From NCBI GenBank assembly GCA_036874045.1, contig CM072340.1, positions 3,611,001 through 3,675,000 on the forward strand: a DNA stretch of 64,000 nucleotides, read 5' to 3'. The notes beneath the pieces were generated by a model, which saw only the letters and a program-made list of their open reading frames with translations, was not told the DNA's origin and ran no database searches. This document shows positions 1 to 64,000 of this stretch, in pieces; position 1 is the stretch's first letter, and each line of letters opens with the position of its first letter. This stretch comes from Cymodocea nodosa (lineage: Eukaryota > Streptophyta > Magnoliopsida > Alismatales > Cymodoceaceae). The translations under genes were made by a program, and so were the position numbers.

Positions 1-73
1 ACTTAGAAAATATTATTTAAACTTATTTAAAAACTTTAATAAAGCATTCATCATCAAAACAAAATTCCTAACA
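1..73 (-). repeat. Partial 3' LTR of copia element L
   Basis: Read on the minus strand, an LTR begins at 73 with TGTTAGGAATTTTG directly after a purine-rich tract and runs off the left edge. The same sequence starts the LTR at 22076 on the plus strand, so L and E belong to one family. Only the first 73 bp are in the window, so no TSD can be checked. Confidence 0.8.
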
Positions 74-135
74 ATCTCCCCCTTTTTGATGATGTCAAAA
101 CCTAATAAGTCAAATAATCTTCTCCCCCTTTTTGA
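74..135 (-). other. Duplicated polypurine tracts of element L
   Basis: On the minus strand two AAAAAGGGGGAGA tracts lie at about 75-88 and 121-135, the first abutting the LTR start. A polypurine tract primes plus-strand DNA synthesis. Several copies before the 3' LTR are a known trait of Sirevirus-type copia elements. Confidence 0.75.
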
Positions 136-398
136 CATTATAAAAAAGTAAATAAAATGTAAGGAAGAAAAACTTGCTAAGTATATATTATTCAAAAAGA
201 TATTTTTTTATTTATTTTTTAAACATGCATAACTATCGTGGATAAGAATAAATTGTTTAAATAAAACTGTTTTAAACATAAATTGTTAAAAACAAGTATA
301 TGATCATTAAATGCAATAAACAGTTTACAAAGATTACACAAGTAAGTTTTTGGTAACAAATTACAATAAATAAATCATGCAATACATAATTTGTATAA
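136..398. other. 3' noncoding tail of element L
   Basis: AT-rich spacer between the accessory gene stop and the polypurine tracts. It matches 21754-22015 of element E in inverted orientation. No ORF or RNA gene seen. Confidence 0.6.
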
Positions 399-2989
399 TC
401 ACAAGCCTCTTTGTCTTCGAAAAAGATTGATTAGAGTATTTGAAATTTGCCTTGCAATTTCTGTACTTACTCTATTGATCTAATCAATTATTGCTTGATC
501 TAAATCAGAATGTGAAACTTGTGATGGTTGCTGTAAAAATTCAATATTTATGTCTATATGTAAATCTGTATGTGTATCTGTATTTATACCTATATTTGTA
601 TCTATATGTTGCTGTTGTTTTGAAAACTGTGTCAACTATTACTATTGCTATTGTGACTGATTTTGCCAATCTTGTTGTTGTTGTTGCTGTCGAATTACAA
701 GTGCATCTGCTTCGTGGTATTTTTGTAGTTCCTTTGTAGAGAAAGATCTTGATTTTAATCTTTTCTATGACCAAGGTGTAATATCTGTTTAACTTACCGC
801 AATTCTCAAAAGTGTATCACCATAAAATAATTTACTCTGCAAGTTTAAGATATGAGAAATGAAAATATTATACCAGTTCACTTGTATATTGTTAATTAAT
901 GCATATGTAACATAAAGACAGCATCTGCCTACTTTTACACCATGACCAAACCTCTGAAAGAGTGAAGCATGTAGTATTTTTGCAATAAAACGTGCTTGGC
1001 CATTTAAATCATTTAGTAATCCTATTGGATTGTTGGCAGTCGGATCTTTGGCTAAACTTTTAATGTCCCATCCCAACTGATAAACCTGTTTTCTTTCTGA
1101 TAATTTAACTCCTTCATTTTTCAGACTAAGTACTTGATAAAGTAATTCTGGAGTTAAATATATATCGTAGTCTTGTATATTGGAAACAAGAATACCTTCT
1201 TCCACTGTTAAGTTTGAGTAAAAATAACTTATAATTTATGGTTAACTAGATGGCCTCGCTATTGTGGAAGTAGAGTCAACAAGCCTTGAAATTCAAACAT
1301 CTCTCGTATATGTGCCATCCCTTCAAACTTAACTGGTCTTGAATATAAAACTGTAAAAGTTTTATATGTTTGAAATTTTTTATAACAGGAACTATTTTTG
1401 AACCATAACAATGTATTTTCGTTTAAATTCTATTCAGGATTAGGTATTTTCCTGTTATGATGTTCTAATCTGGGACTTGTTTCAATATTATCAGCAGCAT
1501 CTATATTTTCAGATCTTTCAGAACTGGTGGAATTTCTATCAAAGCTAGTATAAATGTCTGAAATATCTGTTATTGTCATATCAATAATCTACTAAATTTC
1601 CTCTATTTATACTTCTTGAAATATATCAGTATCAACAGTCTCTATATTTTTCTATCTATCAGCAACATTTATGTTGATAATTGATCTATATAATAATTGT
1701 CTCTATATGAAAGAATGTTTTATATGTGTTTGTGTAATAGAATCATCCTGTATTTCTGAAATTTCTATAATTGAGACGTTGGTAGTGTTATATTCTATTT
1801 GTAACTGTGTAGTTTGTTGATTATATACATTTATCAACAAATATACTATATATTGTAACAGACATAACCACATGTATAAAATGTAGTATAAGCAACTATA
1901 CCAAAAATCAAAAATCTCTATCCGAGATACAGTAAGAGGCAGAATATCTGTACATTCCTCTTCAAATGAAATATCTTCAAAATTCATAGACTTAGTGTCT
2001 ATGTCATCAAAATTGATATCATCTGTATATATATCATCAAAATTTCCTACATATTCTCTTTCCGTAGGAAAAGAATGTTGGCTTGCAGCATGATGTGAAA
2101 AACTGTCCATTGTATTAAAAGAAACATTATGCACTAATATGACAGAATACCTTAAAGTGTATGCTTGTAATCCGATATTTGTCACATCTATTGGGATTCC
2201 TAAAACAAAATCCTGTTCAGCTTGTGCAATGGAACATAGTTTTCCATTTTTCAACGATTCTTCTCTTTGCTGCAATATGCCTTGTACACCTACAGTCAGT
2301 TCAAAATATTCTAATGTCTTCTTCTTTTTCTAACTATATGTCTGTAGTGTTTCTAGTTGTTCAAGAGGTTTTAAAGTTTTCTTAATTTCTCCTGTTAAAG
2401 GCACATTTGGTCTTGATGGTCCTTCACCATGATGCCTAGGTTGCAATAATAGAATATAGAGTTTTAAGCTCTCAACCTCTGCCATTTTTAGTTAATAAAC
2501 TTTTTGTCCTTCACTTCGAAGACCCATTTTCCAAATGGCAGTTTTCTATTCATCAATAAATTGTTGAATGTCATCTAAAATAGCTAAGGGAAAATAATGT
2601 TGGGAATACAAAGACTTTAATTCTCTGTTGGCATTTTCTATCATTGGTCCCCATTTCTTTCCATAATAAGTAATAGACTGTACCGATTTTTCAAGTACTT
2701 GTCCAAAACTTGTAACAACTGTAGGGTTAGGTTGTAAAGTTCATTTCCATAGTTATAATGCGGAAAGTTCAGTCTGTTTTAGTATAAACTTTGTTTCATC
2801 ATAATTTTGAATAAATTTCCAATAGAAATTTTTCTCATCTTGAACAGCTCTTCTAATTTCATGTAGTATTTCATTGGAAAAAGTATACCTTGAGTAAATG
2901 TCTTTGATCTCACTTTCTATCTTCTGAAGTTTCATCTCTCTTTTCTGCACTTTTGTCATTCTACCATGTCCTTGTCCACATCCTAACAT
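399..2989 (-). pseudogene. Accessory (post-pol) protein gene of copia L, broken
   Basis: Reading from the ATG at 2989 to a stop at 399-401, this matches the accessory gene of E at 17556-21753 nearly end to end. In order it has a short Gly/Arg/Lys-rich start, two related helical units of about 55 residues (the first begins near EIKDIYSRYTF), an acidic Ile/Asp-rich middle, the conserved C-terminal domain (789-1205, with LLYQVLSLKNEG, LNGQARFIAKIL and KLFYGDTLLRI), a Gln-rich stretch and a basic end. Several stops and frameshifts break it. The domain resembles what databases call putative plant transposon protein (from memory, not searched). Function is unknown; it is not recognisable as a classical envelope. 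Confidence 0.75.
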
Positions 2990-3299
2990 TATTGATTAGT
3001 CTTCGCTGTTCATTGTAGAACTTAGTGGAAGTAAAGATTGTGAAACTAGGGTTTTACCAAGGTAGAAACACGAAAGGTAGTCAGTAAAACATTTATAACT
3101 CTTCGAGTTTATAAAAGGATAAATGGATTCAATCATTGAAATCATAAATATAAGATCTGTTATTGATAAATAACTCGAATGCTTATAATAACTGTATGAG
3201 TTGTACAACTGACAAAAGTAGAATACTTAACGTAACTGTTCATGTAAAGAATATAACTATTGGCTAAGTAAAAATGAGAAAACTCGAAGACATGAAAAC
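2990..3299 (-). promoter_or_regulatory. Leader and promoter-like region of the L accessory gene
   Basis: It matches 17250-17555 of E in inverted orientation. On the minus strand it has AAACCCTAG (telo-box-like) about 60 bp before the ATG and several CTCG...AGTTA words. It ends abruptly at 3299, where the F LTR begins; the rest of L upstream is missing. The promoter role is inferred from position. Confidence 0.45.
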
Positions 3300-4959
3300 T
3301 GAAAGGATCAAATGACACACTAGAGGGGGGGTGAATAGTGTCTTAATAAAGTTTATTTTACTTTTAAAAAATTCAGAAGCTGTTAACACTAATTAACCCT
3401 AATTAATTGATTTTAGAATTAAAACTAGTAATGCAGAAAGTAAAGAACACAAAGAAATTTATAGTGGTTCCCCAAACTAGGTAGTCCACTCCTCAAGGCC
3501 ATAACCTCAAGAATTCAACTAAGTGCTTTTAAGGCTAAGCACAAACCTTAAACAAGTTGCTTTTGCAGGCTAAGCAACAACCATACAGATGTTTTTAAAG
3601 ATTGAACAAAAATCTCACACAAAGTACCAACTTTGTGTACTCAAGACCCTAATCTTGAGCAAGTGAAGTATCACACTTCACTCTCTTCACCAAGGCCCTG
3701 ACCTTGTGAAGGTATACTTACAATACTCTTGTGAGTTAAGGTTTTCAAGTAAACGAGAATACAATTTAAAACAGGAGTCACTAACTCAAAATAAAAATGA
3801 CACACAACACCAGATCAACTCCTATGAAGAGTTGACATAGAAGCTCTAAGGAGATTTCTTGATTGATCTGCAGTTGTTGATCTTCTGGACTTTGTTGTAG
3901 ACGAATCTTCAAAGTGTTTGCAGAATTATTGAGCAGACAATTTCTCCTTTAGAGTGTTGAAAAATTTTGTGTGTATCTCTTTTAGTTTTCTGCAAAAATC
4001 CTTTTTATTTTTCCTTCGAGATTTGCATAAGTGGAAAGAATTCTAAAATGGTCAAATGCCTTATGCAGGAATTCATTTCCGGCAACCTTCAATCATAATA
4101 AAGTTGAGATCTGCAATCAAAAGATATCTTGCCACAAAGATTAGTCCATTAATAATAGTTGCAGTTTCTGTAAAAATAAAATCTTCGGAGGCTTTCAGAA
4201 AATCAAAGACTTAAACAAATAACCTGCCGAAACTCAAAATCATTTCGGATAGATAAAACTAACATACCGAAAGACTACTTAAGTCATGCATTAAAAATGA
4301 AGCACATGTCCTTTAGAAACCGCGTTATAAAATATTAAAAATTAAACTATCTAATAGAGTGGACATGTTTCGGATACTTATAAAGATAACTCTCCGATCT
4401 TTAATTCATTTCGGATAGTTACACAGGTAACCTTCTAAAAAGTAACTTAAGTTAGAAAATAATAGAAAACTCAACCATCCGAAGCTTAAAACTGTTTTTA
4501 GATACCTATTGAAGATAACTTTTTGATTCTTAAAAGTTTTTGGATAGTTACATCGTAACCTTCCGAAAAGTCACTTAAGTCAAGCGATGAGGGACTGACA
4601 TGTGTCCTTCAAAAGAAAGTAACCAAAAATATATTAAAAACAAAGAAAAATCATATCCGAACATTAAAAAAACTTGACTTATCGAAGATAAATACTTTTC
4701 AAATAATTACTGATATAACTGTTCGAAAAGCTAGGAGAGAGAAACGTAACCATTCAATTTGTTCGGTGACTTATAAAATAACTCTCCAATCAATACATTG
4801 TAGACAAAATAACCTGTCGAAATCTAATTTAAAAGATTTTAAGTACATAGCAGTTAGCCAAAATTCATTTGAGTAAAAAGACATCTAAAATATGGCAAAA
4901 ATAATTAAACCACACAATTTTCATCATCAAAATTAACTTATAAAATAAATGAACTAACA
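3300..4959 (-). repeat. 3' LTR of copia F
   Basis: On the plus strand it runs from TGAAAGGATCAAATG to GAACTAACA, a TG...CA LTR of 1660 bp read on the minus strand. It aligns with the solo LTR at 23416-25146 and the remnant at 13316-14591. The inner half is a run of imperfect palindromes of TTCGGATAGTTA with TAACCTTCCGAA arms, each followed by a CACTTAAGTCA-like word (for example 4410-4421). Confidence 0.88.
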
Positions 4960-5013
4960 ATCTCCCTCTTTTTGATGATGACAAAATTGTAAACAGATAT
5001 ATTCTCCCCCTTT
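4960..5013 (-). other. Polypurine tracts of copia F
   Basis: Two purine tracts on the minus strand, AAAAAGAGGGAGAT next to the LTR (4960-4974) and AAAGGGGGAGAA at about 5001-5013, in the same paired arrangement as in L. Confidence 0.7.
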
Positions 5014-5147
5014 GTTAGAATTAAAAAGTGGAGACAATTAAATGAAGAATACTCAGAGATAAATAAAATGTAATTTTATTGATTCAAGAGTAAGAGCAAT
5101 AGGGATACATAAAAAATGAAAATTACATCAAAGGAAAAACAAACAAA

Positions 5148-7324
5148 TTAAGGTGTAGTTGACTTTTTCTGTAACAATTCTTGAATTAAGTTATCCCTCT
5201 CTCTCAGAAGTTGTTCTAAATGAGCCACTTGATCCAAAAGCATCTGATTGTGCTGAAGTAGAAGCTCATTCTGTTTTAGGAGGGTCTCAGAACTGTCAAC
5301 TGCTGAAAATGAAGTTGTTGGAGCTAGAGGAGGTGCTGGAGGAGGTGGAGTTTTTGCAGAAGGAGGTACAACAGGAGGTGGATGTTCTGCAGAAGGAGAA
5401 GTTGAATTGTGAGTTGCAGATGGTTGAAATGAGAGGGCAACTCAACCGGATCAGAAGATGACATTCTCTGAAGATCCTTAAGTTGTAATACTCTTTGTTT
5501 AATGGATTTCAGAGGCTTGCCTGATAAATCAATGTATCTGGCCATCAAATGATAAATAAAATCTCCATAGTACAGAAAACTTTGCAGATGAGAAATCTGA
5601 GCAATAATAACTTTTGCCTAGTTAACCTTGATACCAGCCATTACAGCATAAGTGGCTTGGTAGACTTTCCTTTCCAATTCATCTACATGACCAATCTTTT
5701 GAAATACAGAGGTAGACAGAATTGTAGCAATCATTCAGGCCAAACCATTTAGATGTGTAGTTTTTACCAACTTGAATTTTCTATCAAAAAATTTTCCAAT
5801 CAATTTAGTCATCTTGGATTCCTGCCACCCAAGCTCTGATGGAGAAAGAGCAACATTTATACCGGAAGATGGTATGCCAAACAGATTCTCCAAAAAATCT
5901 CCATCAATTCTTATTATTTGATTTTAGAGGTGCAAGAGACAAAAATGAGGAAAAATCTCAAGGTTGGAGTAGAAAAGGGGAATTAGGTCTTCAAAAACAG
6001 ATAACCCTAATGGGGAAGAAATAAGACCTAATAGCCCTTGATGAATTAGCAGACTATGAATCGAATCCATTCCTTTAAAATTTACAAGTCTACTGTAAAG
6101 AATCTTCATGCCCTAATATTTATTAAAAAAGAGATCCCTAGCTGTAGAGGATTTGAAATAATATACATCTATAGGGAAGCCTAAAGAAAAATTGACTTCA
6201 ACCTCTAGATCTTCATCTGCAGGAGGTTTTGCAAAAGGAGGAGGAGATTGAGGAGCAAAGACAAAACCTAAATCTTCATACAATCCTTGTATCACCATTT
6301 AAGTGTGAGGTGAAGGAATTGGATGAGATTCGACATCAGATGAAGGAGGAGGAGGTGTGAATTCCTCTCTATGTACAAGCAAAGATTGAGCAAAACTCAG
6401 ATGAGAAGAAAGGGTTTTCTTTCTTCTCCTAGAGTAAGTAAATGAAGTAGATAGAAGGGGAGAGGAGACAACTGTAAGCAAAATTTGACTAACTAAGGAG
6501 ATCAAATGAGAAGGACTAGGAGCAATTTGATGTAGAATTCCAATACATAACTTAGGAATTGGAGGATATGAACAGCCAGCCACATGCTTGAAATCAATTC
6601 CTTTCTATGGCAAAAAGAATTCAGGTTCAGCCACTGATTTCTTCTTCTCTGCCATATCAGAAAAATCATGAAGACAAGTAGGCTCTGTAGGCTCTTGAAT
6701 CTTAATTCCTGGTTGCTCACTAAGTTTATGCAATAATGCTTGATTTCTCCTCTTAACTAGAGTATCTTGTAAATGTAAGGCCATATGTAGTGCTCATTTT
6801 TCAAATGCCCTAGTATTCTCAAAAGCATTCAAAAATTGGCTAACATAAGCCTCATAAACAGATTTAAATTGAGGTTCTAAGGAGTTCACTTTGGCAGTAA
6901 ATATGTCTTCATCATCCGAAGAAGAATCCTTAGAAACCCTAGAATCAACACAATCTGTTTTACTGCTTTGTGAAGCATGGGTAGAAGTGGTCTTTAGTTT
7001 CATATGACTAGTAGAAGTTTTGATGTATTTTCTCGAGGAGGGCTTCTTGGTTTTCAACTGTTTTCTACTTTTAACACAAGTGGTAATAGGATAAAATTTA
7101 CGAAGAACAGACAATTGTTTCTTCAAACATAATAACCGAGTAACTATTTTTGAAGTGCCATATACTGACTCAATATCAATAACCTCTTCTCCAGCAGAAA
7201 TAATTTGTTGAACTTGTTCAGGAGAAAGATCTTCCATACCTATCTGGAGATCTTGTTCCATTTTGTGAATCTGTTGTTGTTGCTCTTGTAGAGAGAGGGT
7301 AGAGAAACGACCAAATGAAGCCAT
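5148..7324 (-). pseudogene. Accessory protein gene of copia F, broken
   Basis: ATG at 7324, stop at 5148-5150. The first ~176 codons are intact (Gln-rich helix, then a Lys/Ser-rich region). A Pro/Ser-rich part follows, then the conserved domain in pieces: FKSSTARDLFF and ILYSRLVNFKGM (about 6113-6000), DLIPLFYSNLE, then by my reading THLNGLA and SFLYYGDFIYHLMARYI (about 5750-5530). The C-terminus is Pro-rich followed by a leucine-heptad coiled coil ending LIQELLQKK. Stops include TGA at an Arg/Gly position and TAG at the conserved Trp of the VNW motif. Homology to the accessory genes of E, D and G is through this domain; the N-terminus is unlike theirs. Confidence 0.7.
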
Positions 7325-7740
7325 GAAGGAGGAGGCGCGAAAAAAAGGGATGAAGTAGATGAAGGATTTGAGAATCGGAAGGTTAAGACAAAGTGAGAAG
7401 ATAACCCTTTGAAAGCATATAAAAATCAGAGAGTTCTAGAGATCGGTGAGTTAGAGGCCTAACTTACCAAAAGAAAAGAATTTTTGGATAGTTATAGGAT
7501 AACTATCCGAAAAAGAAATAAGGCACAAGATAGTAACTTGCCGAAAACTAAGAAGTTTTCAGATAGTTACAACTTAACTATTCGAAAAACCCTTAATACA
7601 AAAGGACTAACTCTCCGACGACTGCCAACACCCAACCAGGTAAAGAAAATAACTCCCCCTAAAAATACGCTGACAAAAAAATCTTAAAATTGAGAAAATC
7701 AGACATATCAAAAAGAATAAACTCCCCCTGAATATTTGAA
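7325..7740 (-). promoter_or_regulatory. Promoter-like spacer with palindromic motif array, copia F
   Basis: Upstream of the F accessory ATG. On the minus strand a TATA-like TTTTTATATGC lies near 7418-7428, about 95 bp before the ATG. Beyond it are motif pairs, notably a near-perfect palindrome at 7482-7513 (GGATAGTTAT / ATAACTATCC) and a second pair at 7555-7586. Two AGGGGGAGTT tracts (about 7646-7657 and 7720-7731) resemble polypurine tracts. Regulatory function is inferred. Confidence 0.5.
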
Positions 7741-8640
7741 TAAAAGAAATCAGTAAAAAAAATAATTTTGTTGAGGTAATTGTATTTTTATAATGTTTTT
7801 ATTTTATATTATTATTATTATTTTTTAAATTTGATTAGATATATCGACATAAATATATATAAGTACTTTTTGACTAAGAAATTTTTTATTTTTTTTTAAA
7901 ATTATAATTATGTGAGAATTACTGAATTATTCAAGGCTCCACATTAAGATAAATAACACATTTCACTTAGCATAAGGACTTGATCCTATGGTTCACCTTA
8001 TTAACCTTAAAGAAATCAATTTTTATAAACTTCAGTGCTAGAACTTAATGTTTTTAGAATAGAAAAATTCAGACACATTTAATATGTTCTCTTTGGCCAT
8101 TTTCAAATTTCCATGAAGCAACCCCAAAGTATATTTTCCTTTAACCATGTCTGTTATGTCATTAACTAAGAGAAAAAGAAGATCTTTGAGAATTATGAAA
8201 CTGTTAGTACTGCATAGCCATAATCGAAGGTTTTTTTTTTTTAAACAATATTGGTGTTGGTTGCTCTTCACAACAAACATTCCAATTTTTTTTATTTTGA
8301 TAATGGCAATCACTTTGACAATACAAAAAAAAATTGAAAGAGAAGAAAGTTAAAAAACATTTGGACAAGGTCAAGTTAAATATCTTGAGTATTATTGCTT
8401 CCAACCACTTTTCCTTGTTTTTCACCCATACATATTAAACACCTCTAAATTTTCTAATCAAGAAACATTCAGTCTAGCAAATAGGCATACAATCACTAAA
8501 TTAATTAAGGTAACTTGGTTATTTTTCGGATTTAGATCCCCATTCTAAATGTCATGTGGGCATTATTCTATTTGTGGAGCAGAAGCCTTCAGTAATTTTG
8601 TTGAATTAATCTGAGTTGATTTTAATATAGATGTAAGAAA
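7741..8640. other. Unassigned AT-rich segment within copia F
   Basis: It lies between the RNase H end and the accessory promoter of F and matches nothing else I can see in the window. It has no motif words and long A/T runs. The only ORF of note is minus 8038-8313 (91 codons, stretch VKGKYTLGLLHGNLKMAKEN), which I cannot identify. It could be an old insertion or captured host sequence. Confidence 0.4.
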
Positions 8641-8876
8641 TCATTGTAACTTATAAACTTAGTAGAAAATCATCTTAAGAAGAATGTTGGTAGAGATGTT
8701 TTTGTTTTAAAAATTTGAAGAAAAGTAATTTGTAAATATTCTCAAGAAATAACTCAAAATAAGAATTAGATAGAAATAGATTATCAAACTAACTCAATAT
8801 AATTAAAATAGATAATAGAAAATAAGATGGTGAAGTAAATATAAAAGAAATAGAAGATAAAAGATAGTAGGTAAAG

Positions 8877-11800
8877 CTAAAAATCATTTAGGCAGCATAT
8901 TCCTAAATCTCTTCTCAATTTGATAAAATGTTTTTCTTCAAGAGGCTTTGTAAAAATATCTGCTAACTGCTCATGAGTAGAAACAAAATTCAGCTCAATG
9001 TTATCCTTCATAACATTATCTCTCAAAAAATGGTGTCTTATCTCAATATGTTTTGTCGAGAGTGCAACACAAGGTTTTTTGACAAACTTATTGCACTATT
9101 AATGTCACAATTAATAGGAGTTTTTCCATATGTAATTCCATAATCTTTCATAGTTTGTTTCATCCAAAGAATTTGTGCACAACATAGGGCAAGAGCAACA
9201 TATTCAGCTTCAATAGTTGATAGGGCAACACAATTCTGCTTCTTACTAAACCATGAAATTAATGAACTACCAAGCAGTTGGCAAGTTCCACTAGTACTCT
9301 TTCTATCATATTTGCATCCAGCATAATCAGCATCACTATATCCAATTAGATCCAAATTGCTATCTTTGAAATACATTAAACCAAAATTTGAAGTTCCTTG
9401 TAGGTATTTCATTATCCTTTTAACTATAGATAGATGAGATTCTTTTGGTTGAGCTTGAAAATGAGCACAGGCACAAACACTGAACATGATATCAGGTCTA
9501 GAAGTAGTTAAATAAAGAAGAGAACCTATCATTCCTCTATATTTAGTAATATCAATAGCTGGTCCAGATTCATCTTTATCCAATTTAATTGATGAACTCA
9601 TAGGAGTGCTAGAGGACTTGCAGTTACTCATTCCAAATTTTTCTAAAAGTTGCTTTGTATATTTCTCTTGATATACAAAAATTCCTTTTTCAACTTGTTT
9701 AATCTGCAATCCCAAAAAGAAAGTCAACTCACCCATTAAACTCATCTCAAACTGATTTTTCATCTGATTTGCAAACTTATTACTTAAAATTTCATTAGTT
9801 GCTCCAAAAATGATATCATCTACATAAATCTGAACAACTAACAAACCTAGATGATTTTTCTTAAAGAATAAGGTATTGTCAACCTTACCAAAAGAAAAAT
9901 CATTATCTAACAGAAAGGATTTCAGCCTATCATACCAAGCTCTCGGAGCTTGTTTCAAACCATACAAAGCCTTCTTTAGTTTGAAAACATGCTTAGGAAA
10001 ATCAGCATCAGCAAAACCAAGTGGTTGCCTAACATAAACTTCTTCTTTAATGAAACCATTTAAAAATGCACTTTTAACATCCATTTAATATAGTTTAAAA
10101 TTCATGTGAGCAGCAAAAACTAGAAAAATTCTAATAGATTCTAATCTAGCTATAGGTGCAAAGGTTTCTTCAAAATCTATTCCCTCCTGTTGGTTATACC
10201 CTTGGGCTACTAGTCTAGCCTTATTTCTAATTACTTGTCCTGATTCATCAAATTTATTCTTAATATCCATTTAGTGCCAATAATTGAATGATCTAGAGGC
10301 TTAGGAACTAAGTCCCAAACTTCATTTCTTCTAAATTGATTAAGTTCTTCCTACATGACACTAATCCAAAATTCATCATTTAATACCTCATCAATGTTTC
10401 TAAGTTCTATTATAGATAGAAATGCATAACACCTAGAAACATTAATCCTAGATCTTGTTTGCACACCTTTAGAAATATCACCAATAATAAACTCCTTAGG
10501 GTGTTGAGGCAAAAATTTATGAGTCAAAGTATTATCATTTCTTTCTTAACCCATGGTACAAGATTCCCCAATATTTGGTTCAACACATTCATAATCTAAA
10601 GTATCAATAATTTCTTTTGAAACATTACTTGGCTCTTCATCAAAATTTACATGCATAGATTCTTCCACAGCCAAAGAAATTTTGTTATAAATTCTATATG
10701 CTTTACTTCTTGAAGAATATCCCAAAAATATACCTTCATCAAATTTTGCTTCAAATTTATCTTTATTCTCCTTTGTATTCAGAATAAAACATTTAGATCC
10801 AAAAGCTTTAAAATAATGAACTTTAGGAATTCTTCCCATCCATAGTTCAAAAGGAGTCTTATTCAAATCTCTTCTTACGATTACTCTATTTAAAATATAA
10901 CATGCAATACTAACTGCCTCAACCCAAAAATAATAAGCAACCTTGTTTTCATTCAGCATAGTTCTAGCCATTTCTTGAAGAGATCTATTCTTTCTCTCTA
11001 CAACTCCATTTTGAGAAGGAGCTCTAGGAAAGTCAAATTTATGTTCTATTCCTAGATCTTGGCAAAGTTTTTCCATATTTTCATTTTCAAATTCCCCTCC
11101 ATGATCACTCTTAATTTTCTGAACTTTCAATTACTTTTCATTTTGAATCATATTCAGAAAAATTTTAAACTCCTCAAATACTTCACTCTTATGTCTAAGA
11201 AATATTACCCAAGAATATCTTGAAAAATCATCAACTAGAACAAATACATATCTCTTATCACCTAAACTTTCTGTTCTAGTAGGGCCAAATAAATCCATGT
11301 GAATTAATTCCAAAATTCTTCTAGATATAATTTGCTTTCCTGATTTAAAAGAACTCTTCTTCTGTTTTCCCAATTCACATGCATCACAAATTTTATCCTT
11401 TTTAAATTTCAAATTTGGTAAACCATCTACTAGGTTCTTCTTAGCTAATTTATCTAGCTGCTTCATATGAATATGACCTAGTCTACGATGCCATAACCAT
11501 GCATTGTCTAAATTATTTGCAATTAAACAAGAATCAATTGAAGAAACATCATTAGGTAAATTTAGAAAGCATACATCATTTCTTCTATGAGCAATAAATT
11601 TAACTTCATTAGAGTTTTCATCAATAACAAGGCATTTCTTAGATTTAAGCAAAATCATATAACCTTTATCTTCTAACTAAGTAATACTAATTAAATTATG
11701 TTCTACATTTTCAACTAGTAAGACATTATCTATAACCATTTTATCATTTACATAAACAGATCCGATATCGATAATCTTACCTTTCTAATCATTACCAAAT

Positions 11801-13315
11801 TTGACATTTCCTCCATTCATCATCTTCAGGTCTTTTAGGATAGATTTATCTCCAGTCATATGCTTTGAAGCACCATTGTCCATCACCCATCGTGATCTTT
11901 TAGTTTTGACCTACAAGGACAGTCATAATCACATCCTTTGGTACCTATATTTTCTTGGGTCCATTTTTGTTAATGGAAAATATTTGAAATCTATTTTGTT
12001 TTGAAATCCATGTGTTATTCGATTAACAGTATTTCTTTTTAACACATAAATAACTTTCTCTTTATTAATTGTTTTCAAATAGCCATTTCCATAATCCATT
12101 TTATAGTTACTTGAAAAATTAACAAAAGCATATGTTTTTGGTGGTTCATAGTTACAATCTATACCAGTTCTATCACCAAAAACTTTATAACTATTAATAA
12201 TATTTGTTAGTTTCTTATCTCCTTTAGTAAATGCTCCTAGTTTAAATTTCAATCTACCAATTTCTTGTTCTAATTTTTCTATATCAGTATTAGAACTAGA
12301 ATTTTCAACACACCGATTTTTAAGTTTTTCATTTAATTTTTCAGATTCATCTTATACCATTTTGTTTTCTAAAAATCTATCCTTTAGTTCTTTAATAAGT
12401 TCTGAAATATATTTGTCAAGTTCAGAAATTTTATCATGCATATCAGAACTATCAGCAACAAATTTATTTTTCTTTAATGTAGAATTTTCAGTTTTTAATG
12501 TAGTAATTTCCTTTTCTAGCTTAGCAGTAGTTTTATTACTATTTGATAATTTTCTTTTTAACATAGAGTTTTCTAAACTAACATTTTTTAGTTCTTCCAA
12601 TAATTCATTATAATCATCTTGATTTATATCAGATACATCAGAATCATTATCAGAAATAATTTCCTCAGCTCTATTAGAATTAGAATGTACCTCATTAGTG
12701 TTAGCCATAAAATAGACATTGGCTAGCTCTTCAGACTCGGACTAAGTCTGTGTACCATCAGTACTGGTACATTCAGATACTTCAGATTCTATAGAATCAT
12801 CCCAAGTAACTTGGAATGCTTTCTTCTTTCCTTGATTAAATCTTCTCTAATGAAATTTCTGTTTTTCATGAGATTTCCTCTTGTCAAAGTTCTTTCTTTC
12901 ATCCTTCTTTTGATATGTGCATTGACTCTGAAAATGCCCATATTTGTTGCAAATGAAGCATTTTGTAGCAGATTGCTTCCCTTTATCGTGACGTTTTCCT
13001 TTCTTCTAGAATTTTCTGTATTTTCTGATAATACAGGCCAATTCTTCTGGAAACTCATTAACAGACTGCTTAGATGGTTGTTGAGCTTTTAGTGCAAGCT
13101 CCTTTTTCTTTTCAACTTTCCTTGAGGTTTCTCCTTCCTCTTCTTTCCAGTCCTTCAGTTGAGTCTCATAGGCTAACAGATTGCTAGTGAGATCTTCAAG
13201 AGTGAAAGTCCTCATATCCTTTGAATCTTGTAGGGAGGTAGCCTTAGCTTTCTAGTCTTTATTCAGGCTTCTCAAAACTTTGATAACCTATTCTTTCATG
13301 AGAAACTCTATCCCG
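8877..13315 (-). pseudogene. Gag-pol polyprotein of copia F, 5' truncated and frameshifted
   Basis: Minus-strand order: partial gag (13215 downward) with zinc knuckle CFICNKYGHFQSQC (about 12950) and a long coiled coil (12352-12708). Protease follows with WVMDNGAS near 11865-11890, where the usual DSG is DNG. Integrase (10546-11658) has the H-H-C-C zinc region with LWHRRLGH and CDACELGK, and the DDE core including HMDLFGP. RT (9038-10270) has intact YVDD, and RNase H has EAEYVA. A one-base deletion near 9050 shifts the last ~60 RNase H codons (8877-9050, ending ADIFTKPLEE). In-frame stops occur, for example TAA where FKLYQMDV is expected at 10084. The gag N-terminus is lost at the junction with the LTR remnant. 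Confidence 0.85.
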
Positions 13316-14591
13316 AGTAAATGAGAATACAATTTAAAACAGGAGTCACTGACTCAAATGAAAATGACACACAACACTAGATCAACTCCTATGAAGAGTT
13401 GACACAGAAGCTCTGAGGAGATTTCTTGATTGTTCTACAACTGTTGATCTTCTGGACATTGTTGTAGACGAATCTTCAAAGTGTTTGCAGAATTACTGAG
13501 CAGACAATTTCTCCTTTCGAGTGTTGAAAAATTCTGTGTATCTCTTTTAGTTTTTTGCAAAAATCCTTTTTATTTTTCCTTCGAGATTTGCATAAGTGGA
13601 AAGAATTCTAAAATGGTCAGATGCCTTATGCAGGAATTCATTTCCGGCAACCTTCAATCATAATAAAGTTGAGATCTGCAATCAAAAGATATCTTGCCAC
13701 AAAGATTAGTCCATTAATAATAGTTGCAGTTTCTGTAAAAATAAAATCTTCGGAGGCTTTCAGAAAATCGAAGACTTAAACAGATAACCTGCCGAAACTC
13801 AAAATCATTTCGGATAGATAGAACTAATATATCGAAAGACCACTTAAGTCATGCATTAAAAATGAAACACGTGTCCTTTAGAAATCACGTTATAAAATAT
13901 TAAAAATTAAACTATCTGATAGAGTGGACATGTTTCGGATACTTATAAAGATAACTCTCCGATCTTTAATTCATTTCGGATAGTTACACAGGTAACCTTC
14001 TGAAAAGTAACTTAAGTTAGAAAATAATAGAAAACTCAACCATCCGAAGCTTAAAATTGTTTTTAGATACTTATTGAAGATAACTTTTTGATTCTTAAGA
14101 GTTTTCGGATAGTTACATCGTAACCTTCTGAAAAGTCACTTAAGTCAAGTGATGAGGGACCGACATGTGTCCTTCAGAAGAAAGTAACCGAAAATATTTT
14201 AAAAACGGAGAAACAGTTAACTCTCCGGAATAAAAACCTTAATTATCTAAAACCAACGGGATTTCAGAGACTTACCAAAGAAAAATCATATCTGGACATA
14301 AAAAAAAAAACTTAACTCACCGAAGATAAATACTTTTCAGATAGTTACTGATATAACTGTCCGAAAAGCTAGGAGAGAGAGACAACCATCCGATTTGTTC
14401 GGTGACTTTTAAAATAACTCTCCGATCAATACACTATAGACAAAATAACCCGTCGAAATCTAATTTAAAAGATTCTAAGTACATAGTAGTTAGCCAAAAT
14501 TCATTTGAGTAAAAAGACATCTAAAATATGGTAGAAATAATTAAACCACACATTTTTCATCATCAAAATTAACTGATAAAATAAATGAACA
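13316..14591 (-). repeat. Truncated 5' LTR of copia F
   Basis: It aligns with 3750-4954 of the 3' LTR. The LTR part next to the PBS is deleted together with the gag start, so gag sequence runs straight into LTR sequence at about 13316. The outer end stops at ...ATGAAC, without the terminal TAACA, where RT sequence of E begins. Confidence 0.8.
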
Positions 14592-15533
14592 CTATATGGC
14601 CTTAAACAAGCCCCTAGGTCTTGGTACGAGAGATTATCTAAATTTCTTATGGAAAAAGGGTATTCTATGGGAAAGGTAGATCACACTCTTTTTATCAAGA
14701 AGGTCAAAAAGTATATATTGGTAGTTCAAATCTATGTAGATGACATCATATTTAGAGCAACAAATGATAAATTTGCTGAGTCTTTTTCGAAAGACATGAC
14801 TAATCAATTTGAAATGAGTATGATGGGTGAACTATCATTTTTCCTAGGCTTACAAATTAAGCAGTTAGATCAGGGTACTTTTATTTCACAAGAAAAATAT
14901 ACTCGAGATTTATTAAAGAGGTTTGGTTTAGACAACACTAAAATAAAGAATACACCAATGAGAACTATCACTAAGTTGGATAAAGATGACTCTAGAAAAA
15001 CTGTATATATAAAACAATATAGAAGTATGATTGGTTCATTACTTTATTTAGCAGCTAGCTGATCAGATATTATGATTAGTGTGTACTTGTGCTAGATATC
15101 AATCTAATCCTAAAGAATCACACCTAATTGCTGTTAAATGAATTTTTAAATATCTATTAGGAACCATAAATTTCAGATTGTTTTACTTTAAATACAGTTC
15201 TATAAATTTAATAGGTTATAGTGATGCTGATTTCACTGGATGTAAGTCTGAAAGAAAAAGCACTAGTGACACATGTCAATTATTAGGAAATTCTTTAGTG
15301 TCATGGTTCAGCAAAAAGCAAAATTGTCTAAAAATCCTATCTTACATTCATGAGCTAAGCATATAGAAGTTCAACATCATTTTCTAAGGGATAATGTTAT
15401 AAAAGGAAAAATAGTATTAAATTTTGTTCCTACCATAGAACAATTAGCAGATCTATTTATAAAACCCTTAGATAAGAATACCTTTTCAAAATTACGATTA
15501 GAACTTGGTATCTGTGGGTTATCTAATGTTTAA
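14592..15533 (+). pseudogene. RT-RNase H fragment of copia E
   Basis: It begins within the RT motif LYGLKQAPRSWYERL, continues through intact YVDD, the FFLGLQIKQ block and IGSLLYL, then RNase H blocks IGYSDADFTGCKS and SWFSKKQNC, and ends with LADLFIKPLDKN and a TAA at 15531-15533. RNase H has lost about 50 codons between KKQNC and the HS..KHIEV block, removing the EAEY catalytic region. Stops are at about 15060 and 15140. The 5' end is cut by the F LTR. Confidence 0.82.
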
Positions 15534-16470
15534 ATTGTCTTGTTCATTGCAAAACATTTTGGTTTGTTATAAGGTAGTTTTAGAATTTAATTTCTTTATT
15601 ATCAAAAAAAAAAACAAATAAACAAAATATCTATTTTCAAATTACTGTTTTCTAGTAGTTAAGAATTTATGAAATTTTGATTTTTATTGAAGTCAATTTA
15701 CTTAAGAAAAATTCAGAAAAGGTTACTTAAGGAAAGTTAATTTGATTCAATATGAGTGCCAACTATGTTTTTTTTTTACTTATGTATACACCCTTATAGA
15801 GATTTTAACTGGAAAATACATAGAAAGTATGTACTGTTTATAAAAGGAAAGTTATTAACATACTATTAAAAAAATTAAGTCTTGTAGTTGTCTCGTATTC
15901 AATTTACTGTCTTATTTTATTGTTTATCTGCAATTGCTTGAGTAATTAAGTCCATTGGGGGATCTTAAACCCTAGTCACTTCAACCAATTGGTTTGGGAT
16001 GTGCTGACTAAAAACTCATTTTACAAGTAATTCAGATTCTATTTAAGTTATAAAAATAAAATAAAAAAATTTACCTGTTCTCACTTATCATTGAGTAACT
16101 GATTATCATTCCCCTAAACAAGGGATTGTGATCACGTAAAAAGATGATATTGTGGGAGGTAATACATAAAATATGTATGTATAAATTTAAAAAAAGAAGA
16201 AGAAGCAATGTACTCAAGCTTAATTTCTTTTACAGGTGTTATAACAATTCTGCCATAATCTGTGCATATAATCTTTGTTGTTATCTATCCTTGATACATA
16301 ATGTAATGCATTTATTTTCTTAAGTTCATGTACTCATTGTTGAATTCTTTTAAGTTACTTGAATGTATATCTCTATAAACTTTCTTTTATAAACTAAATA
16401 AGATAAAAGCCAGAAAGTCTAAATTGTTAAATGTACTACTTATTTATGTATTTAAATTTAAAAAAAAACT
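15534..16470 (+). other. Post-pol spacer of copia E
   Basis: Noncoding. Positions 15640-15750 match 23299-23415 in inverted orientation (the C remnant), which identifies both as the region just after RNase H. The rest is AT-rich with no ORF. Confidence 0.55.
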
Positions 16471-16640
16471 TGAGAGACTCAAATCTATTTAGGGCTTTGC
16501 AACCCAGTTTAAGTACATTAGATTTTGAACTTAAATCACACATCTATTTAAGGCTTAGCAACCAACTTAAGTCAGCTACTCTTAGACTTTAATGACAAAT
16601 CTATTGGGGCTTGGCAACCTAGTTTAAGTATGCCATAGAT
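16471..16640 (+). repeat. Three tandem ~58-bp repeats
   Basis: Cores start at about 16483, 16542 and 16599, with consensus ATCTATTTAGGGCTTNGCAA followed by CC and AGTTTAAGT-like sequence; the periods are about 59 and 57 bp. The array is followed by a purine tract, GTAGGGGGAGCA, at about 16659-16670. The GGCAACCTA core also occurs in the conserved block of D and G. Confidence 0.65.
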
Positions 16641-16670
16641 TCTCTAGACTACATTTATGTAGGGGGAGCA

Positions 16671-17050
16671 ATTTATCATATAAAAATTCAACCATTATGA
16701 ATTATTATATACTATAATGATAGAATCTACATAATCTCAGGAAATTAACATTATTTATGTACATTTCTAAACTGTTGGTGAATTGTAGGTTTTTTCATTC
16801 TTAAGTATCTGAATTTTCTGTTGTTTCGGCAAGTTATATCGCATGTACTGGATAGTTATGTTTTTCAACAATTAGAGAATATTTTATTATTTCCTGATGT
16901 ACACGTGTTGACACCTTAATGCATGACTTAAGTGAATGTTCGGTAAGTTATCTAGTAACTCTCTAAAATGCATCTGAGCATCAGATAGTTAGGTTTATAA
17001 GTATCCGAAATATCTGAACTTCTTAAATTAGAATTATGCACGTGTTGAAT
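16671..17050 (+). repeat. Gypsy LTR U3-like segment inside copia E
   Basis: It closely follows the first ~400 bp of the gypsy LTR (compare 30650-30945 and 61770-62160): GAATCTACATAAT, AACTGTTGGTGAATT, TTCTTAAGTATCTGAATTTT, ATATTTTATTATTTCCTGA, CTTAATGCATGACTTAAGTG and GCATCTGAGCATCAGATAG occur in the same order. It lies about 500 bp upstream of the E accessory ATG, so it may supply promoter sequence. Origin by capture is inferred. Confidence 0.7.
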
Positions 17051-17555
17051 TTAATTTCTTTATTCTATCTCATGTCGAAACTCGAACAGTTATGCTTAAG
17101 TCTTCGACTTTTTCGCATATCCATCCGAAAAACTCAAATAGTTAACTTAATATTACTATATTTTTTATAAGACTTAAATTCTGACAATAACTATTCCAGT
17201 TTGTCGTATAGTTATGTGCTTTACTGCTCTCAAAACTCGAATAGTTATCATAAGTCTTCGAGTTTTCTCATTTTTACTTAGCCAATAGTTATTTTCTTTA
17301 CACGAACAGTTACGCTAAGTATTCTACTTTTGTCGATTATAAAACTCGTACAGTTATTGTAAGCATTTGAGTTATTTATCAGTAATAGATCTTATATTTA
17401 TGATTTCAATGATTGAATTTGTTTATCCATTTATAAACTCGAAGAGTTATAAATGTTTTACTGACAACCTTTCGTGTTTCTACCTTGGTAAAACCCTAGT
17501 TTCACAATCTTTACTTCCACTAAGTTCTACAGTGAACAACGAAGATTAATCGACA
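17051..17555 (+). promoter_or_regulatory. Motif array and leader of the E accessory gene
   Basis: It contains CTCGAACAGTTA-type and CTCGAATAGTTA-type words and their variants at short intervals (about 17080-17420), then AAACCCTAGTTTC near 17493 and a leader of about 55 bp before the ATG at 17556. It matches 2990-3299 in inverted orientation. Regulatory role is inferred. Confidence 0.5.
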
Positions 17556-20500
17556 ATGTCAGGACGTGGATGAGGATGTGGTAGAATGACAAAAGTGTAG
17601 AAAAGAGAGATGAAACTTCAGAAGATAGAAAGTGAGATTAAAGACATTTACTCAAGGTATACTTTTTCCAATGAAATACTACATGAAATTAGAAGAGTTG
17701 TTCAAGATGAGAAAAATTTCTATTGGAAATTTGTTCGAAATTATGATGAAACAAAGTTTAGACTAAAACAGATCGAACTTTCCACATTACAACTATGGAA
17801 ACGAACTTTACAACCTAACCCTGCAGTTGTTACAACTTCTGGACATGTACCTGAAAAATCGATATAGTCTATCACATATTATGGAAAGAAATGGGGACTA
17901 ATGATAGAAAATGCCAACAGGGAATTAGAGTCTTTGTATTCCCAACATTATTTTCCCCCTACTGTTTTAGACGACATTCAACAATTTATTGATGAACAGA
18001 AAACTATCATTTGGAAAATGGGTCTTTGCAGTGAAGGACAAAAAGTTTATCAACTAAAAATGGCAGAGGTTGAGAGCTTAAAACTCTATATTCCATTATT
18101 ACCACCTAGGCATCATAGAGAAGGACCATCAAGACCACAGGTGCCTTTGATAGGAGAAATTAAGAAAACTTTAGAACCTCCTGAACAACCAAAAACACTA
18201 TAGACATATAGTCGGAAAAAGAAGAAGACATTAGAATATTTTGGACTGACTATAGGTATACAAGGCATATTGCAGCAAAGAGAAGAATTGTTGAAAAATG
18301 GAAAACTATGTTCCATTCCATATGCTAGACAGGATTTTGTTTCAAGAATCCTAGCAGATGTGACAAATATCGGATTAAAGCATACATTCTAAGGTATTGT
18401 GTCACATTAGTGCATAATGTTTCTTTTAATACAATGGATAGTTTTTCACATTATGCTGCAAGCCAACATTCTTTTCCTACGGAAAGAGAACATGTAGAAA
18501 ATTTTGATGATATATATACAGATCATATCAACCTTGATGATATTTTTGATGACATAGACACTAAGTCTATGAATTTTGATGATATTTCATCTAAAGAGGA
18601 ATGTACAATTATTCTTCCTCTTACTGTTTCTCGGATATAGACTTTTGAGTTTTGGTATAGTTGCTTATAATATAGTTTATACATATGGTTATGTCTGTTA
18701 CAGTATAAGGTATATTTGTTGATAAATGTATATAATCAACAAACTACACAGTTATAAATAGAATATGACACTACTAATGTCTCAATTATAGAAATTTCAA
18801 AATTATAGAATGACTCTATTACACAGACAGATATAAAACATTCTTTCATACAGAGACAATTGTTATATAGATCAATTATCGACATAAATGTTGTTGATAG
18901 ACAGAAAAATATAGAGACTATTGATATTGATATGTTTCAAGAAGTACAAATAGAGGAAATTCTGCAAATTATTGATACAACAATAATAGATATTTCAAAC
19001 ATTTATACTAGCTTTGAAAGAAATTCCACTAGTATTGAAAGATCTGCAAATATAGATGCTGCTGATAATGTTGAAACAAGTCCCAGATTAGAACATCATG
19101 ACAGGAAAATACCTAATCCTGAACAAAATTTAGATGAAAATACATTGTTTTGGTTCAAAAATAGTTCCTTTTATGAAAAATTTCAAACATATAAAACTTT
19201 TACAGTTTTATATTCAAGACCAGTTAAGTTTGAAGGGATGGCACATATACGAGAAATGTTTGCATTTCAAGTCTTGTTGACTCTACTTCCACAACAGCCA
19301 CGCCATCTTGTTATACTAGAACTTGTAAGTTGTTTTTACTCAAACTTAACAATGGAAGAAGGTATTCCTATTTCCAATATACATGACTACGATATATATT
19401 TAACTCTAGAATTACTTTATCAAGTACTTGGTTTGAAAAATGAAGGAGTTAAATTATGAGAAAGAAAACAGGTTTATTAGTTGGGATGAGACATTAAAAG
19501 TTTAGCCAAAGATCCAACTTGTTGAGTATTTTTGTTTTGATGATGTGTGCTGAATGAAAATAATCATATTTGCTCAATTACTATTGCTTGTGAAAAGAAA
19601 TTAAAATCATCAATTAATACAAAAAAATCTTACTGATATAAATACTTGTCTGTATTGGATCTGAAGTTAATAACTAGTCATTTCGTTGCATTAATTTCTC
19701 ATTTAGCTAAACGTTAAGTTAACATGTGTTTTTATTGAAAATCATGATATGTTTTAATGTTATATCTTCTGTATCATGAACAGTGCATGTTTAGACAACT
19801 TGTTAAGTTAGAGTTTTGTTTGTATAGAGGTCATGTGAGAACTCGTTAAGTTAGAGGCTTAAAGGTTAAAATAGGTCATGTGATAACTCGTTAAGTTAGT
19901 GAGTAAAAGAAGAGACGAACTCGTTAAGTTAGTGTTATACACGTGGTGAAATTATAAGTTATGAATGTTGTATTGTATCACGTGAGGTGCACATGTTTAA
20001 CTCGTTAAGTTAACATAACTAAACGCGTTGAGTTGCTATATTAAACACTAAGGCAACGTGTTAAGTTAGCGTTATAAACTTAAGTTGTTATTTTTGTACG
20101 TGGTAAAATTCTTATTATAAAAATATTTGTTTATTACTGGTTCGTTGAGATATCATAACACAACAGAGATGGTTCGTTGAGTTATCATAACACAACAGAG
20201 ATGGTTCGTTGAGATAGCATAACACCACAGACTTAGTTCGTTGAGTTAGCTATAGTACTTGTCACGTGAAATGGCACATGAGGAACTCGTTAAGTTAGAA
20301 ACGTTAAGTTATATATATACTTGTGTTACTCGTTTAGTTAACATTAAAGTAATGACTTCTTATTAAAACTTTTGGACGAGAAAGTTTATTTTGCAAGAAA
20401 TTTTTCATAGATCCAAGACTGATGATTAAAGGAAATTCGAAATATAAACGTGGGTTAGAACGTGTGTGTTTCGATGAAGGAAAAAGAAAAGACGTGGAGA

Positions 20501-21753
20501 AGTGGAAAACTGGTAGTGGTTAAACGTGAATGATATGCATGAAATGAAGATACAGTATAAAAGGCATAGAATTCTCGTTGATCAATTTATCCTTGCACAC
20601 AAAACGAAAAATCTTTTCAAGGATCAAAACATCCCTACACACCAAAAGAAAAATCTTTTTCAGGGATCAAAAACACCTTCTCGGGGAAAATCTCTCAAGT
20701 GGAAGAAAGTTCAGTGAAGCATAAAAAGGTAAGATTTTAATCACTGAAGATTTGAAGTATCAGAAGAAAGCAAATTCGGTGAAGCATGAAAATATAAGAT
20801 ATTCATCACTGAAGAATTGCTGAAGAAGAAAAAGAAGAAGAAGAAAGTTCTCAAACAGGGAGAAATGTTTTAAATTCCGCAAATTAGTTTTCTCTGTTTG
20901 TAGTTATGAAATTGTTTAGATGATCATGGTATCGAAATATAATTGCATCTATAATTTCTGAGGAGAATTGAATTATATATTGTAATTGAAACCTTGAATA
21001 AAAATGATTTTATGAAAACAATGTCTCGACTTGTTTTTGAGTTTTAAAGTTTCAATTATATTTTAGAAAATATTAAAAATACACAATTCACCCCCCTCTT
21101 ATGTAGCCATACGATCCTACACAACTACCAACAATCCAATGAGATTACTAAATGATTTAAATGGTCAAGCACGTTTTATTGCAAAAATACTGCATGCTTC
21201 ACTCTTTCAGAGGTTTGGTCATGGTGCAGAAGTTGGGAGATGCTGTCTTTATGCTACATATGCATTAATTAACCATATACAGGTGAACTGGTATAATATT
21301 TTTGTTTCTCATATCTTAAACTTGCAGAGTAAATTATTTTATGATGATACACTTTTGAGAATTATGGCAAGTCAAATAGATATTACACCTTCGCCATAGA
21401 AAAGATTAAAATCAAGATCTTTCTCTACAAAGGAACTACAAAAATACTAGGAAGTAGATGCACCTGTAATTTGACAACAACAACAACAACAGGATTGGCA
21501 AAATTAGTCACAACAACAACAGCAATAGTCGACACAGTTTTCAGAGCAATAGCAACATACAGATACAAATACAGGTATAAATAGAGATACACATACAGAC
21601 ATAAATATTGAATTTTTACAACAACTGTCACAAGTTTCACATTTTGATTTAGATCAAGTAATAATTGATCAGATCAACAGAGTAAGTATAGAAATTGCAA
21701 GGCAAATTTTAAATACTCTAATCAATCTTTTTCGAAGACAAAGAGGCTTGTGA
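17556..21753 (+). pseudogene. Accessory protein gene of copia E, split by a solo LTR
   Basis: ATG at 17556, stop TGA at 21751. N-terminal units: residues from EIKDIYSRYTFSNEILHEI (17630 on) and from ELESLYSQHYFPPTVLDDI (17920 on) align with each other, an internal duplication. Next come an acidic Ile/Asp-rich middle, the conserved domain (19140-19520 and 21127-21399: VLYSRPVKFEGM, LVSCFYSNL, LGLKNEGVKL, LNGQARFIAKIL, QVNWYNIFVSHI, KLFYDD), a Gln-rich tract and a basic C-terminus (LFRRQRGL). A D-type solo LTR interrupts the domain. Stops and frameshifts are present. It is the only ORF in E after pol. Confidence 0.78.
19515..21126 (+). mobile_element. Solo LTR of D type inserted in the E accessory gene
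   Basis: LTR 19520-21121 (TGTTGAG...CCTACA, 1602 bp) with perfect 5-bp TSD caact at 19515-19519 and 21122-21126. It has TATAAAA at 20556-20562, two tandem hairpin units at 20589-20624 and 20631-20667, AATAAA near 20997, and a series of CTCGTTAAGTTA words. The intact target is seen in L near 1030-1050. It is an unequal-recombination product of a full element. Confidence 0.92.
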
Positions 21754-22015
21754 TTACACAAATTATGTATTGCATGATTTATTTATTGTAATTTGTTACC
21801 GAAAACTTACTTGTGTAATTTTTATAAACTGTTTACTGCATTTAATAATCATATGCTTGTTTTTAACAATTTATGTTTAAAACAGTTTTATTTAAATAGT
21901 TTATTCTTATCCACAATAGTTATGCATGTTTCAAAAAAAAAAAAAAAATCTTTTTGAACAATATATACTTAGCAAGTTTTTCTTCCTTACATTTTATTTA
22001 CTTTTTTATAATGTC
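21754..22015 (+). other. 3' noncoding tail of element E
   Basis: AT-rich spacer matching 136-398 inverted. It contains a poly-A run near 21933. No gene seen. Confidence 0.6.
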
Positions 22016-22075
22016 AAAAAGGATGAGAAGATTATTTGACTTATTAGGTTTTGACATCATCAAAAAGGGAGAGAT
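22016..22075 (+). other. Polypurine tracts of copia E
   Basis: AAAAAGGGAGAGAT at 22061-22075 abuts the LTR start. A decayed second tract, AAAAAGGATGAGAAG, lies at about 22016-22030. They are equivalent to the two tracts of L. Confidence 0.7.
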
Positions 22076-23298
22076 TGTTAGGAATTTTGTTTTGATGATG
22101 AATGCTTTATTAAAGTTTTTAAATAAGTCTAAATAATATTTTCTAAGTATAATAGTCACGTAATTAAATGTTGACAAGTTATCAAAAAGTTTCATTTAAA
22201 AATTCGAATAGTTACAGCTTTCAAATAGTTAAAGTTTTCAGATAGTTAGCATTTCACAGTTAAACTTTCGGACAGTTAACTTTCCAATTTAGTCGAAGAG
22301 TTATGTTAAAAACTCGTATAGTTAAGTTATCTACATGTGTGTTTTTAATGTTTTAAGTTATCACGTGTTTTCCATGTGCATTCGGTAATGAAAATCGAAG
22401 AGTTAGATAACTGTTTGAGTTTTTATACACATGGATAGATAACTGTTCGAATTTTATAAAATGGCTAACGAATAGATAAGTTTGCTATGTTCAATCACAT
22501 GTTTTGCAAGTGCAAAAACTCGAAGAGTTACAGATAAGTGTTCGAGTTTTTACAAGACTTAAAGGATAAGTGTTCGACTAAAATGAAGACTTAAAAGATA
22601 TTTCACAAAACTCCAGGAAGATAAAGTTTCAATGAATCTACGAGTGGAGATCGTGGAAATTCAAAATAATAGTAGAGAAAGTGGAAATTCAAAAAGATAG
22701 TAATTTGAATTAAAGAAAAAATTAATACGTAGATTATGGATTAAGTGGATGAACATGTTGAACGTGAGGATAGAGTTCGACTACTAATAGAGAGTGCGAG
22801 CTACATTACATCAGAGGATCCCAATTTCAAAAACCAAGTTTGAATATTCAATCTGGATCCTTAATTGAAAAGTTAAGTTTGAATATTCATATTTAGAAAA
22901 ATTCTCCAACATCAGAAGAAGTTCGAAATTCCAAGCAATTTTAGAAAAGGAGCTGCAAACGCAAGTAGTCTGGAAATTCAACAATTGGAGAAGAAGAGAT
23001 ACAGAAGTTGAGCAAAAAGAAGGAAAGGAGCTATGTGCATAAAGATCAGGTTTTATACAATTCGAAATTAGTTTTGAATAAGGACTTCATTTTCTACTTG
23101 AATTGTATATTGGACATTACTGTATCAAAATCGTCAAGAAGGGAATTGAGCTAAAAAGATATTATAAATTCTATCTTTAAAGTTTATAAAGAATAGAATT
23201 TTATTTATGAGTGTTTTTGTGCTCTTGTTTTATCCGCTGGTAATTTTAGTTAACTAAAGACACAATTCACCCCCCTCTTGTGATACAACGATCCTACA
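22076..23298 (+). repeat. 3' LTR of copia E
   Basis: TGTTAGGAATTTTG...GATCCTACA, 1223 bp. It has words of the shared motif family: TTCGAATAGTTA (22203-22214), TTCGGACAGTTA (22267-22278), CTCGTATAGTTA (22313-22324), the inverse TAACTGTTCGAA (22440-22451) and CTCGAAGAGTTA (22519-22530). The 3' end ACAATTCACCCCCCTCTTGT is shared with the D-type LTRs. Confidence 0.85.
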
Positions 23299-23410
23299 TA
23301 AATCAACTTCCCTTAAGTAACCTTGTCTGAATTTTTCTTAAATAAATTGACTTCAATAAAAATCAGAATTTCATAAATTCTTAACTACTAGTAAACAATA
23401 ATTCTAAAAT

Positions 23411-25151
23411 AGATATGAAAGGATCGAATGGCACACTAAAGGGGGAGTGAATAGTGTCCTAATAAAATTTATTTTGCTTTTAAGTTTTTAGTTATTGACA
23501 CTAATGAACCTTGATTAATTGATTTTGGAATTATAAAGTATAGTGTAGATAGTAAATAACACAAAGAGATTTATAGTAGTTCCCTAAACTGGGTAGTCCA
23601 CTCCTCAAGGCCACAACCTTGAGAATTCCACTAAGTGCTTTTAAGGCTAAGCACAAACCTTAAATAAGTTTCTTTTACAGGCTAAGCAACAACCTTACAG
23701 ATGTTTTTAAAGGCTAAACAAAAACCTTACACAAAGCACCAACTTTGTGTACTCAAGACCCCAATCTTAAGCAAGTGAAGAATCACACTTCACTCTCTTC
23801 ACCAAGACCCCGACCTTATGAAGGTATACTCACAACACCCTTGTGAGTTAGGGTTTTTGAAACAAATGAGAAAAACAATTTAAAACAAGAGTCACTGAGT
23901 CAAAAAGTAAATGACACACAACACCAGATCAACTCTTATGAAGAGTTGACTTATGAAACACTAAGGAGAGTTCTTGATCGATCTACAGCTTTTAATCTTC
24001 TAGACTTTGTTACAGACGAATCTTTAGGATGTTTGCAGAATTGCTGAGTAGCCAAATTCTTCTCTCGTGTGCTGAAAGGTTCTGTGCGTGTTATTTTTGT
24101 TTTCTCTCTACCCAATCCTTTTGTTCTTCCTTCGAGATTTTTCATAGAAGGAAGGAAGTCTGAAATGGTCAGATACCTTATGCAATAATTCATTCTTAGC
24201 AACAATCAATCCTAATTAATTTGAGATCTGCAACCAAAGATATCTTGCCAAAATGGTTTGTCAATAAATAACAATTGCAAATTCTGTAGAAATCAATTCT
24301 TCAAAAAATCTTTGGAAATCGGATACTTAGGAAGATAACTTGGTAAAATTCAAAAGCATTTCGGATAGATAAAACTAACATTCCGAAAGGCCACTTAAGT
24401 CATGTATTAAAATTGAAACATGTGTCCTTCTGAAACAGTAGCATAAAATATTAAGAATAAACTATCCGATAGATAAAACATGTTTCAGATACTTGTAAAA
24501 AATAACTTTTCGAATCTTAAGGCATTTTGGATAGTTACACAGGTAACCTTCCGAAAAGTCACTTAAGTCAGAAATAATAAAAAATTAACTATCCGAAGCT
24601 TAAAACCAATTTCGGATACTTATTGAAGGTAACTCTCCGATTCTTAAGAGTTTTCGGATAGTTACATTGTAACCTTTCGAAAAGTCACTTAAGTTAAGTG
24701 ATGAGAGAATGACACGTGTCCTTCAGAAGAAAGTAACCGAAAATACATTAAATTAGAGAAATATCTAACTATCCGGAATAAAAATGTGTAACTATTCGAA
24801 ACTAAAGGGATTTCGGATACTTAGCATAAAAATATATCCAAACATAAAAAAGGCTTAACTCACCAAAGAGAAATACTTTTCGGATAGTTACTGATATAAC
24901 TGTTTGAAAAGCCAGAAGAGAAGAGTAACCATTTGATTTATCCTGTGTTGTTCGGTGACTTAAATATTAACTCTCCGATCAATACACTGTAGACAAAACA
25001 ACCTGTTGAAATCTAATTTAAAAGACTAAGTACATAGCAGTTAGACAAGATTCATTTGAGTAAAATGACAGCTAAAATATTGCAGGAATAATTAAACCAT
25101 AGGTTTTTCATCATCAAAATTAACTAATAAAATAATTGAACTAACAAGATA
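23411..25151 (-). mobile_element. Solo LTR of F type inserted in element C
   Basis: LTR 23416-25146 (1731 bp on the plus strand TGAAAGG...CTAACA) with perfect TSD agata at 23411-23415 and 25147-25151. It is the best-preserved copy of the F LTR, with palindrome arms such as TTCGGATAGTTA (24653-24664) followed by TAACCTTTCGAAAAG and CACTTAAGT words. Confidence 0.92.
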
Positions 25152-28100
25152 TTTAGAGTTTTTGAAATCCTATCAAACATAATTTCAAAAGGAGTTTTAT
25201 TAACATGAGGTCTTAGGTGACTTCTATTAATAATATAACAAGCTATATTTACTGCTTTAGCCCAAAGATTTTGAGGTAAATTATGTTCATTTAACATAGT
25301 TCTAACCATTTCCTAAAGTGATCTATTCTTTCTCTCAACAACACCATTTTGAGAAGGTGCTCTTGGAAAAGAATATTTGTGATCAATGTCATGATCTATA
25401 CAGTAATTATCCATTTGATCATTATCAAATTTAGTACCATGATCATTCCTAAGTTTTTGAACAGAGACACTTTGTTCATTTTGAACAAGATTGCAAAACA
25501 TTTTAAATTTTTCAAAAACTTCTATCTTAAATGCTAGAAAATATACCCAAGTGTATCTAGAGAAGTCATCTACTAAAACAAATACATACTGTTTACCACC
25601 AAGGCTCATGATTCTTGTTGGTCCAAATAGATCCATATGTATAAATTCTAAGACTCTCTTGCTTGATATATTGGTTTTGGATTTAAAAGAGTTTTTATGA
25701 AGTTTACCTAACTCACATGCATCACACATAAAATCCTTTGAGTATTTAATCTTTGGTAAACCTCTCACTAAATGTTTTCTAGATAATTTATGCAATAGTT
25801 TCATATTTATATGCCTGATCCTTCTATGCCACAAATATGCATCACTAGTTTCAGCTAGAAAACATGAATTTAAATCAACTACACCAGAAGGTAAAGATAA
25901 AATACATACAAAACCGTTTCTTTTAGCAATAAACTTAAGTTCAACTATACTTTTATCAATAATTTTTGCATACATTATCTTCAAACAATACATAATATCC
26001 ATTATCAATTATTTTTATAACACTCAGCAAATTAAATCCTAGGTTTTGTACATATAGTACATTCAAAATAACACAAGTAGGAGTTATTTGAACATTGCCC
26101 ATACCTATGATTTTATCCTTGCTTTTGTTTCCAAATATTACACTTCCTTTCTTGGTATTTGTAAAATTTTTCAGTAGATTTTTTGTCTGGTCATGTGACT
26201 TGATGCTTTGCTATCCAATATCCATTTTGATGTTGTTTCCTACTACAAAACAAATTAAGAAGAACTGTTTCTTGATACCCAATGTCTTTAATGACCAAGT
26301 TCATTAAAAGCATATTTCTTCTTTTTGTTTAAAAACAACTTAATATTATCATTTACATTCTTATTAGTTGTAAGTACTATTGATTTATCATTAGCTTCAT
26401 ACTCACTTATAGAATTATTGCTCTTTTTGTTTTCAAATGTAGTATACCCAAGACCAAACCGATTTTTATCAAATGTTAATTTATTTTGGTCATGCTCATA
26501 CATTTCAGTAAATTCATACCAAGATTTTGTACTTGTATTTAAATTTTGAGTACATACAAAATCTTTTTCTGCACAAGAATTTTCAGATAAAGAACATGTA
26601 GAACTAGTAATTGATCTAATACTAGGGTTTTGAATTTCATGCTCAGGTTTCTAAATTTTCAGTTTACTACAATTGTTTGAAATTTTAGAAACATTAGTAA
26701 CTGAATTTCGAGAATAAGAAACAAGATTTTTAGAAACATTGATAGTCATCTTAGAAGTACATTTAGATAAATCACATTGGTTTATATTATTGCTGCATGA
26801 TTCATCCCTTGAAGTACCTACTTCTACATATTTATTACCTTGTTTCATGATAAAAGGAATTTTAGTCTTAGATTTACTTGAACTACAACTAATAAATCCT
26901 TTATTGGCTTGAGATTTAGGATAATCAAATCTTAAGCCAAATTTGTATGACACCGCAGGGGTATTAGTTAGTTTGTCTAACTTAGTTTGACTTAAATTTC
27001 ATTTCTCAATTGTGGAATTTAAATCTAGCTCTCTCAATTTTAATTTATCAATCTCTAACTCAAGATCATTTATATTGTTTCTCAACTTTTCATTTTCAGA
27101 TTCTATCTTTAATTTTTCAACATTTTTATTCTATATTTGTTCATGCAAGAAACATTCATTAAATCTAAATTTAAGCAAATGTCTAGCATGATTTTCATTA
27201 TCACATTTAAACTTTTCTAAAGTAGTAGACAGGAAACAATTTTCTTCTTTCATTATGGACAAAGAGTTTCTCATATTCTTATTTTCCAGTTTACAAGCTT
27301 TAAGTTTTTGTAATAATGCATGATAAGCACATAATAATTCATCAAAGTTAAAATCTAAATGACTTTCAAGATCAGATATTACCTCAAACTCATCTGCCAT
27401 GAAGCATACATGAGCCACATCTTCTAACTCTTGTTATTCTTCTAAATGTGAAGATTTTGATGATAATTCCTCAGATTCAGACTCCTCTGACATGTCATCC
27501 CAAGTGACCTTCAAAGCCTTTTTCTTGTAAAACTTTTCTGAGTTTTTTGAGCTATCTTCTTCTAATTTTTCCTACTTTGCTTTACATTTTTCCTTATAGG
27601 ACAATCTGGAGAAAGATTCTAGGTTTCTTACAATTGTAACATACATACTTTTTGGATGAATAATTCTTTTCATTCAATGACTTTGACATTGAGGGTTTAT
27701 CATTTTTATTCCTTTGCTGTTTCCTAGCTTTCTACGCTTTCTTGAATTTCCTAGTTAGCAAAATCAAATCATCGTCAGAATCAATTGATATTTCAGAATC
27801 TGAATTAATTTCGAAGGCTATTTCTTTCTTTAGTTTTAATTTGTTTTGACTTAGTGAATCATTTAATTGAACTTCATAAGCAATTAAGTTTCCTATAAGT
27901 TCATTTATGGTATAAAGATTTAAATATCATGATTCCTTAATTGATGTTACTTTCTGAGACTATTTAGAACTTAGGGATCTGAGAATTTTCCTCACCAAAT
28001 CCTTTTGTTCAAAATTCTTTCCTAAGTATTTTAAAGAGTTTATGATATCTAGGAATCTGAAAAACATCTCAGAAATACTTTCATCTTCATGCATCTTAAA

Positions 28101-28490
28101 GAGTTCATACTTATGAATTAACATATTTATCTTAGTCTCTTTAACTTGAGAAGTACCTTCATGTGAAACTTTGAATGCATGCCACACCTCATAAGCAGAT
28201 TTATATGCCGACACTTTACTGAACTGTTCATAACTCAATGTACAAAATAAAATATTTAAGCCTTTAGCATTCAGAGTTTCATTTTCTTTTTTAGTAATTG
28301 TCCAAGTATTATAAGGAGTAGTTAACGAAGTATATGGTTTAGAAATCATGAACCACAACTTATGATCTACACTTTGAAGAAAGACTATCATCCTATATTT
28401 CCAATATTCAAAATGTATTCCATCAAATAAAGGAGGATAGTTAAGATTTTGGCCTTCATATAAAGAAAAATTATCATTTTCAATAGCCAT
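25152..28490 (-). pseudogene. Gag-PR-IN pseudogene of copia C
   Basis: Minus strand from ATG 28490: gag start FSLYEGQNLNYPPLFDGIHF and a 176-codon intact part. The zinc knuckle near 27620 has a one-base deletion that removes its His. A coiled-coil region (27131-27418) and gag C-terminal part (26651-26953) follow. Integrase (25313-26008) has LWHRRIRH, CDACELGK, FIHMDLFGP and the DDE core, running on to KTPFEIMFDRISK at 25152, where the sequence breaks. It is very similar to D (34900-38250) but the downstream half of pol is missing. Many stops; some sites that are stops in D are still CAG or CAA here. Confidence 0.85.
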
Positions 28491-28676
28491 CTTACCTTAG
28501 ATTTTTCAACCTATTTGATTTTAAAATAGTCTAAAACATTAAAAATAACTTGAGCCTCAAATCAAGAAAGTTAAGCGTATGCTCAGATATTAATTTCTAT
28601 TTAAAAACAAGGAAGGTAGAATAAGCTTTCATATTAATTAAGTTGGTATCGATTTTATATCAATGATTATAAACTA

Positions 28677-28688
28677 GCTCTGATACCA
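28677..28688 (-). other. Primer-binding site of copia C
   Basis: On the minus strand TGGTATCAGAGC, two bases after the LTR end. This is the standard initiator-methionine tRNA primer-binding site of plant copia elements. Confidence 0.85.
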
Positions 28689-28690
28689 CT

Positions 28691-30248
28691 TGTAGAGGGG
28701 GGTGAATTGTGTTTTTCAACATATTTACGTATAATTGAAACTTCAAAATTAAAAACAAGTCGAGACACTGTTTTCATCAAATCATTTTATTCAAGGTTTC
28801 AATTACAATATATAATTCAATTCTCCTTAGAAATTATAGATGTAATTATATAATGATACCATGTTTCATCTATTTAATTTCATAACTACAAACAGAGAAA
28901 ACTAATTTAAGGAATTTAAAACATTTCTCCCTGTTTGAGATATTTCTTCCTTTTCTTCTTCAGTAATTCTTCAGTGACGAATATCTGACTTTCTCTGCTT
29001 CACCAAATTTGCTTTCTTCTGATACTTCAAATATTTAGTGACATAAATCTAACTTTTTTGCTTCACTAAATTTTCTTCCATCTGAGAGCTTTTCCTTGAA
29101 GAGGTGTTTTTGATCCCTAAAAATATATTTTGTTTCGTGTATAGGGATAATTGATCAATGAGAATTCTATGCCTTTTGTACTGTATCTTCATTTCATGCA
29201 TATCCTCCACGTTTAATCACTACAAGTTTTCCACTTCTTCACATCTTCTCTTTTTCCTTCATCGAAATACACACGTTCTGACCCACGTTTACATTTTGAA
29301 TTTTCTTTAATCATCAATCCTGGATCTCTAAAAAATTTCCTACAAAATAAACTTTCTCGTCCAAAATTTTTCATCAAGTGTGATAAGAAGTCGTTGTTTT
29401 AATGTTAACTAAATGAGTAAAACAAGTAAATTTATAACTTAACGTATCTAACTTAACGAGTTCCTCATGTGACAAAACATGTGACAAGTACTGTAGCTAA
29501 CTCAACGAACTAAGTCTGTGGTGTTACTCTAACTCAATAAACCAGCTTCGTGGTGTTATGCTAACTCAACGAACTAACACCGTTATGTTATAGATAACTC
29601 AACAAACTAGTAATAAACAAATATTTTTATAATAAGAATTTTACCATGTGCAATAATAACAACTTTAAGTTTATAATGCTAACCTAATGCATTGCCTTAG
29701 TGTTCAATATAGCAACTCAACGCGTTTAATTATATTAACTTAACGAGTTAAACATGTGCAACTCACGTGATACAATATAACATTCGTAACATTTAATTTC
29801 ACCACGTGCACAATACTAACTTAACAAGTTCGTCTCTTCATTTTGCTCTTTTACTCACTAGCTTGACGAGTTCTCACGTGACCTATTTTAACCTTTAAGC
29901 CTTTAACTCAACAAGTTCTCACGTGACCTCTATACAAATAACACTCTAACTTAACGAGTTGTCTAAACATGCACTATTCATGATACAAAAAATATAACTT
30001 TAAAACATATTGTGCTTTTCAATAAAAACACATGTTAACTTAATGTTTAGTTAAATGAGAAATTAATATAACGAAACAACTAGTTATTTAACTTAGTATA
30101 ATTTTAGATCCAATACAGATAAGTATTTATATTAGTAAACTTTTTCTGTATTAATTGATGTTCTTAATTTACTTTTACAAACAATAGTAATTTAGCAAAT
30201 ATGGTTACTTTCATTTAGCACACATCATCAAAACAAAATACTCAACAA
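28691..30248 (-). repeat. 5' LTR of copia C (D type)
   Basis: On the minus strand TGTTGAGTATTTTG...CCCCTCTACA, 1558 bp. It has only one copy of the leader hairpin (stem arms 29113-29119 and 29142-29148, ATCCCTA/TAGGGAT), where D has two. The TATA position reads TACAAAA, so the promoter is damaged. It carries many GTTGAGTTA / TAACTCAAC words. Confidence 0.85.
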
Positions 30249-30945
30249 TATTGTAAAATTCAAGATAATAGATATTTAAAAGAAAAATTTGATAATATAA
30301 CTACCACCTATGTGATGCTAATATTTTGTATGTAATTTACATATGTTTTAAATATATTTGTAGGTTGAAGAAGAGAAAACAATGTTAAACTAGATTACTA
30401 AATTCATACAGAATATCTTTACATTAATCTAATTTATGTATTCTGAAGATACAAAATGATGAATTAGTTCTAACACTTTAGAAATACCAACTAGTATATC
30501 TTAGTAGTTTGTTAAGGGACTAGCAAAAGTTAAGTATGGGGGAAGTGTTTAGAATGAAAAAGTGCATAATATTAACGATTAAATGATGGTTAATTGCATA
30601 ATATTTAGCTTATCATATGAGAATTAAGCGATTATGTTATAATTGCACTATTATATGCTTTAATGAAAGAATCTACATAATTTCAATGAATTAGCATTAA
30701 TTAAGTATATTTTCTAAACTGTCTGTGAATTACAAGTTTTTAATTCTTAAGTATCTGAATTGTCTGTTATTTTGGAGAGTTACATTTCATGTACCAGATA
30801 GTTATGTTTTAAGCGCTTAAAGAATATTTTATTATTTCCTGAAGTACACATGTTGAAACCTTAATGCATGACTTAAGTGGATTTTTGGTAAGTTATCTGG
30901 TAACTATCCAAAATACATCTAAGCATCGGATAGTTAGGTGTATTG
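30249..30945 (+). mobile_element. Gypsy fragment: 3' tail, polypurine tract and truncated LTR
   Basis: It matches 61420-62160 of gypsy G. The tail ends in TATGGGGGAAG (about 30535-30545), then an LTR start TGTTTAGAATG at 30546 runs about 400 bp and breaks near 30945, where minus-strand gypsy sequence begins. Confidence 0.75.
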
Positions 30946-32919
30946 ATTGTGAAAGGTTAGACCAAACAACTGGTCCTCAGCAATGGCGCTAGAAAGCTTG
31001 TTTTGATTGGTTTTGTTAACTTTTGTTTTTACTTGTTGTATTTGTCTTTATGCTTATATCAATAATTACTTTTAGAAGTAAACTAACAACCTTTCACACA
31101 AATTAGATATTAATTCCAATTTGTATTTTAACTGCAAGTGCACAATGTATATTGTATTTGTGTGCAAGTACAAGTCGATCCCATAGAGAGTTGAGTAAGA
31201 ATTGTGTACTGTCCCGATTTTTATATTGGAGTTTATGTGTGTTCAGTTAAGCACTCCATTGAATTACAATTAACACAACGGACCTAGTTCGTTGAGTTAT
31301 GGATAACTCAACGGACTAAGCTCGTGGACTTAAGTTAACTCCACGAGTCTATCTTTCCATTTAAATACTGCTATTTACAAAGGAATTCGGCCAACCATTG
31401 AGCAGTTCCACAAATTGTAAATAACATCAATTGAGCACTTCAATGCTAATTAAGATTAGATTTATCATTAAGCAACACTAGCATTCAGATATTTCAAACA
31501 TTAACCATTAAAATCTTTAAGTATTTGGAACAAATCAATTTCAATAAACTGTAAAAATATTATCTATTTTCTGAATCAAACAAACATAAAACATTCACAA
31601 TACTAACAATGATAACATTAATCACGACACAAAACAAACAATACAACACTTTAATACTAAATGTAAACACAGATAAGTTGTTGTTTTTGGTATTTTTGTT
31701 TTGAAATGTTCTTGAAGATGAATGAAAGGTGAAATGTAAAAATCTCTATCGACAGTAAAAGCTTTTGTCACTACATGCGACGCGATTACACCATTAAAAA
31801 CTTAACCACTTACAATCTGGTCTCCTCTCCCTATAGAATCGTGAGTCCAAAATTGTAAGATGATCTCTTCTTCAGCATACTGGGATAAACCTGAAACCAA
31901 GGCTAGAAGCTTTACGATCTCCTAAGATATGAGTCGGTGCTTGGTGAAAATGGCTTCCCTTCCCGCGACGCAATCACTCCTCACAGTGGTTGTTAGGCAT
32001 CGTGTTTGGCTCAGAATCGACCCAACATCAAAAAAGTATCCTCACAGACCTCCAATGGTTGGTGATTATGGTAGTGGTGTGGAGCTTCAAGGAACTTCCG
32101 ACGCAGCCTACAATTAGCGTAGTTCTCCACCCCCTGTACAAACTTTTTCTTCGTCTTTTATATTTCTTACAGTAGTAACTGCTCCTACTTAAATGATCAG
32201 TTCAATTTCCTTCATTCATATCAACGATGGTGATTTCTTCTTCCTTCCACGAGTGAATTCCTACGTGATACGTGCAATTGTGGTTTTCCTTCGAATGTCT
32301 TATTTCTGTAACCGCTACAGTGGCATATTAGAAAATATATGGTCCGTGGAGTTACAGATAACTCAACAGACTTCCTTCGTTGATTTAACTATAAAACACG
32401 TGCAATAAAGAAATAAGCTGCTAGCATAATGCGTTACCTTAGTGTGTATTCATGTAACTCAACGCGTACAGTTATGCTAACTTAACGAGTTAAACATGTG
32501 CATCTCACGTGATCTACTAAAGTATTTAAATTCAACACGTGCATAATTCTAACTTAACAAGTTCAGATATTTCAAATACTTACGAACCTAACTATCCAAT
32601 GCCCAAATGCATTTCGGATAGTTAACAGATAACTTACCGAAAATCCACTTAAGTCATGCATTAAGGTTTCAACACGTGTATTCCAAGAAATAATAAAATA
32701 TCCTTTTAAAACATACTATCCGGTACATGCAGTATAACTCTCCGAAATAACAAAAAGTTCAGATACTTAAGAATTTTACAGCCTACAATTCACCAATAGT
32801 TCAAAAATGTACTAAATTAATATTAATTCCCTAAAATTATGCAGATTCTTTCATTAAAGCATATAATAGTGCAATTATAACATAATGACTTAATTCTCGT
32901 ATGATAAGCCAAATATTAT
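30946..32919 (-). mobile_element. Gypsy element I: PBS and most of an LTR, minus strand
   Basis: On the minus strand the LTR ends at 30999, with a decayed tRNA-Asp type PBS at 30974-30991. The LTR body runs to 32919, is interrupted by copia D (TSD attat), and resumes at 46418. It aligns with the G LTRs, including the more GC-rich island (31750-32120) and the CTCGTTAAGTTA and TCCGTTGAGTTA words. About 28 bp left of the PBS (30946-30973) are unassigned. Confidence 0.78.
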
Positions 32920-34133
32920 TGTTAAGTATTTTTTTTGATGATGTGTGCTGAATGAAAATAATCATATTTGCTCAATTAATATTGCTTGTGAAAAGAAATT
33001 AAAATCATCAATTAATATAGAAAAAGCTTACTGATATAAATACTTGTCTGTATTGGATCTGAAGTTAATAACTAGTCGTTTCGTTGCATTAATTTCTCAT
33101 TTAGCTAAATGTTAAGTTAACGTGTGGTTTTATTGAAAAGCATGATATGTTTTAAAGTTATATCTTCTATATCATGAACAGTGCACGTTTAGACAACTCG
33201 TTAAGTTAGAGTTTTGTTTGTATAGAGGTCACGTGAGAACTCGTTAAGTTAGAGGCTTAAAGGTTAAATTAGGTCACGTGATAACTCGTTAAGTTAGTGA
33301 GTAAAAGAAGAGACGAACTCGTTAAGTTAGTGTTATACAAGTGGTGAAATTATAAGTTACGAATGTTGTATTGTATCATGTGAGGTGCACATGTTTAACT
33401 CGTTAAGTTAACATAACTAAATGTGTTGAGTTGCTATATTGAACACTAAGGCAACGCATTAGGTTAGCGTTATAAACTTAAGTTGTTATTTTTGCACGTG
33501 GTAAAATTCTTATTATAAAAACATTTGTTTATTACTGAATCGGTGAGTTAAGTTTTTTGGAGACTTACAGTCGTAACTGTCCGAAAGGTAACTTAAGTCA
33601 TGTTTTCAGGTCTTGACACGTGTCTCACTAGTTTTATAATATAAAGAGTTTTTCGGTGACTTACATCTATAACTATCCAAAACTTAAACTGTTTTCGGTG
33701 AGTTATCGTTTAACCTTCCGAAAGAAAAGTTAAGTTGGTTCGTTGAGTTATCAGAACACAACGGAGATGGTTCGTTGAGATAACATAACACCACGGACGT
33801 AGTTCGTTGAGTTAGCTACAGTACTTGTCACGTGAAATGGCACATGAGGAACTCATTAAGTTAGAAACGTTAAGTTATATATATATTCTTGTGTTACTCG
33901 TTTAGTCAACATTAACATAACGACTTCTTATTACACTGATGAAAAATTTTTGGACAAGAAAGTTTATTTTGTAGGAAATTTCTCAGAGATCCAAGACTGA
34001 TGATTAAAGGAAATTCGAAATATAAACATGGGTTAGAATGTGTGTGTTTCGATGAAGGAAAAAGAAAAGACGTGGAGAAGTGGAAAACTGGTAGTAGTTA
34101 AACATGGAGGATATGCATGAAATGAAGATACAG

Positions 34134-34140
34134 TATAAAA
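34134..34140 (+). promoter_or_regulatory. TATA box of the D 5' LTR
   Basis: TATAAAAGGC context, conserved at 45847-45853 in the 3' LTR and 20556-20562 in the solo LTR. The expected start site is about 34165, exactly where the tandem hairpin units begin. Confidence 0.7.
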
Positions 34141-34166
34141 GGCATAGAGTTCTTGTTGATCAAACC

Positions 34167-34245
34167 ATCCTTGCATACAAAACGAAAAATCTTTTTAAGG
34201 ATCAAACCATCGCTGCACACCAAAAGAAAAATCTTTTTCAGGGAT
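34167..34245 (+). ncRNA. Two tandem hairpin units at the start of the D transcript
   Basis: Two ~42-bp units. Unit 1 stem ATCCTT (34167-34172) / AAGGAT (34197-34202). Unit 2 arms ATCGCTG (34209-34215) / CAGGGAT (34239-34245), with one mismatch here. In the 3' LTR unit 2 is ATCCCTA/TAGGGAT (45922-45928, 45952-45958). The stems differ between units but keep pairing. A structured leader element is inferred; its role (for example packaging or dimerisation) is unknown. Confidence 0.5.
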
Positions 34246-34701
34246 CAAAAACACCTTCTCGAGGAAAATCTCTCAAGTGGAAGAAAATTTAGTGAAGCAG
34301 AAAAGGTCAGATTTATGTCGCTGAAGATTTGAAGTATCAGAAGAAAGCAAATTCGGTGAAGCAGAGAAAGACAAGATATTCGTCACTGAAGAATTGCTGA
34401 AGAAGAAAAAAGAGAAGAAGAAAGATCTCAAATAGGGAGAAATGTTTTAAATTCCGTAAATTAGTTTTCTCTGTTTGTAGTTATGAAATTGTTTAGATGA
34501 TACATGGTATCGAGATATAATTGCATCTACAATTTCTGAGGAGAATTGAATTGTATATTGTAATTGAAACCTTGAATAAAAATGATTTTATGAAAACAAT
34601 GTCTCAACTTGTTTTTGAGTTTTAAAGTTTCAATTATATTTCAAAAAATATTAAAGATACACAATTCACCCCCCTCTTGTGTAGCCATACGATCCTACAA
34701 G

Positions 34702-34713
34702 TGGTATTAGAGC
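34702..34713 (+). other. Primer-binding site of copia D
   Basis: TGGTATTAGAGC, one C-to-T change from the initiator-methionine tRNA PBS, two bases after the LTR. Confidence 0.85.
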
Positions 34714-34899
34714 TTTGTTAATAATCTTTGATATAAAATCTATACCAACTTATTGAATATCATTGTTTATTCTACCTTCCTTGTTTTTAAACAGAAATTA
34801 ATATCTGAGCATACGTTTAACTTTCTTGATTTAAGGCTCAAGTTGTTTTAAATCTTTTAGACTGTTTAAAATCAAATAGGTTGAAAAATCTAAGGTAAG

Positions 34900-37800
34900 A
34901 TGGCTACTGGAAATGGTAATTTTTCTTTATATGAAGGCCAAAATCTTAATCGTCCTCCTTTATTTGATGGAATACATTTTGAATATTGGAAATATAGGAT
35001 GACTGTTTTTCTTCAAAGTATAGATCATAAGTTGTGGTTCATGATTTCTAAACCATATACTCCGTTAACTACTCCTTATAATACTTGGACAATTATTGAA
35101 AAAGAAAATGAAACTCTAAATGCTAAGGGCTTAAATATTTTATTTTGTGCATTGAGTTATGAATAGTTCAGTAAAGTGTCAGCATATAAATCTTCTGATG
35201 AGGTGTGGCATGCATTAGAAGTTTCACATGAAGGTACTTCTCAGGTTAAAAAGACTAAAATAAACATGTTGATTCATAAGTATGAACTCTTTAAGATGCA
35301 TGAAGACGAAAATATTTCTAAGATGTTTTCCAGATTTCTTGATATCATAAACTCTTTAAAATGTTTAGGAAAGAATTTTGAATAGAAGGATTTGGTGAGG
35401 AAAATTCTCAGATCCCTAAGTTCTAAATGGTCTTAGAAAGTAACATCAATTGAGGAATCTCGAGATTTAAATGTTTATACTATGAATGAACTTATAGGAA
35501 ATTTAACAGCTTATGAAGTTCAATTAAATGAATCACTGAGTCACAACAAACTAAAAATGAAGAAAGAAATAGCCTTCGAATTTAATTCAGATTCTGATAT
35601 ATCTACTAATTCTAACGAGGATTTGATTTTGCTGACTAGGAAATTCAAGAAAGCATGGAAAGCTAGGAAACAGCAAAGGAACAAAAATGATAAACCCTCA
35701 ACGTCAAAATCACTAAATGACAAGAATTCTTCATCCAGAAAGTATGTATGTTACAACTGTAAGAAACCTAGACATCTTTCTCCAGATTGTCCTATGAGGA
35801 AAAATGAAAAGCATAGTAGGACAAATCAGAAGAAGACGGCTCAGAAAAATCAGAAAAAGTTTTACAAGAAAAAGGCTTTGAAGGTCACTTGGGATGACAT
35901 GTCTGAAGAGTCTGAATCTGAGGAATCAGCATCAAAATTTTCACATTCAGAAGGAGAACAAGAGTTAGAAGGCGTTGCTCATGTGTGCTTCATGGTAGAT
36001 GAGTCTAAGGTAATATCTGATCCTAAAAGTCATTCAGATTTCAACTTTGATGAATTATTATGTGCTTATCATGCATTATTACAAAAGTTTAAAGTATGTA
36101 AACTGGAAAATAAAAATACTAGAAAATCTTCATCCAATATGGAAGAAGAAAATTGTTTCCTATCTACTACATTAGAAAAGTTTAAATGTGATAATGAAAA
36201 TCATGCTAGAGATTTGCAAAAATTTAGATTTAATGAATGTATCTTGCATAAACAAATACAGAATATAAATGCTGAAAAATTAAAGATAGAATCTAAAAAT
36301 GAAATATTGAGAAACAATATAAATGAACTTGAATTAGAGATAGATAAATTAAAATTGAGAGAGCAAGATTTAAATTCTACCATTGAGAAATGGAATTTAA
36401 GTCAAACTAAGTTAAACAAACAAACTAGTACCCCTGTGGTGTCTTATAAATTTGGCTTAGGATTTGATTATCCTAAATATCCTGAATCTCAAGCCAATAA
36501 AAGATTTATTAGTTGCAGTTCAAGTAAATCTAAGACTAAAATTCCTTTTATTATGAAACAAGGTAATAAATATGTAGAAGTAGGTACTTCAAGGGATGAA
36601 TCATGTAGTAATAATATAAATCAATGTGATTTGTCAAATTGTACTTCTAACATGACTATAAATGTTTCTAAAAATCTTGTTTCTTGTTCTAGAAATTCAG
36701 TTTCTAATGTTTCTAAAATTTCAGACAATTGTAATAAACTAAAAATTCAGAAACCTAAGCATGTAATTCAATACACTAGTATTAAACCAATTACTCATTC
36801 TGCATGTGATAAAACTAAAAATTCTTGTGCAGAAAAAGATTTTGTATGTACAGAAAATGTTAATACAAGTACAAAATCTTGGTATGAACTTACTGAAATG
36901 TATAAGCATGACCGAAATAAATTAGCATTTGATAAAAATCAGTTTGGTCTTGATTATACTACATCTGAAAACAAAAAGAATGATTGTAAAAGCAATAATG
37001 CTATATGTGAGTATGAAGCTAATGATAAATCAATAGTACTTACAACTAATAAGAATATAAATGATAATATTAAACTATTTTTAAACAAAAAGAAGAAATA
37101 TGCGTTTAATGAACTTGGTCCTCAACAACATTATGTACCAAGAAAAAGTTTTTCTTAATTTGTGTTGCAGGAGGAAACAACATCAAAATGGATCTTGGAC
37201 AGTGGAGCGTCAAGTCACATGACCGAACATAAAAGTCTATTACAAAATTTTACAAATACCATGAAAGGAAGTGTAACATTTGGAAACAAAAGCAAAGATA
37301 AAATCATAGGTATGGGCAATGTTCAAATAACTCCTACTTGTGTTATTTCGAATGTACTATATGTAGAAAACCTAGGATTTAATTTGCTGAGTGTGATAAA
37401 ACTAACTGAAAATGGATATTATGTAGTGTTTGAAGATAATGTATGCAAAATAATTGATAAAAATATAGATGAAATTAAGTTTATTGCTAAAAGAAAAGGT
37501 TCTGTATGTATTTTATCTTTACCTTCTGGTATAGTTGATTTAAATTCATGTTTGCTAGCTAAAACTAGTGATGCATATCTATGGCATAGAAGGATTGGGC
37601 ATATAAATATGAAACTGTTACATAAACTATCTAGAAAACATTTAGTGAGAGGTTTACCAAAGATTAAATACTCAAAGAACTTTATGTGTGATGCATGTGA
37701 ATTAGGTAAACTTCACAAAAACTCTTTTAAATCCAAAACTGATATTTCAAGCAAGAGAGTCTTAGAACTTATACATATGGATCTATTTGGACCAATAAGA

Positions 37801-40279
37801 ATCATGAGTCTTGGTGGTAAATGATATGTATTTTTTTTAGTAGATGACTTCTCTAGATACACTTGGGTATATTTTCTAGCATCTAAGAAAGAAGTTTTTG
37901 AAAAATTTAAAATGTTTTGCAATTTTGTTCAAAATAAGTAGAGTGTCTCTATTCAAAAACTTAGGAGTGATCATGGAACTGAATTTGATAATGATCAAAT
38001 AGATAACTATTGTAATGAGCAAGGCATTGATCACAGATTTTCTTTTCAAAGAGCACCGTGTCAAAATGGTGTTGTTGAGAGAAAGAATAGATCACTTCAA
38101 GAAATGGCCAGAACTATGTTGAATGAACATAAGTTATCTCAAAATCTTTGGGCTGAAGCAGTAAATACAACTTATTATGTTATTAACAGAAGTCATTTAA
38201 GACCTCATGTTAATAAAACTCCTTTTGAAATTATGTTTAATAGGGTTCTAAAAATTTCCTATATGAAACCATTTGGCTGCAAGTGTTTTATTCTTAATAC
38301 TAAGGATAAAAGGGATAAATTTCAAGCCAAATCGGATGAAGGAATTTTTGTAGGTTACTCTACTAGAAGTAAAGCCTATAGAGTATATAACAAGACTTCT
38401 AGGACTATTGAAGAAACCCTCCATGTAAGCTTCAATGAAAATTCTCTTAGAGAATCTCAATCTAAAGCTGATAATGATGATATGATCAATTTTCCAAATG
38501 AGTTAGAGATCAATAGAGAGATTGATGATTTATCTGAGAAAATAAAAAATATGAACTTCAATGATCAAACTAATGATGAAAGTGATGGACTTTCAGATGT
38601 TGATGAGAATATTGAGGAAAATCAGAGAAATTGGCGTTATTCTTCATCACATCTCATTACTCAAGTCATTGGTGATATTAATGAGGGAGTTAAAACTAGA
38701 GCTTCAGTAAATTTAAATAGTATGTGTATGTTTGTTTCTATGGTGGAACCAAGGAATATACAAGAAGCATTATCTAATGAAAATTGGATAGTGGCAATGT
38801 AAGAAGAACTAAATCAATTCATCAAAAATGATGTATGGGAATTAGTCTCTCCACTAGAAAATAAGTCCATAATAGGTACAAAGTGGATCTTTAGAAACAA
38901 AACTAATGAAACTGGTCAAATTATAAGGAATAAAGCTAGATTAGTTTCACAAGGGTATACACAGGAAGAAGGATTAGATTATGATGAAGCATTTGCTCTT
39001 GTGGCTAGGTTAGAAAGTATTAGAATATTATTGGCCTATGCTTATTATATGGATTTTAAATTATATCAAATGGATGTAAAGAGTGCATTTCTAAATGGTT
39101 TAATTAATGAAGAAGTCTATGTAAAACAACCACCTGGATTTGAAGATATTAAAAATCCTGACTTTGTGTATAAATTGAAGAAAGCCTTATATGGTTTGAA
39201 GAAAGCACCTAGATCATGGTATGAAAGATTGTCTACTTTTTTAATAGAAAAAGGCTATATCATGGGAAAAGTGGATCATACTCTATTTATTAAGAGAGAT
39301 GGTAAAGATCAGATTGTTGTTCAAATATACGTGGATGATATAATCTTTGGTGCAACCTCTGATAAGTTGATAGAAATATTCCCTGAAGAGATGACTAATC
39401 AGTTTGAAATGAGTATGATAGGAGAACTTTCATATTTTCTAGGACTTCAAATTAAGCAAATGGATAAAGGTATATTTTTAAATCAGGAAAAATATGCAGA
39501 TGAAATGCTTAAGAAATTTAATTTTAATGATACAAGGATTCGAGGAACTCCTATGAGTACTACTTTAAAGTTAGATATTGATGACATAGGAAAATCTATA
39601 GATCAAAGAAAATACAGAAGTATGATTGGTTCTTTACTTTATTTGACTGCTAGTAGACCTGATATTATGTTTGTTTGTGTGTGTTTGTGCTAAATTTCAA
39701 TCTAATCCTAAAGAATCACACTTAATTGCAGTTAAAAGAATATTTAGATATATACAAGGAACTAAAAATTTCAGATTGTATTATTCGAAGGATAGTTCAA
39801 TAGATCTTATAAGATATACTGATGCTGATTATGCAGGATTTAAATCTGATAGAAAGAGTACCAGTGGCACATGTCAATTATTGGGAAATAATTTGGTGTC
39901 ATGGTTTAGTAAAAAGCAAAACTGTGTAGCACTTTCTACTACAAAAGTTGAATATGTTGCTGCTGCACTGTGTTGCACTCAGATTCTGTGGATAAGGCAA
40001 ACTTTAGAAGATTTTGGATTATCTTATGATACAACTAAGATTTATTGTGATAGTAGTTCTGTAATAAATCTTTCCAAAAATCCTGTAATACATTTAAGAG
40101 CAAAGCATATAGAAGTTAGACATCATTTTCTAAGAGATAACGTAATTAAAGGAAAAATTAAATTAGAATTTGTGTCTAGTAAAAATCAATTAGGTGATAT
40201 ATTTACAAAACCTCTAGATGAAAATACATTCTGCAACATTAGATTAAATTTAGGTATTTGTGAGCTATGTGATGTGTAA
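34900..40279 (+). pseudogene. Gag-pol polyprotein of copia D, stops and one frameshift
   Basis: One frame from ATG 34900 to about 39680, then a one-frame shift in a GT run, ending at 40279 (about 1790 codons). Gag domain residues 1-200; zinc knuckle CYNCKKPRHLSPDC near residue 284; coiled coil near 400-520; protease WILDSGAS near 765; integrase with LWHRRIGH, CDACELGK and the DDE core near 890-1150; RT with intact YVDD near 1477; RNase H ending DIFTKPLDEN. In RNase H the usual AEAEY reads TKVEY. Stops: TAG 35164, 35383, 35434 and 37939; TAA 37156 and 38800; TGA 37822. Most stand at Gln positions still read as Gln in element C. No separate gag stop is needed. Confidence 0.92.
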
Positions 40280-41700
40280 AATGCTTAAACTCCACATAAA
40301 AAGATAAATATTATTGATGATGTTGTTCACCTCATAGATATTATATACTTATTATAAATATCTAAAGTAATATCTAAACTACTGCTTAAGATACTATGTA
40401 TTTATTGTAAAATCATAGTAGTATCTTATTGATTTTAAGTAGTTTATCAATTTTAATGGTTTTTACGATTTTAAGTGGAAATGTAAATGAAAAACATTAA
40501 ATACTTCTGACATTTTGAAATTTTGATTAAATGTTTTCTTTAAATCAAGGAAAATGCATATGATCATGCATAAATTTGACTTAATTGATTAAACTTGTAG
40601 AATAAGTTATATGTAACTCATCTTAAACTGTTAATAAAAATTATAAGCTTATTGAAACTTTTTCATATTCTCAGTACAATCATAGAAGTAAAAATTGTAT
40701 GAGATTTGTATTTTATTGCATCTGTATTAATGGAATACATATATACTGTGCTTAAAATGAAAAGTGCTTATAAAGTGAAAATCTTTGAGAGTTTATTGAT
40801 CAGTTTGATCACGAGCCTTTTGTACTTGAGTAGATAGGTATGTCAGGATTGTTGTCCGGAAAAAGGATTCTTTAAATCTGGCAACCTAAGGTCCTGATCA
40901 GATCTGAGATTGTTGACTGAAAGCTCATTACACGAGTACATTAGAAAGCTCTTGTATGATTCAAGCTTTTCAAACTAACTTTTAAAGAAAATTATCAATA
41001 TTCACTATTTTAAAAAAAAAAAAAAATGTTGTTTCATTAATTACAGATATCTTTGAATCACATATAGTTTCTACCAATATGACTACTAATTTATTAAATT
41101 AACATTAGTACATTTGAAAACGTTTATTTGAAATACATTCTTTTATTCTCCTTGAATTAATCACATTGAGTTCAAAGTTGTGTTTTGATTCATATACAGT
41201 AGGAATTGATTCTAGAAATCATTTTTGATGATGTCAGGATAACGGAAGTCTCTGAAAAGAAAATTTAAAAGTATAGTTATACTTAACATCTATTGTCACT
41301 ACAAGTATATTTTGTATGTTGATTGAATATATTTGAAGTATATTTGTAGGAGGAGCATTAACAATGTCAAAAACAGATTAATATAATTTAGAATACAAAT
41401 CTTAGTTAATCTGAATTAATGTCCTCTTAAAATCTTGATGAAATAATTTAAAAAGACAAATAAACTATTCTAGATTCAAAAGACAAAATGTTCAAATAGT
41501 TTACAATGTCCTCAAGATAATGTTAAGTTTAGCATGTGTGTTGTTTTCGGAAGGTTTCAGTTGGAAGCATCCGAAACTTGTTTAACTGTACTAACTAGAC
41601 ATTATATCAGATAAGGTAACGTGTAAAACTGCCTCTATACAGCGTTTTACTTGTTAGGTTAGTTAACTCAATGAGTTATACTTGAATATTTCAGGTACTT
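40280..41700 (+). other. Post-pol spacer of copia D with gypsy-like sequence
   Basis: From about 40540 to 41390 it follows the 3' noncoding tail of gypsy G (60660-61540) in the same order, including the conserved block 40787-40982. The remainder (41400-41700) has TTTTCGGAAGG, GCATCCGAAAC and TTAACTCAATGAGTTA words. No ORF. Confidence 0.7.
40787..40982 (+). repeat. Conserved noncoding block shared by copia D and gypsy
   Basis: GAGAGTTTATTGA...TTCAAGCTT is much better conserved with 60956-61140 than its flanks, and part recurs inverted at 46990-47131. It includes GATCACGAGCCTTTTGTACT, TGGCAACCTAAG and AGAAAGCTCTTGTATGATTC. GAGCCTTTTGTAC and GTACATTAGAAAGCTC can pair imperfectly across about 110 nt. 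Function unknown. Confidence 0.65.
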
Positions 41701-41871
41701 TGATTGAATAAGCTTTATTCAATATTTATTTTATTTCTAAACCCGACTTCTCTTCACGTTGAGTTATACGCCTAAAAACCCTATTTAAACACTTATTACA
41801 CGGGCACTTAGGTTATTTGTAAACTTTGTCAAGAAAATCTTTCCCGCTTGTTGTTGTTACAACCTGCGACG
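41701..41871 (+). promoter_or_regulatory. Promoter-like region of the D accessory gene
   Basis: It carries ACGTTGAGTTATACGC, then AAAAACCCTATTTAAACA (a telo-box-like word followed by TATTTAA) at about 41776-41792, some 85 bp before the ATG at 41872. The leader is free of other strong ATGs apart from one at 41848. Function is inferred. Confidence 0.45.
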
Positions 41872-44136
41872 ATGGTCTCCAAGTTCTACAAAGGTCGTGG
41901 CAAAGGAAAAGGCAAAAGCAAAAGAGATGCCAAAGGAAAAGAAATAGAGAATGATGAAGTTCCACGTACTTGGTTCAAGAAAATATTTCAAGTGGACAAA
42001 AGGTTAGCAGAACTTTATAGAGATTACTTCTTTCCTCAGGATATATTAGATGAAGTTAGACAAGAACTTCAACATACTAATGCAAATATTACATACATGG
42101 GTATTCGAAGTAAATTTGATAAAGAATACAGAATGAAATGTGCTGAGATTGCATTTTTGGAACAGTATGCAAAATATTTGGAAAAAGGTGTAGGTTCATC
42201 AAATAGAACTCCTCAAACTCCTATAAACGATACAAGACTACATGCATTTGAGGAAGAGCATGAATCAGCAATCCCTACTCCTTTATATTCAAAACAAGTA
42301 GAATCAGATATTGCTGTAAACAAAACAAAAGTTGAGGGTCTTTGAAAGGTCGTTGCAATAGAAAGTGTCTTAGAAGAATTAAAGCAGAAAACTTTTATGG
42401 AGCAATTTGAAAAGAAAATAGCAATACTTGAAAAGGAGAAACAGAAATGTTATAGAAGAAGGAAAGTCATAAAAATTATGTCTAAGGAAACAAAGTCTAT
42501 TGAAAAAGGAAAATCAGATGAAAATTTATTTCCAAAGGACAATGTATGTCTAGACATTGTACCTTATTATAGATCTGATAAACTCATCAGTTCTGAACAC
42601 ACTGAAACTGATGAAGATAATGAGACTTTATTTTCCCTTGTTAGAAAGCTTGAGAAGAAATACCAGTCAAATATAAGCTCAAGTTTTTCTATTAGTACAA
42701 GTCCTGATGATGCAGAAATTGATAAATCAGAGCATTAGGCACCTGACATTGAACAAGTTATTGCAGATATAATTGACAATGTTGAGGTAGTAACTAGTTT
42801 AAAGGCTGAATTGTCTGGAGTAGCAGATATTGAAAATGTTAAAACTCTAGAAGAGCTAAAAGTTAACCAACCTTCTATAGAATCTATAGAAATAGAGTCT
42901 GAGAATTCACAGCATGAATCAATGGAAATATCTGTTGAACAAAATGAACAATTACAGACAGATACACCGGCTGTAGAATTTGTGGAAAAATTGAAATCTG
43001 AACATTCTATAGAGACTGAACAGATGAATGTTGAGCATATTGACAATGTTCCTAACTCTGTTGAAGCTGAAGAATCAAGCTTACCTGAGCAGCTTCAAGA
43101 TAATATTTTGGAAGAGGAACAACATAACATTCATTTTGAAGAAGAGGTTCTTGAAGATGAATTAAACTCTGAATCATGGCTTTAGGTATCAACTTCTTTG
43201 TGTATAATATTACAAATTCAAGGTAATGCAATTCATTTTAGATCTGAAGAAGCATTGCAGAAATACTATAATCTGATTACATGTCAGATTCTGCATGCTC
43301 GTCCAATAAAATTCAGAAATTTGATGGAAATAAGAGATCTATTTGAGTTTCAAGGCCTCATTAAATTCTTGCTAGTAGGAACGAAATGGAAGCAATACAT
43401 AGAGCTTATTGCAGCTTTTTATAGCAATCTGGTCAAGAATGGAAATTTTCTGAAATCTCAAATAAATGAACAGGAGTTTATATTGTCTCCTAAGTTAATT
43501 TTTGAAGTTTTAAGATTAAAGAATGATGGTGTTGTTGTTACCAACATATTTGACATGATAAGACAACTGGAATGGAACATTCAGTCTTTATCAAAAATTC
43601 CAAATGTATATTTTGAAATGAGATTAATGGAAAATCTGAATGCAAAGGCAAGGTTTATTGCAAATATATTGCATGCAAATTTATTTCAGAGAGTTGGACA
43701 CAATTTGGAAGTCATCAGAAGCTGTTTTTATGCAACTTATGGCTTGCTGAATAGAATTCAAATAAATTTGTTTGATGTATTTATGTCTCAACTACAGCAT
43801 ATGAGTTCAAAGTTATTTTATGGTGATGCTGTATGTAGAATCCTTGCAAGCCAATTGACTTTATCCGACTAGCCCTCTAAAACTAAAGGCATGAGAGCAT
43901 TTAATATCAAAGATTTGCAGAAATTCCAAGCCATGCATAAACCTCAACGACAACAACAACAACCTGATACAAACCATATACAACAACAACAACAAAGTTA
44001 TTCAGTTCAAGCAGAACAGCAAACACAGCTACCTCCTGACTTAGATGCAGTGCTTAACGACATCAGAAATGATATTAGGCATCTAGGAGATAAAATATGT
44101 AATGCTATAAGTGATATACTTAGGAGGGGTCGATAA
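41872..44136 (+). pseudogene. Accessory protein gene of copia D
   Basis: A single frame of about 754 codons from ATG 41872 (an upstream in-frame ATG is at 41848) broken only by TGA 42343 and TAG 42736, 43183 and 43870. N-terminus Gly/Lys-rich (GRGKGKGKSK), then WFKK and one helical unit (ELYRDYFFPQDILDEVRQEL). A long Glu-rich coiled-coil middle follows, then the conserved domain (43210-43860: ILHARPIKFRNL, AAFYSNL, LRLKNDG, LNAKARFIANIL, CFYATYGLLNRIQIN, KLFYGDAVCRI), then Gln-rich and basic ILRRGR end. It has one helical unit where E and L have two. Homologous to the genes in F, L/E and G; function unknown. The basic ends suggest nucleic-acid binding, an inference only. Confidence 0.8.
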
Positions 44137-44631
44137 TTGTTTTTGTTTGTTTTTGAATACAAAATGTAATGTTTGTATTACTTGTTTGATTCATTGAACA
44201 ATACATTTTTCTGTAAATGTGTTCAATTATTATTCTTGTTTACAGAAATCGTTGTTGTAATTCTCTTATATACATATATATATTCTCTGTAATTATCTTT
44301 TTGATTAATGACAAAAAAGGAGAGAAATATTATAAAAAGATGATTATGATCTTAATTACATATATATATTATAAAAGGAGATGCTATTTAAATGGTTATT
44401 GTAATCTGACAAATGATAATTAAAAAACTGATACTTATATAATTATTGACATCTGAGAGTTTAGTTCTGAGAGGTAAAATTTACACAAACAATAGAAATA
44501 AGCTTAAGTGAACTTAAGTCAACAAACAAGTTTGTTGAATTAAAAGTTAACCCAACGAAGGTGCTTTGTTGAGTTAAACATATTTCATAATTGATTTAAT
44601 ATGGTTTTGTCATCATCAAAAATGGGGAGAT
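44137..44631 (+). other. 3' noncoding tail and polypurine tract of copia D
   Basis: AT-rich. AAAAAAGGAGAGAAAT at about 44313-44328 looks like an upstream purine tract, and AAAATGGGGAGATT at 44618-44631 abuts the 3' LTR. CTTTGTTGAGTTA near 44564 and CCCAACGAAGG belong to the motif family. Confidence 0.65.
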
Positions 44632-46412
44632 TGTTGAGTATTTCTTTTGATGATGTGTGTTGAATGAAAATAATCATATTTGCTCAATTACTATTGCTTG
44701 TGAAAAGAAATTAAAATCATCAATTAATACAGAAAAAGCTTACTAATATAAATACTTGTTTGTATTGGATCTAAAGTTAATAACTAGTCATTTTGTTCCA
44801 TTAATTTCTCATTTAGCTAAACGTTAAGTTAACATGTGGTTTTATTGAAAAGCATGATATGTTTTAAAGTTATATCTTCTGTATCATGAATAGTGCATGT
44901 TTAGACAACTCGTTAAGTTAGAGTTTTGTTTGTATTGAGGTCATGTGAGAACTCGTTAAGTTAGAGGCTTAAAGGTTAAAATAGGTCACGTGATAACTCG
45001 TTAAGTTAGTGAGTAAAAGAAGAGACGAACTCGTTAAGTTAGTGTTATACACGTGGTGAAATTATAAGTTACGAATGTTGTATTGTATCACGTGAGATGC
45101 ACATGTTTAACTCGTTAAGTTAACATAACTAAACGCATTGAGTTGCTATATTGAACACTAAGGCAATGCGTTAGGTTAACGTTATAAACTTAAGTTGTTA
45201 TTTTTGCACGTGGTAAAATTCTTATTATAAAAACATTTGTTTATTACTGAATCGGTGAGTTAAAGTTTTTCAGAGACTTACAGTCATAACTATCTGAAAG
45301 GTAACTTAAGTCATGTTTTCAAGTCTTGACACGTGTCTCACTAGTTTTATAATATAAAGAGTTTTTCGATGACTTACATCTATAACTATCCAAAACTTAA
45401 ACTGTTTTCGGTGAGTTATCGTTTAACCTTCTGAAAGAAAGGTTAAGCTGGTTCGTTAAGTTATCATAACACAATGGAGATGGTTCGTTGAGATAGCATA
45501 ACACCATGGACTTAGTTTGTTGAGTTAGCTACAGTACTTGTCACGTGAAATGGAACATGAGGAACTCGTTAAGTTAGAAATGTTAAGTTATATATATATA
45601 CTTGTGTTACTCGTTTAGTTAACATTAAAGTAACGACTTCTTATTACACTGATGAAAAATTTTTAGACGAGAAAGTTTATTTTGCAAGAAATTTTTCAAA
45701 GATCCAAGACTGATGATTAAAGGAAATTTGAAATATAAACGTGGGTTAGAACGTGTGTGTTTCGATGAAGGAAAAAGAAAAGACGTGGAGAAGTGGAAAA
45801 CTGGTAGTGGTTAAATGTGGAGGATATGCATGAAATGAAGATACAGTATAAAAGGCATAGAGTTCTCGTTGATCAAACCATCCTTGCACACAAAACGAAA
45901 AATCTTTTTAAGGATCAAACCATCCCTACACACCAAAAGAAAAATCTTTTTTAGGGATCAAAAACACCTTCTTGGGGAAAATCTCTTAAGTGGAAGAAAA
46001 TTCAGTGAAGCAGAAAAGGTCAAATTTATGTCGCTAAAGATTTGAAGTATCAGAAGAAAGCAAATTCAGTGAAGCAGAGAAAGACAAGATACTCATCACT
46101 GAAGAATTGTTGAAGAAGAAAAAGGAGAAGAAGAAAGATCTCAAATAGGGAGAAATGTTTTAAATTCCGTAAATTAGTTTTCTCTGTTTGTAGTTATGAA
46201 ATTGTTTAGATGATACATGGTATCGAGATATAATTGCATCTACAATTTCTGAGGAGAATTGAATTGTATATTGTAATTGAAACCTTGAATAAAAATGATT
46301 TTATGAAAACAATGTCTTGACTTGTTTTTGAGTTTTAAAGTTTCAATTATATTTCAGAAAATATTAAAGATACACAATTCACCCCCCTCTTGTGTAGCCA
46401 TACGATCCTACA
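44632..46412 (+). repeat. 3' LTR of copia D
   Basis: TGTTGAG...GATCCTACA, 1781 bp, aligning base for base with 32920-34699. TATAAAA at 45847-45853; both leader hairpin units have perfect stems here (45880-45915 and 45922-45958). Confidence 0.92.
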
Positions 46413-47131
46413 ATTATGCAATTAACCATCATTTAACCGTTAATATTATGCACTTTTTCATTTTAAACACTTCCCCCATACTTAAATTTTGCTAGTCCCT
46501 TAGCAAACTAAGATCTAACTAGTTGGTCTTTCTAAAGTACTAGAATTAATTCTTCACTTCGTTCTTCTTTAGAATAATAAATTAGATTACTATATAGATA
46601 TTCTATATATTTCAGTAATCTATTTTAACTTTGTTTTCTCCTCTTTAACCTGCAAATATATTTAGAACATATGTAAATTACATACAAAATATATCAACAT
46701 CATATAGGTGTTAATTATATTATCATTTTTTCTTATTTTCAGCATTTGTCATCCCGAATTTTCCAATATGATTTCCAGAATAAATTTCAACAACATACAA
46801 ATCAAAACACAATCCAATTCAATATGATTAAGACAAGTAGAATAAAGAATTGTATCTCAGATAAACAACTTCAAAAGTCTATTCTAGATTCATACTTTAG
46901 TAATCTTAGATAACAGAAAATATACTCGATTCAAAAGATATTTGTATTTCACAAAACACTTGTATCTTTTCAGAACAGTATATGCATATTTGTACTTGAA
47001 AAGTTAATTTGACAAGCTTGAATCATACAAGAGCTTTCTAGTGTATCGAGCTTTCAATCAACAATCCCAGATCTGATTAGGACCTTAGGTTGCCAAATTT
47101 AAAGAGTCTTTTTTAGGTCAACAATCCTTAC
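46413..47131 (-). mobile_element. Gypsy element I: LTR start, polypurine tract and 3' tail
   Basis: After the D TSD the interrupted LTR resumes (46418-46469) and ends at its 5' terminus. On the minus strand it is preceded by GTATGGGGGAAG (46470-46481), and 46482-47131 matches the 3' tail of G (about 61010-61660). So this LTR has a PPT on one side and a PBS on the other. H is inserted at 47132. Confidence 0.75.
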
Positions 47132-47469
47132 TGTTGAGTATTTTATTTTAATGATGTGTGCTGAATGAAAATAATCATATTTGCTCAATTACTATTGCTT
47201 GTGAAAAGAAATTAAAATCATCAATTAATATAGAAAAAACTTACTGACATAAATACTTGTCTGTATTGGATCTGAAGTTATTAACTAGTCTTTTCGTTGC
47301 ATTAATTTCTCATTTAACTAAACGTTAAGTTAACGTGTGTTTTTTTGAAAAGCATGATATGTTTCAAAGTTATATCTTTTGTATCATGAATAGTGCACAT
47401 TTAGACAACTCGTTAAGTTAGAGTTTTGTTTGTATAGAGGTCACATGAGAACTCGTTAAGTTAGAGGCT
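47132..47469 (+). repeat. LTR of copia H (D type), left part
   Basis: TGTTGAGTATTTTATTTTAATG... matches the first ~340 bp of the D LTR, up to GTTAGAGGCT, where gypsy G interrupts it. It continues at 63701 after the TSD. Whether it is a solo LTR or part of a full element cannot be seen. Confidence 0.88.
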
Positions 47470-49469
47470 TGTTTAGAATGAAATAGTGCATATTATTAAC
47501 AGTTAAATGATGGTTAATTGCATAATATTTAGCTTATCATATAAGAATTAAGCCATTAAGTTATAATTGCACTGTTATATGCTTTAATTGAAGAATCTAC
47601 TTAATTTGGGGGAATTAATGTTAATTTAGTACATTTATGAACTGTCGGTAAGTTGCAAGCTGTGAAATTCTTAAGTATCCAAATTTTCTAATATTTTTGG
47701 ACAATTATGTTTAACATACCGAACATATTCGGACAGTTATATTTAACAGACCGAACATGTATCGGATAGTTATGTTTAAAGTGTCGAACAGTTATGTTTT
47801 GAGAGAATATTTTATTATTTCCTGAAGTACACGTGTCGAAACCATAATGAATAGACTTAAGTGGATTTTCGGTGAGTTAGCTGTAACTATCCAAAATGCA
47901 TCTAAGCATCGGATAGTTAAGTTTATAAGTATTCGAAATGCACTTGAGCATCGGATGGTTAAATTTATGCACGTGTTGAATTTAAATGCTTTAGTATATC
48001 ACGTGAAATGCACATGTTTAACTCGTTAAGTTAGCATAACTGTACGCGTTGAGTTACATGAATATTACACTAAGGTAGCGCGTTATGTTAGTAGCTTATT
48101 TCTTTATATTTTCTAATATGCCACTGTAGCGGTTGCAGAAACAGACAGTTGGAAGAGAAAAACCACGTTTGCACATATCACGCAGGAATTCAATCGCGTA
48201 GGGAGAAGAAAGCATCGTCGTTGATATGAGTGAAGGAAATCCAACCGACCATTCAAGTAGAAGCAGTTACTACTAAAGAAATATAAAAGAAAAGAAGAAA
48301 AAAAGAAGTGTGTGATCAATGGGCAGACAGTGTGTGCAGAGGAGGATCGGCGACGCAATTCTCTGAAGTACCACACCAACCATCATCATCACCATCATCA
48401 CCACCATAATCACCAACCATCGGAGGTCTGTGAGGATACTTGTCTGATGTCGGGTCGATTCCGAGCCAAACATAGTGCCTGACAACCACTAGGAGGAGTG
48501 ATCGTGTCGCGGGAAGGGAAGCCATTTACACCAAGCGCTAACTCATATTTCAGGAGATCGTAAGCTTTTAGCCTTGGCTTCGGGTTGATGCCTGTATGCT
48601 GAAGAGGAGATCATCTTGCAATTCTAGACTCGCGATTCTATAGGGAGAGGAGACGGGATTGTAAGTGGTTTAATTTTCAATGGTGTAATCGTGTTGCAAG
48701 TAGTGTCGGAAGTATTTACTATCAAATGAGATTACTTTACATTTCACTTGTCGCCCATTTTCATGTTCATATTAAAACAAAAATACCAAAAACAATTTAT
48801 CTATGTTTGTATGTTGTATTTGAGTGTTGTATTGTTTGTGTTGTATCGTGATTAATGTTATCTTTGTCAGTGTTGTGATTGTTTTATGTTTATTTTAGTT
48901 TTATAGTTTACTGAAATTGGTTAGTTCAAAAGACGTAAAGAATTTAATGGTTACTGTTTGAATTATTTGAATGTTAGTATTGCTCAATGATAAATCCAAT
49001 GTTAACTAACATTAAAGAGCTTAATTGATGTTATTTACAATCTGTGGAATCGCCCAATGGTTGGTCGAATTCCTCTATAGCAATATTAAAAAGAAAAGTC
49101 AGGCTCGTGGAGTTAACATAAGTCCACGAGGTTAGTCCGTTGAGTTAACCATAACTCAACGAACGTAGTCCGTTGAGTTAGCTGTAATTCAACAGAGAGC
49201 TTATTGAATATATAAATTTGATTTTTAACAAACAAATAGTTCTCAAGTTCGTCAGAAATTCCCTGTGGGATTGACCTGTACTTGCACACTGATACAATAG
49301 ACACTGTGCACTTGCAGTTAAAGTACAAATTGGAATTAATATCTAAATTGTATTAAAGGTTGTTTGTTTACTTCTAAAAGAGAGAATAGGCATAAAGATA
49401 AATTAACTAAGTAAAAATAGAAGTAACAAATCCAAGTTTTTCTAGTGTAGTGCTGGGAAAACCCAAACA
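47470..49469 (+). repeat. 5' LTR of gypsy G
   Basis: TGTTTAGAATG...AACCCAAACA, 2000 bp. TATAAAA at 48282-48288. Motif words include ATCGGATAGTTA (47761-47772), TTCGGTGAGTTA (47868-47879), CTCGTTAAGTTA (48022-48033), CTCGTGGAGTTA (49104-49115) and TCCGTTGAGTTA (49136-49147). A more GC-rich island at 48120-48700 contains an antisense ORF. Confidence 0.92.
48282..48288 (+). promoter_or_regulatory. Candidate TATA box of the G LTR
   Basis: AATATAAAAGAAAAG context, repeated at 62487-62493 in the 3' LTR. It is the best TATA candidate in the LTR. Confidence 0.5.
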
Positions 49470-49476
49470 AGTTTTA

Positions 49477-49494
49477 TGGCGCCGTTGCTGGGGA
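49477..49494 (+). other. Primer-binding site of gypsy G
   Basis: TGGCGCCGTTGCTGGGGA, one base from the tRNA-Asp type PBS known from Athila/Tat elements, seven bases after the LTR. Confidence 0.85.
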
Positions 49495-49578
49495 ATTGAA
49501 TTGAATAGATAAAAGCAACTATTAGAGCTATTTCGTTTTAATAGCCAGAGATGTGTGTTTTCTTCTGTAATTGAGAAT

Positions 49579-52500
49579 ATGGCATATGCTTATGCTCAAA
49601 GATTTCTGAAACCTGTAATTAGCATATGTGAATTCTGCAATTCTGAAGGACACGACATTTCTGACTGTTTGAAATTGAGACATTTACAGATGGTTAGATC
49701 CCATGAACAACAAATGAATTATCCTCAACATAATAGAGACGAGTATGAGAATCCTATAGTTTACCCAACTAATGGTTAGTATAGAATGTGTAATATGATG
49801 AGAGACACTGAAGTTTGGGATAGCTATGACAGACTGGAGCATAGTATAGAGCAAAATCTGGATAAACTGGAATACTTTGTGTGTCAACAACAAGAAGTCA
49901 ACCAATTAAACTATAAGGAGGCATATTCAGAACCTAAAAAGGATATAATTTATGAAACTGAAAAAATCATAAAGAAAATTGATCAACAAGTGAATGCAAT
50001 GAAATTAGATGATCTGAAAAAAAAATTAAAAGCATTAGACGAAAATGCAATGAAAATACAAGTTATGCAACAGGATAATGAAAATTATAATGTTATAAAC
50101 CTGCATAATTTGCAAAATATACAGCAAATAGAAAATACTAATGCAAGAGAATTTAAAGAATGCACTTTAAAACTAAAAACAATTGAAAATCATAATCACG
50201 AAAATGATATACAAAAACATCATGAAAGTAACGAAAATCTAGAAGATATATGTGTAACATTAAGATCTGGAACTGATATACCACCAAGAACTCAAAATGA
50301 AAATGATATGAAGGTGGATAAGAGTAAAAATCAAAGTGATAATGAAAATGTAATAGCTAAAAATCTAGAAATCACTAAAAAACAATCTGAATCTGCGAAT
50401 GAAGCTAAAAATGATCAAACAAATCAACTAAAAGAAAAAGAGTCTTTGAAATCAAAATCTTTAGTACCCTATCCTGAAATATTACAACAAAGAATTCCTG
50501 AAAAACAAAAAAAAATCAGAGAAATTTTTGAAAAAGTACAAGTTAACATTCCTTTGTTAGCTCTATTGTAGAAAATGCCACCTTGTGCTAAATTTCTTAA
50601 GGATTGGTGTACTAAGAAAAGAGAGTGAAAAGTTCTTAGAAAGGTCTTTTTAGCTGAGCAAAGTAGTTCCCTATTTCTGCCACAAATTCCTAAAAAGTTA
50701 TCTGATCCTGGAATCCCTATTATATCATGCACCATAGGAAATACCATTCTAGAAAGAACTTTAATAGACTTAAGTGCAGGTATAAATGTTATTCCAAGTG
50801 ATATATTTGCATCCTTAGGATTAGAAGGCTTAACTCCTACTAATACGGTTATTCAATTAGCTGATAGAAGTATAAGATACCCTAGAGGAAAAATAGAGGA
50901 TGTCTTAATTAAAATAAAATTTTTTATATATCCTATTGATATTGTAATTTTGGATTCCCAACAAATTAAGCATAAAAATAGTGATACATCTTTAATTTTG
51001 GGAAGGCCATTTTTAGCAACATTAGGGGCTACTATAAATTGTAAAACTGGAGTAATGAAGTTAGCATATGGTAATGAGGATACTCAATTAAATATTTTCA
51101 AACCAGAAAGGTTTGAGGAGTTAGAAATGTCGTTACATACCATAGACTTTTTAGAGGATGAAGGAGATATGTTAGATGATGTGATTCAAGAAGAATTAAA
51201 TAGGTAAATCAATTTTGAAACTTTAGAAGAAAGTGAAAGCATAAAAATAGAAGGAGATCGAGAAGAAATTAATTTAAAAAATGATGATGTTCAATTAGGA
51301 GCTATAGCTTCTGATGGGCAGCATTTAGAATTAAAACATTTACCTCCTGAATTAACCTATATATTTCTGGAAGATAAATGAACCTATCCAATCAATATTG
51401 CTTCAGATTTAAAAGAGTATCAAATAGCTAAATTAAAAGATGTAGTAAAAAGTTATAAAGAAGCAATAGGATGGACTATGACTGATATTAAAGGGTTAAG
51501 TTCAACTTTATGCTGTCACCACATATATTTAGAAGAGAATGCTAAACCTGTTAGAATTCCTGAGAGGAGATTAAATCTAAACCTTAAAGAAGTAGTTAGG
51601 AAGGAAATAGTTAAATAGTTAGATAATGATATAATTTATTCGATTTCTGATAGCTCGTGGGTTAGTCCAATCCATATAGTTCCCAAGAAATCAGGATTAA
51701 CAATTATTAGGAATGAAAGTCAAGACTTGATACCTACTAGAATTCAATCAGGCTGGAGAGTATGTATAGACTATAGAAAGCTGAATGCTGTGACTAGGAA
51801 AGATCATTTTCCCTTACCTTTTATAGATCAAATGCTGGAAAGATTAGCAGGGCAAGAATATTTTTGTTTCCTAGACGGGTATTCAGGTTATAATCAAATT
51901 TCAATAGCATTAGAGGATCAAGAGAAAACAACTTTCACGTGTCCTAATGGAACTTATGCTTTTAAAAGAATGCCATTCGGATTATGCAATGCGCCAGCTA
52001 CCTTTCAAAGATGTGTGCAGGGCATATTTACTGGAATGATTGAAGATTTTTTAGAAATATTTATGGATAATTTTACTGTATATGGAAACTCATATGAAGT
52101 GTGTTTAAGCAATTTAGACCGAATATTAAAACGCTATGTGGAAAAAAATCTGGTTTTAAATTGGGAAAAATGTCACTTCATGGTTAAACAAGGAATAGTC
52201 TTAGGGCATGTTGTTTCTAAAAAAGGGTTGGAAGTAGATAAAGCTAAAATAGAAGTAATATCTAATCTACTAGAACCTAAATCAATAAAAGATATTAGAT
52301 CATTTCTAGGACATGCTGGTTTTTATAGAAGATTTATTAAAGACTTTAGCAAGATAGCTAGACCTTTAACTAATCTATTAAAAGATGTTCCATTTAACGT
52401 TGATAAAAATTGCAAGGAAGCATTTTTCAGACTTAAGACTAGCTTAATTTCGACTCCTATAATTCAAGCACTTGATTGGAACCATCCATTTGAATTAATG

Positions 52501-52824
52501 TGTGATGCTTCTTATTTTGTTGTAGGAGCACTGTTAGGACAGAAGATAGAAAAATCTCCTAGAGTGATTCATTATGCAAGCAAAACCTTAAATGATGCTC
52601 AAGTTAATTACACAACTATTGAAAAAGAATTATTAGCTGTTGTGTTTGCTTTAGAAAAGTTTAGATCATATCTGATTGGAGCTAAAGTAATAGTATACAC
52701 GGATCATTCAGCTCTAAAGCATCTAATAAAGAAAAAAGAAACTAAACCTAGATTGATCCGATGGATATTATTATTACAAGAATTTGATCTAGAATTAAAG
52801 ATAAAAAAGGTTGTGAGAATGTAG
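49579..52824 (+). pseudogene. Nucleocapsid-PR-RT-RNase H polyprotein of gypsy G
   Basis: One frame from ATG 49579. Residues 17-30 are a CCHC zinc knuckle (CEFCNSEGHDISDC). A Gln/Asn-rich linker, CVTLRSGTDIPP (gag C-terminal block) and IPLLALL...MPPCAKFLKDW precede protease (LIDLSAGINVIP, where DLGAS is usual; LGRPFLAT). RT has [30 protein letters not shown] and FMDNF: the second catalytic Asp is Asn (codon 52069-52071). RNase H has [20 protein letters not shown] and [10 protein letters not shown]. Stops: TAG 49777, 50569 and 51616; TGA 50626 and 51379; TAA 51205. No capsid domain precedes the knuckle: only 84 bp separate the PBS from the ATG. Confidence 0.88.
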
Positions 52825-54221
52825 TAGCAGATCATTTATCAAGATTACAAATAGAAAAATCAAATATTGAAATTAAGGTTAATTTTCCTAATGAACAATT
52901 AATGACCATTAACACAATGCCTTGGTATGCAAACATAGTTAATTACTTAGTTATTGGTTTAACACCTAAGGATTGGAATAGACAGGATAAGAAATTGTTT
53001 TTCTCAAGAGTAAAATATTACTATTGGGAAGAGCCATACTTATTTAAGAAATGTTCTGATCTGGTTTTAAGGAAGTGTGTTCTAGAAACTAATTATCCAA
53101 GCATATTGTCTTTCTGTCATGACCAAGCTTGTGGAGGGCATTTTGATTCAGGGAAAACTACTGCAAAAATTCTGCAATGTGGGTTTTATTGGCCAACACT
53201 ATTCAAAGATGCTCATAAATATTGCTTAAGTTGTTTAAGATGTCAACAAATAGTAAGAATATCAAAGAGGAATATGATGCCTCTTAATCCTATTGTTGAG
53301 GTTGAAATCTTTGATGTGTGGGGAATAGATTTTATGGGTCCATTTCCTATGTCTAATCAATTTAATTACATATTGTTGGGGGTGGATTATGTATCTAAAT
53401 GGATAGAAGCTATTCCTACAAAAACTAATGACAACAAAGTGGTAATTCAATTTATAAGAACAAATATATTTGCCAGATTTGGAATACCTAAAGCTATTAT
53501 CAGTGATAGAGGAACTCATTTCTATAATAGAAGTTTTGAAGCCTTAATGAAGAAATATGGAGTAAACCACAAAATTGCAACATCATATCATCCGCAAACA
53601 AGTGGACAAGTAGAAAGTGCAAACAAACAAATTAAATTAATCTTGGAAAAAGTAGTAAATCCTACTAGAACAGATTGGGCTAATAGATTGATAGATGCAC
53701 TTTGAGCTTATAGAACTGCTTATAAAACGAGCTTAGGTATGTCACCTTTTAGGCTAGTATATGGAAAAAGTTGTCATTTACTTGCTGAAATAGAACATAA
53801 AGCTTATTGGGCATTAAAAACTCTGAACACTAATTTAAATCAAGCTGCTAAAAATAGAAAAATGTAATTAATTGAATTAGAAGAATTTAGAAATGAAGCT
53901 TATTCGAATATTGTAAGAGAAAAAGAAAAAATTAAATTTTGGCATGATAGAAAAATTATTCCAAAAAGCTTTGAAATAGGACAAGAAGTATATCTTTATA
54001 TGGCTAGACTCCATAACTATCTACAAAAATTGAAATCTAGATGGGCAGGACCTTACATAGTTCGAAATGTTTATCCTTATGGAGCTATTGAAATTGAAAA
54101 TCCTCAAAATCAGAATATATTTAAAGTAAATGGACAAAGACTTAAACCTATTCTAAAAACACCAAAAAGCTCCTTTAGAATTATAGAAGAAGTTAGAGTA
54201 GAGGACTACTCGAGCTTTACT
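52825..54221 (+). pseudogene. Integrase region of gypsy G
   Basis: It continues pol after a one-base deletion near 52800 (the [15 protein letters not shown] junction). Zinc region with HDQACGGHF and CLRCQQ, catalytic core DVWGIDFMGPFP, ISDRGTHF and HPQTSGQVE, then [12 protein letters not shown] and the C-terminal RWAGPYIV block. TGA at 53703 stands at the normally conserved Trp of ALWAYRTA, and TAA at 53865 at a Gln position. It ends with the TAG just after 54221. Confidence 0.86.
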
Positions 54222-54224
54222 TAG

Positions 54225-54780
54225 TAAGAAATCAGCTTTGATGTTTATATATAAATAAATAAATAAAACATTAAAAATATATATAAAACATAAAAATCAT
54301 TGCAGTTCAACCGACTGGATCTATTGGTATGACCGAAACATAAAAAAAAAAAAAATTGTTGGTTTTACCGAAACATGGTATCGATTCAACCAAAAGAAAA
54401 ATTAAAAAAAATAAATAAATAAATATATATATATATATTTTTTTAGGTCTGATCGAAACATAGTATCGGTTAAACCAGTAACAAAACAGAAAAACTATTC
54501 TCTATAATATTTTTTATTATATTTGCTTGTATGGGGAGTTCATTGAGTTACGCTTAACTCAACGAGCTTACTCTGTTGAGTCTTGAGTTAGTCAATGAGC
54601 TTATTCCGTTGAGTTAACTATAACTCAATGGAGTACTGTAGCTAAGACCTCGTATTAAATAGTAATAGTTGGTTTAGGAAATGACCCAATTACCCACCTA
54701 AACTTAGGGCTTATTTAAACTAAAAGCTAGGGTTTTGGGGGCATTATCCGGCAAATCATTTAGAATCTAGAACAGTAGAA
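54225..54780 (+). promoter_or_regulatory. Spacer upstream of the G accessory gene
   Basis: Positions 54290-54490 hold about three diverged copies of an ACCGAAACATGGTATCG-like repeat between A/T runs. Positions 54535-54640 hold palindromic TTGAGTTA / TAACTCAAC words. A TTATTTAAAC (54711-54720) and CTAGGGTTTTGG (54729-54740, telo-box complement) precede the coding region. The arrangement is like that before the D accessory gene. Function is inferred. Confidence 0.5.
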
Positions 54781-54839
54781 ATCAGAGCGATTCCATGCTG
54801 TTGTGTAACTCCACGATGAGGAAGATGACACTTGAATTC

Positions 54840-56971
54840 TGAGAAGAGGTTGTTGATACATCAGAATTTCTAAGGGAATCAGAAGAATGGCACACGTGGT
54901 AGAAGATCAGAAATACAACGAGAGAAAAAGAGTTATAGAAGGTAGAATCTGAACTTTTTAGAGTAAGAAAAATATTAGTAGATTGTGGTATACCAGAAAT
55001 ACTAGTAGATTGTAGTCCGGTCAAACAATGAAGTAGCCCTAGAGCTAATTCAACGTAAAACCAGATTGTGGTTTAAGAAACGCATTGCTGGTCGAGGAAG
55101 TTGGGAAATATGGTAGTAGGAACAACGAGAGACAACTGAAGGACAAGAGGAGCCAATTGCTAAAAGACCTGTTCCTGAGGAGTAGTAGCCTGGGCCTTCA
55201 ATTCCACCATTTAAGCTGTTGGCACGAGTAGAAATGATGGGGCCTTCAACTAAAGAAGAAATAAGAGAATTTGCAGAACTAGTTCAAGTTGGGAAGAACC
55301 AAGGAGAATCAGAAGATTTGGTAGTGGCCAAAGCACACCTAGTGTTTGATGCACTTTACAAAAAGAGGGCTATAGAAAAGTTGAAAGCCCAATATAAAAT
55401 CAAATTGGAACAACATCACGAAGCTACTACCAGAATTGCTGCCAAACCTGCTGCAAAAGGAGATGAAGCTAGTCCTTCGAGACCAGTAATTATAGGAAAA
55501 GTTAAACAGGAAGAGCCAGTACTTGTGGCTCGAAGGCCTATAGAGCCTATTTTCGTAGATTTAATTTCAGAAGATGAAGAGGAAGAATAGGCACAATTAA
55601 TAAGAAAAAAAGAAAGGAAAAGAAAAAGTGCCTGAATATGAGGAAATTAAATCTGAAGTACCAACTTTTACAGGGCTTGTGGAGCAGATTTTTATTAACC
55701 TACTATTCGAATCTGAGGAGCAAAGAAAAGAAAAAAATCAGGCTGAAATTAATCTACAGCCTATACAAGAAGAAACAGAAATTAGGGTAGAAACTGAATT
55801 GCCCATGACTCCATCCCAATCTGTTACAGAATCAGAAAGAATAGTAACAAAATATATTGGTAGTCAGGAGGAGCAAGAAAGAGTAGAAAATGAAGAGGCT
55901 AAAAGAAGTCATTTGGACAAAAATAATTTCACAGATTCCATTGAAGAACAAGAAACTCTTCAGCAAATTATGTAGAGAATTCAAGACGGAGTGGAGAGTT
56001 CTACCGGCTCACCACCACAAACAGAAATAGAAATTCAGGAATCTGTAGAAAATATTCAAATGCAGCCTATAGAAGAAGAAGAGCAAGAGCAAACCCCTCT
56101 AGAGCAACAAAGTCACCTTTTTGACCCTACTGAAACAACAATTTTGAATGAAGTACATTTTTGTAATCAGGAAGCTTATACCAAATATCAAGAAATAAGG
56201 GGTTACGACATTATTTACAGTAGACCAGTAAATTGGGATGGAATGCAAGAAATCAAAGAATTATTTGAATTCCAAGGTCTACTGCAATTTATATCTCAAG
56301 AAAGAGAGCATGCAGTATATGAAAATTTAGTGCCCTGTTTCTATGCAAATTTGAGAGAAAGAGAAGGAGGATTAATTTCAAACGTGGAGGAAGCTGATGT
56401 AAAGATAACACTAGAGCTTCTCCACAACAAATTTGGTTTAAAGAATGAAGGAACAAAAATTTTGGAAGATACAACTGCAGTTGAATGGACTGAACAGCAA
56501 ATTAAGGATTGTTTAGCTATCAATCCTGGTGTGCCATTATTAAATAGATTGAAGCATTTAAATGGTAAAGCACACATGGTATCTAACATTCTAATTAAGA
56601 ATGTCTATCAATGATAGGGCCATGACATAGAATTAAGTCAATTTGTCAAGTGGGCCACATATGCAGTTGTAAATAAGTTCCAAATAAATTGGTCTGCAGT
56701 TTTTGTCTCCAAGCTGAAAACAGTGAAGAAGAAATTATTTTATGGAGATTTGATTCCACTATTGATGATGGACTGTATCGATTTCACTAAATGGACATCA
56801 AAAAGGATCAGATCAAGAACCATTTCAGTGAAAGAATACAGAAATTTTGTAGCTACAGAATTAGCTGTACCTTCTAGAGGAATTACAGGAGCTGTAAAGA
56901 GGATTAATCAATTAGAGTTTCAATTAGAAAAACTCCAGAAGGAAGTAGATGAACTTAGGCATAGAGATTAA
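54840..56971 (+). pseudogene. Accessory protein gene of gypsy G
   Basis: Start uncertain: the coding frame can be followed back to about 54840 with no clear ATG. Stretches NQKNGTRG, LIQRKTRLWFKKR (compare WFKK in D) and KEEIREFAELV lie in one frame to 55590, then a frameshift near 55600. A Glu-rich middle follows, then the conserved domain 56150-56800: VHFCNQEAYTKY, IIYSRPVNWDGM, LVPCFYANL, FGLKNEGTKI, LKHLNGKAHMVSNIL, ATYAVVNKFQINW, KKLFYGDLIP. The C-terminus has a short coiled coil (INQLEFQLEKLQKEVDEL). TAG pairs at 55114-55119 and 55183-55188 look like former Gln-Gln. It is the gypsy counterpart of the copia accessory genes. Confidence 0.75.
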
Positions 56972-57874
56972 ATTATATTGTTCGTCTACTTATGTAAAAT
57001 TGCATGAAATTGTATGATGTACTTGTATTGTAATTGATTCATATTAATGAATGTAAATTTTTCAAATGCAATTTTCATACGTGTTTTGGATGTGAAATGA
57101 ATGGAATTTATTGAATATTATGTTATTGTGAAACTTTATGAATGAATATATAACAGATTTACAATTTGCTCAATGACAAGATAACTGCTTAAAAATTTCT
57201 ACATGTTATAAGGTAAAATGTAAATTCTGCATAACATAAAATGACCTGCAAGTTAAATCTTTATATAATGCTCAGATTTAAACGTATTTTAATTAGAATG
57301 ATGCATTAATGACATAGATTTAACTTTATTACAGTTAGCAAAATGAAAAAAAAGAAAAAAAAGAACAGAGAGGAACTTACGAGAGTAAAACTTAGTTGTT
57401 GCCAAGTGTTAACTCAACGAAGTAAGTCCACTGAGTTAACCGTAACTCCACGAGGTTAGTAATATAATATAAAGTCACTCCGTTGAGTTATCTGTAACTC
57501 AACGAAGTTAGTCCATGGAGTTAGCAATAGTAACCGACTGTATTCTGTTGAGTTTTCTGTAACTCAATGAGGTTAGTTCGTGGATTAAGCAGAACGGTTA
57601 TTCTTTTAACCACGAATGAAGCTTCGTCGGTTTAGCGGTTACTGAAATTTGAAATTAGCAGTGGTACACGTACCCATATAAACAAGAACCACGATGCACG
57701 TTGCAAGACACGTTCTTGCAACAAGATTTATTCACTTTATGGATGTGCAATATATATATAAAACAGAATGTTATTTACGAGTTACCAACACTTTTAAAAG
57801 AAAGGAGAAGGCGTTGGAGGAACTAGAAGGAGAAGCAGCTGATTCAACTTCATCCGACAACAAATATTTATAGA
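56972..57874 (+). promoter_or_regulatory. Spacer, motif array and TATA box before the capsid gene
   Basis: AT-rich to about 57390, then 57410-57600 is dense in TAACTCAACGAAG / CCGTTGAGTTA words. TATATATATAAAA at about 57751-57763 lies about 112 bp before the ATG at 57875, suggesting a separate promoter for the 3' genes. Inferred. Confidence 0.5.
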
Positions 57875-59265
57875 ATGGAAAACTTCAGACTGGTATGTAA
57901 TTAATCTTCTGCTATTTATTTATGAGCACATGGACTCGTTCTCTAAGCACTAAACAATTAGTAAGAACACCTACCTAGGAATTTTCATTGCAGAGGAGTG
58001 CTGAAAAATTTTCTGAACTGAACTTTAACGAAATTCTTTGGGGTGTAGCTAACCTTTCTTTAAAAGAGAATATAAAGATGGTTGCTCCAGTAGAAAAACC
58101 ATTAGGAGAGATTCTGTATCTTGAATTAATTGATGAACCTTCATGTATTCAATTGCCAAACTTTGAGGGAGATAGGTTTGAACTGAAATCTAATTATATT
58201 AGTCAATTACCACATTTTCATGGATTAGAAAGAGAGTATGGCTATTATTTCCTTAGAGAATTTAACGAAGTTTGTCAAATGATGAAAATGCTGAACATGA
58301 GTATAGATGCTATTAAACTTAGATATATCCCTTTTTCTTTAAAAGACACAGCTAAGAGATGGTTATATACTCTATCGCCTGATTCAATTTCTACATAGAT
58401 TGAATTTTGCTCTATTTTTCTGGAAAAATATTATCCAACACATCAAATGATTAAAAAGAAAAAAGAAATATTAATGTGTAGCCAAAAATAGGGTGAATCA
58501 TTCTGGAAATATTTTGAAAGATTTAAAGATTTACTGACTCAATGCCCACATCATGCAATGAGTAAAGCACAATTAATAGGTATAATTTATGAAGGCATAA
58601 ATGTTTCAACGAAATCTTTATTAGAATCTACTTGTCAAAATGGATTTTTAAAGTTATGTAGTGAAGAAGCATGGGCATATTTAGAAAATTTTGCAAAAGG
58701 AACTGCATAGTGGGAAAATTCGGCTGAAGCTAATGCAGATAAAAGAAAATTGCCAAGAGGAATGCATGAAATAGATTCCAATACTATGCTTGAGGTGAAA
58801 TTAAATGAATTAACAAAGAAAATAGAAGAGTTATCATTCAATCAAAAGCTAGCAGAAAAGAATGCAAACATAAATGACTTAGATATTATTTATACTAGAA
58901 ACCAAAGAGATAACATGGGAAATTCTTATCATCCTAATTGGAGAAATCACCCGAATTTATCTTGGAGAAACAACTATTTCCAAGGAGGAGAAAATATAAA
59001 TGAGAAAAACATAAGTTATGAAGTATTAATTGAACAAGGAGCTAGAATAGAGAAATTAGAAAAGATAATCCAACAAGTAAACAATTGTCTAGAATTTATA
59101 TTTGGAAATGTTGCAATTCAAAATCAGAATAGAAATATATCACTTAGACAGAAGGAACCAAAGGAAGTTAGACCTACTCGAGGATTGCCAATACAAGCTA
59201 TACCTAATCCTGTCAATAGAATGATTAATGAAATTGATACCTCTTCTGGGAGGGCAATTGAATGA
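57875..59265 (+). pseudogene. Relocated, spliced capsid (gag N-terminal) gene of gypsy G
   Basis: Exon 1 is 57875-57892 (six codons, MENFRL); intron 57893-57993 (GTATGT...TTGCAG, 101 bp, phase 0); exon 2 runs from 57994 to a TGA at 59263. Exon 2 encodes the Athila-type gag domain: IQLPNFEGDRFELKSNYI, LREFNEVC, LRYIPFSLKDTAKRWLYTL, FLEKYYPTH, KYFERFKDLLTQCPHHAM, then WRNHPNLSWRNNYF and a coiled coil (ARIEKLEKIIQQVNNCLEF). Three TAG stops (58396 at an expected Trp, 58489, 58708). The zinc knuckle normally between these parts is absent here and found instead at 49627. Position, intron and own TATA are unusual for gag. Confidence 0.78.
57893..57993 (+). other. Predicted intron 1 of the capsid gene
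   Basis: GTATGTAATT donor, AT-rich body, TTTTCATTGCAG acceptor, 101 bp. Removal joins ATG-exon 1 to the capsid frame without a shift. Prediction from sequence only. Confidence 0.6.
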
Positions 59266-59290
59266 AGCAGCATATCTGAAGCAACTCTCT

Positions 59291-59448
59291 GTATGTATAT
59301 ATGTTTTTTTTATTTTTAGTTAATAGTATCGTAGAGTTAATTTTTAACTCAACGAACTTAGTTTGTTGAGTTATGCCTTAACTCCACGAGGGTGTGCAGT
59401 AGTTATGTTAATTTTTGTCTCTGCTAAATTTTTGTTTGTGTTTTACAG
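59291..59448 (+). other. Predicted intron between capsid and F-box ORFs
   Basis: GTATGTATAT donor at 59291, TTTTACAG acceptor ending at 59448, 158 bp, T-rich. A motif palindrome (TTAACTCAACGAA / TTTGTTGAGTTA) lies inside at 59338-59372. Confidence 0.55.
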
Positions 59449-59457
59449 AATCGACAA

Positions 59458-59931
59458 ATGGAATTGAAGCAATTACCAATGGATGCACTAAGAGAAGTAC
59501 TAAGTAACTTGTCAACTAAAGATTTGTGCAGGCTGTGTTGTGTATCAAAGGAAATTAAAGACTGTATTGAAGAAAAATATATTTAGGGACTACAAGCTGC
59601 AAAAATGACTAAGATTAGAGATGGATTCATATGGAGGTCATTTAATCGTAGTTCAAATACCCCTGAATATCTGGCTATGGAAGAAACTACTGGAATTCCA
59701 CCCAATGCATTAGAAGGAATAAATCATATTATGGGGATAGATGAAGGATTAATCATATACAAGACGAGACCAAGGTATGCAAGTTTATTATTACCAGATA
59801 TTGTGATAAGAAATCCTATAACAAGAGAAGAATGGAATATAGGAAGACCTAATAGATTTGAAGCACCAACTGTAAATTGTGGGTCAACTTTGATATTTAA
59901 GTTTTCTAAAGTTGTGATTTTGTGTGTTTAA
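59458..59931 (+). pseudogene. F-box-like ORF captured in gypsy G
   Basis: 157 codons with one TAG at 59584. Residues about 4-42 fit an F-box: LPMDALREVLSNLSTKDLCR followed by LCCVSKEIKDCIEE. F-box proteins bind SKP1 in SCF ubiquitin ligases. After a linker, IMGIDEGLIIYKT and IVIRNPITREEWNIGRP resemble the start of an F-box-associated repeat (GL-, NP.TRE-type blocks). It is much shorter than usual plant F-box proteins (several hundred residues), ending at TAA 59929-59931 shortly after. The ATG lies 10 bp after a predicted splice acceptor. It is not a normal retrotransposon gene; capture from the host is the likely origin. Confidence 0.7.
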
Positions 59932-61662
59932 TGTTGTATGTATTCTACATTTATTGTTAAAAAAAAAAAAAAAAAAAATTAAGTTTTCATTTTTATTTTA
60001 TAAAAGAAAAAAAAAACAAAATATCAATCCAATTTGTTGGTATCTGTTCTGGGAAACCAACTAGCTTGCTTGTGAGCCACCAAAGGCATAAGAGCCTGGG
60101 TTCCACATAAGACACTGATTTATTAATATTTGTTAAATGTTATTTTGTTTTATATTTTGCTTTTATCTATGAATGAAAAGTTTTTCAGAATCAAAAATCA
60201 GAATATGCAGAAGGAGATACAAATGAAACAAGGTATGTAACTAATTACTCATCCTCAATTTTAAATCAAGCAAAACTATATTCATGCCTGCTACAATTAC
60301 TGTACTTATTGTAAACTCTTTTTACATTGAGGACAATGCAAAATGTAGGTATTGGGGGGAGATAATTGAAGTAACAGCCATGTAAGTTTGTTAATTAAAG
60401 AAATTAAAATGGTACTGCAAAGTTTTGAGGAAATTGAAAATTTTATGAACTTGCTGTAACTATTTGATAATTGAGACTGTAAAATTTTTATAAACTGCTT
60501 GAATGTTATATTTAGAAGGTTATATAAGATGCTATTGAATTTACTAGTTATGCAAATTTAAATATAGTATTTTATGTTTTTCTGAATTTCATGAGTTTAA
60601 CAGTTTCACGATTTTAAAATGAAATCAGAATGCTTAATGAAAAATCAGTAAATTATCTGAAGTCCTGAAAGAGCTGAGATGTGAATTCTAGATAAAATGA
60701 AACACATATGATTAAAGATACATTTAATTTGACTGATTGAACTTGTAGAATGATTTATGTGTAGATCTTATTAAACTACAGAAAAAGTATGAGCTTATTG
60801 TTATGGATTTATATTTTCAATAACTGATAGAAGTAGGACTATATGAGATTGGTAATTACAACATTTATATTAATGAAATACATACATATATAGTATGTGA
60901 TTAATGTTTTGTTTTGTGTATGTAGTTTTGAAAAAAAAAAAAAGAAGGAAAATTTGAGAGTTTATTGACTTGTTTGATCACGAGCCTTTTGTACTTGAGT
61001 AAATAGGTATGTAAGGATTGTTGACTTGTAAAAGGACTCTTGAAATCTGGCAACCTAAGATCCTAATCAGATATGGGATTGTTGACTGAAAGCTCGTTAC
61101 ATGGGTACATTAGAAAGCTCTTGTATGATTCAAGCTTGTTAGATTAACTTTTAAAGTACGAAAAAAAAAGAAAAAAAGAAAAAAGAAAAAATATACATAT
61201 ACTGTTCTGAAAAGATACAAGTGTTTTGTGAAATACAGATATCTTATGAATCGAGTATATTTTCTGTTATCTAGAATTGTTGAAATATGAATCTGGAATT
61301 GACTTTTGAAGTTGTTTAATGGAGATACAATTCTTTATTCTACTTGTCTTAATCAGATTGAATTGGATTGTACTTTGATTCGTATGTTGTTGAAATTTCT
61401 TCTAGAAATCTTATTGGAAAATTCAAGATGATAGATGATGAAAAGAAGAACAAACGATAATATAATTAACACCTATATGATGATGATATACTTGGTATGT
61501 AATTTACATATATTCTAAGTATATTTGCAAGTTGATTACTGAAACATACAAAATATATTTTTATGCTAAATAGAAGAAAAACAGAAGGGGAAGAATTAAT
61601 TCTAGCACTTTTAAAGACCAATTAATTAGATCTTAGTTTGCTAAGGGACTAGCAAAAATTAG
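59932..61662 (+). other. 3' noncoding tail of gypsy G
   Basis: Poly-A runs near 59960 and 60936. At 60324-60362 an ACATTGAGGACAATGCA block followed by TATTGGGGGGAGATA resembles the conserved pre-PPT sequence of Athila/Tat elements. From 60660 it matches copia D (40540-41390), including the conserved block at 60956-61140. A/G-rich run 61160-61195. No ORF. Confidence 0.65.
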
Positions 61663-61674
61663 ATATGGGGGAAG
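61663..61674 (+). other. Polypurine tract of gypsy G
   Basis: ATATGGGGGAAG directly before the 3' LTR; the same tract is at about 30535-30545 and inverted at 46470-46481. Confidence 0.8.
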
Positions 61675-63695
61675 TGTTTAGAATGAAATAGTGCATATTA
61701 TCAACGATTAAATGATGGTTAATTGCATAATATTTAGCTTATCATATAAGAATTAAGCCATTAAGTTATAATTGCACTATTATATGCTTTAATTGAAGAA
61801 TTTGCTTAATTTGGGGGAATTAATGTTAATTTAGTACATTTATGAACTGTTGGTAAGTTGCAGGCTGTGAAATTCTTAAGTATCCGAATTTTCTAATATT
61901 TTCGGACAGTTATGTTTAACATACCGAACATATTCGGACAGTTATGTTTAACAGACTGAACATGTATCGGATAGTTATGTTTAAAGTGTCGAATAGTTAT
62001 GTTTTGAGAGAATATTTTATTATTTCCTGAAGTACACGTGTCGAAACCATAATGAATAGACTTAAGTGGATTTTCAGTGAGTTAGCTGTAACTATCCGAA
62101 ATGCATCTGAGCATCGGATAGTTAGGTTTATAAGTATCCGAAATGCACCTGAGCATCGGATAGTTAAATTTATGCACGTGTTGAATTTAAATGCTTTAGT
62201 ATATCACGTGAGATGCATATGTTTAACTCGTTAAGTTAGCATAACTGTACGCGTTGAGTTACATGAATATTACACTAAGGTAGCGCGTTATGTTAGCAAC
62301 TTATTTCTTTATATTTTCTAATATGCCACTATAGCGGCTGTAGAAACAGACAGTTGGAAGAGAAAAACCACGTTTGCACGTATCACGCAAGAATTCAATC
62401 ATGTAGGGAGAAGAAAGCATCGTCGTTGATATGAATGAAGGAAATCTAACCGACCATTCAAGTAGAAGCAGTTACTACTAAAGAAATATAAAAGAAAAGA
62501 AGAAAAAAAGAAGAAGTGTGTGATTGATGGGCGGACAATGTGTGTATAGGAGGATCGGCGATGCAATTCTCTGAAGTACCACACCAACCATCATCATCAC
62601 CATCATCACCACCATAATCACCAACCATCGGAGGTCTATGAGGATAATTGTCTGGTGTCGGGTCGATTCCGAGCCAAACATAGTGTCTGACAACCACTGT
62701 GAGGAGTGATCGTGTCGCGGGAAGGGAAGCCATTTTCACCAAGCACCGACTCATATTTCAGGAGATCATAAAGCTTTTAGCCTTGGCTTCAGGTTCATGC
62801 CTGTATGCTAAAGAGGAGATCATCTTGCAATTTTGGACTCGCGATTCTATAGGACGAGGAGATAGGATTGTAAGTGGTTTAATTTTCAGTGGTGTAATCG
62901 CATTGCAAGTAGTGTCAGAAGTATTTACTGTCAAATGAGATTACTTTACATTTCACTTGTCGCCCATTTCCATGTTCATATTAAAACAAAAATACCAAAA
63001 ACAATTTATCTATGTTTGTATGTTGTATTTGAGTGTTGTATTGTTTGTGTTGTATCGTGATTAATGTTATCTTTGTCAGTGTTGTGATTGTTTTATGTTT
63101 ATTTTAGTTTTACAGTTTACTGAAATTGGTTAGTTCAAAAGACATAAAGAATTTAATGGTTAATGTTTGAATTATCTGAATGTTAGTATTGCTCAATGAT
63201 AAATCCAATGTTAACTAACATTAAAGAGCTTAATTGATGTTATTTACAATCTATGGAATCGCCCAATGGTTGGTTGAATTCCTCTGTAAATAGCAATATT
63301 AAAAAGAAAAGTCAGACTCGTGGAGTTAACATAAGTCCACGAGGTTAGTCCATGAGGTTAGTCCGTTGAGTTAGCCATAACTCAACGAACGTAGTTCGAT
63401 GAGTTAGCTGTAATTCAACGGAGAGCTTATTGAATATATAAATTTGATTTTTAACAAACGAACAGTTCTCAAGTTCGTCAGCAATTCCCTGTGAGATCGA
63501 CCTATACTTGCACACTGATACAGTAGACACTGTGCACTTGCAGTTAACGTACAAATTGGAATTAATATCTAAATTGTATTAAAGGTTGTTTGTTTACTTC
63601 TAAAAGAGAGAATAGGCATAAAGATAAATTAACTAAGTAAAAACAGAAGTAACAAATCCAAGTTTTTCTAGTGTAGTGCTGGGAAAACCCAAACA
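61675..63695 (+). repeat. 3' LTR of gypsy G
   Basis: TGTTTAGAATG...AACCCAAACA, 2021 bp, close to the 5' LTR; most differences are C/T or G/A. It has one extra motif unit near 63347 (GTCCATGAGGTTA) not in the 5' LTR. Confidence 0.92.
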
Positions 63696-63700
63696 AGGCT

Positions 63701-64000
63701 TAAAGGTTAAAATAGGTCACGTGAGAACTCGTGAAGTTAATGAGTAAAAGAAGAGATGAACTTGTTAAGTTAGTGTTATACATGTGGTGAAATTATAAGT
63801 TATGAATGTTGTATTGTATCACGTGAGGTGCACATGTTTAACTCATTAAGTTAACATAACTAAACGCATTGAGTTGCTATATTGAACACTAAGGTAACAT
63901 GTTAGGTTAGCATTATAAACTTAAGTTGTTATTTTTGCATGTGGTAAAATTCTTATTATAAAAACATTTGTTTTTTTACTGAATCGGTGAGTTAAAGTTT
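63701..64000 (+). repeat. LTR of copia H, continuation
   Basis: TAAAGGTTAAAATAGGTCAC... continues the D-type LTR broken at 47469 (compare 33258-33560) and runs off the right edge. Confidence 0.88.

Follow-up and report, generated by a model that had tools for sequence, protein, structure and literature searches.

Results

Structure and insertion of the element

The window analysed is a 64,000-nucleotide stretch of Cymodocea nodosa contig CM072340.1. Positions 47470–63695 of it are occupied by an Athila-like gypsy element, here called G. The LTRs, PBS, polypurine tract, open reading frames, TATA-like motif and candidate intron described below all read on the + strand. The LTR pair (5′ 47470–49469; 3′ 61675–63695) is 95.65% identical and both members read TGTTTAG...CCCAAACA. 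The 5′ LTR (TG...CA) carries a palindromic array (49105–49180), followed 29 bp later by a TATA-like box (49209–49219). A PBS-like TGGCGCCGTTGCTGGGGA, which we take to be of the tRNA-Asp type, lies at 49477–49494, and a polypurine tract, GATATGGGGGAAG, at 61660–61674. The gene order is LTR-PBS-knuckle ORF-PR-RT-RH-IN-accessory ORFs-capsid/gag frame-F-box ORF-PPT-LTR.

G is flanked on both sides by a perfect target site duplication (TSD), AGGCT (47465–47469 and 63696–63700). Four insertion-free paralogous LTRs in the window (33180–33337, 44890–45049, 19782–19939 and 29977–29812) match the joined flanks of G and represent the empty site. The window also holds part of a related minus-strand copy, with 3′ LTR portions at 31007–32919 and 46413–46467 and a 3′ UTR extending to 47131; the inner part of that copy is predicted to the right of position 64000. 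One LTR pair, the perfect TSD and the empty sites show that the displaced gag, pol and the accessory gene entered as one unit, as an earlier note made from the sequence alone had proposed. The LTR-PBS-ORF and PPT-LTR junctions are regular and the four empty sites concordant with the TSD, which makes an assembly error scarcely credible.

The first ORF and pol

The first ORF of G (49579–50568) opens with an ATG 84 bp past the PBS. It contains a CCHC knuckle, CEFCNSEGHDISDC, then a long linker and VTLRSG, has no capsid domain, and is interrupted by TAG at 49777. It scored 14.1 bits against a profile of the knuckle regions of 61 relatives (best shuffled domain 6.3). The protease piece that follows (50629–51207) was matched weakly by Pfam (Asp_protease_2, 2.4e-3, under the curated cut-off). 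Strong matches were obtained for the RT and RNase H piece (51619–52824; RVT_1, RT_RNaseH) and for the integrase (52788–54224; H2C2, rve), which lies in a different frame and has two internal stops. Six stops interrupt the frame from knuckle to RNase H. The Pfam matches place RT, RH and INT in the order of Athila pol. Instead of the Athila arrangement, with GAG first and fused or adjacent to PROT, the first ORF opens at the knuckle and leads into PR-RT-RH-IN, just as the earlier note described. An extra archaeal-type RNase H marks Tat, not Athila, whose PBS is that of tRNA-Asp. A second RNase H family was absent among the Pfam matches of the scanned G pieces in a general scan.

The capsid-bearing frame behind pol

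The capsid is encoded in a separate frame (57994–59265), 8.4 kb downstream of the start of the 5′ ORF. The earlier note had placed an Athila-type capsid without its zinc knuckle about 8 kb downstream. This was confirmed by PF03732 (1.2e-16 across 57994–59262) and by the knuckle profile from the 61 relatives, which gave a positive score nowhere in the 3′ frame. A second place for the G capsid was not found in the window. The frame holds the capsid domain, WRNHPNLSW, a coiled coil and LPIQAIPNP, ends in SSGRAIE and a stop, and contains TAG at 58396, 58489 and 58708. It aligns with the whole gags of relatives, its gag running from near the N terminus through WRNHPNLSW and LPxQxxPNP. Against a profile of the tail from WRNHP to LRSG it scored 23.8–26.0 bits (best shuffled domain 8.8). 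By eye, TSSGRAIE looks like the TLRSG equivalent of this frame, and the tail-profile match ends before it. The capsid part of the predicted structure was modelled with confidence.

Because the 3′ frame is a gag without its knuckle and the 5′ ORF retains knuckle and TLRSG, gag looks duplicated and then split by complementary loss. The capsid sits behind pol, as the earlier note held; a simple move there would fit less well than duplication with complementary loss, since the gag tail appears in both ORFs. The tail on the 5′ side consists of TLRSG and a weak, composition-biased 12-bit match. Loss of the knuckle was considered as a special feature of the 3′ copy in itself and rejected. The matches listed include 61 relatives that have both capsid and WRNHP; in 15 of these, among them P0045, which is near G, no strict CCHC is present.

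The earlier note also gave the capsid gene its own TATA box and intron. A TATA-like TATATATATAAAA (57751–57763) does lie about 160 bp behind an LTR-like array, and a candidate GT-AG intron of 100 nt occupies 57894–57993, across which an ATG at 57876 would share the gag frame. Box and intron are read from sequence alone; TATAWAW occurs 33 times in G, and TATA-like motifs are frequent in A+T-rich DNA.

Accessory and F-box ORFs

Accessory ORFs span 55189–56971. Their 3′ half (55976–56971) has related ORFs at four further positions of the window, and the accessory ORF is common to gypsy and copia elements here. Its protein was modelled poorly (pLDDT 37, six sequences). Behind the capsid lies an F-box ORF (59458–59931; F-box 2.1e-10) with TAG at 59584 and an A20 run (59959–59978) behind it. 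The limits drawn by the earlier note, 49579–59265, enclose both gag parts but miss this ORF. None of 12 candidate relatives of the F-box ORF passed 1e-3, and NCBIfam profiles gave no match in the analysis of G.

Palindromic arrays precede three genes

LTR-type palindromic arrays stand before the accessory ORFs (54540–54816), the capsid gene (57410–57591) and the F-box ORF (59329–59389), with four, five and four matches to the motif TAACTCAACGA (core TAACTCAACG/CGTTGAGTTA). The LTRs hold 7 and 6 matches, so that within G the motif is confined to the LTRs and to the gaps between ORFs (13 matches); the ORFs and 3′ UTR have none. Under strict gap costs the G LTR array scored 75, 85 and 55 against the pre-accessory, pre-capsid and pre-F-box arrays (shuffled maxima 36, 45 and 38). 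The same arrays scored lower against the copia LTR (32, 50 and 41). Lenient costs were uninformative (pre-capsid 919 vs shuffled maximum 908). Outside the arrays, the accessory-capsid gap gave no LTR match (26 vs shuffled mean 26). In this genome, gypsy and copia elements have the array motif in common.

Capsid and RT share their nearest relative

Protein relatives were taken from the best 120 of 1804 matches. Among the matches listed, P0032, whose gag-pol layout is normal, ranks first for both the G capsid (50%) and the G RT (72% identical). In capsid and RT trees of 18 relatives G lies near P0032, P0036, P0037 and P0045. Support for the exact grouping is low, at 61 for capsid and 29 for RT, and the RT grouping also takes in P0061. 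The RT groups with plant gag-pol proteins that we take to be of Athila type. The capsid/RT distance ratio of G has a median of 3.00, within the range of the 18 relatives (2.23–3.94); to P0032 alone it is 1.90, slightly below the 5–95% band of 2.02–4.80. Capsid and RT similarities are loosely correlated (rho 0.44, p 0.064, n=18). Capsid and PR similarities are uncorrelated (rho 0.13, p 0.31, n=63), and the best PR relative among the matches listed is P0027, not P0032. Capsid and RT pattern matches in viral_contigs yielded no confirmed relatives among sets of 8, 11 and 25 stretches.

Six proteins among the best 120 of 1804 matches start no more than 40 residues before a knuckle. P0026, P0044 and P0060 look like cut gene models because their first ten residues lie inside longer listed proteins. 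The other three, P0047, P0097 and P0115, may be genuine starts of this kind.

G retains 31/35 conserved capsid columns and 200/222 RT columns. This degree of retention, like that of RT, bears on whether the 3′ gag is a regulator and not a structural capsid gene. A knuckle-less Gag might disturb particle assembly of related elements, in the way that RTL8 reportedly interferes with PEG10 (PMC11684626), and the accompanying F-box protein might target proteins of the host or of elements. The missing knuckle, the separate gene, the F-box neighbour and the RTL8 precedent would suit such a role. G would then be without any other capsid and dependent on a helper, and the retained columns and confident capsid model exceed what an inhibitory fragment needs. 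We consider a regulator unlikely.

Decay of the element

G is one copy, old and broken: the 3′ gag has three in-frame TAG codons, the ZK-PR-RT-RH frame six stops, and IN is out of frame with two more. In total there are 12 internal stops against 4.1 expected since insertion, about threefold. Probably, therefore, G had lost function before it inserted and was mobilised in trans, or it has mutated faster than its own LTRs. An origin of all these stops from CAG-to-TAG changes was rejected, as 6/12 do not easily fit such a change and stop codons other than TAG are present. Capsid (3 vs 0.89 expected) and ZK-PR-RT-RH (6 vs 1.99) have decayed at similar rates.

The similar decay of capsid and pol argues against two unrelated events, in which a deletion left a gag-less parasite that later received a gag-plus-F-box fragment. 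Gag-less plant families do exist, as the available text on Retand clusters illustrates (PMC11963269). Around 56500–60500, however, neither terminal repeats on the flanks nor a target duplication could be recognised, and the repeats revealed no nested DNA transposon or retroposed gene at about 57–60 kb. We regard this sequence of events as very improbable.

The excess of stops in a single observed copy favours the main rival, a one-off recombinant. Two Athila-type RNAs would have shared a particle, one contributing pol and the accessory gene and the other, from a non-autonomous element, gag; reverse transcriptase would have jumped from one template to the other. The chimaeric product would have entered the genome once, using proteins provided in trans, and its order would never have been a working design. 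Both ingredients have precedents in the portions of text available: Arabidopsis Athila includes non-autonomous gag-only and gag-plus-env elements, with at least 4 of 13 lineages recombinant (PMC2410132), and in Triticeae template switching is described as joining two parents in a single inserted element (PMC1950507). Yet no LTR remnant or PBS lies between accessory and capsid genes beyond the arrays, the capsid groups with pol's own relatives, and the pre-capsid array matches the LTR of G best. Recombination alone also leaves the missing 5′ capsid unexplained. We give this reading a substantial minority share of the probability.

Discussion

Our leading explanation, with a chance just short of even, is that G is a split-gag element with separately driven genes. 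G would descend, in decayed form, from an Athila-like gypsy lineage that duplicated its gag and then split it between two sites. At the 5′ site the capsid would have been lost, leaving the knuckle at the front of the pol polyprotein. At the 3′ site capsid and tail would have been kept and the knuckle lost. This 3′ gag ends before protease, and its neighbours are the accessory and F-box ORFs; a copy of the LTR array of G precedes each of these genes.

The Gag:Pol ratio of LTR elements and retroviruses is normally set by gag-pol fusion or frameshifting, and Gag draws Pol into the particle. In G, the LTR-driven full-length RNA may have served as genome and pol message, and the array-headed genes may have been transcribed or spliced separately; we propose that capsid dosage would therefore have been independent of pol. 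The knuckle of pol could bring pol to the RNA and therefore into the particle, in place of the usual Gag-Pol fusion. We infer separate expression, co-packaging and past function from this arrangement. If true, a capsid apart from pol with its own regulatory array would be a second solution to Gag:Pol dosage, and packaging of Pol without Gag fusion would become testable.

More tentatively, and on balance doubtfully, G may stand for a whole plant gypsy lineage of separately promoted genes, with a knuckle-headed pol, with accessory, capsid and F-box genes each behind an array, and with the capsid uncoupled. One element-borne factor could switch on both gypsy and copia elements, because the array motif and accessory gene are common to both. 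VANC proteins, whose targets in the text available are repeats within the non-coding regions of VANDAL transposons (PMC10398659), are comparable to such a factor.

New here are the probable complementary split of gag, P0032 as best listed relative of both capsid and RT, the recurring arrays and the similar decay of capsid and pol. No case of gag behind pol was found in the open-licence PMC literature searched. G resembles Athila in pol domains and their order, long LTRs, an extra ORF behind pol, gag motifs and, probably, PBS type. It differs in that the gag frame with the capsid stands apart, downstream of pol and accessory gene, whereas the known order, in the accessible part of a survey, is GAG-PROT-RT-RH-INT (PMC6317226). 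That survey excluded, as probable mispredictions, every element whose domains were duplicated or out of the expected order. If the split-gag reading is true, such filters may hide real architectures (PMC6317226). Athila families of Arabidopsis exchange gag, pol and env modules; every pol-bearing element described there also has gag, and the available text has no mention of gag behind pol (PMC2410132).

Template-switch complexes of the kind described by Sabot and Schulman have two fused parents, often around a shared LTR; in the accessory-capsid gap of G, only the array is LTR-like. BARE-2 is said to be a gag-less plant element. As in the gag-less Retand clusters of the text available, the first ORF of G is a pol without capsid (PMC11963269). 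Gag-less plant elements lack gag entirely, whereas G carries it elsewhere, so G does not belong to that class. In bdelloid rotifers, separate groups of retroelements have ORF types in common, according to the portion available (PMC5408684), much as the accessory ORF of G occurs in gypsy and copia; in G, however, the displaced gene is gag itself. In Sireviruses, as far as the available text describes them, palindromic repeats occur at two sites: in the LTR, ahead of the TATA region, and before the gene that follows pol, with 77/79 linker copies upstream of ENV (PMC2829016). G shares palindromic repeats in both positions. Sireviruses are Ty1/copia elements with a CGG-CCG core, whereas G has a gypsy pol, a different motif and core, and an array before each of three genes, including gag.

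Element boundaries and gene order

Element G, an Athila-like gypsy element, is a single bounded insertion of 16.2 kb (47470–63695) with a pair of LTRs and a target duplication, AGGCT. The LTRs (2000 and 2021 bp) are 95.65% identical across 2000 aligned sites, with 77 transitions and 10 transversions (K2P 0.0453), which we take to be about 1.7 My at a rate of 1.3e-8. G lies inside the LTR of another family, and four further copies of this host LTR within the window carry the target site once, uninterrupted. Because of the AGGCT duplication and the four uninterrupted sites, the displaced gag is placed between the paired LTRs of a regular insertion, in agreement with an earlier note that had put the capsid and pol parts inside one LTR pair. 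The simplest reading is that gag was already displaced when G inserted.

The PBS (49477–49494) is followed by a 5' ORF that begins at 49579 with a zinc knuckle (CX2CX4HX4C) and continues through a long linker to TLRSG. Downstream of TLRSG are a weak protease match, reverse transcriptase (RT)-RNase H and integrase, followed by accessory ORFs. The capsid frame begins at 57994 or, given a possible intron at 57894–57993, at 57876, and its position 3' of pol and the accessory ORFs was confirmed. Further 3' is an ORF (59458–59931) absent from the earlier finding, with an F-box (2.1e-10) and followed by 20 A. A search for relatives of this ORF found none; it may be a host gene that was captured, or encode an element-borne F-box protein. 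The architecture of G makes it a new variant of an Athila-like element.

On the minus strand lies a further G-family copy (31007–32919 and 46413–47131), which is split, after 61727–61731 in G coordinates, by a copia element (32918–46413). Its inner part should lie past the right end of the window.

Proposed division of gag

Alignment with relatives identified the 3' frame (57994–59265) as gag, beginning near the N terminus. It contains a capsid domain (PF03732, 1.2e-16), then WRNHPNLSW, a coiled coil and LPIQAIPNP, and ends in SSGRAIE-stop where relatives have LRSGK. The knuckle stretch is missing, as claimed for the displaced capsid gene. A tail profile made from 58 relatives, whose best shuffled domain scored 8.8 bits, matched the 3' frame at 23.8–26.0 bits (model positions 1–111) and the 5' ORF, which contains TLRSG itself, at 12.0 bits (positions 15–144; composition bias 12.8). 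From these matches and the alignment, the gag tail seems to be present twice, with capsid only 3' and knuckle only 5', the pattern predicted by gag duplication followed by complementary loss. This reading needs caution since knuckles are easily lost: among the matches listed, 61 relatives carry both the capsid and WRNHP motifs, and 15 of these have no strict knuckle, some through degeneration or faulty gene models.

Kinship and decay

Protein relatives were the best 120 of 1804 matches; another set comprised at least 21. Of the relatives listed, 18 have good coverage of both capsid and RT. Among these, P0032, a normal gag-pol protein of 1811 residues, was the top relative for both domains. G lies near P0032, P0036, P0037 and P0045 in both trees; support for its exact node is low (61 for capsid, 29 for RT) and its terminal branch is the longest (0.989 and 0.444). 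Capsid scores follow RT scores loosely (rho 0.44, p 0.064) and show no correlation with protease scores (rho 0.13, p 0.31), and the protease favours relatives other than P0032. The capsid/RT distance ratio of G is ordinary among relatives (median 3.00), and that to P0032 (1.90) is slightly below their band.

At columns that at least 94% of relatives conserve, G retains 31/35 in capsid and 200/222 in RT, and only 44/164 and 36/95 in the lowest conservation class. Internal stops, compared with those expected from LTR divergence, number 3 vs 0.89 in gag, 6 vs 1.99 in knuckle-protease-RT-RNase H, 2 vs 1.03 in integrase and 1 vs 0.21 in the F-box ORF. Gag and pol stop rates agree, so the displaced gag is not an older relic than pol. 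The total in 49579–54221 and 57994–59931 (12 vs 4.1, about three times the LTR prediction) implies either an earlier end of coding constraint or faster decay than the LTR clock indicates. G itself was probably moved by helpers.

A gag structure model, with TAG read as Q, gave pLDDT block means of 71–94 over residues 21–210. The PDB matches listed, 50 in number, are all capsids (dArc, PNMA2, HIV, SIV); the best has E 4.8e-3, and none among them reaches 1e-3. Having the alignment of relatives as input, the model tells little about G's copy alone.

Modules shared with copia elements

Four further places in the window contain relatives of the accessory ORF at 55976–56971: 43138–43932, 19055–19456 with 21217–21447, 1501–717 (minus) and 6112–5432 (minus). 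The first and last lie downstream of copia-type RT (RVT_2; 38803–39690 and 10084–9041, respectively) on the same strand. One accessory protein family is thus common to G and copia pol neighbours. The copia element at 32918–46413 has array motifs (41664, 41756) directly ahead of its accessory ORF, and a stretch between its pol and accessory ORF (40334–41399) matches the 3' UTR of G (60470–61581) over 1.1 kb at 67% identity. We read this 1.1 kb match as a sign that non-coding modules may have been swapped between the gypsy and copia superfamilies.

Palindromic arrays

Allowing one mismatch, TAACTCAACGA occurs 80 times in the window vs 1.5 expected. G has 7 and 6 matches in its LTRs, 4 before the accessory ORF, 5 before capsid and 4 before the F-box ORF, and none in its ORFs or 3' UTR. 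All three gaps match a single LTR block (positions 1615–1750) well above 100 shuffles, and resemble it more than the neighbouring copia LTR. In the LTR, 29 bp separate the end of this block from ATATATAAATT. The array before capsid lies about 160 bp upstream of a TATA-like run; TATAWAW is frequent in G (33 occurrences).

Instead of driving separate genes, the arrays might just as well act as recombination points and so allow cassettes to move. That G is a one-off recombinant is a possible but less probable rival to the reading that we tentatively favour as the most likely, in which gag is split and the genes are driven separately. Separate driving, each gene from its own array, is proposed because of the array layout, which G shares with Sireviruses. 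Sireviruses carry LTR palindromes and further ones ahead of ENV (PMC2829016); the layout there is like that of G, but the palindrome sequences differ.
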